Part shown: one piece after another, positions 1 to 64,000 of the stretch
Position numbering within the stretch: position 1 is the first letter of the stretch
How the letters are laid out: each line of letters starts with the position of its first letter
Assembly (NCBI RefSeq): GCF_041381155.1
Contig: NC_091138.1
Coordinates: 35,581,604-35,645,603, forward strand
Source of the DNA: Argopecten irradians
Lineage: Eukaryota > Mollusca > Bivalvia > Pectinida > Pectinidae
Direction of reading: 5' to 3'
DNA: 64,000 bases
The notes under the pieces: generated by a model
Database searches by the model: none
The model's input: the letters and a program-made list of their open reading frames with translations, nothing else
Told to the model about the DNA's origin: nothing
Position numbers and translations under genes: made by a program

Positions 1-76
1 ACTCATCCGGTCACATTATACTTTCAACGGGAAAACCAATCGCCCCACTCCCGTTGTGCTGAGCGTTAATCAGGAC
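1..76 (+). repeat. Repeat family B, internal fragment
   Basis: The first 76 bases match the interior of the repeat B copies at about 50550-50620 and 56605-56670. Shared words include GGTCACATTATACT and the GCTGAGCG box. Both ends of the repeat are missing, so this is a truncated piece cut by the window edge. Confidence 0.7.
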
Positions 77-300
77 AAAAGATTTATTTTAATGTCAACT
101 GAAAAACACATGGACATGTATGTCTGGGTTAACCTGTAAACAACATTTTAAAATAAAATAAAAGTAATTTATGGAACTTTTCATACAAGTATGTCATATT
201 AAAGCTAATATTTGCAGTATGATTGTGCTTAGAACTTCTAACCGTTACATCTGAAACTAGAACTGTCGCCAGAGTGGACAAGTAATACATACCCCCGCTG
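77..300. repeat. Dispersed repeat C (copy 1)
   Basis: This stretch is closely similar to 58510-58735. Shared words include GGGTTAACCTGTAAACAACA and AGAACTGTCGCCAG. The two copies differ by scattered substitutions and short indels, so they are old paralogous repeat copies. Open frames on the minus strand in both copies are by-products of the repeat and not genes. Confidence 0.65.
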
Positions 301-817
301 CACAACTTAAGTAATAACTCCATTACAACATTATATAACCCTATATAGTTTACTAATCTCTGCGTTATGTCAGGTTCTGTGTACCATATTTAATTAAAAT
401 CTGACAGGTAGTTTAGGAGGAGTTTGCCGGACAAATCTGTGTCTACAGACATACAGACGAACAACTCGAATCCATTATGCCCCTGTATTCGTTGCGGGGG
501 TATGACTATGAGAATAATACGTGCCATAGCCTTACTGTATTCCTGGGATATCCTGACCGTAAAGTAGCATTTCGGTGCTATAAAGCAACTTAATTCTACG
601 GCAAGTTCATTTTGCTTTTCCGTACGTCCTAAACATTTGCAACGATTTTTTAGAGAGTTCCTACATTTTGAGAATCCATTTTTTATTTGCGCGTAAATTC
701 GTGGCAATTTATATTCACGATTTCTCTCTGATTACGAAATTGAAATACACTCTACAATGTCTGCATATATGTAGTCTGGATATATATCCTTTTATAAACA
801 TTCGAGGTCATTTAAGG
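301..817. other. No gene recognised
   Basis: There is an open frame on the minus strand (390-707, 105 codons) but no domain I recognise, no convincing splice context and no similar copy elsewhere in the window. I see nothing else to support a feature here. Confidence 0.4.
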
Positions 818-1322
818 TTTGTTGTTTGTTTGATTAATTAACGTCCTGTCAACAGCCAGGGTCATGTAAGGACGGCCTTCCATGTATGCGGTGTGTATCG
901 TGTATGTAGTGCGAGGTGCGTGTTTTGGGAAACGACGATATGTTCGTGTTGTGAACTCTGGCGCTTTTTATAGTGCTATATCAGTAAAGCATCCTGCCGA
1001 AGACGCTAAGCAACACACCCCACCAAGTCCATTATATACTGACAACGGGCGAACTAGTCGTCCTACTCCCCATATGCTGAGCGCTAAGCAGGAGCAGAAG
1101 CTGCGACTTTTTATAGACTTTGGTGTATCTCGGCCAGGGGACAGGGCTCAAAATATACCTCACAGGGGCGAGCGCTCAACAGAAGAAATGTGGTGTCAAG
1201 GGAGGCGTTAAGAAGATGGCTAGCTAGGATGTTGATAAAGGATAAGATCCTTAATCTAGCTGCCGTTTACGATCATGCAATAGAGGCAGCGCTTAGGTTG
1301 GGGGTAAGGAACTTAGAGGCAG
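818..1322 (+). repeat. Repeat family B copy
   Basis: It starts with the TTTGTTTGATTAATTAACGT head, continues through the ATGTAAGGACGGCC box, and runs to the degraded tail around 1290-1320 (ATCATGCAATAGAGGCAG). It aligns along its length with the fuller copy at 50321-50852. The frame 882-1211 lies entirely inside the repeat and is not a gene. Confidence 0.8.
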
Positions 1323-1877
1323 TCCTTTGATTTTCATATCATGAATAGTTGCTGTTGCAAGGGACTGTCATTTTTGACATTAATATTGTTTTTATGATAA
1401 AATCGTTTCTCGTCTTTGCATCTATAATAATAATTGGTTATTTTTAAAGTGCCAGGTTACCATAAAGGTACCGTGTTAGGATAGACTTGGTAATCCATTT
1501 CTTATCTCGGGGCTTGGAGTTTCACGGTCAATCGTATTTCAATTCTTTGGACTTTAGGAACGACGAAAGTGGTAGAGAATATGTTGTAATCAATCACGAG
1601 ACTAAACAAAAAAGTCAACAGGGAGGCTACGAATATCATATTGAGAAATTATAATTCCTTGGTAGAAATATCGGCAGTTGTCTCGCGTGAGACACGAAAT
1701 CGAGCCTAACAAGTTTGCAGTTCGAATAACGTGTCTGTCAAACACCGTGTCCGATCGGCCGACGTTAGCCTTTCACAATTATACCAGCAAAATACATAAA
1801 TCTGGGTTCCTAAAATATTTCATCCGAAAAGCACAAGATGTTTAAACATATCTACTTGGCATGTGTTCCGATATGAT
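1323..1877. other. No gene recognised
   Basis: AT-rich sequence with no long open frame and no recognised repeat. Confidence 0.4.
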
Positions 1878-1996
1878 TTGTTGGTTGTTTGATTGATTAA
1901 TCAACGTTGTCCTATTAACTGTCAGGATCATGTAAGGACGGCCTCCCATGTATCCGGTGTGTAGCGTGTATGCAGTGTGCGTTGCGTTTTTGAGAG
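1878..1996 (+). repeat. Repeat family B copy, left part (interrupted)
   Basis: Head of a repeat B copy up to the GTTTTTGAGAG position. The repeat resumes at 2591 with GATAGACTCCGGTATATTCG. The interruption is the MITE at 1997-2590. Confidence 0.75.
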
Positions 1997-2590
1997 CAGG
2001 CATGGGCAAAATTACATGGTAATGTAATTAATTAAATTACAATTGCTTTACTAATGTTATTAATTGAATTTCTTTTGGCATCATTCATTTTATTTGACAA
2101 TGTTCATTATACTTACATCATATATAATACCATAAATACAATCTAGATACCAAGTGACAAACGTGCATGCATACATCAGTGAAATATTATCCTGAAATTC
2201 TTACTATATCTCATTTTGCTGACAATATCATTAGTTTTAAAACCAATGAACCTCAATATTACTAATTCAAAGCTTATTTTTATAAATTAGTTTTACAATA
2301 TTGATCAACCAACGATATTACTCTACATCTAGTAATAATACAACAGGTACATGTTATAATCAATCATGTATTTTTGTTGTTATCACAAACACAAAATACG
2401 AATGTACATCTTCTAAGTTTGTGTTTACATTTTATGAACATCAATTCTTCAAATAAAGTATCACTGAATATACTATTACTTGAATTTTAATGACAATTAC
2501 ATGTAATTGATTTTTCTTTAATTACAAATTACATCCAATAACATGAGGGCCTGTAATTAATTGTAATTAAATACAATTACCCCAAGTATG
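1997..2590. mobile_element. hAT-like MITE, 594 bp, with 8-bp target-site duplication
   Basis: It begins CAGGCATGGGCAAAAT, which fits the hAT terminal consensus (CAGNGRTGGGCAA), and ends in an imperfect inverse, ATTACCCCAAGTATG. The subterminal GTAATTAATTAAATTACA at the left is mirrored by TAATTAATTGTAATTA at the right. It is flanked by TTTGAGAG (1989-1996) and TTTGATAG (2591-2598), 7 of 8 identical, which matches the 8-bp duplication hAT elements make. There is no transposase ORF, so it is non-autonomous. Confidence 0.8.
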
Positions 2591-2672
2591 TTTGATAGAC
2601 TCCGGTATATTCGTGTGGTGTCTTCTTGTATAGTGGATCTGCTGCCCTTCTTGTATCAAATCGTACACATAC
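2591..2672 (+). repeat. Repeat family B copy, right part
   Basis: Continuation of the B copy interrupted by the MITE. It reads through the TCTTCTTGTATAGTGGA box and then diverges. Confidence 0.7.
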
Positions 2673-3395
2673 TAACTAAAGCCATTATTATCTATACCAG
2701 GACCGATGTAGTATATAATCAATGTAATCAAAACAATTGTTGGGTGAGTGGTGACAAACCATTTTTACAATAATTTTTTCTGCCAATTAAAGCTACAAAT
2801 GTATCTATATATATATGGCGAATGTCATTGTTAATAACTGTCATTTGGAATTTTTTTTTTACTTTTATCGTTGTTCACAAATTAATTACTAATATGATAT
2901 TCATGTTATTAAACATTTTTATAAAGATCACGCTAAAGCTTTCCAACAATCGTGTGACGATATCGTTTAATAATATATGACTAAAATACTCACAGGACTA
3001 ACATCTGAACAGATGGCGCCTTTTTACGGATACACTTGACAAAGTGATTATTATGTTTTAAGTAATAACAGATAAACATGAAACAATGTACTTAAAAATT
3101 AATAATGTCATTACAATATATTTCTATTTCATTACTGAAATCAATTTTCCTCACCTAGTTATTCTGTCTATGTATTTTTTAGATTAATATGTGGGTTCAT
3201 GATTATGCCTGAAAGACAAAATTGATAAAGAGCACGATGTTTATTCCATCTAGATATCTACAAAATACGAATTTTATAAGATGGTTGGTTATCACCTATT
3301 GAGCTTCGCTGAGGTCAATATGGTGTTATACCGCACAAATGAATCAAACAAGAGAGCATAGTCCGAGAACATTACTTTATACCATATAACCGGTT
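2673..3395. other. No gene recognised
   Basis: AT-rich sequence with homopolymer runs. I see no gene or repeat that I can name. Confidence 0.4.
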
Positions 3396-3958
3396 GTTTT
3401 CGCGGTTCGCCCGTTGTAAGTATAATGTGACCAGGTCGGGTGTGTTGCTGAGTGTCTTCGGTGGCATGCTTTGGTAATACAGCACTATAAAAAGGACAAG
3501 AGTTCCACTATACAAGAAGACATCACATGAAAATACTGCAGTCTCACACACACCACGCACTTCACACACGCTACACAACGCATACATGGGAGGCCGTACT
3601 AAGCAACACACCCCACCCGGTCACATTATACTGACAACGGGCGAACCAGTCGTCCCACTCCCTTTATGCTGAGCGCTAATCAGGAGCAGAAACTACCACT
3701 TTTATAGACTTTGGTGTGTCTCGGCCAGGGGACAGAACCCAGAGCCTACCTCACAGGGACGAGCGCTCACCAGAAGGCCAAAAGTGAGGCGGTGTCAAGG
3801 GAGACGTTAGGAAGAACAAAGTTAGTGAGGAAGGAGAGAAAAGATAAGATCTAAAATAAAGTCGCCTTTTACGCATGCAGGTACAATTCTAACACCCTAC
3901 CTGCAGCGCCAATGACCCTGCCTGTCAATAGGACGTTAATTAATCAAACAAACAGCTT
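3396..3958. repeat. Repeat family B, two joined pieces in opposite orientation
   Basis: 3396-3598 is a minus-oriented B piece ending in CATACATGGGAGGCCGT. It switches at about 3599 into plus orientation (AAGCAACACACCCCACCCGG). The tail ends in a minus-strand copy of the head (GGACGTTAATTAATCAAACA). The unit therefore starts and ends with inverted copies of the same head and looks like a recombinant or fold-back form. Confidence 0.7.
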
Positions 3959-5860
3959 TCAAGTGTAAACCCTACATATAGAAATAGGAGCCGATCAAAC
4001 CCTGCTCATTTAACTGTTAGGACGTAATTATATTAAACCAAACCAAATCATTGCGCGAGGTGTTTGCTTAAGAGTCTGCTGTATTCATTTTAAAACAGAG
4101 TTAGAGAATCGTCATTTTCATCACAAGACACAAAATAAACAGCAAAAAACATAAACTTATTTTGATGATTAAAATACATATGTATTTCATTTTACATATG
4201 AATATATGTTATAAGAACACACGTTTTCTTATTTTTACCAAAATGTGCAAATTCACACAAGATGAAAACAAAGATACACTGGCTCCTGTTCACCATTTCC
4301 CAGAAGACGTGAGTGGGTGAAATTTATTGATAAAACTTCTTAAATAAAAATTCAAATTTTATTGAGAATTTTTTTTTTCTGATGCGTAATGAAAGACTAC
4401 TTGCCAAAGGAAAATAAATGAAGTGTACGTTCTGGAAAATGATGATAAAGGGAAATAAATCTTATAAATTTATCAGCACAAAACGATATAACAAATATTG
4501 CGCAGTCTTCCAGATGCATGAATTAAGCTTAGTGTTTAGCTGCCTTTTATGTTGACTGATGATATCGATAATAAACTAGAGAATTATTGAAGAAAGGTAA
4601 TGTAGAAGTTATCATAGGGAACTAGAATAATTCAAAAGGTGAAAGGAAAACTGTCCGATCATGCCCGAAATCAGCGTCCTATGATACCTTTCTCTTTTCA
4701 GTCAGATATCACCCAGTTCGGAGTTCAATATTCCAAACGTCATTATATATTTCGATACGATGATTAAGCCCGAGAGGTTTCGAATACTGAAAACAAAAAA
4801 GGTAACTCCAAAGGGTGCTCGGTGAGTTAGTTAAAGTGAGCAGGATCTTCGTGTTGACGTATGAAAGTATCCAATAATACCCCTTAATTACTCTTTTATC
4901 AATTATTTATATGTCCAAAACCATGATAAGGTTTGTTGTACTTGGACTAAGTAGAACCAAGAACAAATAAAACTCACGTCTCTCGTCTACTTCATTTTAA
5001 ACGTCGGATTATTGGTACATGTTCGATAAGTATCGATGATCTAATCCTACTTTGGTCGTTATGCTAAATTCTCTTTTTTCTCATTTTCGAGATTTTTCAT
5101 CTATTGCAAATAAGATAAACTACATGTTAGCCGTCATGTTGATTGCTTTCACGTTATAGTATACATGATACAGTAAACACAGAAAGTGGTGACATAACTA
5201 TATTTGGGCGATAGAAGTTGTATACTGTAAAATAGTAACGGGTAGAGCGGATCAATGAAGAATGTTTCATCTGTATAAACGATTTGTCTTCCATACTTCA
5301 TTATATGAATATATATGAAAGCAAAGTTGTATTTTTTCAGGCGACATTGGGCAACAGGTGACGATATTATGTCACAGAATTAAATTTCAATAGTTGCTCA
5401 AAAGCATGACGAGCTAATAAAAACTTTAATTTTAATACACATATATGAATTGTTTTAATAATAACAGACATACCAACAGAGATGATAATCTTACTGTGCC
5501 TAGAAATAGCCTACTATAATATTTATACTTCAGGTTCCAAACAAAGAATGTCACCATTCAACGTACACCGGACGTTAAATATTTAGTAGGACATTGCATC
5601 AAAAATCAACACACCGAACAGCCAGGCACATATCAACACAGACAATCTGTATCTTGTCACAATGTATAACCTGGAACCATGGATTGGAATGTATACCTAT
5701 AACCAAAATGATTTGTTAACTCATTTTCCCTGACATTTTGTAATGGACTGGTCTTGTCTTTGATACAGAAGAGTCTAAATGTGTCTTCATGGGGAAAAAG
5801 TTCAAGAATAATCAATAAATCAACATGTAACTGTTAAACTGTCTCTTTCATTCAGAGTTC
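3959..5860. other. Long AT-rich stretch without a recognised gene
   Basis: I looked for exons with flanking AG/GT sites on both strands and found none that are convincing. No open frame is notable. Part of this may be old repeat. Confidence 0.4.
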
Positions 5861-7242
5861 TCATTGAAGTTGGTCAGTAATTTATAAATTTAAATTTTTA
5901 ATCTATGAAGCGTATTTGTTTCCATCAAACCTGTGAACTCAGAGGAAGTGTATTGGAATTGTAGTCATTTTAACCCTGTTTGGCCCTGCCCCTCTGGTCC
6001 CCCAAGGGTCAGCGAGGACCGATATGCTATATCTCAGGCTAATATTTCTAATCAAGTTTGACTCATTTCCTATGAAAATTGAGCAAATAATTTTCATAAA
6101 TATGTTTTTCCTATGTAAACTAAAGTAAAATTGACCCCCTCTCCATGGGGAAACGTGAGACCCCAGGGTCATATAATTTACAATCTATATAAAACTCCTT
6201 ATGACCTTTCCGTCTATAAAGAGTATTTAATTCTACCACTTCCAGAATTTTAGATGATTTTTGAAGTTTTAGCCTATTTGATCCCCTTTGGCCCCGCCCC
6301 TATGCACTCAGGGAGTTGGCAAGGACCAATATGTATATGATGTTAAAATGCTTTCTCAGGCTTATAATTCTAACAAAGTTTGACTCAAATTTCTACGAAA
6401 TTGTGCAAAAATTGCTCATAAACGTGTCTTCCTATATAAACTATAATACAATTGACCTTCTCCATTTCTAGAATTTCAGAAGATTTTTGAAGTTTTAGCC
6501 TATATGACCCATTTTGACCCCGCTACTAAGGCCCCGAAAATTTGTTAATAGGATTCAATGACCATCTCATACTGATAATTATGACGACAATTGACTCATT
6601 TTCTAATACAAATGACAAAATAATACTCAACAATGTGTTTAATTAATTTAACCTCCTCCCCAGGGGGAAACGATAGACCCTAGGGTCATATAATTCAATT
6701 TTTTTTTTGTAAAGGACTTTAAGACTATTCCATTTATGAAAAGCATTTGATTCTACCATTTCCAGAATTTCAGAAAATATTTTTGACGTGTTAGCGTATT
6801 TGACCCATTTTTATCCCGCCCCTAAGGTTCCGGGGGGGGGGGTCAATCATGGAAAATTTGTTAAGATGATTCAATGGCCATCTCATGCTGATAATTCTGA
6901 CAACATTTGACTTATTTCCTATTACCAATGACCAAATAATGCTCAAAAATATATATAAAAACTCTAGTAAAATTAACCACCTCCCCAGGCGGAAACGAGA
7001 GGCTCCAGTATCATATAATTTATAGTTTCTGTAAAGGACTTTAAAACTGTTCTATCTATGAAGAATTCAAACGCATCTGTGAGTGGAGAAGATGGTTTTT
7101 TGAAATTTTAGTCAATTTTACCCATTTTTGTCTCTCTCAGAGCCCCCTGTAAGAATGGGGACCATATAATTTACAATTTTGATTGGCCTTATTCATTAGA
7201 AGGTTTGTGCAAAATTTCATTGAAATTGCTTCAGCAGTTTTG
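5861..7242 (+). repeat. Repeat family A, 5'/central part with tandem core of about 325 bp units
   Basis: It matches 58912-60445 unit by unit. Each unit carries TTTGAAGTTTTAGCCTATTTG, a GCCCCGCCCCT box and CCAGGGTCATATAATT. It stops at CAGTTTTG (7235-7242), exactly where the 3' tail seen in the full copy should continue. That missing tail is at 32534-32655, after a 25-kb interruption. Confidence 0.8.
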
Positions 7243-8264
7243 TTACCGGTACGGCAGTTGTATTTTCATAACATGCAGGCAGATAATATAAACAAAAACA
7301 ATTTTCTTCCCTTCTTCTCTGTATTCAGTTTTCCTCAAGCGCTTTCCTCACGCAGATGTACATAATAAAAAACCCAAAACGGTAACGAATCCAAAATTAT
7401 CCGGAAAACCAATTATACAACCATCCTAAACAAATATTAAGAACATAACAAAACCTGACTCGGAAATACATGATTTGCATTACTTTAGAAATAATATAGA
7501 TTTATTGTAACATTCTTAGGATTCAGAAATAAACTAGATTGATAGCAAAGAGTCAATTATATAATAGGAACGATAAGTAAAGGGGAATAAGTCTGATGAG
7601 CTTATAGCAAATCAACACACATAGAATGTAGTATATAACATCCTGCCCGCCTGAATGCCAGGCAATACAAAAAATTGTGTTGACGGCAAAAGATGGGTGT
7701 AGAGTTGCGAAAAGTTCATATAGAGCAAAACCTCAATTTGAAAACTAATTAAAAGTGAAAATCAAGTAATGCATCAACATTAATAATATTGCAAGAAAAC
7801 TGATACATTGTAAAGTAAGCAATATATAGCACTGAATATTAATGACTAGAAGTAAAAAAATAGCATGAATGGTTTTCAGATATTAAAAGATATTAACCAT
7901 GTCATTTTTATTTGTACTGTAAAGGTATATATGAACTATAACCAGATAGAATTTATGTGACAATAGACCATGCACCAAATGTGACTCTAGGAGCAACCAA
8001 GACTCATGTAACTACAGAACCATTTAATTACTAGAAGATAGGTATGTTGATATATCCGATACACTCTCTGAAACAATAACCCTCACTCACTATCATCAAC
8101 AATATTTAAAAAAAAATACCTAAAATATGATATCATTTAAAAGCTCAACAATAAGGTAATTTCCAGAGACATCAATAGCAAGGACACACATGTCAAAATT
8201 CTAAACTCATAAGCAGACTTGAATTGACAGTAAAATTTTAATATCGTTTATTTCGCCTTTGGTG
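7243..8264. other. Unclassified sequence between repeat A and the LTR element
   Basis: The word at 7605-7641 (GCAAATCAACACACATA, then ATGTAGTATATAACA) recurs at 32500-32536. The 28-bp word at 8222-8249 recurs at 32122-32149. Both sides thus appear to belong to one disrupted unit. There is no coding content. Confidence 0.5.
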
Positions 8265-8646
8265 TGTAACGAATATTGTTCTCTCATATTTATCAAAATA
8301 TATATCAATCTCACGTAGAAGTTAGAAAACTATTCGGGTTTTTGTGGCGATTGCTGTTTAGCATGTCCGAGTGGGGCACCGGATGGATCCGCCTCGACTC
8401 AGGTACGATTATAAGAGTTTTAAGTATATTCAGTCAAATTCGCAAACAGTATATATACCTTAGGTCTTAATTAAGTAATTAATCCAATATTTCCATGGGT
8501 ATTTTCGTTGTAAACACAACTTTTACGTGATTCTGTGACTCGTCTGACTGTTGTCATATTCCGCGAGAATTCGGAACTCTCTAGTGCGGGAGGCGGGATA
8601 CTAAGTTTAGTAGCGCGAGCTCGTTGTCACGGGCAACGTTTTTCAC

Positions 8647-8654
8647 TATAAATA
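8647..8654 (+). promoter_or_regulatory. LTR TATA box
   Basis: TATAAATA inside CACTATAAATAGCC. Transcription would be expected about 25-30 bp downstream, near 8675-8685. The same box is at 17734 in the 3' LTR. Confidence 0.75.
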
Positions 8655-8747
8655 GCCGTGTAGCGGCAGTTTCAAACACAGTCAGACTCAGTCAGACAAG
8701 CACTGTCATTTTATATTCACAGAGCGATCTAATAGTCCTTGTTCACC

Positions 8748-8783
8748 ATGGCAGATTCAGAGTGCAATATGGTACATAATTAG
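8748..8783 (+). CDS. Short upstream ORF in the LTR leader
   Basis: An ATG in strong context (CACCATGG) opens a frame of 11 codons plus stop, downstream of the predicted start site and upstream of gag. In the 3' LTR a one-base deletion changes the frame and lengthens it to 15 codons (17835-17882). It may modulate gag translation, or supply an initiator ATG to a spliced RNA. Both uses are inference. Confidence 0.35.
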   Translation: MADSECNMVHN

Positions 8784-8871
8784 ATCAGTGAATTAACCAA
8801 TACTGGTAACGAAAGGTTTCCATTGACAAACTTCTGATACATATTGGAACCAGTACCGGTTCCAGGCGTGT

Positions 8872-8940
8872 ACCCGATCTGGTTCAAGATGGAACCCGAT
8901 CTGGTTCAGCACCGGTAGATTACGTAACCCGATCTGGTCA
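8872..8940 (+). repeat. Triple ACCCGATCTGGT motif in the LTR
   Basis: Copies start at 8872, 8894 and 8927. The first two share ACCCGATCTGGTTCA and the third loses one T. The matching copies lie in the 3' LTR. They sit downstream of the TATA box, in the transcribed leader, so they may act on DNA or RNA. Confidence 0.7.
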
Positions 8941-9242
8941 TAGAAGATGTCTATACCGATCCGGATATTACCGGATTTTTAAATACCTAGCTTTTTAAAT
9001 ATATTCTTCCAGTCTTTGGGTATATATATATATTTAATATTATATAGCAAAGAGGTAAAATTTAAAAGTATCAAAAACATGTCAATGTCCATGGAGATCG
9101 TTCTGAAACTGGTATTGGTATGTGTGTAGCTTATAGGAACCTACATGTATATTATGTAACAGCAACCATCATGTACCCTATAAGGTTGTTCTATACGCTG
9201 GAGATGTAACCATCATAAATCTGGCATAATATTTCATGTTTT

Positions 9243-9252
9243 AATAAATAAA
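9243..9252 (+). terminator. LTR polyadenylation signals
   Basis: Two overlapping AATAAA hexamers (9243-9248 and 9247-9252), followed by a TG/T-rich stretch. In the 3' LTR they would end the element transcript. Confidence 0.7.
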
Positions 9253-9442
9253 ACAATTTGGATGTAAAACTCTGTTTTTGGTTTTCTTTCGGTTCAGTGC
9301 TAGGCTGGGAACGAACTAAAAATTGTATGTAACGGTACAAAGCGGGACCCGACCACAAGAGTGGCTATCACAAGGTGTATATCTACATGTATATGTAGAG
9401 AACTCAAATGTGAAAGGACCATAAGGGTCGAAAACGTTACAT

Positions 9443-9460
9443 TGGCGTCGTCGGCAGGAT
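9443..9460 (+). promoter_or_regulatory. Primer-binding site, tRNA-Ser type
   Basis: TGGCGTCGTCGGCAGGAT lies one base after the 5' LTR. Its complement ends in CCA and reads like the 3' end of a serine tRNA (ATCCTGCCGAC followed by an acceptor strand). The T-loop part ATCCTGCCGAC is typical of eukaryotic tRNA-Ser. Assignment is from memory of tRNA-Ser sequences; the species' own tRNA was not available. Confidence 0.75.
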
Positions 9461-9588
9461 ATAGGTGGAATTAATTTCCAAATATCCACTCATTCCCAGC
9501 GTCTAGTGTACCGAAAGAAGTTCAATCCAGAAAAACAAAAACAAAACCAGGAAAACATTCAAGTTTTATTTTAATACAAATATAAGCT

Positions 9589-10956
9589 ATGGATGACTCC
9601 GATTCAGAAAGTGAGGTTACATTTCGGAAAGATGATGGTTTCTCCAGTGTAGAGAACAACACTGTCGGGCATAGTGTATCTTCTGAATCTCAGAACCATG
9701 ATTCTCAATCTGAAAATATACAAAGTATAGAACAAATCAGTAGTGATATCATGAGGGAACTGGGAAAACAGTTGGATTCATTTAGCCAAGAAATATACAG
9801 AAACCTAGATGAAATTCGATCCGAGATGAGGCAGCAAATTTCTGAAATAAGAACAGATGTAAATGGGCTGGTTAAACGGGTAGATCATTTAGAAAAGAAA
9901 CTAGAGGGAGATAATGGTTTAGGTCAGTCTTTCTCCAGGGGAGACAACTATAACAATTCCCGAGTCCAAGACAGAAATGAAAACCACCAGGAACCCGATC
10001 ACACACTTTTTAGACCAATGACATCAAAAAGCAACACAAGGCTTAAACCACAAACATATAATGGGTCAGAGGATTTCGAAGAATACTTATCTCAGTACGA
10101 AATCATTGCCCAGATAAACAACTGGGATTACAAAGAAAAATCTTTGTACCTAGCAGGAAGTCTCAGTGGGAGTGCTCGTACGGTCCTCACCGAGTTGAGT
10201 ACCCAAGACAGGCAAGACTATGATAGCCTGGTAGACATCTTGAACATGAGGTATGGTTCTGTTGAAAGATCGGAAATGTACCGTGCAAGGTTACAGACAA
10301 AGGTCCGAGGTAAAGAGGAGTCTTTGTCGGAATTAGCACAGTCAATCCGTAAGTTAACACGGCAAGCATATCCGACAGCAGATTCTTCACTGATAAATAT
10401 TTTGGCTCTGGATCACTACATTGATTCAATCCAAGACTCTGAGTTAAGATTACGGCTACGTGAGTTAAGGCCCAAAAATATAAATGAGGCCGAAACACAT
10501 GCTGTTCGATTAGAGGCTCACCGTTTAGCTGACAGGCAACGTGGTAAAGCAGTGAAATCTGTTCAAATCACTGATAAATCACCAGCTGAAGCCTCTATGT
10601 GTCAGGAGAACAGACATCCAGTCACAAATGATGGTGAAGTTCTCGACATTGGGTCACTAACTAGGTGTATGTTCAACCTTGACAGGTCTACCAAATTGTT
10701 GGTAAAAGCCTTGAACAATCAAGGAAACAAACCAGCTAATCAACCCCAAAGGCAGCCAAGTGTTTGGAATAACAACTCCAACAGGCAACATGGTCCAACA
10801 AATAATGGTCCAAGCAGGGGAGATAACCGTAACAGACAAAATCATTCATTTAGGCAAGGAGCACATCCCTTTCCTAATGGTAATCAAAGGGGAGACAATT
10901 TCCAAAATTGTCAACCAAACTATCGGCACCAGAACCAAGCTTCGGGAAACCGTTAG
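9589..10956 (+). CDS. gag: Gag polyprotein of the LTR retrotransposon
   Basis: A 455-codon ORF for the structural protein that packages element RNA. The N-terminus is acidic and serine-rich. Residues about 55-106 form a strongly heptad-like coiled coil (DSFSQEIYRNLDEIRSEMRQ). Residues about 145-310 look like the Ty3-type capsid region, including LKPQTYNGSEDFEEYLSQYE. The C-terminal 80 residues or so are N/Q/R/G-rich with two RGDN motifs. They lack the usual CCHC zinc knuckle, so RNA binding may use the basic N/Q/R/G tail. The start ATG at 9589 follows an A-rich leader. The stop at 10954-10956 lies two codons after a slippery heptamer that leads into pol. Confidence 0.92.
   Translation: MDDSDSESEVTFRKDDGFSSVENNTVGHSVSSESQNHDSQSENIQSIEQISSDIMRELGKQLDSFSQEIYRNLDEIRSEMRQQISEIRTDVNGLVKRVDHLEKKLEGDNGLGQSFSRGDNYNNSRVQDRNENHQEPDHTLFRPMTSKSNTRLKPQTYNGSEDFEEYLSQYEIIAQINNWDYKEKSLYLAGSLSGSARTVLTELSTQDRQDYDSLVDILNMRYGSVERSEMYRARLQTKVRGKEESLSELAQSIRKLTRQAYPTADSSLINILALDHYIDSIQDSELRLRLRELRPKNINEAETHAVRLEAHRLADRQRGKAVKSVQITDKSPAEASMCQENRHPVTNDGEVLDIGSLTRCMFNLDRSTKLLVKALNNQGNKPANQPQRQPSVWNNNSNRQHGPTNNGPSRGDNRNRQNHSFRQGAHPFPNGNQRGDNFQNCQPNYRHQNQASGNR
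10944..10950 (+). promoter_or_regulatory. -1 ribosomal frameshift site GGGAAAC
   Basis: Read in gag frame this is G GGA AAC, a perfect X XXY YYZ slippery heptamer. The gag stop follows two codons later. Pol is open in the -1 frame across this point. The same heptamer serves gag-pol in some lentiviruses. I did not establish a downstream pseudoknot. Confidence 0.8.
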
Positions 10957-13900
10957 AAGCTGAGTTCGAGGGTCAGAAATCGGCTAAGGATGGGGAGAGA
11001 CCCACTGATATGATAATAAACTGTGTAAATAAAGATAGTGAAGGCCTATACACTTGTGTCAAGATTGAAAACCAAGAGGTTTCATTATTGGTTGACACAG
11101 GGGCCAATGTCACTATTTTAAATCACAAGTACCTTCAAAAGTTGGATTCCAAAAATAATCTCCAAATACAGCCAATACGCTTGAATCTGGTAACGGCTAC
11201 TGGAGAAAGGAAGCCATTTGTAGGAAAATGTCGGTTGCCAGTCAGACTTGGTCCTCTTACTGTAGAACATGAATTCTTTATAGCTGAAATAGAACAAAAT
11301 GGGATATTAGGCTTGGATTTTATGACAAAACATTCAGTAAACATACTCTTGAACAAGAACTGTTTAATGGTTAAAGGTGAAGTTGTCCCATGTTTTAGAT
11401 TCCAAGATGGAATCGAACCTATGTCTAGCAGAGTTTCAATTTTCGAAGATGTTGTTATTCCAGCAAATAGTGAAACTATAGTTACTGGTAGACTTGTAGA
11501 TCCAATATGTCGAGAGAAAACAGCGCTTGTAGAGCCTACACCAAATTTTGTGCAAAGACACGAGGTGTTATTGGCTAAAGCAGTGGTTGACCCGAGTAGG
11601 GGAATAATACCTTTACGTTTTCTCAATATTGGTAATGAAAGTTGTAAATTGTACAAAGATTCCATTGTGGCCACTATAGATAGAGTAAGCCAATGTATGG
11701 AAGTACAATCAGAAGAAATTTCTGTTAATAATATTAGTACAGGTAAGTCTAAACCTGATCTGGACAAAATACCTGAGCACCTAACCAAGTTATTTCAAGA
11801 GTCATGTTCTGAAATCTCAGATGAACAATCAGAAGCTTTGAAAAGTTTACTGATTGAATTTCAGGATTCATTTTCCAAGCACTCCAATGATCTAGGGTTA
11901 ACAGATCTGGTGGAGCATAGAATAAACACTGGTTCAAACCCGCCAATTAAACAGCAACCAAGGCGAATCCCTTTAGCTAAAATTAATGAAGCAGAAAAAG
12001 AGATAGAGGACATGGTTGCAAAAGGCGTCATTGAACCTTCAGATAGCCCTTGGTCAAGTCCTGTTGTTTTAGTAGAGAAGAAACATGACCATAGCATACG
12101 GTTTTGTCTCGACTATCGAAAACTGAATGATGTGACTATAAAGGATAGTCATCCTCTCCCAAGAATAGATGCAACCTTAGATGCACTTTCTGGTGCAAGC
12201 TGGTTTTCAACTGTAGATCTAAAAAGTGGGTACTGGCAGGTCAAAGTAGCGCCTGAAGACCGCCCAAAAACAGCATTCTCCATACCTGGAGGAGGACTCT
12301 GGCAATATGTAACAATGCCATTCGGTCTCACCAATGCTGGAGCCACATTTCAGAGGCTTATTGAGAAAATATTAGCAAAACTATCATGGAAAATCTGTAT
12401 GGTATACCTGGATGATATCATCATTCTATCAAAGACTTTTGATGAACATCTCGGGAACCTGCACCAAGTATTCGGTCGACTCAGGGATGCCAACCTGAAA
12501 ATGAACGCAAAGAAATGTAAACTACTGCAAAAGGAAGTTACGTTCCTTGGCCATGTGGTAAATGAAAACGGTATCGGTACCGATCCTGGGAAAATAGAGG
12601 CTGTAAGGAATTGGCCTGTTCCCCAGTCAGTGAAAGATGTTAGACGTTTTCTTGGGTTATGTTCTTATTACAGAAAGTTTGTGTTCAAGTTTGCTGATAT
12701 CGCCAAACCATTACACAAACTTACAGAACAATATCAAAGATTTAACTGGACATCAGACTGTCAAATAGCATTTGATAAACTCAAACGAGCTCTAACCAGC
12801 TCACCAATTCTGGCTTATCCTAAGTCTGAAGGACTTTTTATACTGGACACCGATGCATCAAATGATGGCTTAGGTGCAGTATTATCTCAGCTACAGAATG
12901 GGGAAGAAAAGGTTATTGGTTACTTCAGCAAAATATTTTCAAAAGCTGAAAGAAAATATTGCGTAACCAGAAGGGAATTGTTAGCAATAGTCAGTTCAGT
13001 TAAGCACTTTCATCATTACCTGTATGGTCAATACTTCAAAGTAAGAAGTGACCATGGTGCTCTAACATGGCTTATCAATTTCAAAAACCCTGAGGGTCAG
13101 ATAGCTCGGTGGTTCGAGTTTCTGTCCTCATATCAGTTTAAGATAGAATATAGAGCTGGTCGTGCTCATGGGAACGCAGATGCTTTGTCACGTAGGCCAT
13201 GTTGGGAAGACCAATGTAGCTACTGCGCTCGAGCCGAACAGAAATACAACCCAACTATTCTACAAAATGAAACCTTAAAACCTGTTGAACTACCAGTTGC
13301 TGTTGATTCCGGTTCAGATACTGGTGAGCAGGTGAGCTGTTCCATGGTAACAACCAGAACTTGTAGTGCAGAGTCTGTAGAACCTGAAATTACAGAAACA
13401 AATAGTAAAACAAAAACCAAGGAGATCAGCGACACCAACCTCAGTAATAAAAGTGTAATAGGCGCCCAAAGCCAGGACACTGTACTTCAAAATGTATTTA
13501 AATGGGTCCAAAGTAACAAGAGGCCAGAATGGTCTGATATTTCCCATTTAAATGAAGCTACTAAATATTACTGGGCAAGGTTTGACTCCCTGTTAATAAA
13601 AGATGGTATCTTATGCCATAAGTGGGAGCCATCTCAAGGGAGACCACTCAAACTCCAGATAGTTTTACCCTGTAATCTACAAAACTATGCACTCCAGCAA
13701 TTACACAACAGCATTACTGGAGGACACCTGGGAGTCAAAAAGACTTTATCAAAAATTAGAGACCGATTCTTCTGGTATCAGATGTCGAGTCATGTCAAAC
13801 ACTGGGTCAAGATATGCGACCAGTGTGCAGCTAAGAAATCTCCTGGCAAGAAAGCCAAAGGAGCTTTACAAACCTACAATGTAGGGAGTCCAATGGAAAG

Positions 13901-14756
13901 GTGGGCTATTGATGTCATCGGACCATTACCAAAGAGTAATAGGGGGCACCTTTATCTGTTGGTTGTAGCAGACTACTTTACGAAATGGGTCGATGCCATT
14001 CCAATGCGGAATCAGAAGGCATCAACAGTGGCACATAAGTTTATCGAAAGGGTGGTTACCATCTTTGGAGCACCAATGGAATTGCATTCTGACCAGGGAA
14101 CTAATTTCCAGTCAGATGTTTTCAAAGAGATATGCAATATCTTGGGAATAACTAAAACTAGAACCACTCCGTACAGACCACAGTCTGACGGCATGGTAGA
14201 ACGTGCCAACAGAACCATCGAAGCAATGTTGTCTGCATATATAGCTAAAAATATGAAAGATTGGGATGACCATATACCGTTGTTGATGATGGCGTATCGC
14301 TCTGCGGAACATGAATCCCTGGGCGTGTCTCCCAACGAAATGGTTTTTGGTCGCAGCATCAATCTCCCTGTCGACCTGGTTCTGGGTAGAATCAGTTCTG
14401 AAACAGTACAAGAACATACAGATTATGCGTATGGTCTTACAAAAATACTAGAATCAATACATGATTTCGCCAGAGGGAGGATAAAAATCACCTCTGAGCA
14501 TATAAAGAAAAACCACGATAGAAATATCAAGGTTAACCAATTCAAAAGGGGAGACCCTGTCTGGCTTTTCAATTCAAGGAAAGGACTTGGGTCAAAGTTA
14601 TGTTGTCCATGGGAAGGTCCTTATCTGGTGCTTGACAAAATAAACGATGTAGTGTACCGAGTACAGAAAAGTTCCAAAACCAAGCCAAAAGTAGTGCACC
14701 ATAATATGTTAAAACCATATATTGGTGAAAATAAACCAGCATGGTTGAGGGACTAA
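10951..14756 (+). CDS. pol: Pol polyprotein (protease, reverse transcriptase, RNase H, integrase)
   Basis: The frame is open from at least 10908 but is probably entered by -1 frameshifting at 10944-10950. Domains in order: aspartic protease with LLVDTGANVTIL (about 11087-11122) and the distal GILGLDFM; reverse transcriptase with the catalytic YLDD at about 12404-12415 and VDLKSGYWQV upstream; RNase H from about 12840 (ILDTDASNDGLGAVL); integrase with an HHCC zinc domain ending CDQCAAKK (about 13815-13840); DDE core with aspartates in WAIDVIGP and LHSDQGTNF and glutamate in GMVERANR; and a GPY/F module (WEGPYLVLDKINDVVYRVQ) near the C-terminus. No stop or frameshift interrupts it, and all key residues are present. 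Integrase after RNase H is the Ty3/gypsy order. Confidence 0.95.
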
Positions 14757-14854
14757 TACTACTACATTACATTAACGAAGAGAACAAATAGTATCTATCT
14801 GTACCAATGTTGAAAATTGTAATATGATGTAACATTAGTGACAATTCAATACTT

Positions 14855-14878
14855 ACAGATTCTATTGTTCTTTTGTAG
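14855..14878 (+). promoter_or_regulatory. Splice acceptor ahead of ORF3
   Basis: A pyrimidine-rich run TTCTATTGTTCTTTTGTAG ends at 14878. The terminal TAG is an in-frame stop for the ORF3 frame, so the coding sequence that starts immediately after it cannot be translated from upstream without splicing. It would make a subgenomic mRNA in the way env-bearing elements do. A phase-compatible GAG/GT is present just after the gag start (9615/9616), and others are possible in the LTR leader. The donor is not established. Confidence 0.6.
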
Positions 14879-15859
14879 GTCACCAGGTACCAATGCCAAA
14901 TTTGCAAAGCAGAAACAATCAAGCTTTCGCTATGCGAGCGTCACATCACCACAGCCCATTCAGGGGTGGGGTTCCAATGCAGTGATTGCCACGCCATTCT
15001 CAGCAGACGTGACACACAACACACAGGCTGTTCTCCCAACAAAACCCTAAGAATGGTGTCGAGAGCCACAGGGAAGTTCTCGGAGGAGGACAGGATGGCT
15101 TACGAGGTGTTCCAAAAGGAAAGAGCCAGGCATGTCAAAGTTATCCGACGCCCTGCAAAGAGTGATGCGGAAAAGAAAGAGGTAGAGTCAAGTAGGGTAG
15201 ATAGGCCAGCAAATAGGGACCGGAAACGGAAAGCATCACAAACATTATTGCTTACCAGGGCACCAACAAAGCCGAGTAAACCCTACAATAAAAAAAGGAA
15301 ACTGCCCGAGGTGCCTGAGGTACAAGTTGAGCCACCAGTGCCGGTTCCTGCTCTTGTAGAGGAGGTCCAGGTGGCTGCCCTTGACCTCAGCACCTCAGGG
15401 GGCAAAGAGGATGATGAACTCTCTTTGATTGCTCCGAGTACGTACTCTGTGGAGTCATCAGACGTCGCCTATACTCCAACCAGAAAGCCAAGACATGAGG
15501 TGAAGTTAAAAGGGATGGCCCTCAACCAAGCCCAGAGGGTAATACTCAACGTTGGCGGAGTCCGCTTCGAAACTAGCGCTCCAACCTTAGAGAGTGACCC
15601 ATCCAGCATATTGGCAAGCATGGTGAAGAAAACGTCTCCCTTTCAGCCCTATGAAGTGGATCATGTGTACACTTATTTTCTCGACCGTGACCACAAGCAC
15701 TTCAGAGTAATTTTAAACTATCTTAGAAATCCTAACGGACAGGTCAGGCTCCTTCCTGTTACCCGGTACCACCTGCAAGAATTATTAGAAGAATGTGTTT
15801 ATTACGAAATTGAGTCCCTTGCAAGAATTGTGAAACAGAAACTCTCCGAATTAGATTAA
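14879..15859 (+). CDS. ORF3: zinc fingers plus KCTD/T1-type BTB domain, carried by the retrotransposon
   Basis: The frame is open for 326 codons from the splice acceptor; the first in-frame ATG is only at 15053. The first part encodes a C2H2 finger (YQCQICK, then 12 residues between the cysteine and histidine pairs, ending HITTAH) and a second finger with CSDC and HTGC ligands. Both are lost if translation starts at the ATG. A basic disordered linker follows with NLS-like RDRKRK and NKKRK. Then comes ALDLST, close to the PxDLS motif bound by CtBP. From about 15535 the C-terminal 105 residues are a KCTD/Kv-T1 type BTB domain (VILNVGGVRFET, YFLDRDHKHFRVILNYLRNP, LLEECVYYEIESL). In hosts such domains assemble oligomers and cullin-3 adaptors. 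The role here is unknown: perhaps a nuclear factor controlling element or host transcription, or a silencing antagonist. The frame is intact. Confidence 0.88.
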   Translation, partial: VTRYQCQICKAETIKLSLCERHITTAHSGVGFQCSDCHAILSRRDTQHTGCSPNKTLRMVSRATGKFSEEDRMAYEVFQKERARHVKVIRRPAKSDAEKKEVESSRVDRPANRDRKRKASQTLLLTRAPTKPSKPYNKKRKLPEVPEVQVEPPVPVPALVEEVQVAALDLSTSGGKEDDELSLIAPSTYSVESSDVAYTPTRKPRHEVKLKGMALNQAQRVILNVGGVRFETSAPTLESDPSSILASMVKKTSPFQPYEVDHVYTYFLDRDHKHFRVILNYLRNPNGQVRLLPVTRYHLQELLEECVYYEIESLARIVKQKLSELD

Positions 15860-16540
15860 ATCATCAAATTGACATTCAAAAAAAAAAAACATTATTGGGG
15901 GGTGGCTTATTATAAATGTTGTCAGTGTTTTTATCCCGGGTTTAAGTAAATCTACTCGATATCATGGAAAAATTATGTGTGTACATTAGGGGATGAATCC
16001 AATTGTATTGTAATTTATTATGTCATATATGTAGTATAACTTGATACTGTTAATATGTAAGTATAAAATAATACTTTCTCAGTTTGAAATCAAGGTTGAG
16101 TAAACCTCAGACTTCTAAGTTAATTATTTGAAAAGAATTACCAAGTATTGTTAAATTTCACTTTTCTTCTCTTTCGGTATGGATTTTTCTCTCCAATATC
16201 ATGTCAGGTTCTTTCCTGGAAAATATAAAGTAATTTAAATTAGTACTTTGATTGTTCAAATAATTCAATGGAGACATAGATATATAGATCTACATATTGT
16301 ATTTTTGTATACATTACCAGTAAATGAATATAGATCTAGTAATACTAATAATACAATTTTTCTGATGGCTTTTCAAGTAATTACCCACTTACAAAAGTAG
16401 GCTATGGTTGTAAATATACTTTTTGAAACGGAAATAATGACCATTCATCAATTCTTTCATGTACATAAATTAATGCATAGATACATGTATATGCGTATAT
16501 ATATATAAATATTTTTATCTGAAAATTGATATTCCCAAAT

Positions 16541-16953
16541 ATCCAGCTGGAATTTGGAAGGCCCAAGAATGGATAATATGTAAATACATTTATTTGTAAA
16601 TATGATTAATTGGCTACTTATTCTCAAATATGATGAATATTGTTTATAGAATCCATGACAGAAATAATTAAATTGTATCATACTTCAATATCCAAACATC
16701 CCGCTGGAGTTTGGAATTGATTTCTACGGATATCCCGCTGGAATCCGAGAATGGCTATATTTATATATAACCATGATATAAATGAACCAATTATTATACT
16801 TATGATTTGTTGCTATATTGAAGTGTTACTGTTAAAATGAATTTTTGAAGTTTTGATTTAAAATTATTGTCCAAATTGTAGATTGATATGGTGCAAGATT
16901 GTAAATAACACTTTCTTAAGAAAGAAAATTACAAACATCCGGCTGGAGTTTGA
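16541..16953 (+). repeat. Four copies of ATCCNGCTGGARTTTGG
   Basis: Copies at 16541-16557 (ATCCAGCTGGAATTTGG), 16698-16714 (ATCCCGCTGGAGTTTGG), 16732-16748 (ATCCCGCTGGAATCCGA) and 16937-16953 (ATCCGGCTGGAGTTTGA). All are in the same orientation, with spacings of 157, 34 and 205 bp. They are GC-rich islands in an AT-rich background, so chance recurrence is unlikely. They could be protein-binding sites, possibly for ORF3. Confidence 0.75.
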
Positions 16954-17339
16954 CCAAATGTATATTTTGTAAATTAATTGTACCAGAACATTTTCGCAAT
17001 TTGACGAATTACAGATTTAAAGTTGTAATCAATCTCATCTTATTTTTTTTTTACGGTTTGGTCGCTACGTAAACCAATCAGGAAGGTCACCATTAAAACT
17101 ACTGAATAATGTGAACTATTTAAAACCATGAGAATCGAAACACTGTTCGGTAATAACTTACCTGAACGTAACTTGTGACTTTCCTCGATTGTCGTCTGCG
17201 CCCAACCGTATGCAAATGATGGATAGTAGCGGGTGCAAAGCCTCGTTTTGGGTTCCACTAATTGATCAATTAACTCAGATACATTTTGCTAAATTCTCGA
17301 TATATTATGGTATAAACATTCGGGACGAATGCTTTTCAT

Positions 17340-17348
17340 GGAGGGGGG
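17340..17348 (+). promoter_or_regulatory. Polypurine tract
   Basis: GGAGGGGGG, three bases (CTA) before the TGTAAC start of the 3' LTR. It is placed as expected for the plus-strand primer. Confidence 0.8.
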
Positions 17349-17351
17349 CTA

Positions 17352-18526
17352 TGTAACGAATATTGTTCTCTCATATTTATCAAAATATATATCAATCTCA
17401 CGTAGAAGTTAGAAAACTATTCGGGTTTTTGTGGCGATTGCTGTTTAGCATGTCCGAGTGGGGCACCGGATGGATCCGCCTCGACTCAGGTACGATTATA
17501 AGAGTTTTAAGTATATTCAGTCAAATTCGCAAACAGTATATATACCTTAGGTCTTAATTAAGTAATTAATCCAATATTTCCATGGGTATTTTCGTTGTAA
17601 ACACAACTTTTACGTGATTCTGTGACTCGTCTGACTGTTGTCATATTCCGCGAGAATTCGGAACTCTCTAGTGCGGGAGGCGGGATACTAAGTTTAGTAG
17701 CGCGAGCTCGTTGTCACGGGCAACGTTTTTCACTATAAATAGCCGTGTAGCGGCAGTTTCAAACACAGTCAGACTCAGTCAGACAAGCACTGTCATTTTA
17801 TATTCACAGAGCGATCTAATAGTCCTTGTTCACCATGGCAGATTCAAGTGCAATATGGTACATAATTAGATCAGTGAATTAACCAATACTGGTAACGAAA
17901 GGTTTCCATTGACAAACTTCTGATACATATTGGAACCAGTACCGGTTCCAGGCGTGTACCCGATCTGGTTCAAGATGGAACCCGATCTGGTTCAGCACCG
18001 GTAGATTACGTAACCCGATCTGGTCATAGAAGATGTCTATACCGATCCGGATATTACCGGATTTTTAAATACCTAGCTTTTTAAATATATTCTTCCAGTC
18101 TTTGGGTATATATATATATTTAATATTATATAGCAAAGAGGTAAAATTTAAAAGTATCAAAAACATGTCAATGTCCATGGAGATCGTTCTGAAACTGGTA
18201 TTGGTATGTGTGTAGCTTATAGGAACCTACATGTATATTATGTAACAGCAACCATCATGTACCCTATAAGGTTGTTCTATACGCTGGAGATGTAACCATC
18301 ATAAATCTGGCATAATATTTCATGTTTTAATAAATAAAACAATTTGGATGTAAAACTCTGTTTTGGTTTTCTTTCGGTTCAGTGCTAGGCTGGGAACGAA
18401 CTAAAAATTGTATGTAACGGTACAAAGCGGGACCCGACCACAAGAGTGGCTATCACAAGGTGTATATCTACATGTATATGTAGAGAACTCAAATGTGAAA
18501 GGACCATAAGGGTCGAAAACGTTACA
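17352..18526 (+). repeat. 3' LTR
   Basis: Matches the 5' LTR with two single-base deletions and no substitution that I could see. The TATA box is at 17734 and the ends are TGTAAC/GTTACA. The bases after it (CTCC) do not match those before the 5' LTR (GGTG). Confidence 0.96.
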
Positions 18527-20723
18527 CTCCAATGTCGAGAACTTCCAGTCATTTGTGATCATCGAAAACGGCCAAGAGTTTTCAGAGAAAAAGTTGTCAC
18601 AATCAATACATACTTACAAGGGAGATAACTCTGTGATATGCAAAGACAGAATAGGCCTGACCAGTACCAGTAATGAAGAGATGTACTTTTATAATGTATC
18701 AAAATTAAATAGTTATTAAAGTACATTTAAAGTACATTTAAGAAATATTAATTCCTCACAATAAGAAGTACTGTTATAATCCAACTTATTTTTGAGTGCG
18801 TTTGAATTTCACTACCTAGGTATTTTGTAGACAATCAAAATTTATGAAAAATTATTTAATGGCTGCAAAATTGTTTCAGTTAATCACAATTTTGTGAACA
18901 AATCACAAAATTAATTGTCATGAAAATATTTCAAGTAATTGTTGAATTAAGTTGCTGCCAAAATAATTAGTTGGTTTATATAACATCCCTTATAATTAAT
19001 AATAATAATAAAAAAAACAAACAACAACAAAGCTTTGTAATCCTCAATATGTTTATTATTAAAAGCATATCAAAATGCAAGGTCATGATTTTTATCCCTT
19101 CAATTAAAACCTTAGGTAACTAATTATACCAATTAATTACCAAACAGGTTTAGATAGGAAATTCTTCCTCCGTATACACTATCCCAAGTACATTTTATAT
19201 ACAAAGTTTATCACATGCATCCCAATCATTCTATCATTATAGAGAAAAAATGAAAAAGAAACGTTTTAATATGAATTTCCTTAAAAAAAAAAAAAACATA
19301 AAAAAAAATAAGAATATTAAAAGATTATTTCCATGTCTAAAATATTTCTACAAAATAATTTAATAAGTTTAGGCAAAATACAGTATTTTTATTAGGAAAA
19401 GTTAATTTTGTCAAAAAAAAAAAATATAAAAAATAATACAATACTACTTTTCTTCAGCAAACTCAATATATACTTAAACTGATTTTCAATCTTAAGAATT
19501 GAACCAAAGCATTTATCTTAAATTGCCTAAATGATGAACAAACCTCACAATACACTACCGACAAAATGCAATACCACTACTTCATTATGCGTTTGCTGAA
19601 AATCAAATTTTGGGGTATGAAAAAACTTAGGCCTGCATTCGGTGATAATTACGATCTCTCTCCCTTAAAAATCCCAACATCTATTTCTAGGAGAGGAAGG
19701 CTTATTGTAGAATATGGTAACAAGATTATTTATCATGAAATATCTAACATAATGAGCAGAAGATAAAACATAGGAAAAGTTCTGTCTTAGATAAGGTGGG
19801 TCAAAAAGTCTAAATGAAGAGAGTTGGATACAAAGAGAAAAGTTAAGGTGAATATGTAGCGTTCACTGTACTGCATAGATGTGCATTGTTTGTTGGTCCC
19901 AGGGAAACAAGTCATCTTTCCAGCAGGTAACTGAATTCCTAAAGGTAGTTACTGTAAATCAATGATAATTCTCTTGTAATTTCATTTATATATAACATTA
20001 GTCCATTCACCCCCGAAGACACATTTAGACTCTTCTAAATCAAAGACTAGACCAGTCTATTATGAAATTTCAGGAGTGAATAAGTTAAGAATGTTATCTT
20101 GTGGCCTTGTGAGATTTGTAAGAAATATTTGAACAAACTAATAAAATAATTAAGTAGTATATCAAGTTAATTATCTTTTATAGAATTAATAAATGGTTTA
20201 TGTTCAATTTCTAACAATGAAAATTCAATTAGCACCTAAATAATATGACAAAATAAATGCAAGAAACACAAGGTTCTCTCTCTGTTATTTTCATAACATA
20301 TTGAATCTACATTTTTTTTTATTATTACTATTTTATATTAGGCACAATGAAAAACCATTGCTGACCGATGCAACCAAAATCCCATGTTTCTGAGTCATGG
20401 CCAGGTTGTTCAAAAGGTGATTAGCTAAATGACTTCCATTTACCTTGATTTTAAAATTACCATTTAACTGTGATGACCATAACCATCTTTTAAACAACTG
20501 GGCCCATATCTGATGAAAATGTCACTTTTAATTTTGATTTTTATCCCAATGAAATATGATTTTTCCATATATACATATTTAGCAAGCTTTCATGGCATTA
20601 ATGTTGATGCTGAACGCATCGCTGGTCAAAAATTCATAACAGATGGTGATAATCTCTGATCTCCATTATCAGATGATGAATGGAGTTGTCTGCCCTTGGT
20701 CCAAGCAGGGAGAGAGCTGATCA
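18527..20723. other. Intergenic, AT-rich; 3' of the CASP gene
   Basis: I see no gene or exon I can support. Several A-runs and a CAAGGGAGATAACTC word are present. Poly(A) signals for the minus-strand CASP gene should lie in the right part of this stretch. Confidence 0.45.
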
Positions 20724-20769
20724 CTAATGGTCATGTTTTCCATGAACATTCAACATGTGTTCGGCAAAC
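20724..20769 (-). CDS. CASP: CASP last coding exon
   Basis: It follows the acceptor ATGCAG and encodes FAEHMLNVHGKHDH and a TAG stop at 20724-20726. The position and sequence match the FADHLHKFHEN tail of vertebrate CASP. Confidence 0.85.
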
Positions 20770-23700
20770 CTGCATAAAAAATAAGTCACATTTTTAGTTT
20801 CATTGAGTATTTAGTAATGAAAAAGGTTAATGTTTGAAAAAATATTATAAGTCAGCCAATTTATGGGTGTCAAAATTTTATGATTCTAAGTAAAAAAGTG
20901 CAAATTAAATGTAGGTAGTTGTAATTTTTTTGTTGTAAAAGTTGTTGAAAAAGCCTACTTTTGGTGACAGTCGGCAGCAATGTCTCTCTTGCAGGACTCG
21001 GTATGAGCCACTTTGTATAGAACCTGTAATGTGATGATAATACAATTATAGAGATTGTTCAATACATGTACATGTATGTACAGCACATTAATAAATCACA
21101 GAGGACTAACTCTTTATAACTTCTTTTGCTAAATTGCAATATTGAAAATGAAAAAGGTCAAATTTGTTTGGAAATAAAAATTACTAGTAATTAATTGGTA
21201 AGTTATAAATTAATGTAATGAGACCATCTATCCTAAATAATATTGTGACAAGTAAAACATTTTTGTGACCTCAATTTTATAAATGACCTTGACATTATGA
21301 TTGCATGACTTTGACTTTATAACTGACCTTGACTTTGACAGACCTTGACTTTGTCTGTTCTTGACTTTAATACTGACCTTGACTTTATGACAGACCTTGA
21401 CTTTATGTCTGTTCTTGACTTTATGACTGTCCTTGAATTGGTGTCTGGCCTAATTGATTTTATAACCCGTTTGACTTTGTGACACTGACTTTGACTTTGT
21501 TACTTACATGTAGCTTGACTTTTAGACTGACCTTGACTTTAGTCCGACCTTGACTTTGTGACTTTGACCTTGACTTTGTGACACTTACCTTGACTTTGTT
21601 TCTTTCTGGTATCTTGTCTTGACTTTTAGACTGACTTTGACTTTGTGAATTTGACATTGACTTTGTGACTTTGACATTGACTTTGTGACTGACCTTGACA
21701 TTATAACGACCTTGACTATATAAAAGACCTTGACATTCTGTCTGACCTTGACCTTTACTTACCAGGAAGACGAGGCTGTGTAGGAGGATGGTATAGAAGA
21801 AAGTCACTGTCCTTGCCGTCTTGTTTCCCATGATGAAGCGACCCTATAAAAAAAACCACATCACTAAATAAATATTCCCAATATACACAAGCAATATTTC
21901 TTCACATAAATTGCTTGTGAAATTCATGTGAAGAAGTATTGCCTGTGTGTTTTTTATGACAGTTGTCTAGGAGGACATCAAAATAGTTTAATCAGAAGAG
22001 GACACTGGTCTAAAGAGACACCAATAGCCTGGGTCATTAATATAAAGAAAAAAAAAAGTTTTGCATATGAGATTGACATTAATAAAGAAGAAGATGAATT
22101 TAACGTCAAATATTCAGATGTCACATTATTTTTACTAATAAATAAAACTGAAACAGAGGTTACCATGCTGAGAGTAATTTTATCATATGGCTTGAGATTC
22201 ATGTAGCGTCGTTGTCGCTCCTGAAACAAAGGACAATGTATGTCAACAAGGTAAAAAACATTTTGTTTAGCACCAGGCACAGGAAAATGCATATGACTTT
22301 GTATAACAAGACTGAAATACATGTATTCTATGTAGTCCTGTTCCATTCTGTTCAGGGACACAATAATGCAGTTTGGGCAAAAAATATTCATCAAAATTAG
22401 TAAAAAAGAATTTTAACTAAAAAATGCAATTGAAATTGATAAAGCACTATATCCTTGATAGGTTGTGTGAACTGATACATGTACCTATGTCCAATACTAT
22501 AATGGTTTCTGATTACCATTTTAACTAAATGGAGTTAAAATAGTTATGGTCCTGACATTCTTTATCTGTATTACCCGATCTCAAACTAAAACTTGAAATT
22601 ATTTATTTACATAATTAATTTTCTTTCTAATTACGTAACATTACAGATTAACAAAATACTATACTACTGTAAAAACATTAAGGAAAATCCATTTCCTTAT
22701 TTTTGTCGATCAAGCCAGTTGAATCTGGTCCAGACGCAGACTATTCAAGACATATTGGAAATTCCACTTCTCTAATAAAAATTTTCACACAACAACCATT
22801 TAGTAATCCCATCATGGGGATGACTTCACCAAGAAGCAGCAATTCTACAATGAATATGTATATTTATATATCAGCTTATAAGTAATGTAAAACATGGGCT
22901 GATTATATGCTGTAAGTCTTGTATTGAAGGAGGTTAGCAGGGATCTCCATTTTCAGCATTAACTATTCCCATACTAATACAATTACCCCTGAAGACACAT
23001 TTGGACTCTTCTACTTCAAGAATTGGAACATTCCATTATGAAATTTCAGGGATGAATGGGTTAAGGCCGTGTGTACCCAACACCGATGTCATTTGGTCAG
23101 AAGTTATATTGATGAGGTAACATTTTAAATTAAACAGGAAAATGAATTAAATTTTGCTAGCTAAAGTGTAAAGATACTGAAAGGATTATATTGAAAGATA
23201 ATGCAATATATTTTCTAAAATTGAAAAACCTTAGTTTTTAACATTTGAGGCCTTCACAACATATCATTTCAACTTTAATCTTCATCATTCCTTGGTGTAA
23301 GGATCCTGTGATTAACACAGAACATACCGATGATAATTACTTCTTTTGACCTATAAACATTTCCATACAACGTAAAATTGCCATACTATGGAAGTGGATT
23401 TTCAATAGGCTTGTGCTGTTGAGTCCGAACCAACTGAAAATGAAACATCATAATTACGTGTTCAATATACAAATTTTTAAATGACAGATCTGCATTATCG
23501 AATATTACCAACCTTTCTGCTGAAGTTAGAAAAACGGGTTCGAGTCTCTTCTCCTCATACTGAAGATGAGTATTCTGTTCTTCTGTTTTCCTCTCCAGAA
23601 GTAGGGAGTCGTACCCCTGTAAATGGACAACAGAAAGTTAAAAAAATGATTTTGATTAGCTTAATCTTCTTACAGCCAAGGTCATTCAAGGACATTCCAG

Positions 23701-26177
23701 GTTTGGATGGTGGAGGAAAGCCGGAGTACCAAGAGGAAAACAACCAAGCAGCAGTGAATTTATACTACATTACTGCACATGGGATTCAATCTCACAGCCC
23801 AGAGGTTGAGGGCTTGGTGGTATAAACATGTCGGGACATTTTAACCACTCAACCCCTGCGACCTTTACAACAATGTTAAGACAAAAAACAGAGGCTAAAT
23901 CCACTCAGACCACAACATTTGTGACAAAAAAGTTCGTTATAGTCAAGTGGTCTTTATACAAAGGTTAATGTGATATCCAGGAAACAAGTCTGAATAAAGA
24001 AAGTGGTCATTACTCAGAGGTTGGTGGCTAAGGCATTAGTTTGAATTTTTTGAACAAATCAAAACCATTGTTCTAAAGTAGGCAAATATACACTAAACAA
24101 TCATTTCAACGAGAGTTTTTAAAAATGGGGGGGACAAAATGCATGTATACACAGGTTCTCATAAAATTGATAACAAAACATTAATCAAACTTAAAAGTAT
24201 AGCTCCACCAACCGGCCCAAATCCAGCCACCCATCAACGCAACTTGTTCAAGCTTTAAAGCACAATGCAAGTTGCCACCGGTGTCCCACTACAAATGGTA
24301 TTATTTTTTTTCAGAGGGCTATCAAAAATAGCAGCACAGCAGAACGGATTTAAATATTTTTCTTCAGTTACTAAAGTTACATAACTTTACACTTTACACC
24401 CATTACCATCGTTGAAAAAGTTATGAGCTACTAATTTTACTTCAAGTTTAAATTATCGAAAATAATTAATTGCACATCCGCAAAAAAATTCTGTTTGTAC
24501 TATATCCTAAATGAAAATGATGTACTGATTGCGCATGCAACCAAAGGCAAAATAAATTATTTATATATTATATATTTTGTGTTAACTAGACATATATATA
24601 CACGATTAGACACCCAATTATTGTTCAAACTATGAATATCATTTATGCTCTGTTGGCGGTGGTGCATCTTTAATTATTGTAAATTATAGAGTTACTGCCC
24701 TTTACACAGTAATTGTACATGTTAAATTGTAAAATAAAGTTTAGAAATTATGAGCGCTTTTCATATATCATAATTAACTAACCTTGGTAGGATAGCTCAG
24801 AATGGGAATCGGATCTTCTCAAACAACTTGACATTATTCTGAGCGCAGTTTATCAATCTCGTTCTGCAGTAGTGTGCAGTAGTGTGATTTGTTGTTGTTG
24901 TCCGACGTGAAATGCTGTAAACATATCAACAATCTATTGTCAAAGAACAAAGCATATCGATCCTTCTTATTCCAATGATCTAAACAAAACCAATTTTATG
25001 AGTGTAGCAAGCGGTAAGGTCATTAAGGCCATTTATAGTACTGTAAACCCAACATTCTTTTTGTGGCTACTAAATTTCAACGATATCCGTTTCAAACATT
25101 TTAATGGATACTAAGTTTCGCAGAATTAGGATTGAATGGAAATATCATTAAAATTATGCAAGAATTATGGAAGATATCAATTCGCCAAGATAAAGGTTTT
25201 CGCAAATTTACGTTGATCACAAATTCGCAATAAAAAACAAATCGCACACAAAAGTTTGTTTACATTAAATGTAGGCAAACACAAATATCAATGTTAATTT
25301 TGAGCTGTTGTATGAGGGTAGATTTTTTTACTTACCGCCTCAAGTTCCTGAGCACGAAGTCGGTACCTCTCTCTCTGGCTCTGTAAAAACGATGGGGTAG
25401 GAGCGATGTCAGCGGCCAGAGTTGTACCTCCGGTTATATCCATAGGAAACGGATCACATAAACAGACAAACAGCAGGATTCCCAAGCATGCTTTGATTAC
25501 ATGGGTTAGAGTTCGAAGGCAAGTAAAAATCACGCCAACCCCCCAGGGGCCACTAATATATACAGAACGCAATAAATTATAATGAAATTGTGTGAATTAA
25601 CCAAAGTTACATCATTGTAATGCAGTTTGTTTTACAGTCTATTGGAAACATCTTACAGGAAACCTTGACAGGGAATGACTTCGTTTAGGTAACCATGATT
25701 TCACTTGTAAGCGTGTTCACTATCAATATGTTTCATTAATCATATACTTTCTGAGAGCAACTGAGATCAGTCTTAAACATCTGATGAATATATTATTCTG
25801 TACCACGATGTGACCTACTGGCCTACTAAACTAAAATATCACCTTGACATTTGCAGTAGACTTAAATTTTGACCCATTGATTTATACATATGACCTTAAA
25901 ACTATTAGCCTATACTGTATTGAAAAATGACCATGAATTTTGGGGCTGTGATATGACCTTGACCTACCATGTTGTGACACATCCTTGACGACCTCTGCCA
26001 TAACCTCTCCTTCCCCACTGCTGTGGGAGACTGGCTGCCCCTCAGCCTCGCCTCTGAACATTGAGGAAAGAGCGTTGACCTTTTGAAGGTCATCTTCAAG
26101 TTGCTTGATGAGTAATTTCTGTTCCTGGACCGTGCCAACGGCTTCCTCGTACTCCAACTGTAGAGCCTTGTACCTCT
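20724..26177 (-). CDS. CASP: CASP golgin (CUX1-locus type), 3' half: eight exons
   Basis: CASP is a Golgi coiled-coil protein with a C-terminal membrane anchor that works in intra-Golgi transport. In metazoans it often shares a locus with the homeobox gene CUX1. Exons in transcript order: 26177-25968, 25427-25336, 24914-24783, 23616-23513, 22220-22164, 21843-21763, 21023-20959, 20769-20724. The last four splice in phase and give a clean C-terminus including ERQRRYMNLKPYDK, NKTARTVTFFYT, the membrane segment and FAEHMLNVHGK, all close to the vertebrate CASP tail. The exons at 24.8 and 23.5 kb match the family piecewise but in shifting frames. No exon for the N-terminal two thirds was found before the N gap at 32112. 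It may be a real gene with assembly errors or a partial pseudogene. Confidence 0.85.
20959..21023 (-). CDS. CASP: CASP penultimate exon
   Basis: It encodes VLYKVAHTESCKRDIAADC, completing the membrane segment and the lumenal cysteine region. The acceptor is TTACAG, the donor AAAA/GTAGGC, and the end is phase 2, which matches the last exon. Confidence 0.88.
21262..21760 (-). repeat. Degenerate tandem repeat TGACCTTGACTTTGTGAC in a CASP intron
   Basis: About 500 bp built from TGACCTTGAC and TTTGTGACTTTGA words lies between the last two large CASP exons. It starts immediately after the donor of the membrane-anchor exon. The long open frame read through it on the minus strand is an artefact of the repeat. 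Confidence 0.8.
21763..21843 (-). CDS. CASP: CASP exon: membrane anchor start
   Basis: A 27-codon phase-0 exon: NKTARTVTFFYTILLHSLVF forms the start of the tail-anchor membrane segment. The acceptor is TTATAG and the donor CTG/GTAAGT. Confidence 0.9.
21885..21948. repeat. Intronic hairpin, 23-bp arms
   Basis: The left arm 21885-21907 pairs with 21926-21948 at 21 of 23 positions plus one wobble, leaving an 18-nt loop. It lies in a CASP intron and has the size of a small miRNA precursor, but nothing else supports that. Confidence 0.55.
22164..22220 (-). CDS. CASP: CASP exon ERQRRYMNLKPYDKITLSM
   Basis: A 19-codon phase-0 exon with consensus acceptor (TTTCAG) and donor (ATG/GTAACC). It corresponds to the invariant ERQRKYLSLSPWDKATLSM block of vertebrate CASP. 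Confidence 0.88.
23513..23616 (-). pseudogene. CASP: CASP exon with frame-breaking indels
   Basis: TEYSS, YEE, RLEP and FSRK blocks of the conserved CASP tail are visible in sequence but not in a single frame. Extra bases appear in TCTTCAG and in the CCCGTTTTTCTAAC stretch. The donor AAAG/GTTGGT keeps the final block in phase with the intact next exon. Confidence 0.7.
24783..24914 (-). pseudogene. CASP: CASP exon with frame-breaking indels
   Basis: LQNEIDKLRSE, then NNVKLFEKIRF, then SYPTK are recognisable in order, but each block is in a different frame. One base is missing after LRSE and two are extra before SYP. A 10-bp direct duplication (ACACTACTGC twice) sits at the start. Splice sites are intact. 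Either the gene is decaying or this stretch was sequenced poorly. Confidence 0.7.
25336..25427 (-). CDS. CASP: CASP exon with SQRERYRLRAQELEA
   Basis: It encodes the conserved SQRER...AQELEA block that precedes the last coiled coil in CASP. The acceptor at CCGGAG/GTACAAC is chosen because it keeps phase with the exon at 25968-26177. A second acceptor at 25381 would break phase. The donor is GCG/GTAAGT. Confidence 0.75.
25968..26177 (-). CDS. CASP: CASP exon: coiled-coil segment
   Basis: The acceptor TTACAG is followed by a phase-1 coding exon with YEEAVGTVQEQKLLIKQLED. The donor is ATG/GTAGGT. The reading frame is intact. The phase at its 3' end matches the next exon only if that exon begins at 25427. 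Confidence 0.8.
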
Positions 26178-29100
26178 CTGTAATACCATGTTAGTCAAGT
26201 GTTTAATAGAGTTTGTAAGATATACAACTATAATGATGAATACATATACTGTATTTACATATCAAAGAGTTATATGACTTTGTAGGTAGGTATTGGTTGT
26301 GGACATCATGTGGTCACGTCTGAATGCTTTTCAGAGAAAACAATATAAATTTTGGGCACAATAATAATGATTTCCATGACAAACGATACCTTCCCCAAAG
26401 GGAGAAGACTCTATATTATTTGAAAACAGAATTGCCTTGTTTAATGTTGATACAAGAGTGTACTTAGTCCTAAAAGCAAATAAAAAGTTATTTATCGTGA
26501 AAACAGACGGATAATTGTAGCATTTCAAATTGCTCACAGCGGTCCATTAAACATATATAGCAGACAACATTGTGTTAGCATGAACTCAATAGCAATTTTG
26601 TGTCATCATAATAAAAGACAAACTTAACGTTATTGGAAATAAGTTAATAAAGTTTGAACTGTTAACAAAAAGCAGCTCTAAAGAATTTTCCATGTTGTAC
26701 ATTTACCAAAATGTTAAAATGGTTAATTGTGGTAGGTAACAGTTAAAGGAATAATAGAATTTTCATAGAGTATTTATTAAATGTACTGAACTGTCACCAT
26801 TGATAGTATTAAATATGATCAATGCAATTAATGTCATTCCGGATGATCTTTGTATTATGTGTTGTGTCTTCGTTGGATACGTGGAACTAATATTCCGCTA
26901 AAACTAAAGATGTTTCTTAGAAGTCACACAAAGCTATGTGTTCTTGAGCAGTTCCAACCGTTTTATTTGTAAGTAGTTTAGTTATAAAAGGTCTGCATAT
27001 AGCAATAAAAGACATTTAAACATCCAAACCCTTTGTCTGCATTTTGAAATCAAATGGAAAACAAAATGTCTGATAGGTTAGATATTTTTGATTTTCACAA
27101 ATGAAGTTAGTTGGTGCCTTTTTCTCAGGAGGTATCAGTAAGGATCTTTCTCAAAAATTTCAGATCAGTTTTCTTTTGTTTCACATTTAGGAATATTGCA
27201 TTTTTAGACAATTATAAAACCGCGACATTGCAACTGGTGCAATGGCTATCATGGATTTTGAACAAATCCAAAAGTCTAGTGCTATTTGCAGGAAAGTACA
27301 AATGTGATTCAATAATCAAATACATGTATTACAATCAGGTAATCCTTTGGTTTTGGCCATTGGACAGATCAGTCTTCAAATGCATATACATGTACCAGTA
27401 TGCATAATTATAGGGCCCACAAAGGAGTCATCTATTTGACAGAAATTGATCCCAAAATGCAATATGCATAACTAAAGGTACCTAGAGGAGTTTTATAAAA
27501 CGTTCTGAGAGAAAGCAGGTGGGTAACAAGCTAACACAAATCCAAGATGTCTGTCAGCCATCCTGTTCTGATTATGTTACACTCCATACCGGCTACAAAA
27601 AGATGGTTGATAGGGATTGGTTTCCAAACTATGCATGACTATGGCCTTAAAGGGGAGTCTGCATACAAAATTATCAGTACGATCCTCTTCAGTACTTACT
27701 GAGAAAATAGTGATAAAAAGGTCTGATTTATGAACAGACAATAAGCCATTTACCGGGAAATAATTAAACTTATCAAGATGATGGTGAATTAAAAAGTTCT
27801 CCTACTGGATGGTCCTATTCAGTAGTGTGTCCAATATTTGGCGTATTATGATGGACTTTGGACTTTGAATCCATTCACCTTATGTTTGAGTTTTTGTGTT
27901 TTACCTCATTCATCCTGAAATTTCATAGTGGAAGGTGTTCGAGTTTTTGATTTGGAAGAGTCTAAGAGTGTCTTCAGGGATGAAGGAGTTAAGCCATGAC
28001 GCCATTCAGTTGTTTACTTTATCCCTTCCTGTTGGTGCATGTACAGCCATATAGGATGTGTACCTGGATACAAATCCCAAGGGAGATATACAATCTAACC
28101 TGTCTATAAAGGACACAAAAGGGACATAGCAAAAACATCCTTTGTAGACAGGTGTCCTTTATACATAGGCCAATTATATAGTAAATTGCACCAAATGAGG
28201 TTGTTGAGTCAGTCCTTTATATAGAGGTTTCCTTTACAACAGGTTTCAGTGTACTTATACCAGTAACGTGGTCGCTAATGCAGGTTTCGCTGTACTTATA
28301 CCAGTAACTACATAAAGGTGGTCGCTAACCAAGGTTTCGCTGTACAAACCAGTAACTGCATAAAGGTGGTCGCTAAGGCAGGTACTTCAAATATGTTTAA
28401 TGGCCCCATCAACTTTTGCTTAACGTGGTTTATTGACATATAGTATTCCAATAGTAACAATTTGGTTTATTATTTTACGGCCCTATTACGCCAGGGTCAT
28501 TTAAAGACGACCTTCTTGTGTATGTGTTATATTACATGTGTGGAGTGTTATGTTTTGGGAGCTGCCGTATTTTCATGTTGGTTTTTTTGTAATAGAGGAA
28601 ATGTTAATTTTTTTACGTGCTGTCCCAACGCAGCATGCCGCCGAGCACACCGAATAACACACCTCGCCGATTCACATAACATGCACCTTACTCGATGGTA
28701 GTGGCATATAAAAGAGTAGGTCACAAATTATTGTAAATTAGCGAGATAAAGAAAAAACTATAAGACGATAAAATGATATACATGTTTTTTTTAATTCAGT
28801 GATGAAGCACCTAGAGTATAAATCAACTGTGTAGAAGTTGTAATTACTTATATAACATTGAAAAAGTTTAAATCGCGCTCATACATCCATTCAATCGGAC
28901 TAGATATTTACTTAAACTGTTGTCCGATCTCTTCCTGGTATTTACCAGGGGGCGCTGTTCTAACAATCAGAACCGATAAAACAAAGAGATGAGGAAAAAA
29001 AAAAGTCATTTCATTGCACCGTTTACAAAATCAAGCACAGAGCTGGCTAGAGTCAAATAGATACAGTATATAGAAAAATCAGATTTTGACATCAAATACA

Positions 29101-32100
29101 GAAAATTTGTTAACAGTATAATTGCATTTAAAAAATTGCTCTCTTATTTAACATACAATCAATAAAATGTTTTATGTTTCATGAAAAACCACAAGTAATA
29201 TGATAATTATTTCTAATATAGCAACACTCCTGGTTATTCTGTTGTCAACTTTGTTTTGCTATATATAGTAACAAACACAGACCTTCTTGGAAATTTCACA
29301 GTGATGCTTGGCCGTTAATCATAAAGAGATGGAGTTCAATATATAGAACAAATCAATGCTATTCTGTATAGAATGTCGTTACATTCTCCAAATTTAACCG
29401 GGTTAAACATTTTTGAAGTGTGGTAAAAATATAATGCTCACATAAATTACAAATAAACCTTAATTTAATCATTCAAGATTTCTCATAAACAACTTTTTAA
29501 AAACAACATCAAAAATTAAAAATGAAAACAAAATAGACAACTGTTATTCTCTAAAAAGTCAAATCAAAATAAGCTAGGACAATACCTCATAATGTCTTAA
29601 CTCTAATTTTGCCTTAAAGCATGTTAGTAGACCTTATAGTAGTCACGTTTTTACCATGAACATCAAAACTACTGTTATTAGAAAATCTTTAAAAAAAGTA
29701 AATATGGCTATTATAAAAATTAGCTTTGTAGCAATCAAGGGTTCAAAAGGTTAAAAATGATCATTTTCCGGTAACTCTGCTTACTAGGTGAAGGCTTAGT
29801 GATGAGGTCAAATGTCTAGGAAAAAGGTCTCAAAGGAAGGAAAGTCAAAGGTCATTGAAAGACTGGCCAGCAGAAGATGGTCCATCCTTCTACGGCTCAT
29901 TTCATTTACAAAGTTAATTTTCTATATTAGACAAGTTTCCATCATAGAAGTCACATAAGGTCTGCTCGGCGAAGTATATTTTCTGGGTTGCAAAAGTTTC
30001 ATTTTTCTGAGTTTCCCACTTAAATTTTTCAGATTTTGTCGCTTACAACAAAATAACTGTATCAAGCCAATTTGCATTGAAAAAAAAGATTAAATCATGG
30101 AAAAACAAGGTCATTTCTACCTTAAAATTTTCTATTATTAAGTATTTAATGTTGAAGAGCCATTGCAAGGAATAGAAGAGGAAAAATTATATGTCAGAGC
30201 AAAAGAAGTAAGAAATATTTAAGTGGGAAGACGAGCAAGCAGAACTTGATGAAATTAGAAGCAGCAATCTGCAGGCAATGGATAGAGAGAAGGAAAAGGT
30301 ATGCAAACGGAAGAATAAATGACTTAGCTGGCCAGGGAAAAAGCGAAGAATGGAGGATGGAGAAACAGCTGAGTTAAGAAAGAAATAACAAAGATTCTAT
30401 ATTAAAACAAAAGTTTTTTGTGTCAAAGCACATCTGTAATCAACAGGTAAATTGTACAGGTGCGGGCAAATATAATACTACATTTTGTACTTTGATTATG
30501 TAATTAACATGATAGGAATTAATTGTAGAAAAATAATCATTACACAATTTTGTACTTAGTGAGTATAATCATATATATATATCTATCGTATATATACTGT
30601 ACATTTCTTTGGGTTACTCTATAGATTTGAGCATATATATATAATCATTTATATATTGTTATATGGGAAATCATCAACAAGCGACAATGTTTCTGGGAGT
30701 CTTTCCTCCCCTAATCGCTCATTCATTGATTAAACATTAATAATTATAATAATTTTGTGTCTGCTTTTCTGGGATAAAATACACAAGAAATAAAGGATTT
30801 AGAAAAGATACACAGAGATTTAACATAGCGGGTCGAGGAATAAACCAAACAAATGCAGCTACATATATGATACATAACAAAAATAACAAAATGCAAATTA
30901 AATGATAATAATGAATATTTTTTTTAGTATTATGGCTTTTTTAAGCTTTAAGCTATCAAAACTTGCCTTTGGTCAACAGCATTCAGTGGTATTACTAAAC
31001 TTACATAACTATGTACATAGCGCCCAGATATTGACCAGGGATGGTCAGTACGACTGGACACTGATAATTGAGGGGGTAAAGTGCCCGCCTCCAATGAGGT
31101 AGCTTCCATGTAAACATGAAAACCAAAATGGCAGAATATCATTTATGTTACAAGTAAAGTTTCATATATTTTTTGGTATCTATACAATGGTATAATATTT
31201 AAAGTTTTAACATTGAAAAAGTTTCTGGTTGACATCACAAAAGAACTATATGACAAAGGATTACTACACTGGACAAAACCAGAGAAGATTTAAATGAAAC
31301 AATAGTACCAAGAGCCCAATAGAAGAAAACAATACGGGAGAGAATCAAAGGGGAGATAATTGACATCTCTATAAAAAAACCTGGACCTGTCAGAATGAAA
31401 ACCAGGGAAAAAAGCAAAGGGGCGGATACTACTCATCATCTTGGGATCATTTCACTACGATTGTCAGTAATCATTTAAAATATAGCCAGACTTAATTACA
31501 CGGATTTCCAGAGTTAGTGTAAAATTAAAGCTTTAACCATTGTAATGTGGAATTAATCTACTGTTCAGCCCAGAACCAGATCATTAGAACCAATATGGTT
31601 GGTCTGGGGTGAAACTGAAATTAGAAACAGGTGGAGGAGGAAAACAGGTGAGGAAAACAAGAAATCACCACAGGTGAAAATATTCAAAGGTGAAACAACA
31701 TTTTAAACTGAAATTACAGAAACAAGACAGCCGTACAAAGAATGTACAATAATATACAACCATGTGTCTTAGAAGTAAACTTGGATGAAGTTCTCACAAG
31801 AAAAAACTTTTAATAATGGATATTACCCCTGTGGTCAGTAAATATTACACATAAAAAATGTACTGCAATTTTACCCAAGAAAGTTGTAGATGTTTTTCAT
31901 ATAACGAAGTAAAAATAACAAAAATTGTGTCGTAAAATTGATTAATTCAAGATATTTTGTAAAAGAAAAATATCCCATATTCTTAAACCTTGCTACAAGT
32001 ACCTGACTAAACAGCGTTTGCAGCTTACAAGTCCAGAGGTTAGCAATAATAGATAACTTTCAGCGTATCAAGAGACTTCTCTATACCCAAACCAAAACCC

Positions 32101-32111
32101 ACCTTGTAAAG
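26178..32111. other. No gene recognised; AT-rich with old repeats
   Basis: This is where upstream CASP exons should lie, but I find no exon with the expected coiled-coil coding and splice sites. There is a short imperfect tandem at about 28255-28385 (GTGGTCGCTAA and TTTCGCTGTAC words) and a very degraded repeat B copy at about 28461-28690. A short Lys/Glu-rich plus frame near 30210-30330 is too weak to call. Confidence 0.45.
28461..28690 (+). repeat. Degraded repeat family B copy
   Basis: The order of boxes is kept (GCCAGGGTCATTTAAAGACG, TTTTGGGAGCTGCCGTATT, CATGCCGCCGA) but with many substitutions. It is an older copy than those at 50-57 kb. Confidence 0.6.
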
Positions 32112-32121
32112 NNNNNNNNNN
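32112..32121. other. Assembly gap (10 N)
   Basis: Ten Ns. The first real bases after the gap repeat the 28-bp word at 8222-8249, so the join is suspect. Confidence 0.99.
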
Positions 32122-32533
32122 AATTGACAGTAAAATTTTAATATCGTTTTCATGTGCTAAACACAACATGAGTATTTCACCATATTTCTGCATGCTTGCA
32201 TTCATATTGTATCACAAATAAGACAATTTCAAATTCTTGGCACAGAAATCAATTAAATAAAAAAAAAGTCAAAATTAAATGAAGAAGGGAGAATATTTAG
32301 CTTGAAAAAAACCCTGCAAAATTCTTCCTGAATTGCAAAACAAATAAACAAGAGAACTTATAACAAAGAATGAATCAATTATGAATTTTCACTCAAAAGT
32401 TACATATATATATTTATATATGCATGATGTAATGTCAGAAGAATATCTATTATTAAAAAAATACTTCAAAAGAAATTGCAATATGAATTAGATCTGTTAA
32501 AGCAAATCAACACACATATAATGTAGTATATAA
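32122..32533. other. Right part of the sequence that interrupts repeat A
   Basis: It starts with the 28-bp word shared with 8222-8249 and ends with GCAAATCAACACACATA then ATGTAGTATATAA, shared with 7605-7639. It is followed at once by CAGTTTTG and the missing tail of repeat A. There is no coding content. Confidence 0.6.
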
Positions 32534-32655
32534 CAGTTTTGGAGAAGAAGTCGAAAATGTAAATTGTTTATCGTCGCATGACGGTCGACGAACGACCACG
32601 GACAAAAGCGATTAGAATAGGTCACTTGAGACTGCGTTTCGGGTGACCTAAAAAA
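32534..32655 (+). repeat. Repeat family A, 3' tail
   Basis: It matches 60438-60554: CAGTTTTGGAGAAG, AAAATGTAAATTGTTTA, ACGGACAAAAG, CACTTGAGAC and GGTGACCTAAAA. It begins with the same 8 bases (CAGTTTTG) at which the copy at 5861-7242 stops. Confidence 0.8.
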
Positions 32656-32942
32656 AGTCTATTAAATTTTACAATTTTTTTATCATCCCAACACCTATGC
32701 ATGGTGTAATGCAATTTAGAGTTGTAACACTGCTACATGTACGTCACGGGCTTAAAATTAGTAAAATGACAATTGATAAATACCGCTGTTTTATAGCCAT
32801 ACACAAAATGTGTGACATGAAGTGTTTATGTATACAGGAGTCAAATTGACAGCTAAGCCTATAACAAGTTATAACATTGTATTGTTACAGTCCTTACAAA
32901 GATCCCAGATACAAAATGGCATCTTCATCACTTTTCAAATGA

Positions 32943-33150
32943 AAGAATACGTCACCAATGAAGCGTTGTCGCCATGGATGGAAACAGGCCAACATGCAAA
33001 TTGCTTATCAAGAGGTTATATCGGGTATATGTGGAAAGGAAAAACAAGCAGGCTTTTCAATGTACCAAGAATCACATTGCCAGATAGTGGTAATGGCAAT
33101 GTACCGGTTGATGCAAAAATGGGTGTCTCAACGTCTCTCGCATGAACTGA
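32943..33150 (+). pseudogene. HTH_psq / Tigger-like transposase fragment, frameshifted
   Basis: Two frames together show a pipsqueak-type DNA-binding start: ANMQIAYQEVISG in one frame, then SRLFNVPRITLPD and NVPVDAKMG in the other. This order and wording are typical of the N-terminal HTH of pogo/Tigger-like transposases in invertebrates. At least one frameshift lies between the blocks, and no DDE domain follows. It is a dead fragment. Confidence 0.55.
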
Positions 33151-33349
33151 AGAAAGTTCGATTTTGAATCAACTATATAACTTATATGGCACATAAAGGA
33201 TTTCCACTATATCACAAAATATACGGATTGACTTGGTGTATTGCAAAAGGATCCATCTTGGAGATAGTAACAAGGATACAAGTCACGTCATTCTAAGTTA
33301 ATATTTTGGAGACCCGATGCTCTAGATGGGAACGAGTAGCCATGGACGA

Positions 33350-34290
33350 CATATCACTGAAGCATGTTCTGAAGACGCCAAGCAACACAGCCTATCCGGT
33401 GACATTATAATGACAAAGGATGAACCAGTCGTTCCATTCCCGATATGCTGAGCGCTAAACAAGAGCAGAAACTACCACTTGGATAGCAGTTGGTGCGTCT
33501 CGACCAGACGTGGCCCTGTAGAAAGGCCGTTAGAATTGTACTTGCTGTCCCTATTGCATGATCGTGAAAAGCGATTAAACTCAGGATCTTATTTTTTCAC
33601 TTCCACTAACTTTCTTTACACTGCCTCACTTTTGGCCTTCTGTGAACCGCTCGCACCTGTGAGGTAGCCTCTGGGATAGTCTATAAATATAGGCAAGAGT
33701 TCCAATATAAAAGAAGACACAACACGAATATACCACAGTTTCCCAAAACACGCTACACACAACATTCAGTTCCTGCATATAGGGAGTAGATTGTTTTTTT
33801 GTTTATTATAATTTACGTGGTATTAACAGCCTAGGTCATGTAAGGACGGCCACCCGTGTATGTTGTGTCTTGCGTGTGTGAAAAGCTATATGTGTGTTTA
33901 GGTAGACTGCGGTATATTCGTGTTGTGTCTTGTATAGTGGAACTCTTGCTCTTTTTATATCTGGTGCCCCTATTGCATGGCCGAAAAATGCGACTACATT
34001 TAGGATCTTATGTTTTCCTTTCTTCCTAACAGACTTTGTTCTTCCTAATGTCTCCCTTGACACCGCTACACACCGCATACATGGGAGGCCGTCCTTACAT
34101 GACCATAGCTGTTAATAGGACGTTAATTAGTCAAACAAACAAACAATATATTTATAGTGCAATATGGCTAAAACATGCCGCCAAAGACATCAAGCAGAAC
34201 ACCCAATCCAGTCACATTATACTGACAACGGGTGAACCAGTCGTCCCTCTCCCTTAATGCTAAGCGCTGAGCATGAGTAGAAACTACCAC
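33350..34290. repeat. Cluster of rearranged repeat B copies
   Basis: 33350-33790, 33800-34142 and 34143-34290 are three B pieces. In the first two, a plus-oriented head is joined to a minus-oriented tail (CCCTATTGCATG, then ATTTAGGATCTTA). The middle one also ends in the inverted head (GGACGTTAATTAGTCAAACA). They look like recombinants between inverted copies. Confidence 0.65.
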
Positions 34291-36062
34291 TATGACCAAT
34301 TCGTACGCGAAATTGATCAGAATGGTGGTTTAACATAGGGAACCTTTTCCGTGAATGGCGATTTCATGTGTAATTAGCGAAGATAGCCCCCTGCGAAAAA
34401 GTTCCAAACATTCTCACAAAATTTTAGAACTACAAAATTGAAAAACTATACGATATGTTCTGTATTTTTACCTGAAAGTTAAAGATGACCACCGTTCACC
34501 GCCATTAAACTTTTCACATTTTTTCCACCATTGATTGAACTGAAACTTGGCGGACATGGTCACGATCAAGTTTTGTTATTTTTCGGGTCGATCCGAAATC
34601 CATGATGGCCACTACAGCAGCCATTTTAAAAACAAATTTCTTCTCATATCCTATCAGTGCGAATTAGCTAAAACTAATCTGAAATGATCCTGACATGGTC
34701 CCAGGTGTTTTTATTGTTGGGTTGTTTCCAAAAATCAAAGGTAGTCATCATGACACATTACCTACCATTATTTCCCCGAGTATTACCTGCACCGCCGTAT
34801 AGCCCGCGGGAAGCAAAATAAGGTATTTTCTATGTTTTTGTAAAATAAATTCAAGATAACCCGCACTGGCAGGTTGACAGCGGGGTACACATCGATGCAA
34901 TCCATGGCGGTACAGTAAACTATATATGTAGTGTGTACTCACAACAATAAGTGAATCTATCTGTAGCATAATAAGAAGGTTACTTGAACTACATGTATTT
35001 TTTGTATATGTGAAATAGTTTACAACGAAAAGCTGGCATATGTTTCAAATTTGGTTATAGTTTCTACAGATAGCCCGCATCGGTATCTTAAAAATTTCAC
35101 TTTTTCAGGCACGAACATTATTTGTGAAGATAGTGTGAAACTACATTGTATTAGGCATTGATGTAGACAAACTTTTAAAATTTAATAAACATGTTTCTAT
35201 GTTTTAAATGACCATACATTAAACTTAAAAAAACTACCTACTAAATTAAACCTGTCTTTTCTCCTTGTTCACAGGATGAAAATGGCTTTAAACAATACTG
35301 CTCCGATATATATTTGTAATATTATCAATAAAAATAAAATTCATACAGTTTCATGTCAAAAATACAGCCCATGTACCATGGGTTAGCATCACCAGTATGG
35401 GAAATTATCCTTCCGGTACGAGGCATCCCGCATATGGAACAGCTTCCCAAACAACTTGCGCAAGGTAGAAAACTACCCTCTGTTTCGGAGGCTGCTTCGT
35501 AAGTGGGATGGTCCGAACTGTGATTGTAATATTTGTCTCTTGTAGTCGAATAAAATATTTTTTTTGTATTTGGTATTTGGTGGTAGGTATCTTCTGATGT
35601 AACAAAAAATATATAAACCAGGGGCAACACGCAGGAAAGTATGGTAAGAGATATCCTGTTGCACGACTGTCTATAAAGGTCATTCAGAATATATACACGT
35701 TTACATGATAAACAACAATAAAAACACGGAAACGTCACACATTACAAACCACCATACTTTTATTATCATAAATTCATCATGTCATATTAACATATCGTTC
35801 ATGTAGGCTACACAACAACATTCAAACTACATGTATATATATCAATATAACTTTTTTCACACAAAAGAATATATCCCGTTAAAACTTACATTTAATCTAT
35901 TGATATGCTGTGCCGACGAAATGACAAATTAACAGGCTAAACCCTTGTAACGTTAATTGACATTACCACTTATTTTTATATAAATGATAAAAAAAACACC
36001 AAGCTAAAATGTTTGGGTTATTTAAGGTAAGCATAAGGGATATGGATATAGTGATTTCATTT
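34291..36062. other. No gene recognised
   Basis: It contains words common in dispersed repeats (CCATGATGGCCACTACAGCAGCCATT region near 34605). Open frames on the minus strand at 34748-34969 and 35325-35738 have no domain I can support. Confidence 0.4.
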
Positions 36063-37308
36063 GTCAGTATAATGTGACCGGGTGGGGGTGTGTTGCTTGG
36101 TGTCTTCAGGGGCATGCTTCAATGATATAGCAATATGAAAAGGTTCCACTATACAAGAAGAAACAACATGAATATATCACAGTCTCCCAAACCACACACC
36201 TCGCACAACTTACACGCAACACACCGCATACATGGGAGACCGTCCTTACATTACCATAGTTGTTAATAGGACGTTAATCAATAAAAAAAAACCAAGCAAA
36301 CAAACATTTGGGAAAATACAGGTTTACACTGTTCAAAAACTACAATAGTGTGTGTTTACAAAGAAGTTTGAAATGCTATTGTTTGTTTATTTGATTCGAC
36401 ATCCCACGTATGCAGTGTGTAGCGTGTTAGAAGTGCGAGGTGCGTGTTTTAGGAGACTGCGGTATGTTCGTATTGTGTCTTCTTGTATAGTCAAACTGTT
36501 ACCCTTTGTATAGTGCTGTATCACTGAAGCATGCAGCCGAAGACACCAAGAAACGTGTAATACAGGAAAACAGAGAAATTCTTCCACCTGGAAATATAAT
36601 GCAACCGCAATTGACTCTATTCAATTTTAAATAGCTGGTATATTGTTTTCAAATCGGGTACGTGTGCATCAGGCAAAGCCTGCATGGACATGAGCCGGAT
36701 ATAAACAATAAGGATCTTGAATCTCATTGATTTTGGTTTTGTAATGACAGAAATAACTGCTCGTTATTAGTAAATTGTTGGTAATGGAACTATCGGCACA
36801 AATCGAACATCGGTTTACAGAAGGTTTTAAAGGACAATTTTATGAAGAGGATGTTCATTTAAAACGAATGTGTCGTTAATAATCACAAAAACACACGTAT
36901 TTGCTGCGACTTTGGTGCAGATTGAGGCGTTGTGTCTTCCCGATATTGATCGTTTGAGATCATTCATCATTGAAACCCTCCTGTCCCCTGGCTGAGACAC
37001 ACCAAAGTCTATCAAAGTGGTAGTTTCTGCTCCCGCTTAACACTCAGCATAAACGGGAGTGGAACGACTGGTTCGCCCGTTGTCAGCATAATGTGACATG
37101 GTGGGGTGTGTTGCTTGTTGCCGTCGGCGACATGCTTCGGTGATATAACACTATAAAAAGGACAATAGCTCCACTATAGACACAACACGAATATACCACA
37201 ATCTTCCAAAACACGCACCCCGCACACATAAACGCAACACTCCGCATACATTGGAGGCCGTCCTTACATGACCCTGGCTGTTAATAGGATGTTAATTAAT
37301 CATACAAA
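36063..37308. repeat. Three repeat family B pieces
   Basis: 36063-36290 (minus), 36388-36552 (plus, truncated) and 36977-37308 (minus) carry the usual boxes (CATACATGGGAGACCGTCC, CACTATAAAAAGGAC, GTTAATTAATCA). About 420 bp of unrelated AT-rich sequence lies between the second and third. Confidence 0.7.
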
Positions 37309-37761
37309 CAAACAAGAAACCATCACTGCGTTGCACATATGTTTATATAATTATCATGAATGGAATGGAATGTTAGCATTCTTGAGTAAAATTATAAATT
37401 TCTGTTATCGTTCACATCTCGCATCGTAATTATGCACTAAATAAGGCTGCATAAATTCATCCTTCACAATACAAAAAAAAAAAATACGAAAAAGTATCTG
37501 CAAGTTGATTTGAAATATTCTGTTTATTGTACTATTACATTTATGTTAATGTACTATGTTCACTTTTTGTGTGGTCGTATACTTTGAAGTCACGATTTCG
37601 AAGACCATCGTCTCATCTTGTGATAAAAGGAATGCATAAAGATAGAATTTGGAAACTTTCTTTGGAATATAATGATGATAGAGCAATATGCCTCGATTCC
37701 TTATTACCACACATTCACACCAATTATTTTCATTTGTTTCTGTGGTAATACATTTTACAGG

Positions 37762-37958
37762 CTACTCACAGTACGTGTGGCAATAATCCATTTCCGACAT
37801 GAAAAAAGGGATACCATTGAATAGGTCGTAACATATACGTGACTTCGTGCTTTCCACATCCAAACCTTCCAAATCGCCTAACAATGTGCCATCCGGCATA
37901 ACAAATTCCTGTGTCTCATGATCAATGTACCCCTCAAGCCAAATGAGGTTGAATGTAT
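37762..37958 (-). CDS. C-terminal exon of the CUB protein
   Basis: The acceptor is CCTTGCAG, phase 1. It encodes 64 residues with a Gly/Asp-rich MPDGTLLGDLEGLD segment and a terminal CHTYCE, then TAG at 37762-37764. I do not recognise the domain. It could be a C-type-lectin-like half or a lineage-specific tail. Confidence 0.65.
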
Positions 37959-40900
37959 CTGCAAGGTAAAAACAAATATTTAAGTTTTCTCCATATTAAA
38001 TTGAGGTATTTGCAAACAAATTCTACAGATACTCATAAATTGCTTTTGAAACTAAGTTCAAATGATTAATTTCCTTTGGAAATCACAACTCAAAGTATGG
38101 CGTTGACTTTGCGTTGAACTATTGTCCTATCTGTTTAAATTAACAGTTATATCTAAAATTTTCTTTAAATACCTATAAGTAACTGTTTATTTAAACAGCT
38201 TATGCATAGACTCTTATTTTGACTTACCCTTTAATGGTTTGCACTAAACGCTGTCTCTCTATTTCTGCTAGTCGTGTACAAGTAATGTACATGTATATTG
38301 TATACTTAAGCTGTATCCAAGATAGCAATATCAATATCGTTTCAAAAAGACTTGCGCCTCTTTGTTGCATAGGAGTGTAGACAAGTCATTTGAAGTCGGA
38401 TAGTTATGATACATTATCATTTAAATCTGAATAAATCATCATTCGTCACAGCTTAACATTAATATCGTAATATACATTTCCATTTAAACAACACTGTATA
38501 CCACTTTACTTTCACGTATACAATATTTCACATCTTCGTTACTTTCACATACATGTAATCCATAAACTTAATTTATTTCACATCGATTTCGATACAAATT
38601 ACGTGTCTTACAAATTACTTTTGATGGCCTGGAAGTAAACGCTTGAGGGGTGAGAGAACATCGGAGTACCGGAAGAAAACCCAAGTGATTGGGCAGTTGA
38701 CCCTGGGCTATTGATCGACTTAGTGAATGACGAGTGGCTTATTCACTAAATATGTAAAGATCTGCTCTGGTGATAAGTCAAAATTTTCTGATACCGATTT
38801 TTCGAAGTAGGAATTCATATCAAATTTTAAAATGTTATAAAATAATATAATGATGTGCTTGATTTTGAGCTATAATAAATAAAAGTTAATCGAAATTTCA
38901 CCGGAATGTCACTTTTTTAGCATACACATGACAAACTGAAGCAATATTTTGCAAATTAGTTGTCTGATCAGTTCGAATATTCGCAAAATTGTCAAAACCA
39001 ATGTTTTCTTAATAAAATGATATCACACAGTCAACCCATCCTTTTTGCTCAGAACAGTTGTATATTACATATACCCCCTAAATTTTGAAGATGAAAATAC
39101 CCTTGTTTTTTACAGTTTTTGGCAGAATCAACGCTTAACAAAAAAAAGTTCTGATGACTAACATTTTTTTTTTTATTTTTGCAATTCAAAAGAAAAAATG
39201 TTGCTGTTTCTAATACCATCATAACAAGAGGCCCATGGGCCTTAATGGTCACCTGATATTAGATACAAATTAGTTACGTAATTTACTAGCACACTGACGT
39301 CTTTTGTTCACGAAATAGGAACATACATCCAATAGGTCTACATACAAATTTTCATTAAGCTTCGTGTATATTTACTTACATTACCGTGTTCACAAGGTAC
39401 AATAATTATTTTCGCAAAGGGCAATAATTCCGTAAATGATTAGTCTGAAATCTTTCCAATGATAGTCTACATACAAAGTTTCCTTAACCTCGTTGCATAT
39501 TTACCCAAGTTATCATGTTCACAAGATTCAATTATTATAATTGCAAAGAGCAATTACTCCGTCAGTACGATCTTATCAGGTCAATTTTCTAACTTGTCCG
39601 TGATCTTTCCAATTTTAGTCTAAATAAAAAGTTTCATGAAGCTAAGTGCATATTTATGTCCAATAATACTTACTAGTGCAAAGGACAACCACTCCTTAAA
39701 TGATCTTCAAATCAATCTGATTTTCAAACTCGTCCGAGATCTTTCAAATATTAGTCTACCCACAAAGTTTCATTAGCTCGGTTCATATTTACTAAAGTTA
39801 TCGCGTTCACAAGGTCCAATAGTAATTATTAGTGCAAAGGGCAGTAATCCCGTAAACAACTGTCGAATCAATCTGATTTTCGAAGTTGTCTGAGATGTTT
39901 CCAACGTTAGTTTACACACAAAGTTTCAATAAGCTCGGTTCATATTTACTAAAGTTATCGCGTTCACAAGGTCTGATAATAAGTAATAGTTCAAAGGACA
40001 ATAACTCCGTAAACTCCGAGATGATTTAATGTTAGTCTGCATACAAAGTTTCATTAAGCTCAATTTATATTTACTCAAGTTATCGCGTTTACAAGGAATT
40101 GTTAACGGACGACGCACAACGGACGACGACGGACAAAAAACTATCTCAATAGGTCACTATGACCTAAAAAAAGAGGAACATTGTATAAATTGGTTGTTAA
40201 ATTGGTTGTTATCCAGCATTTCTTGCATAAAATTCTAATAAATCTATTTGAACTAAGATGATACCACGTGCATAAAATTCTAATAAATCTATTTGAACTA
40301 AGATGCAAAATGGCTGCCAAATCGGTAATTTTTTTAAAAGATGTGCATACAAAATACTACAAGCAACAAAAGTCTATATCATAATTTCTATATAGCAACT
40401 TGCTATAAATTGAGAAAATTAGTTTTAAACAAAAGGCCCAGAGTGCCTGTACCGCTTACCTGGTTTATAATGCCAAGTAATGTTCTGGATACAGGTTCAT
40501 TGTTTCTTTTCTGAAGGAATTTTACCTCTAATTCCCCTATTGGGCCCCATCCCTCCTGCCCCCAGGGGGTCAGGGCCAACATTTATACAAGTTCTGTTCT
40601 CCTTCCCACAAGGATGATTGTGGCCAAATTTGGTAACAATCCATGCAGAACTCCAGGACAAGAAGCAATTTATAGGATTTACCTCGATTTCCCCTATTGA
40701 ACCTCGATTTCCCCTATTGAACCTCGCCCCTGCTGCCCCCAGGGGTCAGAGCCAAAATTTATAAAAGTTCTGTTCCCCTTATCCAAAGGATGTTTGTAGC
40801 CAAATTTGGTTACAATCCATGAAGAACTCTAGGACAAGTAGCGATTTATAGGCTTTACCTTGATTTCCCTATTGGGCCCCGCCCCTCCTGCCCCCGGGGG

Positions 40901-43900
40901 TCTGAGCCAAAATTTATACAAGTTCTGTTCAACTCCTCCCAAGGATGTGTGTGGTCAAATTTGGTAACAATCCATAAGAACTCTAGGACAAATAGCAATT
41001 TATAGAATTTATCTCAAATTCCCCTATTGGGCCCTCCTGCCCCTGGAGGTCAGAGCCAAAATTCATACAAACTCTGTTCTCCTTTCCCCAAGGATGTTTG
41101 TGGCCAAATTTGGTCACAATCCATTCAGAACTCCAGGAGAAGTAGCGATTTATTGGATTTACCTCGATTTCCCCTATTGAGCCCCGCCCCTCCTGCCCCC
41201 GGAGGGTCAGAGCCAAAATTTATACAAGTTCTGTTCCCCTTCTCCAAAGGATGTTTGTAGCCAAATTTGGTTACAATCCATGAAAAAACTCTAGGTGAAG
41301 TAGCGATTTATAGGATTTACCTCTATTTCCCCTATTAGGCCCCACCCCTCCTGCCCCCGGGGGCTCAAAGCCAAAATTTATACAAGTTCTGTTTCCCTGC
41401 CCCAAGGATGTTTGTGGCCAAATTTGATTACAATCCATGCAGAACTCTAGGACAAGTTGCGATTTATAGGATTTACTTTGATTTCCCCTCTTGGGCCCCG
41501 CCCCTCCTGCCCTCGGGGTGTCAGAGCCAAAATTTATACAAGTTCTGTTCCTCTTCCCCCAAGGATTTTGTAGCCAAATTTGGTTACAATCCATGAAGAA
41601 CTAAAACTCACGAAATTTCTTTTAATTAATATTGAAATGTGACTTCAGCGTGATTGAAACCTCACCAGAGCTTTCACGCTCTTTCGTATATCGGAAAATT
41701 AATTGGTTGACATAGTTTACACTGACCTGGCGCCAGGAGAGTTGTTGGTGTATCACTCGGGCTGTCAGAGGGAACCGTTTGGTAGGACAGGCGGAAACCG
41801 GCGTGTGATATCATGGAATCCGAGTGGAAAAGGATAAAAACAACACTATCACTTGTAGTCAAATCAAATCCCGCATTTCCAGAATATTCTCCAAGAAGTG
41901 GGGAATTTTTATCCGGTCCTACAATACAAAGAAATGAATTTTAAGTTTCGTTATTTCCTGATAAAATTATAGAATCAACCTGACAAAGAAGTATGTGTTA
42001 AATATATGTGATTGTAAGTTTCCCAATGGTAAAAAGCCATAGTATACTATATAAGTACAGAAATATTAATAGTTGCCTTGTAAACGTCGAATCTAAGTTG
42101 ATAGTTTGAAAAAAGTCCTGATATAGAAACAAGATGACTATGATTTGTCGATGCCTGTAAATATCTACCGGTGGATGTCAAAGATACAAATAATGTTATA
42201 ATATAAACCGGACCTCATGAGTTGATTTTCCGAAAATGGAGTGTGTATCAGTGGGGTTTACCTTTTCTTCACTACAAACCCGATAAACTATTGTAATTTG
42301 TAAGAATAAGTATGGTTTAATGAGTATAAACTCTATCATTAAACACAATTTGGTATTTTCACAATCCAAAATTTTACATAACCATAAACATCTACATCAA
42401 GTAAGCGTCATTCGTTAAAAGAAATAATGCGTTATTTAACAAGAGGCCCATGGGCCTAAACGGTCATCTGACTATTAGCACAACACAATGTAGTCGTTTA
42501 AAGATTTTAGCATATTTGACCTCTGTGACCTTGAATGAAGATCAAAGTCTTTCATTTGAACAAACTTGGTAGCCCTTCATCCCAGCATGTCACAGGCCCA
42601 ATATCAGGTCTCTAGGCCTCCTAGTTATTCTCAAGAAGTCGTTTAAAGATTTTAACCTTTTTGACCCCTGTGACCTTGAATGAAGGTCAAGGTCATTCAA
42701 TTGAACAAACTCGGTAACCCTTCATCCCAGCGTGCTGCATGCCCAATATGAGTATCCTGGGCCTTTTGGTTCTTGAGAAGAAGTCGTTTAAATATTTACG
42801 CCTATTTGACCATTGTGACCTTCAATGAAGATCAAGGTCATTCATTTGAACAAACTTGATATCCCTTCATCCCAGCATGTCAAAGGCCAAATATAAGGTC
42901 TCTAGACCTCCTACTTATTCTAAAGAAGTCGTTTAAAATATTTTAGCTAATTTGACCCCTGTGACCTTGAATTTAGGTCAAGGCCATTCATTTTATTAAA
43001 TTTGGTAGCCCTTCATCTAAGCATGCTGCAAGCCCAATATGAGTATTCTGGGCCTTTTGGTTCTTGAGAAGAAGTCGTTTAAATATTTACGCCTATTTGA
43101 CCATTGTGACCTTCAATGAAGATCAAGGTCATTCATTTGAACAAACTTGATATCCCTTCATCCCAGCATGTCAAAGGCCAAATATAAGGTCTCTAGACCT
43201 CCTACTTATTCTAAAGAAGTCGTTTAAAATATTTTAGCTAATTTGACCCCTGTGACCTTGAATTTAGGTCAAGGCCATTCATTTTATTAAATTTGGTAGC
43301 CCTTCATCTAAGCATGCTGCAAGCCCAATATGAGTATTCTGGGCCTTTTGGTTCTTGAGAAGAAGTCGTTTAAAGATTTCAGCCTTTTTGACTCCTGTGA
43401 CCTTGAATGAAGATCAAGGTCATTCATTTGAACAAACTTGATATCCCTTCATCCTAGCATGTCACAAACCCAATATCAGGTATCTAGGCCTCTTAGTTAT
43501 TCACAAGAACTTGTTTAAAGGATTTTTAGCCTATTTGACCCTGAGACCTTGAATGAAGGTCAAGATCATTTATTTGAACAAACTTGGTAGCACTTCATCC
43601 CAGCATGCTGCAGGCCCAATATGAATATCCTGGGCTTTTCTGTTCTTGAGAAGAAGTCGTTATAAGATTTTAGCCTATTTGACCACTGTGACCTTGAATG
43701 AAGATCAAGGTCATTCATTTGAACAAACTTGATAGCCCTTAATCCCAGCATACTCCATGCCTAATTTCAGTACCCTGGGCTTACTTGTTCTTCAGAAGAA
43801 GTTGTTTAAAGAATTTAGCCTATTTAACCCCTGTGACCTTGAATGAAGATCAAGGTCATACATTTGAAGAAATTTGATAGCCCTTCATCCTGGCATGTCA

Positions 43901-45787
43901 CAAACCCAATATCAGGTCTCTAGGCCTCTTAGTTATTCACAAGAACTTGTTTAAAGGATTTTTAGCCTATTTGACCCTGATACCTTTAATGAAGGTCAAG
44001 ATCATTTATTTGAACAAACTTGGTAGCACTTCATCCCAGCATGCTACAGGCCAAATATCAGTACCCTGGGCCTTCTGGGCCTTGAGAAGAAGTCGTTGAA
44101 AGATTTTAGCCTTTTTGACCCCTGTGATCTTGAATGAAGGTCAAGGTCATTCATTTGAACAAACTTGGTAGCCCTTTGTCCCAGTATGCTACAGGCCAAA
44201 TATCAGTACCCTGGGCCTTTCGATTATTGAGAAGTCGTTTGAATAATGTATAATAATAATAATAATAATGCTGTTAGAGGTACTTTCATTATTCCAACTG
44301 TTCTGAAATCAGAATGATTTTTTTAGTGCTCCGAGTAGACCGCAAGTTATTCATTATGTGAAATAGTTGTTATGCACGTCATGTCCACATAATCGAAAAA
44401 TGAATTTTATATCATGTAATTATCGGTTAGCTTGTAATAATGATAAAACTTTATTTAGAGAGGATAATATGCTTAGCCAAAGGCCAATCTACCGCAAGGT
44501 CCTCTAAGGTTAGTAAAACATATTATGGTTAGTAAAAATATATTGTTATATAAATAAAATATATCACAGACAGTAATAGTTATATCGTAATCACATCAGT
44601 CCATTGCGGACAGCAAAATATTATCATTGAAATAATTGTTTCATAAATCAATGATACATAATTAGTCAATTTTTAGCTACATGTACATGAAATAATTACA
44701 CAATATGTATATCACAGTCAGTGTTAATGAAAAATATCACAGAATGCACAAAAAACAGTTGCACAAAGTTGTGTTATCATTGAAATGGCATAACTACCGT
44801 ATATACATATATGCTAACATAGCAAAGAGTAAAAATTACCAGAATATATGCTAAGATAGCATAGCAAAAGACTTTTCACTACAATTTAAAAGAACGAGTT
44901 AAGAATCCCAAAGGTATTTGATCAGGTTTTCTCTAAAAGTGATAAAAGTTTTAGTTGACTTCAAAATATTTGGTATTTGGTTCCAATCCTGAGCTCCAGA
45001 GATCAAAAAATTGATTTGAACAAAAACTGGTTCTATGCTTAGGCATGGGTCATTGGTAACTATCAATAAGTAATTATAGTGCTCTTGATACGAATCACTC
45101 CACGGAAAGCCATGTAATTGCAATCAGGTAGATACTGTATAACCCAGAGAGTGCAGCAGGACCGTCTCTTCTTCTGAATTAAGCGCTAGTGTCACTATTG
45201 TTTTAATTTCATTTGGATATGAACGAAATTTTGTTCACAAACTTTTGAATCTTATCCATAAAAGTCAAATATCTCAAAAGGGTTTCCAACAAAATAGATA
45301 CATAACCGGATGAATTTAAACGATAGTGATATCTATGCTTAAAGTTAATTTTTCTGCAAACTTGATAAAAAAATACGTTTCGACCTACGATTCAATTGAT
45401 TTTTCAAATTATCATTTTCAAAATCAATACGCAATGTCGATGTCTCTATTCGAAACGGCATTTACATGTTTCAAAAAATGGTGTATGCTTATGAATACCA
45501 GGTACCAAGTTGTAAGAAATAATATATCTTTGAAGGTAATTAAGAATATCCGTCGATATTTAAAGGAAACTACGAGTATCGGTTTTATTTGTTATGAAAC
45601 ATAAAGAAGCAACATTCAGAACGTAAGTATAAAATTTCTATCCATATGACGCTAATTTACACTGCTCATCTTACCATCAAATATCCATAAAAAGTCAAAG
45701 CCGTATTCCAGATCTATAAAAACCGACTCTATTCTAATCTTCTTGCCAGGTTCAGAGGCGGTAACCATGCAGTTACAGTATGTGTCA
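37762..45787 (-). CDS. Secreted CUB-domain protein, 3' three exons (5' incomplete)
   Basis: Exons in transcript order: 45787-45675, 41918-41727, 37958-37762. The first two give most of one CUB domain: CNCMVTASEPGKKIRIESVF then DLEYGFDFLWIFDG, and across the splice LLGEYSG, DLTTSDSVVFILFHSD and GFRLSYQTV. A short Ser/Thr/Pro linker follows. The last exon adds 64 residues with WLEGYIDHETQEFVMPDGT and four cysteines (RICYDLF, DYCHTYCE) before TAG. All junctions are phase 1 and in frame. No first exon or signal peptide was found; the phase-2 exon that should precede 45787 is missing or too diverged. Likely an extracellular recognition or matrix protein. Introns are packed with tandem repeats. Confidence 0.78.
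39225..40165 (+). repeat. Repeat A superfamily member with a different core
   Basis: It has the same head (CAAGAGGCCCATGGGCC, then GGTCACCTGA) and tail (GACGACGGACAAAAA, AGGTCACTATGACCTAAAA) as family A. The middle is instead a tandem of about 150-170 bp units with CAAAGTTTCATTAAGCTC and ATCGCGTTCACAAGG. It lies in the last intron of the CUB gene. Confidence 0.75.
40436..41605 (+). repeat. Tandem array, seven units of about 155 bp
   Basis: Each unit carries CCCCTATTGGGCC, a GCCCCTCCTGCCCCC box, AGCCAAAATTTATACAAG, TTCTGTTC and CCAAATTTGGTTACAATCC. A head-like GGCCCAGAGTGCC precedes the array. Open frames on both strands are repeat artefacts. It sits between the second and third CUB-gene exons. 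Confidence 0.85.
41727..41918 (-). CDS. CUB domain, second exon plus linker
   Basis: A 192-nt exon, acceptor TTGTAG, donor CCAG/GTCAGT. It encodes the CUB C-terminal strands (VVFILFHSDSMISHAGFRL) and an S/T/P-rich linker. Confidence 0.8.
42437..44235 (+). repeat. Repeat A superfamily head followed by about 12 tandem units of 146 bp
   Basis: It starts with CAAGAGGCCCATGGGCC and then repeats AAGAAGTCGTTTAAAGATTT, TGACCTTGAATGAAGGTCAA, GGTCATTCATTTGAACAAAC and CCCTTCATCCCAGCATG. No tail is found; it fades into an AAT microsatellite near 44250. It sits in the intron that splits the CUB domain. Confidence 0.88.
44440..45150 (-). mobile_element. LINE 3' fragment
   Basis: The minus-strand frame 45123-44899 ends in GAQDWNQIPNILKSTKTFIT and a stop. 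That is the usual end of a CR1/L2-like reverse transcriptase ORF (pattern GAKLWNxLPxxIKxxxS). Downstream on that strand a short 3' UTR leads to CTAAATAAAGTTTTATCATT and an ATT-rich tail. It is 5'-truncated. Confidence 0.65.
45675..45787 (-). CDS. CUB domain, first visible exon
   Basis: The acceptor is ATTACAG and the donor GATG/GTAAGA. The pattern of two close cysteines, a hydrophobic strand and LWIFDG fits the central part of CUB. It starts with one base completing a codon from an unseen upstream exon. Confidence 0.78.
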
Positions 45788-46270
45788 CTGTAATTATAAA
45801 ATGTCAGTCATTAATTCATATTTTGTTTCTTTAAAAAACGTAATGATAGGGGCATTATTTAAAACTTAAGTTTTTGTTCAACCAATCAAACATGATTGTA
45901 TACAGTTAAACACTTTTATAACGAATACATGGTTAAAACGTATTCATTCCCCGTCAATTTTTCTATAATATATTGTACTATGTGTATAACGAACTATGAT
46001 TATAACAAAAGTGAAATATAAATTGACACATCAAAACTTGTTATAGTTACAGGCTGAACATTGTTTTACAACGTTTGATGTCTGATTTTAAACTGTTTAG
46101 CCTTTCGTTTATTTTTATTTACATTCCATTAACCCCCAGTTTCATTAAAGGACGTGCCAGATTAACAATGTTCGTAAAAGCCGGACTATTCGGAGAAAAG
46201 TCACCTACATACGATACGTATCTGGCAACTGAAACACGTCGGTTTTAAACTAGCAACATAGGTCTCGTGG

Positions 46271-46860
46271 TAATATGTGCTCATGGCACATAATAATTCG
46301 TTATTAATAAACAATATTAATGGACTAATTATAGCCAACTGGCGCCGGAAATATTTTGATATTAGAATCCATCCGTTATTCTTTTATTTGTTTGATTTCT
46401 TTACTTTTTGTTTATTTGAATAGCACTAGCATATAGTAAACTAGTAAATTTATGATGAGGTAGCCTTAGAAGTCGTATACATAAAACTGGCTCATATCAA
46501 ATATAAAAACAAGGTAATACATTCTGATAGCGTGAATGCATTTAAGCATGTAACTAATAATAATATGTACTCATGGCACATATCAATTCGGTATTGATAA
46601 ACAATATTAATGAACTAAATATAGCCAACTGGCGCCGGAAATATTTTGATATTAGAATACATCTGTTATTCCTTTATTTGTTTGGTTTCTATTTCTTTAC
46701 TTTTTATTGCATTGATTACAACTTGCTTTGCAAATATTAGTACACTGGTTAATTTATAATGAACTATTAGACTTAGAAGTCGTATACATAAAACTGGCTC
46801 ATATCAAAGATAAAAAAGTAATACATTATGATAGCGTGAATGTATTAAAGCATGTAACTC
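46271..46860. repeat. Two-copy tandem duplication, about 290 bp
   Basis: 46271-46556 and 46557-46860 share AGCCAACTGGCGCCGGAAAT, AAGTCGTATACATAAAACTG and GATAGCGTGAATG in the same order, with moderate divergence and small indels. There is no coding content. Confidence 0.75.
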
Positions 46861-46944
46861 ATAAATCACATTCATGTTAGATGATGTCATTACGGTAAAT
46901 CCATATTGACAATCAATATATAAAATGAACACTGCTATATAAAA

Positions 46945-47066
46945 CTATTGACAATCGATACTTGGTGTTGCGTACTTCTTGTAGTTGGAATTGAGAACAC
47001 AGTCATCTTCCATGTAGCGTTTGAACTCATCAGCAATCAGTCCCTCGGGGCATGTTTTACATCTCT
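46945..47066 (-). CDS. Exon 5: C-terminal tail
   Basis: The acceptor is TTTACCAG, phase 1. It encodes RCKTCPEGLIADEFKRYMED, then a tail ending in a cysteine and Gln before TAG. I do not recognise a domain. A minus-oriented repeat B fragment lies only 54 bp upstream of the acceptor. Confidence 0.72.
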
Positions 47067-50000
47067 CTGGTAAAATAAAATATTGTTTAGATAAATCCTT
47101 GTTCAAGATACAGCATACATGCAGCACACAGCATACATGGAAGGCCGTCCTTACATGACCATAGCTGTTGATAGGACGTAAATTAATCAAACAAAAAACA
47201 AGATACAATTGCTACGTTTAAGTTTTATAACTTGATTTTGTAAATAACCTTTAAAATCATGATATATCGTAAACAATCAGTTTCAATAATAATTCGAAAT
47301 TTTCACTTCAAAATCAATCAGCTGTATTTAGAACATTTCTACGAAACGTAATCCAATAGAAAAATCACAAAATATAGTCTGCATACTAAAACTAGTTATC
47401 AAGAAGGTGTGACTTGGTATCATTTGATCGTAGTATATATGGCCCTATCAATTTATCACAATAGACCGATCGTCAAGTAGTATATATGAAGCCAGGCCTC
47501 AACGAAATATGTATTTTATTCTTGTTTTGTTACTAACAATTAACATTCTTCGTTATAACACCATACAATCATTGTCATTATAATAATAGTTTCTCATGCG
47601 GGTAGTTCTACAATAGTACATTTATTAATATGCATGAGGTAAGTCCAGTTATCATCGTAAGGGATCATGTTCTTACCATTTAATTTAGCTACATTCATGA
47701 GGCTAGGCGACGCATTATCGAAATGAAGCAGATTCTTGCCTATAGACAGACAATAGTCACGGGCTCGGTAGTAGTCGGTGAAGTGTGTGATAGCTCCACA
47801 GTCTGTGTCAAAAAAAAAAATCATAAATCAGAGCCGCACTCATTCAGTTGTCCTTTGGCATACAATATCATGTGCCTAAAATATGTAGAGAAAAAGTAGG
47901 GGTGCTTCGAATCTATAGAGAAAAAGCAGGTACGAAAAACATGTGAGTTTTATTTCAATCATGTTATATTTGATGTTAAAATAATTTCGATCAGTATGTA
48001 TGTAAAAGACATCTACCTTTACATTCAGTGTTGACATCCGTCCATTTTCCGTCTGTTAGACAGGTTTTATGTAGCGTACCATTATGTATGAAGCCATCAT
48101 CACAGAGAATGCCAACTGTACTTCCGATCATCCGAACATTGGAGGATAGCAAAGAATTCGGCATGGTTGAACTGGGGCACTCTACCCGTTGTATGTCGAT
48201 CAAAGTATCTATAATCAAAGGAGTTCAATAATTTGATATGCCACGAGCCATGGTACATTTATCGAGTTCCATAAATGTCATACCACATAGACACGAGTGT
48301 AATATTCTATTTATCACATATTTTAATAATATAATCAAACTTCATATGTTTCGTCTCTATATAAAACAGAAATTCGGCTTGGATGTGTCGTTTTCGTTTA
48401 CTGAGACAATCATACGGCGTCATATTATTAGTTATATAGTCAGTTACTGAACCCCTATAAAGGCATGGAGGGCTAGTTAGATTTTTCCTTCTTACCCTCT
48501 ATGCTTTAATAGGGGGTCATTAACTGACTAACAAATTTATTGCATCGAGGAAAATTTATTTGTTTCATAAGGTCTTTCTTTCCTATTTGTATTGTCAATA
48601 ATCTGAAATCAAACTTGAATCATGCTGGCGAAGGATACAAACAATCGACGCTTTTAAAACAACATTACAGTAAGTGTTGCAAGCAAAACACGTACCTTGC
48701 CGTCAATTACATTTTCAAATATATATGGTTATTATCGCTAAGTTATGCTATCATTGTATGAATGTTTAACAAATTCTGTTGATGTTTTTTCAAGCTATCA
48801 TCCGGAAATGATAATTTGTGAAACAATCTAATTTTAGAAACAGTGACATTTGTAGTTGACTTTTTAACCTCAAATTCACTCCCAAAGCTGTATTTTCTCC
48901 TATGCTACCATTGTTTGAAGTTTGATCAAAAGCCATTAATTTATTCTCAAGTTATCGTCTGGAAACGATTTTGTTTTCTAAACAATCTATTTTTAGTAAC
49001 GGTGGCCTTTATAGTTGACTATTTGACCCCAAATTCAATCCCAAGCTGTATTTTCCCATATGCTACCATTGTGTAAAGTTTGATAAAAATCCATCCATTC
49101 GTTCATAAGTTATCATCTGGAAACCAAATCCGGAGAGACAGACAGACAGGAACAAACACTATAATCCCCTTTGGTTTCACCGATAGAGGACTAATAATTG
49201 GCCTAGACTTTCATATTTATTTATTTATCTATTTTCGGAGTGTGCAAATATACTGTATAAGAAACCTGCAGAACAATACTTATAATTCATAAATTAACAA
49301 TAATTCCAACATTCCTATTGCACAGTAGGCCTAGCTCAATATGATACATGTCTATGAACTTCAGATTTATCCAATACAATTTGAAAATTATTTTTTTAAC
49401 TTCAAATTAAATTAAATTCAAATTCAATATGATATCACTAGTATGTTGTTAAATTGTTAGCAAATTTCCTTATAATGAGACAAGACAGAAATATTTACCT
49501 GACTTTAAACAAAACACATTTCCGTTTTTCATTCCGAGGCATTCTGATCCACCTTGACATGTCGTTTGTGTACAGTTACTAATATTGTTCTGTGAATGAA
49601 ACAAATGCATCATTGACAACATTTTTTTTATCATTCGGCGTTTTACTAACAGCTTTATACCATTCTACTTCAGACTTAATGCTCAAGTTAGGCAATTGCC
49701 GAACATTGGTTGTACGTGGTTTCCCCCTGAGTACTCCAGCTTGCCTTTCCTTTCTAAACTTGGTAATTACCTTAATTACAAGTTTAGTTAAACATATTTT
49801 GTAGCCATATTAGCAACAGGATTGGACACAAGTTAATTCTAACTTAAAAACGCCCTCTCCGTTAATATTTACAAACATATGATAAATACATCATAAGATG
49901 ACTTTTATATTATATCATATCATAATTATATCTTAAAGGGAAAAAGATTCTAGTAAGAGAGAAGAAGGAGACACATAATAATGTAACTAGATATATTAGT

Positions 50001-53000
50001 TTTGCATGGAAATGATCCCATGTGCACTTCTTATCAATTTTTATACTTATACCCACAAAAGTTTGAAATATGTACGTACATTTTACACTTTAACTTTCCC
50101 TGAACAATTACCTCCCCTTTCCCCTTCTAACTACTATTGTGAACAAAAGAAATCCAACATAAAAACCTTGTATAAATTAGCTGTTGATTTCATTGGTCGA
50201 TCCATTTGATACTCTATCCGGTCACGAATGCTATTGATCTACTGAAGGTTAACCTCGTTAACGTGAATGCCTATGTCCTAATCTTTATTGTATCCGGATA
50301 GGTTTGTTTTATAGTAACTAGTTTGTTTGTTTGTTTGATTAATTAACGTCCTATTAACAGCCAGGGTCATGTAAGGACGGCCTCCCATGTATGCGGTGTG
50401 ATGCGTGTATGTTATGCGAGGTGCGTGTTTTGGGAGACTGCGGTATATTCATGTAGTGTCCTCTTGTATAGTGGAACATTTGCCCTTTTTATAGTGCTAT
50501 ATCACTGAAGCATGCCGCCGAAGACACCAAGCAACACACCCCACCCGGTCACATTATACTGACAACGGGCGAACCAGTCGTCCCACTCCCTGTATGCTGA
50601 GCGCTAAGCAGGAGCAGAAACTACCACTTTTATAGACTTTGGTGTGTCTCGGCCAGGGGACAGAATCCAGAGCCTTCCTCACAGGGGCGAACGTTCAACT
50701 CAAGGCCAAAAGTGAGGCGGTGCCAAGGGAGGCATTAGGAAGGATAAAGTCAGTTAGGAAGAAGAGAAAAGATAAGATCCTAAATTTAGTCGCCTTTTAC
50801 GATCATGCAATAGGGGCAGCAGGTACAATTCTTACGCCCTACCTGCAGGGCCAATTATTATAGTAACTACTATCACTCATGTACTTTTACATAAATGATC
50901 GGGTCTGGATTTGTTTATATTCTTTATGTACTGACTATCATATATATTGCAAATTTTATTGTATTAATGTTAACGGTCTAAGTTAAATACAAACAAGACG
51001 TTGTCACACGAATCAAGAAAATATCAAATATAGTTAAAGTGAACAGTCGGGCAAGGATGGCTAAAGTCGGTAAAAATGGTGTGAATGTATCCAGTATAAT
51101 TTCTTATGAAATAGAAAAATAAAATCTCTCGCCAAAATCTGTCTGCGTACGAAGAAATTAATTTAAAGTATAGGAATCGCTAAAACGTCCTCCCGGCTGA
51201 CTATGTCCGTGGTTACATTTCCACGCAGCCTCGCTTTCAATGCTTTCAACTTTTCAACAAAATACTTTAATGGTCAGAACTGGGAAACGTAAGCAGAACT
51301 TAGCCGTCGTATTAATATGTGAGAACTTTTGGAAGGCCAATGAACGCATTTAGACTGGTTTTCTTTGCCCGACTATTCACTTTAAAAGTGTCCGAGACAC
51401 ACCAAAATGCTTCAGTGATAAAGCACTGTAAAAAGGGCAACAGCTCTACTATACAAGACACAACACGAACATACCGCAGTCTCACAATCCATGCACCTCG
51501 CACTTCATACACGCTACAATCCGCATATATGAGAGGCGGTCCTTACATGACGTTGGCTGTTAATAAGATGTTAATTAATCAAACAAACAATCGAAAAGTG
51601 TCTTACTCCCTTGTATTACCACGTGCATATCTATACTACTCTTCCAATCACTGGTTATTTTTAAGAAGAAATCGAAAATAATTCTGATCCATATGTGCTG
51701 ACTTTATTTTCAGTTTCTCATTGTTCTATCCATTTTACAATATCACTTGTCACATTACCTCTATCCTCTAACCTAAGTATACCAGCTTCATCTATATTAC
51801 TTGTACAATTATAACTCTTTCTCAGTGATGATATTGAATGAAATAATTGACCGTCATAGTCTGAATCTAACCTATCTTCTGTTTCTACATGTTCTTTCGA
51901 TTTCACAACCTTATTTAATGAAGCGGAATCTACTTTTGTTCATCTCAACGTACAAAGTATAAAGCAGTAATATGACGTCCTCTTCAGTGAATTATACCAT
52001 ATATATATATATTACTGAGACATGGCTTAGTCCTGATGATGCTACTTCTGATTTTCTTGGTTTTCATCCCCTTATCGCTACTGTAGACCATATAGGCAGG
52101 GAGGAGGGGTGTCATATAACTTATGTAAACGTAGATCCGACCTCGAATTACCTTCAGTCGAGTACGTTTGACTGCAACGAAATATATTTGGAAAATCTAT
52201 CTTATATGGAACCTTTTACAGACCTCCTAACACACCTGTCTCTAGCTTGGAACACATTGACCACTCCATTGAACTGGCTTTTAATACTGGAATATCAAAT
52301 ATATTTAATACTGTTTACCGGCGACATTAATGCCAACCTCTTGGATAATAATAATCACTCATTACATCTAAAAATATATTAACTACTTACAACCTGACAC
52401 AGTGTATATCCGGTCCCACCTTCTTTACTAAAATTTCTTCCGATGTCCTTGATGTAGTTTGCTCAAGTGATCCATCATGAATTAATATCTGTCATGTCGG
52501 CGAGAGCTTTCTTGGTCAACCTTTGAGATATCATTGTCACATTTATGGTACTATAACTATATCTAAACCTTCCCAAGATGATTCAAACGTAACATTTGGC
52601 TTTATGGTCACGATGACTATAGAAACAGACTTTAGATGAAAACGATATAGAAAAAAGTACCTAACAATTAACAGAAATTATTCTCAGTACAGCCAAAAAA
52701 TGTATACCTTTTAAAATTATCACCGTTAGAAATAATGCTTCTGCATGGCTAACTGACAATATAAGAAATCTGATACGTAAGAGAAACTTTTTTCATTGGA
52801 AGGCAAAACAATCTGAAAATGGATACGGCTGGGCCAAATTTAGAAGTTTAAGAAATGTGTGTGTTAATGCCATTCATAAATCAAAATGTAATTATTTTAA
52901 TAAACTTTGCAATAGGTTTAACGATAATATTAGTACTAATGCTAGAGAATGATGGAAAAATCGTAAATGGTCTAATGTCAAACTCTTCCTAAAAATGTTC

Positions 53001-56000
53001 TATCCATTCTATCGCCGTCGATAATAAGATTCTGGGTAATACTCTCAATAAAGCTGACGCTTTTAAAACATTCTTCTCCTCTCAATATACTATTAATGAT
53101 ACTAATATTCATCCTCCTGAACTTCCGGAATCTCCTCGTAACATTTCAGACTTTTGATATCTCGACAAGATGTTCTCAATGCTTTGCAATATCTTAACTC
53201 CAAAAAAGTAGCTGGTCCTTACTTGATAAGATCTCGTCTAATCAAGGAAGCGGCCGATATCCTTAATTATCAATAACAACATATATTTAACTCTAACACC
53301 ACTATATTCCCATCTTCCTTGAAAAAAGCAAATGTCACACCACTGTTTATAAAAGATGACCCTTCTATTATCCATAATTAACGTCCAATATCTCTATTGT
53401 CAATTACAGGCAAGTTAATGGAATGGTGTATTTAGATAAATATACAATTTTCTTATTGATGAATCTCTTCTAACTTCCTCTCAATCTGGCTTCAGATCAG
53501 GTGATTGCACTATCAATCAACTTCTATCCATTTCTCTTTTTTTTTTCTAATCTCGATAAGGGTAGCGAAGTAAGTTTAGTTTTCTGTGACATTAGCAAAG
53601 CGTTTGACCGGGTATGGCATCGGGCTCTCCTATCCAAATTAAACTCTATTGATATCACAGAAAATATATTTTCTTGGTTCGCAAATTATCTTCATAATCG
53701 TTGTCAATGTGTAGTAATTAATGGTAGCTTACACTCCCTAGCACAAACAGATTTGAAACTACCTTACACCGACATTAAACCTTACATTCAGTCAGCCATT
53801 AAACACCATTAGCAACAAAGGTGGTCTACCGAAACAAAGAATAAACTGTTTAAAATACAGCCTACACTTAATCCTAATCTGTCCAGTCGGAGAGACCGCA
53901 GACAGGAAGTTGTTCTCTCTCGGCTCCGAATGGGACACACATATTTTACACATTCCTATCAATTGAGAGGGGAGGATCCTCTTACATGCCATGCATGCGA
54001 TTCTCCTCTCACAGTGGAGCATATTTTATTGCATTGTATCGATTTTAAACACATACAAGATAAGTACTATGATGTCTCCGACATGTACACTTTGTTTCAT
54101 GCCGTGAGACATAATCGTATTTTCAATTATCTCAAAGAGATCGGCATTTTTAACAAAATTTAATCGTTTTCTAATCGCATCTTACATTCATATCAATCGT
54201 TTCTTCAACATTGTGCATGAGTTTTCTCATGTGTTTTAGCCAAAACTATTTTTATCCTATGTAACTCTTTTTATTAAATCAACATTTACAATTTTGTTTT
54301 AGTTTTTACTTGCCTTTTTCTTATCCTGATCTTTTAGATACAGTTTATATCCTAATACTAATGCCTGCCGTGTAGTTTGGCCCTAAATGACCTTAGTTGT
54401 CGATGGGCCGTAAAACTCAAACACTCACTTAGCTTATATAACAGCGGGTGTTCTCCAAGGATCCATTCTAGGTCCATTGCTATTTTCATTAACGATATTG
54501 TAAGTATTATCAGTTTTTCCACCTAACTATTTGCTGACGATACATCATTGTCTGTTAAAGTGGAATCCCCTGATCTGAGTACAAATCTACTAAATAATGA
54601 CCTTATAAAAATTAACCAATGGTCAAATACATGGCATGTAAAATTTAATCGTTCTTAAACAGTAACAATAACAAACCGATTCAATATCACACTAACAGAA
54701 GTGACCTGTCACAAACATTACCTTTTCAGCTAACGTAAGTTGGTCTGACCATCTACAGCATATTATTAAAAAACTTCTAAATAATGAAATTTACTCCGAT
54801 ATCTCAAATTCAGATTTAATTGAAAATCTCTTCATACTTTATACTGTTCCTTTATTAGGCTATAGCTAGAATATGGATATATTGTCTGGGATAACATAAC
54901 ATTAGGACAAAGTAATCTTTTAGAAAACATTCAACTCAATTTGAAACAGCTAGAATCATAACCAATGCCACCAAACTCACTATCTTAGCTAACTTAACAT
55001 GCTCCCACCTCGTCATCATACTATTCACTCATACAGCACAAGGAGGGTGGGGCGGCGATTCTTATTGTCATCCTCCATGTCGTACTCTACAAAGGTTCCT
55101 TTCTCCCGTCTTCTGAACTCTCTTCCGGACAGTATATCTAATAAATATATTGCCTGTTTCAAAAACTTCCTTAATACTGATATCCTAACTGTCCCTTTCT
55201 ACTATTATCAATGTTAAACAAGACATTGCCAGATTCTCCACTCCCGTCTTCGAATGCATTGCAGTCCACTAAACTTTCATCTATATCATCGCCATCTTGT
55301 GGTTAGTCCTAGTTGCTCATGTAACCAATCTGACGAAACTTCTGAACATTTCCTTCTCTTTTGTACAAATTACCAACAAACAAGAAAGATAGTTTTAGAA
55401 ACCTACCCCATGACTATTATGTTAACACTTTACTATATGGTGACACTAATATGCCCGATCAGTAAAATGTAAACATTTTTGATACGGTTCAATTTTTTTT
55501 ATTAATTATACGAACCGCTTTTAAAAGTATTTATAAATAGACATGTATCCATCAGTACTACTTTACTGTTAATCTCAAAACCAATTTTATCTCTATTCGT
55601 ACATTTGTATATTGGTTATATACTCAGACTCGTGATAGTTTTACTTATACTCAAACAATGACCGATATCATCTTCTCAACAAATCTCTGGTTTTGTGTGG
55701 TTAAACAAGAGGTCTTAATGGTCATCTGACTATTGGCACAATGCAACAATATTTAAGGCAATACAAAGAACTCTTTTAATAGAAGAAGTTTAGTTTCTGA
55801 TATATTTGATGAAATAGATCATGAATGAAAGTCCCTTGATCCCCACCATGCTATAATTCCAATATCCAGAGAAGAATAGTGGATATAACGTCAATATATA
55901 AATCACATGTTATTTACAATCAATGGAACATGTTTTAATGATTTAGAAGAAACTTTGTGCCATCCAGTACAATAAAAACTTCAATTACAAAATTTTCTAA

Positions 56001-58289
56001 ATGTTCATCACATCCTGTGCTAAAGGTGGCTTTCCCCATACATCCCATGCTTTCGAATAAAAACTGGTCCCAAGGTCCGGCTATAGCAGGATGGCACAAA
56101 AATGAAGACTAGTCCATTTCCTATCACTAACGCACTACGAACACACACGCTCGTGCACAAGCACACACTAATATATACTAAATTTCATAACTTAACGTAT
56201 GAAGAATTTCATAAAGATAGGTGAAGGAGGGTTATTTCAATTTTTATTCGAAATGTACATTATTGATATATGATCAAATTTGAGCTTGTATGTTTGTTTG
56301 TTTGATTAATTAACGTTCTATTAACAGCTATTGTCATGTAAGGACGGCCTTCCATGTATGCGGTGTGTTGCCTGTATGTTGTGCGAGATGCGTGTTGTGG
56401 GAGACTGTGTAATTATTCATGTTGTGTCTTCTTGTATACAATACAATTAATTTTATTCAAAGTCGCATATTTCTTACAAATAACATTAGCTCTTGTAAGC
56501 TATTATCGCGACAAAAAATTGTATAGTGGATTTGTTGCCCTTTTTATAGTGCTATATCACTGAAGCATGCCGCCGAAGACACCAAGCAACACACCCCACC
56601 CGGTCACATTATACTGACAACGGGCGAACCAGTCGTCCCACTCCCTGTATGCTGAGCGCTAAGCAGGGGCAGAAACTACCACTTTTATAGACTTTGGTGT
56701 GTTTCGGCCAGGGGACAGAACCCAGAGCCTTCCTCACAGGGGCGAAGGTTCAACTCAAAGCCAAAAGTGAGGCGGTGCCAAGTGAGGCATTAGGAAAGAT
56801 AAAGTCTGTTAGGAAGAAGAGAAAAGATAAGATCCTAAATTTAGTCGCCTTTTACGATCATGCGATAGGGGCAGCAGGTACAATTCTAACACCCTACCGA
56901 CAGGGCCATTGCAGCTATAACATTCAACAATCGGAACTATATCTACGGTTTGTTTGTTTGTTTGATTATTTTAACGTCCTATTAGCCATCCTGACAACCG
57001 TAGTTACCCAGCTTAGGAATCGATATAGTTTTTTTTATTAAATCACGAACATGTAAAAAAAGCTTATTTAAGAAAAATATATAGATTGAAGTATTTTGAT
57101 TGCGTTAAAGGTGGTATGAACGCAATGGAATACAGACATATTCAACGCTAACGCGCTACATTGAATATGTCTGTATCCCATTGCGTTCATACCACTTTTA
57201 ACACAATCAAAACAGTGTTCAATCTCTATGTAAGGACGGCCTCTGAGGTGCGTGTTTTAGGAGACTGCTTTATGTTTGTGTTGTGTCTTCACTCCCAGAA
57301 AGTGCTTCAAGCGGTAGCTGTTATGTCATTGTAGAATCCAACATGTTTTGGTAGACTACAGTATGTTTGTGTTGTGTCTTCTTATATGGTGGAACTTAAT
57401 CCTTTTTATACTGCTATATCAATGAAGTAACCAAGGAACACATCCATCGGGTCAAATTATACTGACAACGGACGAACCAATCGTCCCATTCCCTTAATGC
57501 TGAGCGCTAAGCAAGAGCAGGGGCTACCACTTTTATAGACATTGGTGTTTCTCGGCCCTGTGAGGAAGGCTCTGAGTTCTGTCCCCTGGCCGAGACACAC
57601 CAAAGTCTATAAAAGTGGTAGTTTCTGCTCTTACTTAGCGTTCAGCATACAGGGAGTGGGACGACTGGTTCGCCCGTTGTCAGTATAATGTGACCGGGTG
57701 GGGTGTGTTGCTTTGTGTCTTCGGCGGCATGCTTCAGTGATATAGCACTATAAAAAGGGCAAAAGTTCCACTATACAAGAAGACACAACATGAATATACC
57801 GCAGTCTCCTGAAACACGCACCTCGCACAACATACACGCAACACACCGCATACATGGGAGGCCGTCCTTACATGACCATAGCTGTTAATAGGACGTTAAT
57901 TAATCAAACAAACAAACAAAATCATAAATACATCAAAAGGCAAAACAAACCTCATATTCCGTCGGCTGCCATTGACTGGGACTTGTGACGTAGTCGAAGT
58001 CGATTGTGGGTTCTAACTCGAACCCTGTAGTTCCGTATAGACACACTAGTGTAAGGAGATGGTAAGTAAAAGCCTCACAAGATGCAGTGGCAACGCAACT
58101 TTTTAGGCATGATGAAAGTGTATTGTGGGTCTTTGAACGGAATATAGAACTATTTGATAAAATAAATCCTCTTCTGTAGCCCTCCGTACAAAACTTCCCG
58201 ACTAAAGTTGACGAAATAATCGGTAAATAAAAGTAGAGGATTACATATACCGAGATTCCTGCCATCGTCTGTCTCATAAAGGCCTTCAT
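46945..58289 (-). CDS. Secreted PAN/Apple-EGF-sushi-lectin-like protein, five exons
   Basis: Exons in transcript order: 58289 (or 58265)-57951, 49589-49499, 48208-48017, 47802-47677, 47066-46945. Every junction has GT/AG and matching phase (0, 1, 1, 1), giving about 281-289 residues. The order is a hydrophobic signal segment (ISVYVILYFYLPIISS), a PAN/Apple module (four cysteines, SSCLKSCVATASCEAFTYH), a short EGF-like module (CTQTTCQGGSECLG), a sushi/CCP module (about 60 residues with four cysteines and GKWTDVNTEC), the start of a C-type-lectin-like domain (YYRARDYCLSIGKNLLHFD), then a 40-residue cysteine-containing tail ending DCQ. The lectin-like part lacks its second half. Probably an extracellular recognition or adhesion protein; ligand unknown. 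Intron 1 (8.4 kb) holds LINEs and repeat B. Confidence 0.85.
47120..47192 (-). repeat. Repeat family B end fragment
   Basis: CATACATGGAAGGCCGTCC through GGACGTAAATTAATCAAACA: only the inverted head, in the last intron of the PAN-EGF-sushi gene. Confidence 0.75.
47677..47802 (-). CDS. Exon 4: C-type-lectin-like N-terminal half
   Basis: DCGAITHFTDYYRARDYC followed by SIGKNLLHFDNASP resembles the first part of C-type lectin domains. The donor AATG/GTAAGA ends it before the stop that a plain ORF reading would reach. The expected WxxGxxxx...WxxG and Ca-binding half is absent in the next exon. Confidence 0.72.
48017..48208 (-). CDS. Exon 3: sushi/CCP domain
   Basis: A 192-nt phase 1-1 exon with the CCP cysteine pattern: VECPSS, GILCDDGF, HKTCLTDGKW and NTEC. 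One complete domain per phase 1-1 exon is typical for this family. Confidence 0.88.
48437..48530. repeat. Fold-back element, 36-bp arms
   Basis: The arms 48437-48472 and 48495-48530 are inverted repeats with a few mismatches (TAGTCAGTTACTGAACCCC against TAGTCAGTTAATGACCCCC). The loop is 22 nt. It is probably a small MITE in intron 2 of the PAN-EGF-sushi gene. Confidence 0.65.
48780..49190 (+). repeat. Tandem repeat, about 165-bp units
   Basis: Two clear units with GTTGACTATTTGACCCC, AAGCTGTATTTTCC and ATGCTACCATTGTG, then a GACAGACAGACAGG tail. It lies in intron 2 of the PAN-EGF-sushi gene. The open frames are repeat artefacts. Confidence 0.75.
49499..49589 (-). CDS. Exon 2: EGF-like module
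   Basis: A 91-nt exon, acceptor TTCACAG, donor TCAG/GTAAAT. It encodes NCTQTTCQGGSECLG and VFCLKS. With four cysteines it is a reduced EGF-like unit. Confidence 0.75.
50321..50852 (+). repeat. Repeat family B, full-length plus copy
   Basis: Best reference copy in the window, from GTTTGTTTGTTTGTTTGATT to CCCTACCTGCAGGGCC. It contains an AGTCGCCTTTTACGATCATG box that I recall from other molluscan repeats. The 74-codon frame at 50639-50863 recurs in the copy at 56291-56910, but I regard it as non-coding. Confidence 0.85.
51390..51590 (-). repeat. Repeat family B, partial minus copy
   Basis: CCGAGACACACCAAA through TGTTAATTAATCAAACAAAC, with an internal deletion. Confidence 0.7.
51930..55475 (+). 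mobile_element. Degraded CR1/L2-like LINE (endonuclease-RT), interrupted
   Basis: In order: HLNVQSIK start of the endonuclease (about 51940), ITETWLSPDDATSDFLGF (about 52010), GDINANL (about 52320), RT motif SKAFDRVWH (53594-53620), GVLQGSILGPL (about 54450), FADDT (about 54530) and the C-terminal SPLNFHLYHRHLVVSPSCSC region (about 55260-55320). It has many stops and frameshifts and is dead. It is cut by a second LINE at 53732-54429. It lies antisense in intron 1 of the PAN-EGF-sushi gene. Confidence 0.82.
53732..54429 (+). mobile_element. 5'-truncated LINE nested in the RT of another LINE
   Basis: It carries the C-terminal LINE region EVVLSRLRMGHTYFTHSY, then CHACDSPLTVEHILLHC. Its 3' end reads TTGGCCCTAAATGACCTTAG, then CGATGGGCCGTAAAACTCAA. 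TAGCTTA flanks it on both sides (53725-53731 and 54430-54436). Removing it restores continuity of the outer RT between its NGSL and ITAGVLQG blocks. Confidence 0.8.
55700..56110 (+). repeat. Repeat A superfamily-like fragment
   Basis: It starts AACAAGAGGTCTTAATGGTC, then CTGACTATTGGCACAATG, like the head at 42437. The rest is diverged and no tail is seen. Confidence 0.5.
56291..56910 (+). repeat. Repeat family B, plus copy with an 80-bp insertion
   Basis: Full copy similar to 50321-50852. Within it, 56439-56518 is extra and flanked by TTGTATA (56432-56438 and 56519-56525). Confidence 0.85.
56439..56518. mobile_element. 80-bp insertion with 7-bp duplication
   Basis: The sequence is absent from other B copies. 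The 7-bp duplication of TTGTATA shows it inserted into repeat B. I see no clear terminal inverted repeats. It is a very small non-autonomous element or retroposed fragment of unknown type. Confidence 0.65.
57084..57224. repeat. Long hairpin, about 62-bp arms
   Basis: 57084-57145 pairs with 57161-57224 over nearly the whole length (for example GTGGTATGAACGCAATGG against CCATTGCGTTCATACCAC). The loop is 15 nt. It is a MITE-like fold-back with high arm identity, between two B copies. Confidence 0.8.
57228..57925. repeat. Head-to-head pair of repeat B copies (large palindrome)
   Basis: 57228-57556 is plus and 57557-57925 is minus. They meet at TCTCGGCCCTGTGAGGAAGG with no spacer. The arms share CTACCACTTTTATAGAC and its complement, and the minus arm ends GGACGTTAATTAATCAAAC. 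The plus arm is more diverged and has a short internal duplication, while the minus arm is close to the reference copy. Confidence 0.75.
57951..58289 (-). CDS. Exon 1: signal peptide and PAN/Apple domain
   Basis: There are in-frame ATGs at 58289 and 58265. Either gives a signal peptide; I extend to the upstream one. PAN features: GFILSNSSIFRSKTHNTLSS, then CLKSCVATASCEAFTY. The donor GAG/GTTTGT leaves phase 0. Confidence 0.78.
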
Positions 58290-58509
58290 TGACATGTCTG
58301 TATAGATCTCAATAGCTGTGTTTGCTGCTCTTACTGTTAGTGGTATTGATAACCACACAGTTCGATCATTAACTCAAACGTTAAAAGTCACGTGCAAGCA
58401 TTCTATAATAATATTATCACGCATGCGCATCCGGTACGTGTAGCTGGCAGCCTATGACCATTTGGGTACCGTACACGTATTAACGTATTAGAAAACGTTA
58501 TAAAAGAAC

Positions 58510-58740
58510 ACTATGATAAAAGATATATTTTAATGTCAACTAAAAACCCATTAACATGTTTCTCTGGGTTAACCTGTAAACAACATTTTAAAATCAATAA
58601 GTAATTTATGTAACTTTTCATGGTAGCATGTCATATTTAAGCTAATAATTGCAGTCGGATTTTGTTTAGAACTTTTAACCGTTACATCTAAACTAGAACT
58701 GTCGCCAGTGTGGACAAATTTAGTAATACATGCATTAATA
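58510..58740. repeat. Dispersed repeat C (copy 2)
   Basis: Paralogue of 77-300. It lies about 220 bp upstream of the first exon of the PAN-EGF-sushi gene, so it may overlap its promoter. Confidence 0.65.
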
Positions 58741-58811
58741 AAGAATATATGTATATTTATATGATGTGTATCACTGTATAGATTGATGTTTAAGGATATC
58801 ATCATCAATAG

Positions 58812-60556
58812 ATACAAGAGGCCCATGGGCCTTAACGGTCACCTGAGTTAGAATATATAATAAAACAAATAATGAAACAAATTAAAGACATATAAACACT
58901 ATATGCTGGGCCTTGAAGTTGGTCAGTGATTTATAAATTTGACCTTTTTAGACTATGAAGAGTATTTGCTTCCATCAAACCTGTGAACTTAGAGGTATTT
59001 TTTGAAATTTTAATCAATTTGACCCTGTTTGGTCCTGCCTCTCTGGTCCCCCAGGGGGTCATCGAGGACGGATATGGATGTTAAAATGCTATATCTTAGG
59101 CTAATAATTCTAATCAAGTTTGACTAATTTCCTACGAAAATTGGGCAAATAATGTTCACAAATATGTTTTTCCTATATAAACTAAAGTAAACTTGACTCC
59201 CTCCCCAAGGGGAAACAGGAGATCCCAAGGTCATATAATTTACAATTTTTATAAACAAACTTTAAGACCTTTTCATCTATAAAGTGTATTTGATTATACC
59301 ATTTCCAGAATTTTTAAAAGAATATCTTTGAAGTTTTAGCCTATTTGACCTCTTTTGGCCCCGCCCCTCTGCCCCCAGGGGTCGGCCTTGACCAATATGG
59401 ATATGATATTAAAATGCTATCTCAGGCTAATAATTCTAATCAAGTTTGACTCGTTTCCAATGAAAATTGAGCAAAAAATGCTCATAAATGTGTTTTCCCT
59501 ATATAAACTATATAGTAAATTTGACTCCCTCCCCAGGGGGAAATGTGAGACCCCAGGGTCATATAGTTCACAATTTTTGTAAAGGACCTTAAGACCTTTC
59601 TATTTATGAAAAGTATTTGTTTCTACCATTTCCAGAATTTCAGAAGAAGATTTTTGAAGTTTTAGCCTATTTGACCCTTTTTTTAGCCCCGCCCCTCTGC
59701 CCCCAGGGGGTCGGCCAGAACCAATGTGGATATGATATTAAAATGCTATCGCAGGCTAATAATTCTAACCAAGTTTGACTCGTTTCCAATGAAAATTGAG
59801 CAAAAAATGCTCATAAATGTGTTTTCCCTATATAAACTATAGTAAACTTGACCCTCTCCCCAGGGGGAAACGTGTGACCCCAGGGTCATAAAATTCACAT
59901 TTTTGTAAAGGACCTTAAGACCTTTCTATTTATGAAAAGTATTTGTTTCTACCATATCCAGAATTTCAGAAGAAGATTTTTGAAGTTTTAGCCTATTTGA
60001 CCCCTTTTGACCCTGCCCCTAAGGCCCCTGGGGGTCAGTCATAGAAGATTTGTTAACAGGATTAAATGGCCATCTCATACTGATAATTCTGACAACATTT
60101 GACTCATTTCCTATTACAAATGACCAAATAATGCGCAAAAATGTGTTTTCTCAATATAAAGTATAGTAAACTTAACCCCCTCCCCAGGGGGAAACTAGAG
60201 ACCCCAGGGTCATATAATTCACAATTTTTGTAAAGGACCTTAAGACCTTTCTATCTATGAAGAGTATTTGATTCTACCACATCTGTGAGTAGAGAAGAAG
60301 ATTTTTGAAATTCTACTCAATTTTACCCCTTTTGGCCCCTCCCACAGCCCCCTGGGGGGTGGGGACCATATAATTCACAATTTTGATTGGCCTTATGCCT
60401 TAGAAGGTTTGTGTAAAATTTCATTGAAATTGCTTAAGCAGTTTTGGAGAAGTTGAAAATGTAAATTGTTTACGGACATACGACGCACGACGCACGACGA
60501 CGGACAAAAGGCGATTAGAAAAGGACACTTGAGACTTCGTCATAGGTGACCTAAAA
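58812..60556 (+). repeat. Repeat family A, full-length copy
   Basis: The head CAAGAGGCCCATGGGCC contains the palindrome AGGCCCATGGGCCT and then GGTCACCTGA. Next come about four units of 325 bp, and a tail with CGACGACGGACAAAAGGCG and AGGTGACCTAAAA. GGTCACCT near the head and AGGTGACC in the tail are inverted repeats. It is about 1.74 kb. There is no protein-coding frame, so it is non-autonomous. Confidence 0.85.
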
Positions 60557-60594
60557 ATAGCAATTGACATTATTAATGTGTGCATATATATATA

Positions 60595-60896
60595 CCAAAG
60601 TCTAAAAAAGTGGTATTTTCTGCTCCTGCTTAGCGCTCAGGGAGTGGGACGACTGGTTCGCCCGTTGTCAGAATAATGTGTCCGGGTGGGGTGTGTTGCT
60701 TGGTGTCTTCAGCGGCATGTTTCAGTGTTATAGCACTATAAAAAGGGCAGCAGTTCCACCATGCAAGACACAACACGGACATACCGCAGTCTCCCAAAAC
60801 ACGCACCTCGCACAACATACAAGCTACACACTGCATACATGGGAGGCCGTCGTTACATGACCCCGGCTGTTAATAAGACATTAAATTAATCAAACT
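60595..60896 (-). repeat. Repeat family B, minus copy
   Basis: CCAAAGTCTAAAAAAGTGG through TTAAATTAATCAAAC. It lacks the tail half. Confidence 0.8.
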
Positions 60897-61400
60897 GTCT
60901 CTGTCTGGGTAGGACGCACGTGTGCCGTTTAGGTGGGTGTATAGCAGTGGACAAAGATGTTTTTTCCTCAGTTCCAAAGCTTGTGTCGTATTTATGTATT
61001 AGGTTAGGTGTAGTTTATATGTGGGGATGAGTTTCTGTATTTTAAATGTCATATTTCTTGGGATTTTCTGTAAATATTTGATCCATAAAGAGGTCAGTGA
61101 AATTACATGTCCGTTAGCTCAGACTGGACTTTGTACGGTTGCATTATACAGATATTAACGAATTAGGATTTGAAGGAACCTTAAGCAATAATTGTAAAAG
61201 CAGGGATTTATCTAGTATTTTTATATTTTAACAGTACAGTTATTTTGGAAACATATCTAGTGTTGCACTTCATATACTAGAATTTATTCTGTTGAGAATA
61301 GAAGTTGAACAATAGCTTATTCCATATTGAGAGTGGTTCCTAATTATGCTGCTAAAAGAATCAAACATTTGTACTTGCTAGTACAATGTAATAATATAAC
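60897..61400. other. No gene recognised
   Basis: I see no exon or named repeat. The left part of the Tc1-like transposon may begin here, but its terminal repeat was not identified. Confidence 0.4.
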
Positions 61401-61409
61401 ACTGATATA

Positions 61410-62720
61410 TACACAACGTCGAAAGTTAAGCACCAGTAAATTAAATTTGCTATATTTTTTCCACTTCGTTTAAAAAGCCATCGTATGAAGGTTTACCTTG
61501 TTGGTGTATGATTTGTGAGTGTACCCAGTGCACTTTTGTTCCTGTCGACATGTGAGCAACACCGTGCGCGTGCATCAAATACAGGTTGGTCACATTCACG
61601 AAAGTTGTTTGACTCTAAGGTATAGCCGGACACGGAAAGCCATTTTACATGATACTAGTGTTGTGTTTCGAACTTTTGTCATAAGCATGGCAAGACGTAG
61701 GCTTACGGAAGCGGAAAGGTGGCAGATTATCGGTATGAAAACTGCAGGAATGTCATCTAGGGCGATTGGCATGGCAATGAATGTTTCTCTTTCTGTTGTG
61801 ATCCGTCTGGTAGCGAAATTTCATCAAACAGGCGCCACCAAGGACAGACTGCGATATGGACGTCCCAGGAAAACAACTGCAAGGGACGATAGGGCCATGG
61901 TTTTCATGCCGGTCGAAATCCGTACTCCGATAGTGGAATTCTCCGTCGCCAATGGGGACTGAGGTATAGAGTGTCGCTTAGCACAGTGCGTACGAGACTT
62001 CATGAGCGTGGCATCCATGCGTACCGTCGATTAAAAGACCCTTGTTATCTCGACAGCACATGCGAGCAAGACGAGATTGTGGTTTCACCCGACAAAATTG
62101 GAATTTACGAACTTGTGCCGCATGCATTGGTCGGACGACAGTCGGTTCATGTAACACGTAACGGATGGTCGCTCGCGTGTGTGGCGTGAGCGCCGGACTG
62201 CTTATCTTCAAGAAAACATCCAACCGACTGTTGCATTCGGTGGTGGCTCTGTAATGATATGGGGTTGCGTGTCGTTCGATTGTAAGATCGACCTCATCAC
62301 TGTGCAAGGGACATTAAATGGCCAGCAATACCAAAATGTCGTCCTCAATGGCGCCGTAGTGCCTCATTTCGATAATCATGCGCTAGCAACTCGCCCTATA
62401 TTATGGACGACAACGCTAGGCCGCATCGCGCACGCGCTGTCATTGACTTCCTGAACAACACCGCCATTGCCACTCTTCCATGGCCCTCGAAGAGCTCCGA
62501 TCTCAACCCTATAGAGCATTTATGGGATCAGTTGGGGCGTCAAGTTAGGGCTAGGGATCCCCCAGTACAAACACTCCAAGAATTAGCGGCAGCACTGCAC
62601 GAGGAGTGGCGAAGAATCCCGATGATCCGCATACGACGCCAGGTACACAGCATGGGGAGACGTGTCGCGGAAACGCTGAACGTGAACGGTGGATACACCA
62701 GATATTAAAGGACACTGGAT
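61410..62720 (+). mobile_element. Tc1-like DNA transposon, broken
   Basis: It surrounds the transposase remnant. A candidate left end is ACAACGTCGAAAGTTAAGCA near 61413. I could not find its inverse on the right, so the boundaries are approximate. Confidence 0.65.
61687..62708 (+). pseudogene. Tc1-like transposase, frameshifted
   Basis: It starts MARRRLTEAERWQIIGMKTA with an HTH (GMSSRAIGMAMNVS), then a second HTH linker with GRPRKTTARDD. The frame then breaks around 61880-62180, where the first catalytic region is lost or scrambled. FGGGSVMIWGC and DNARPHRARAV carry the middle motifs, and SSDLNPIEHLWD carries the catalytic glutamate. Another frame change lies near 62403. It ends at a stop near 62706. 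The family normally has about 340 residues in one frame, so this copy is dead. Confidence 0.85.
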
Positions 62721-63034
62721 GGACATAAACTAATGATGTCATTTAACATTTTTGACACACTTTTGGATGTATATAACTTCCCGTTTGCGTGTGGCGACAA
62801 TACTTTTCCAGTTCCCATTTTTTGCAGTTTTGTCACACTTATACTATAGTAGTATATTATACTACGATATACTATGACGAACTGTTTTCTCATAGAAAAA
62901 TGTACTTGTTCCACTAAACAGTCTTGCGTCCATTGAACAGTGTCCAGTGATAAATTATCGCAATACTCTAGTTTAAAAAAAATTTAATTATTGTTTTTAT
63001 AATGACAAGCACAAATATCCACAGGCATTTGCCC

Positions 63035-63249
63035 TCAGGGGCCAAGTGGATATCCGTACACCTCGATCTCGCACGGATTAAGGACGGCTTCATCTCGTGA
63101 GATCCTGACGAACTGACCATATAAAGGTTTCTCACAGAAAAAGGTTTTCATCTCCCCGACAAATGGCGGCCCGTGGTAATATAGACAAAGAGCTCGGGGT
63201 CCAGAGTTTGTTTCAGCTACAGTGATGTTAAGGCGCTGGTTCCGTTCAC
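63035..63249 (-). CDS. Last exon of a fucolectin-like (FTP/F5-8C type) lectin gene
   Basis: The acceptor TTATCTAG is followed by a phase-1 coding exon of 71 codons ending in TGA at 63035-63037. It encodes ERNQRLNITVAETNSGPRAL, CLYYHGP, FFCEKPLYGQFVRISR and NPCEIEVYGYPLGP. This is the C-terminal half of the eel-fucolectin/tachylectin-4/pentraxin-1 domain (pattern C...C.....G.YVRI......LxxCEVEVYG). Such lectins bind fucose and act in innate recognition. The earlier exons, including the fucose-binding His/Arg half and any signal peptide, should lie beyond the right edge; I found none in 63250-64000. Confidence 0.85.
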
Positions 63250-63340
63250 CTAGATAAATATCAAATTAGAACTGTAAGCTAATGACTACCTAATACCTCA
63301 ACTACCTCCTATTTCAGACAGCGTCAGGCGGCTCGACGAC

Positions 63341-63408
63341 TTACCCAAAAACACCCAAAAACACCCAAATATACCCAAAAACACCCAAATATACCCCAAA
63401 ACACGCTA
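63341..63408 (+). repeat. Minisatellite of ACCCAAAAAC / ACCCAAATAT units
   Basis: Six to seven imperfect 10-11 bp units (CCCAAAAACA and CCCAAATATA alternating). They lie in the intron upstream of the fucolectin exon. Confidence 0.8.
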
Positions 63409-64000
63409 AATTTTTTATAGTAAGTTTCATAAATAGGTATTTTATGCTCATGAAATAGTTTTTAAATGTGTTTTTGCAACTCTTAGTCCTTTAACGGTGT
63501 TCGGTGCCCTTGATCTTATTCAAAGGGAAGCAACTCTTACCACGATTTATCTTTAGTTATCTTTGAAATGATACTCATCTGACATTTAAACAATACTTGG
63601 TATTGATACATGTATGTGTGTGTCTAATTATCACAAAAATAATGTAAAATCATTTCTTTTACTTCTGGTGCAGTACTTCAATCCATACAGTATAGGATAT
63701 AGTGCCGTGGATAACGATACCATTTGTTACATCTTCTAACTAAAATAATGGCTCATATTGAAATTTAGGTATACATGTAATGTATAGATTGGACAATTTC
63801 AAGCCAACCAAATAGTAACGAAAAACATTTAGTTACTAAAGTAAATTAAGCTATATCATTCCCGTCCAACCGCCTCGATTTGTCGTGTGACAGACCGTTC
63901 AATTGCGGAATATCAATTTTAATCACCTAATTAGGCTTACGTAACAAATACAAAATAAAGGATGTATTAAAGTACTATATAGGTGACATTTCTCCAACGT
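63409..64000. other. No gene recognised; probable intron
   Basis: AT-rich sequence upstream of the fucolectin last exon. No exon is visible. Confidence 0.4.

Follow-up and report, generated by a model that had tools for sequence, protein, structure and literature searches.

A third gene with paired zinc fingers and a KCTD-type BTB domain in Ty3/gypsy retrotransposons of the bay scallop, possibly a spliced regulator of the element

How does a retrotransposon come to carry, between pol and its 3' LTR, an open reading frame that joins two zinc fingers to a KCTD-type BTB domain, and what might such a protein do for the element? The locus that raises this question comes from a bivalve, the host group envisaged in the original prediction, namely the bay scallop Argopecten irradians. 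A Ty3/gypsy LTR retrotransposon spans positions 8265–18526 of the window (the whole stretch of DNA analysed, 64,000 nucleotides) and has the following features:

8265–9441, + strand: 5' LTR (TGTAAC...GTTACA), 1177 bp, with 0 mismatches to the 3' LTR over 1175 aligned columns
9443–9460, + strand: primer binding site, complement of the 3' end of tRNA-Ser(AGA) plus CCA
9589–10956, + strand: gag ORF, 455 aa, PNMA-like (Pfam, E=1.4e-5)
10908–14756, + strand: pol ORF, in the -1 frame relative to gag, with protease, RT, RNase H and integrase by Pfam
14857–14878, + strand: putative 3' splice site, a pyrimidine-rich tract plus AG abutting ORF3 in phase 0
14879–15859, + strand: ORF3, zinc-finger and KCTD-type BTB protein, 326 codons plus stop
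17340–17348, + strand: polypurine tract ahead of the 3' LTR, read from the sequence
17352–18526, + strand: 3' LTR, 1175 bp, from the LTR-to-LTR alignment

The element has the structure of Ty3/gypsy retrotransposons, with LTRs ending in TG..CA, a primer binding site, a polypurine tract and the pol domain order protease–RT–RNase H–integrase (Pfam). Target-site duplications of 4 bp were found at two of the four copies checked, both sister copies (ACAG in C324 and ACAT in C2), and none was seen around the window copy (8258–8264 and 18527–18533) or the C1 copy. Both of the places examined among the 12 genomic matches to the primer binding site (L121 and L122) are called tRNA-Ser by ARAGORN, and a tRNA-Ser primer is presumably compatible with the Mag lineage of Ty3/gypsy. 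The match of the window gag (9589–10956) to PNMA (PF14893) lies barely at the curated cut-off. ORF3 occupies the place held by env in env-bearing elements, and the gap of ~1.5 kb between it and the 3' LTR contains no ORF of 100 aa. Elsewhere in the window, an ORF at 61519–61962 (+ strand) with a helix-turn-helix-like stretch, RRRLTEAERWQIIGMKTAGMSSRAIGMAMNVSLSVVIRLV, resembles, by eye, the beginning of a Tc1/mariner transposase, and tandem arrays lie at 40701–41602 (units of ~156 bp), 42492–44234 (~145/291) and 59070–60358 (~326).

The protein encoded by ORF3 is divided as follows:

14894–14959, + strand: zinc finger 1, C2H2 (C6, C9, H22, H27), from the translation and alignment
14978–15031, + strand: zinc finger 2, C2HC (C34, C37, H48, C51), from the translation and alignment
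15263–15301, + strand: basic linker PTKPSKPYNKKRK, NLS-like by look only
15539–15820, + strand: KCTD-type BTB (BTB_2) domain, from Pfam, the modelled fold and structure matches

The two N-terminal zinc fingers that had been predicted are borne out by the alignment, in which all eight ligands are invariant in 9/9 ORF3 N-termini; the single-sequence Pfam scores of the BTB-type fingers fall under the cut-off. Basic, NLS-like stretches had also been proposed, and a basic linker is indeed present, as it is in many families, but its sequence varies among them, being similar in L010, L016, L027 and P0002 and different in L034, L039 and L041–L043. The CtBP-binding motif is PxDLS. The CtBP-like ALDLST motif pointed out earlier is not conserved: ALDLS is restricted to the window family, P0002 has ALDRT, other rows show PADLA, NDLAL or nothing, and PVDLT occurs elsewhere in P0004, which leaves CtBP recruitment by ORF3 unsupported. 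No hydrophobic or transmembrane-looking segment was found in ORF3 when its sequence was read by eye.

The claim that a KCTD/T1-type BTB domain sits inside a Ty3/gypsy element was to stand or fall with a profile search, and it stands, with a BTB_2 match of E=1.6e-19 and 70.5 bits (Pfam; curated cut-off 21.4); the five other BTB-type families scanned score 47–67 bits, all above that cut-off. The monomer model of the domain has the KCTD fold and matches KCTD10, KCTD13, KCTD5 and KCTD17. On the BTB tree, whose row identities were spot-checked (L097 nearest KCTD16, L096 nearest KCTD7, L081 nearest Kv3), ORF3 sides with the host KCTDs and not with Kv channels, in a grouping split from the other 25 rows with support of 100/99, the ORF3 group's own support being 81/64. 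The tree and the structure matches together rule out a Kv-channel origin, in agreement with the KCTD affinity suggested at the outset. Downstream of the BTB there is just a short helix, and the full-length AF2 model is unusable (pLDDT 38). A protein search with the ORF3 alignment recovered P0001 and P0002 again, together with P0006 and P0007, both of which the tree puts on the Kv side, and a protein search with the L034 ORF3 gave no match. The 114 pattern matches in viral contigs include no relative, and the best hit in PHROGs reached an E of only 0.31.

The genome searched (845.8 Mb in 1508 contigs) yielded 125 scored ORF3 matches in 88 loci, some of which are host KCTD/Kv genes or decayed pieces; the pol search gave 126 scored matches and, with 125 of 2755 candidates scored, its counts are lower bounds. 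Where integrase identity to the window is 48% or more, 36 of 56 scored pol matches have ORF3 downstream on the same strand within 6 kb, and in 34 of these 36 the distance from pol is at most 1.4 kb; below 48% identity, ORF3 follows none of 70. The many copies in the same pol–ORF3 order that had been expected do therefore exist. Nor is ORF3 confined to one copy and broken in the others, which would have pointed to a chance insertion, since fingers and BTB lie in a single open frame at 17 of the 27 loci read. Its placement across these copies marks ORF3 as a true third gene, carried by a Ty3/gypsy lineage of the bay scallop. One ORF3, that of contig C433, is an exact match to a deposited scallop "uncharacterized protein" (P0003), and of the 121 BTB_2 matches in the scallop genome, 44 are no more than 4.5 kb from a scored pol or 2.5 kb from an ORF3 finger match, so counts of KCTD genes may be inflated. 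Clusters of BTB_2 matches at C9:22.0–22.4 Mb, C9:10.36–10.42 Mb and C1:31.83–31.85 Mb may represent expanded host Kv/KCTD-like genes.

On an integrase tree of 23 rows, 12 of them BTB-type, the BTB label requires two changes, a number that none of 500 label shuffles matched or undercut. Rooted with the outgroup, the tree is consistent with a single gain of the BTB-type ORF3 and a single loss nested within the BTB group, whose basal branch is weak (87/57). The 20 scored pol matches at or above 48% identity that have no ORF3 comprise 17 at 66–77% integrase identity and three at 48–53%. L035 (C1:63291340) and L036 (C10:18698586), with ~70% integrase identity, have no ORF3 downstream of pol but retain a short zinc-finger-like vestige right after it (tblastn E ~0.02–0.04, weak but in the right place), which makes loss of ORF3 likelier than primary absence. 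In several copies of the ORF3-less subgroup, pol is still open over a long stretch (1284 aa in two of them), so ORF3 is not indispensable, a point that counts against the regulatory role proposed below.

With the window ORF3 as reference and p values for fewer non-synonymous changes than expected under neutrality, pN/pS is 0.15 against L004 (p 1e-16), 0.17 against L008 (p 5e-19) and 0.29 against L013 (p 5e-21). These ratios demonstrate purifying selection on the coding sequence relative to diverged copies, as had been anticipated. Selection is not significant against the very close L005 (p=0.46) or the decayed L007 (p=0.09). L009 and L010 differ by 14 synonymous and 4 non-synonymous changes in ORF3, and the pairs L034/L046 and L042/L047 by one synonymous and three non-synonymous changes each, too few to tell. 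Between families, the BTB is synonymously saturated (pS at least 0.72) in 65 of 66 pairs, with dN of 0.32–0.82, and its dN exceeds that of integrase in 65/66, the exception being the near-identical L067/L068. When L066/L016 are compared with L033/L025, integrase has a dS of 0.60 and a dN of 0.05, whereas fingers and BTB are synonymously saturated; this disparity suggests that ORF3 has been swapped between families by recombination.

Third ORFs are also found in relatives without a BTB. Among the BTB-less loci read (L037 and L038 of the 47% group, and L051–L059 with more distant pols), paired Cys/His finger motifs occur in a third ORF of L037, L038, L051–L056, L058 and L059, and no such ORF is evident in L057. 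The Pfam finger cut-off is reached by L037 alone (25.2 bits), and Pfam detected no BTB in any of the seven loci scanned (L037, L052–L056 and L058). Their C-termini vary: L053 and L054 end in a short tail, L056 in what looks by eye like a coiled coil, and L055 and L058 have in common a "WPPxGW" segment, which lacks a Pfam match in both and occurs in a different frame in L051. The L054 linker KSTKPTLPFNQKR resembles the window linker APTKPSKPYNKKRK. Profile comparison of the BTB-type N-termini with the BTB-less third ORFs gives 78% probability (E=1.8e-5) for a match restricted to the finger pair; this is suggestive at most, C2H2 fingers being common. The finger-bearing third ORFs of both types are likely all homologous, and the fingers are probably a constant core to which the BTB was added as a module in one clade.

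ORF3 had been described as intact, which holds for its 326 open codons but not for its start: stop codons separate it from pol, and the window copy offers no ATG upstream of the fingers. In 11/11 BTB-type families, the best AG among the 45 nt upstream of the first finger has phase 0; chance would give this phase in one third per family, and the families are related rather than independent. Scored with rough, self-set weights, the 3' splice sites of 9/11 families fall in the top 8% of 2324 control windows; the score of the window site is equalled by 1.5% of these, and the sites of L016 and L044 score no better than ~30% of controls. Among the BTB-less loci, six of the nine scored (L051, L053–L056 and L058) have an AG 0–5 nt ahead of an ATG, with scores reached by 0.3–18% of control windows, and the other three (L037, L052 and L059) have no good AG. 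No convincing 5' splice donor was found in the leader or gag of eight copies; a candidate at a conserved position of the gag N-terminus was rejected because its GT is not kept in L115 and L116. Because no ATG precedes the fingers and the AG is in phase 0 in 11/11 families, ORF3 is probably made from spliced RNA through this 3' splice site, with the start codon upstream in most families. In the BTB-type L041, where an ATG comes directly after the AG, translation does not need a start codon from an exon further upstream.

ORF3 combines probable splicing with fingers and a ring-forming domain, and in this it parallels CERV, a protein of the Caenorhabditis elegans LTR retrotransposon Cer1, which is of the Ty3/gypsy class; we know of no sequence family common to CERV and ORF3. 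On this analogy, ORF3 may be an oligomeric nuclear RNA- or DNA-binding regulator of its element, comparable to Rev and CERV, a reading to which we give somewhat less than an even chance. The protein would be translated from spliced mRNA by way of the upstream phase-0 3' splice site and would enter the nucleus, where the paired fingers would bind the element's own RNA (or DNA). Against the RNA-binding variant, C2H2-type fingers bind DNA more often than RNA. The BTB, as one of several C-terminal modules that would be exchangeable on the zinc-finger core, would assemble ORF3 into a ring (a pentamer, as in most KCTDs) and thus into a multivalent regulator acting on the export or expression of unspliced genomic RNA. 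We infer oligomerisation from the modelled domain, KCTD BTBs being mostly pentamers according to excerpts of PMC5664961 and PMC10856315. An excerpt of PMC10309623 describes CERV as spliced, nuclear and needed for the export of unspliced genomic RNA, with a predicted ring of at least five subunits and Cys loops that are essential for that export.

Other explanations compete with a regulator of this kind. The notion of a functionless host gene fragment caught by chance in one element, or of an assembly artefact, would agree with the missing target-site duplication of the window copy, but its probability is practically negligible in view of at least 36 pol-linked loci with the same gene order, the single open frame that holds fingers and BTB at 17/27 of the loci read, the purifying selection and the clustering of BTB-type rows on the integrase tree. 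It is very improbable that ORF3 replaces env and serves in particle release or cell-to-cell transfer: it lies in the env position and is apparently spliced like env, but it is made of zinc fingers and a BTB and has no membrane-like segment by eye. A finger protein assembled by its BTB might instead bind the LTR or chromatin and control transcription or steer integration. The C2H2-type pair, the basic linkers and the BTB as an oligomeriser are consistent with such a DNA-binding factor, as is the example of KCTD1, an atypical KCTD and transcriptional repressor in the excerpt of PMC7618933; this explanation nevertheless appears doubtful, and ORF3 is not fused to integrase, which speaks against it.

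The BTB might also recruit cullin-3, with fingers and linker bringing a host factor (for example, one involved in silencing) for ubiquitination and turnover; lentiviral accessory proteins use other cullins in a comparable way. The grouping of the ORF3 BTB with host KCTDs rather than Kv channels is consistent with this, and its PDB matches include the CUL3 binders KCTD5, KCTD9 and KCTD10, but the non-binders KCTD1, KCTD15 and KCTD16 match about equally well. Not all KCTDs bind CUL3 (excerpt of PMC4431850), and the CUL3 contacts lie mostly in the variable alpha2-beta3 loop (excerpt of PMC10856315), so the sequence cannot decide whether ORF3 binds CUL3. The faster change of BTB than of integrase in nearly all family pairs is what an arms race would give, although rapid change is not by itself adaptive change, and finger-bearing third ORFs exist in related elements without any BTB. 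Taken together, a CUL3 adaptor is a possible but rather unlikely role for ORF3, though the foremost competitor of the regulator.

Returning to the regulator, it forms part of a broader model that seems to us about evenly balanced between right and wrong. According to it, a lineage of animal Ty3/gypsy elements would have a third gene that is spliced and modular, its finger pair constant and its C-termini exchangeable; in one clade, a ring-building KCTD BTB would have been captured, yielding the first retroelement-encoded KCTD, a regulator of genomic RNA or a CUL3 adaptor directed against host silencing, passed between families by recombination. In LTR retrotransposons other than retroviruses, accessory genes are few and not well understood. 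A finger/KCTD gene conserved in diverged families makes it testable how elements that splice still export their unspliced genome, and whether the cullin-3 system can be commandeered by a retroelement.

Accessory ORFs in LTR retrotransposons are already known, and it is the combination of fingers and KCTD that is unusual. No report of a BTB/KCTD gene in an LTR retrotransposon was found among the titles and abstract openings of the open-access papers searched, and "BTB" occurs 0 times in PMC10294476, PMC6238403, PMC8220671 and PMC8556966. The BTB_2 domain and fold of ORF3 are shared with KCTD5, 9, 10, 13 and 17 and with the non-CUL3 binders KCTD1/15/16; what sets ORF3 apart from these host proteins is that its BTB sits at the C-terminus, after two zinc fingers and with no more than a short helix beyond it, and that a retrotransposon encodes it. 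In Pandoravirus and other giant DNA viruses, BTB proteins likewise place a KCTD-like BTB fold in a genetic parasite, although these are large DNA viruses with no tie to reverse-transcribing elements. Grande is a plant element with an accessory gene. As far as the title cited in PMC8220671 goes, this gene resembles ORF3 in having a nuclear product and a place in the 3' internal region, and differs in having its own promoter, with no BTB mentioned there. The AlkB-bearing Ty3/gypsy elements of Phalaenopsis have, in the excerpt of PMC9289625, a host-type domain fixed as an extra ORF, as in ORF3, but there the domain is an m6A demethylase in plant elements, whereas ORF3 is a finger/BTB protein of many diverged families in an animal. 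CERV, as described in the excerpt of PMC10309623, differs from ORF3 in its five exons, partly in the gag frame, in its experimentally shown function and in that no BTB is reported for it; what it would have in common with ORF3, with each feature inferred on the scallop side, is a spliced element mRNA and a nuclear protein that joins Cys fingers to a predicted ring.
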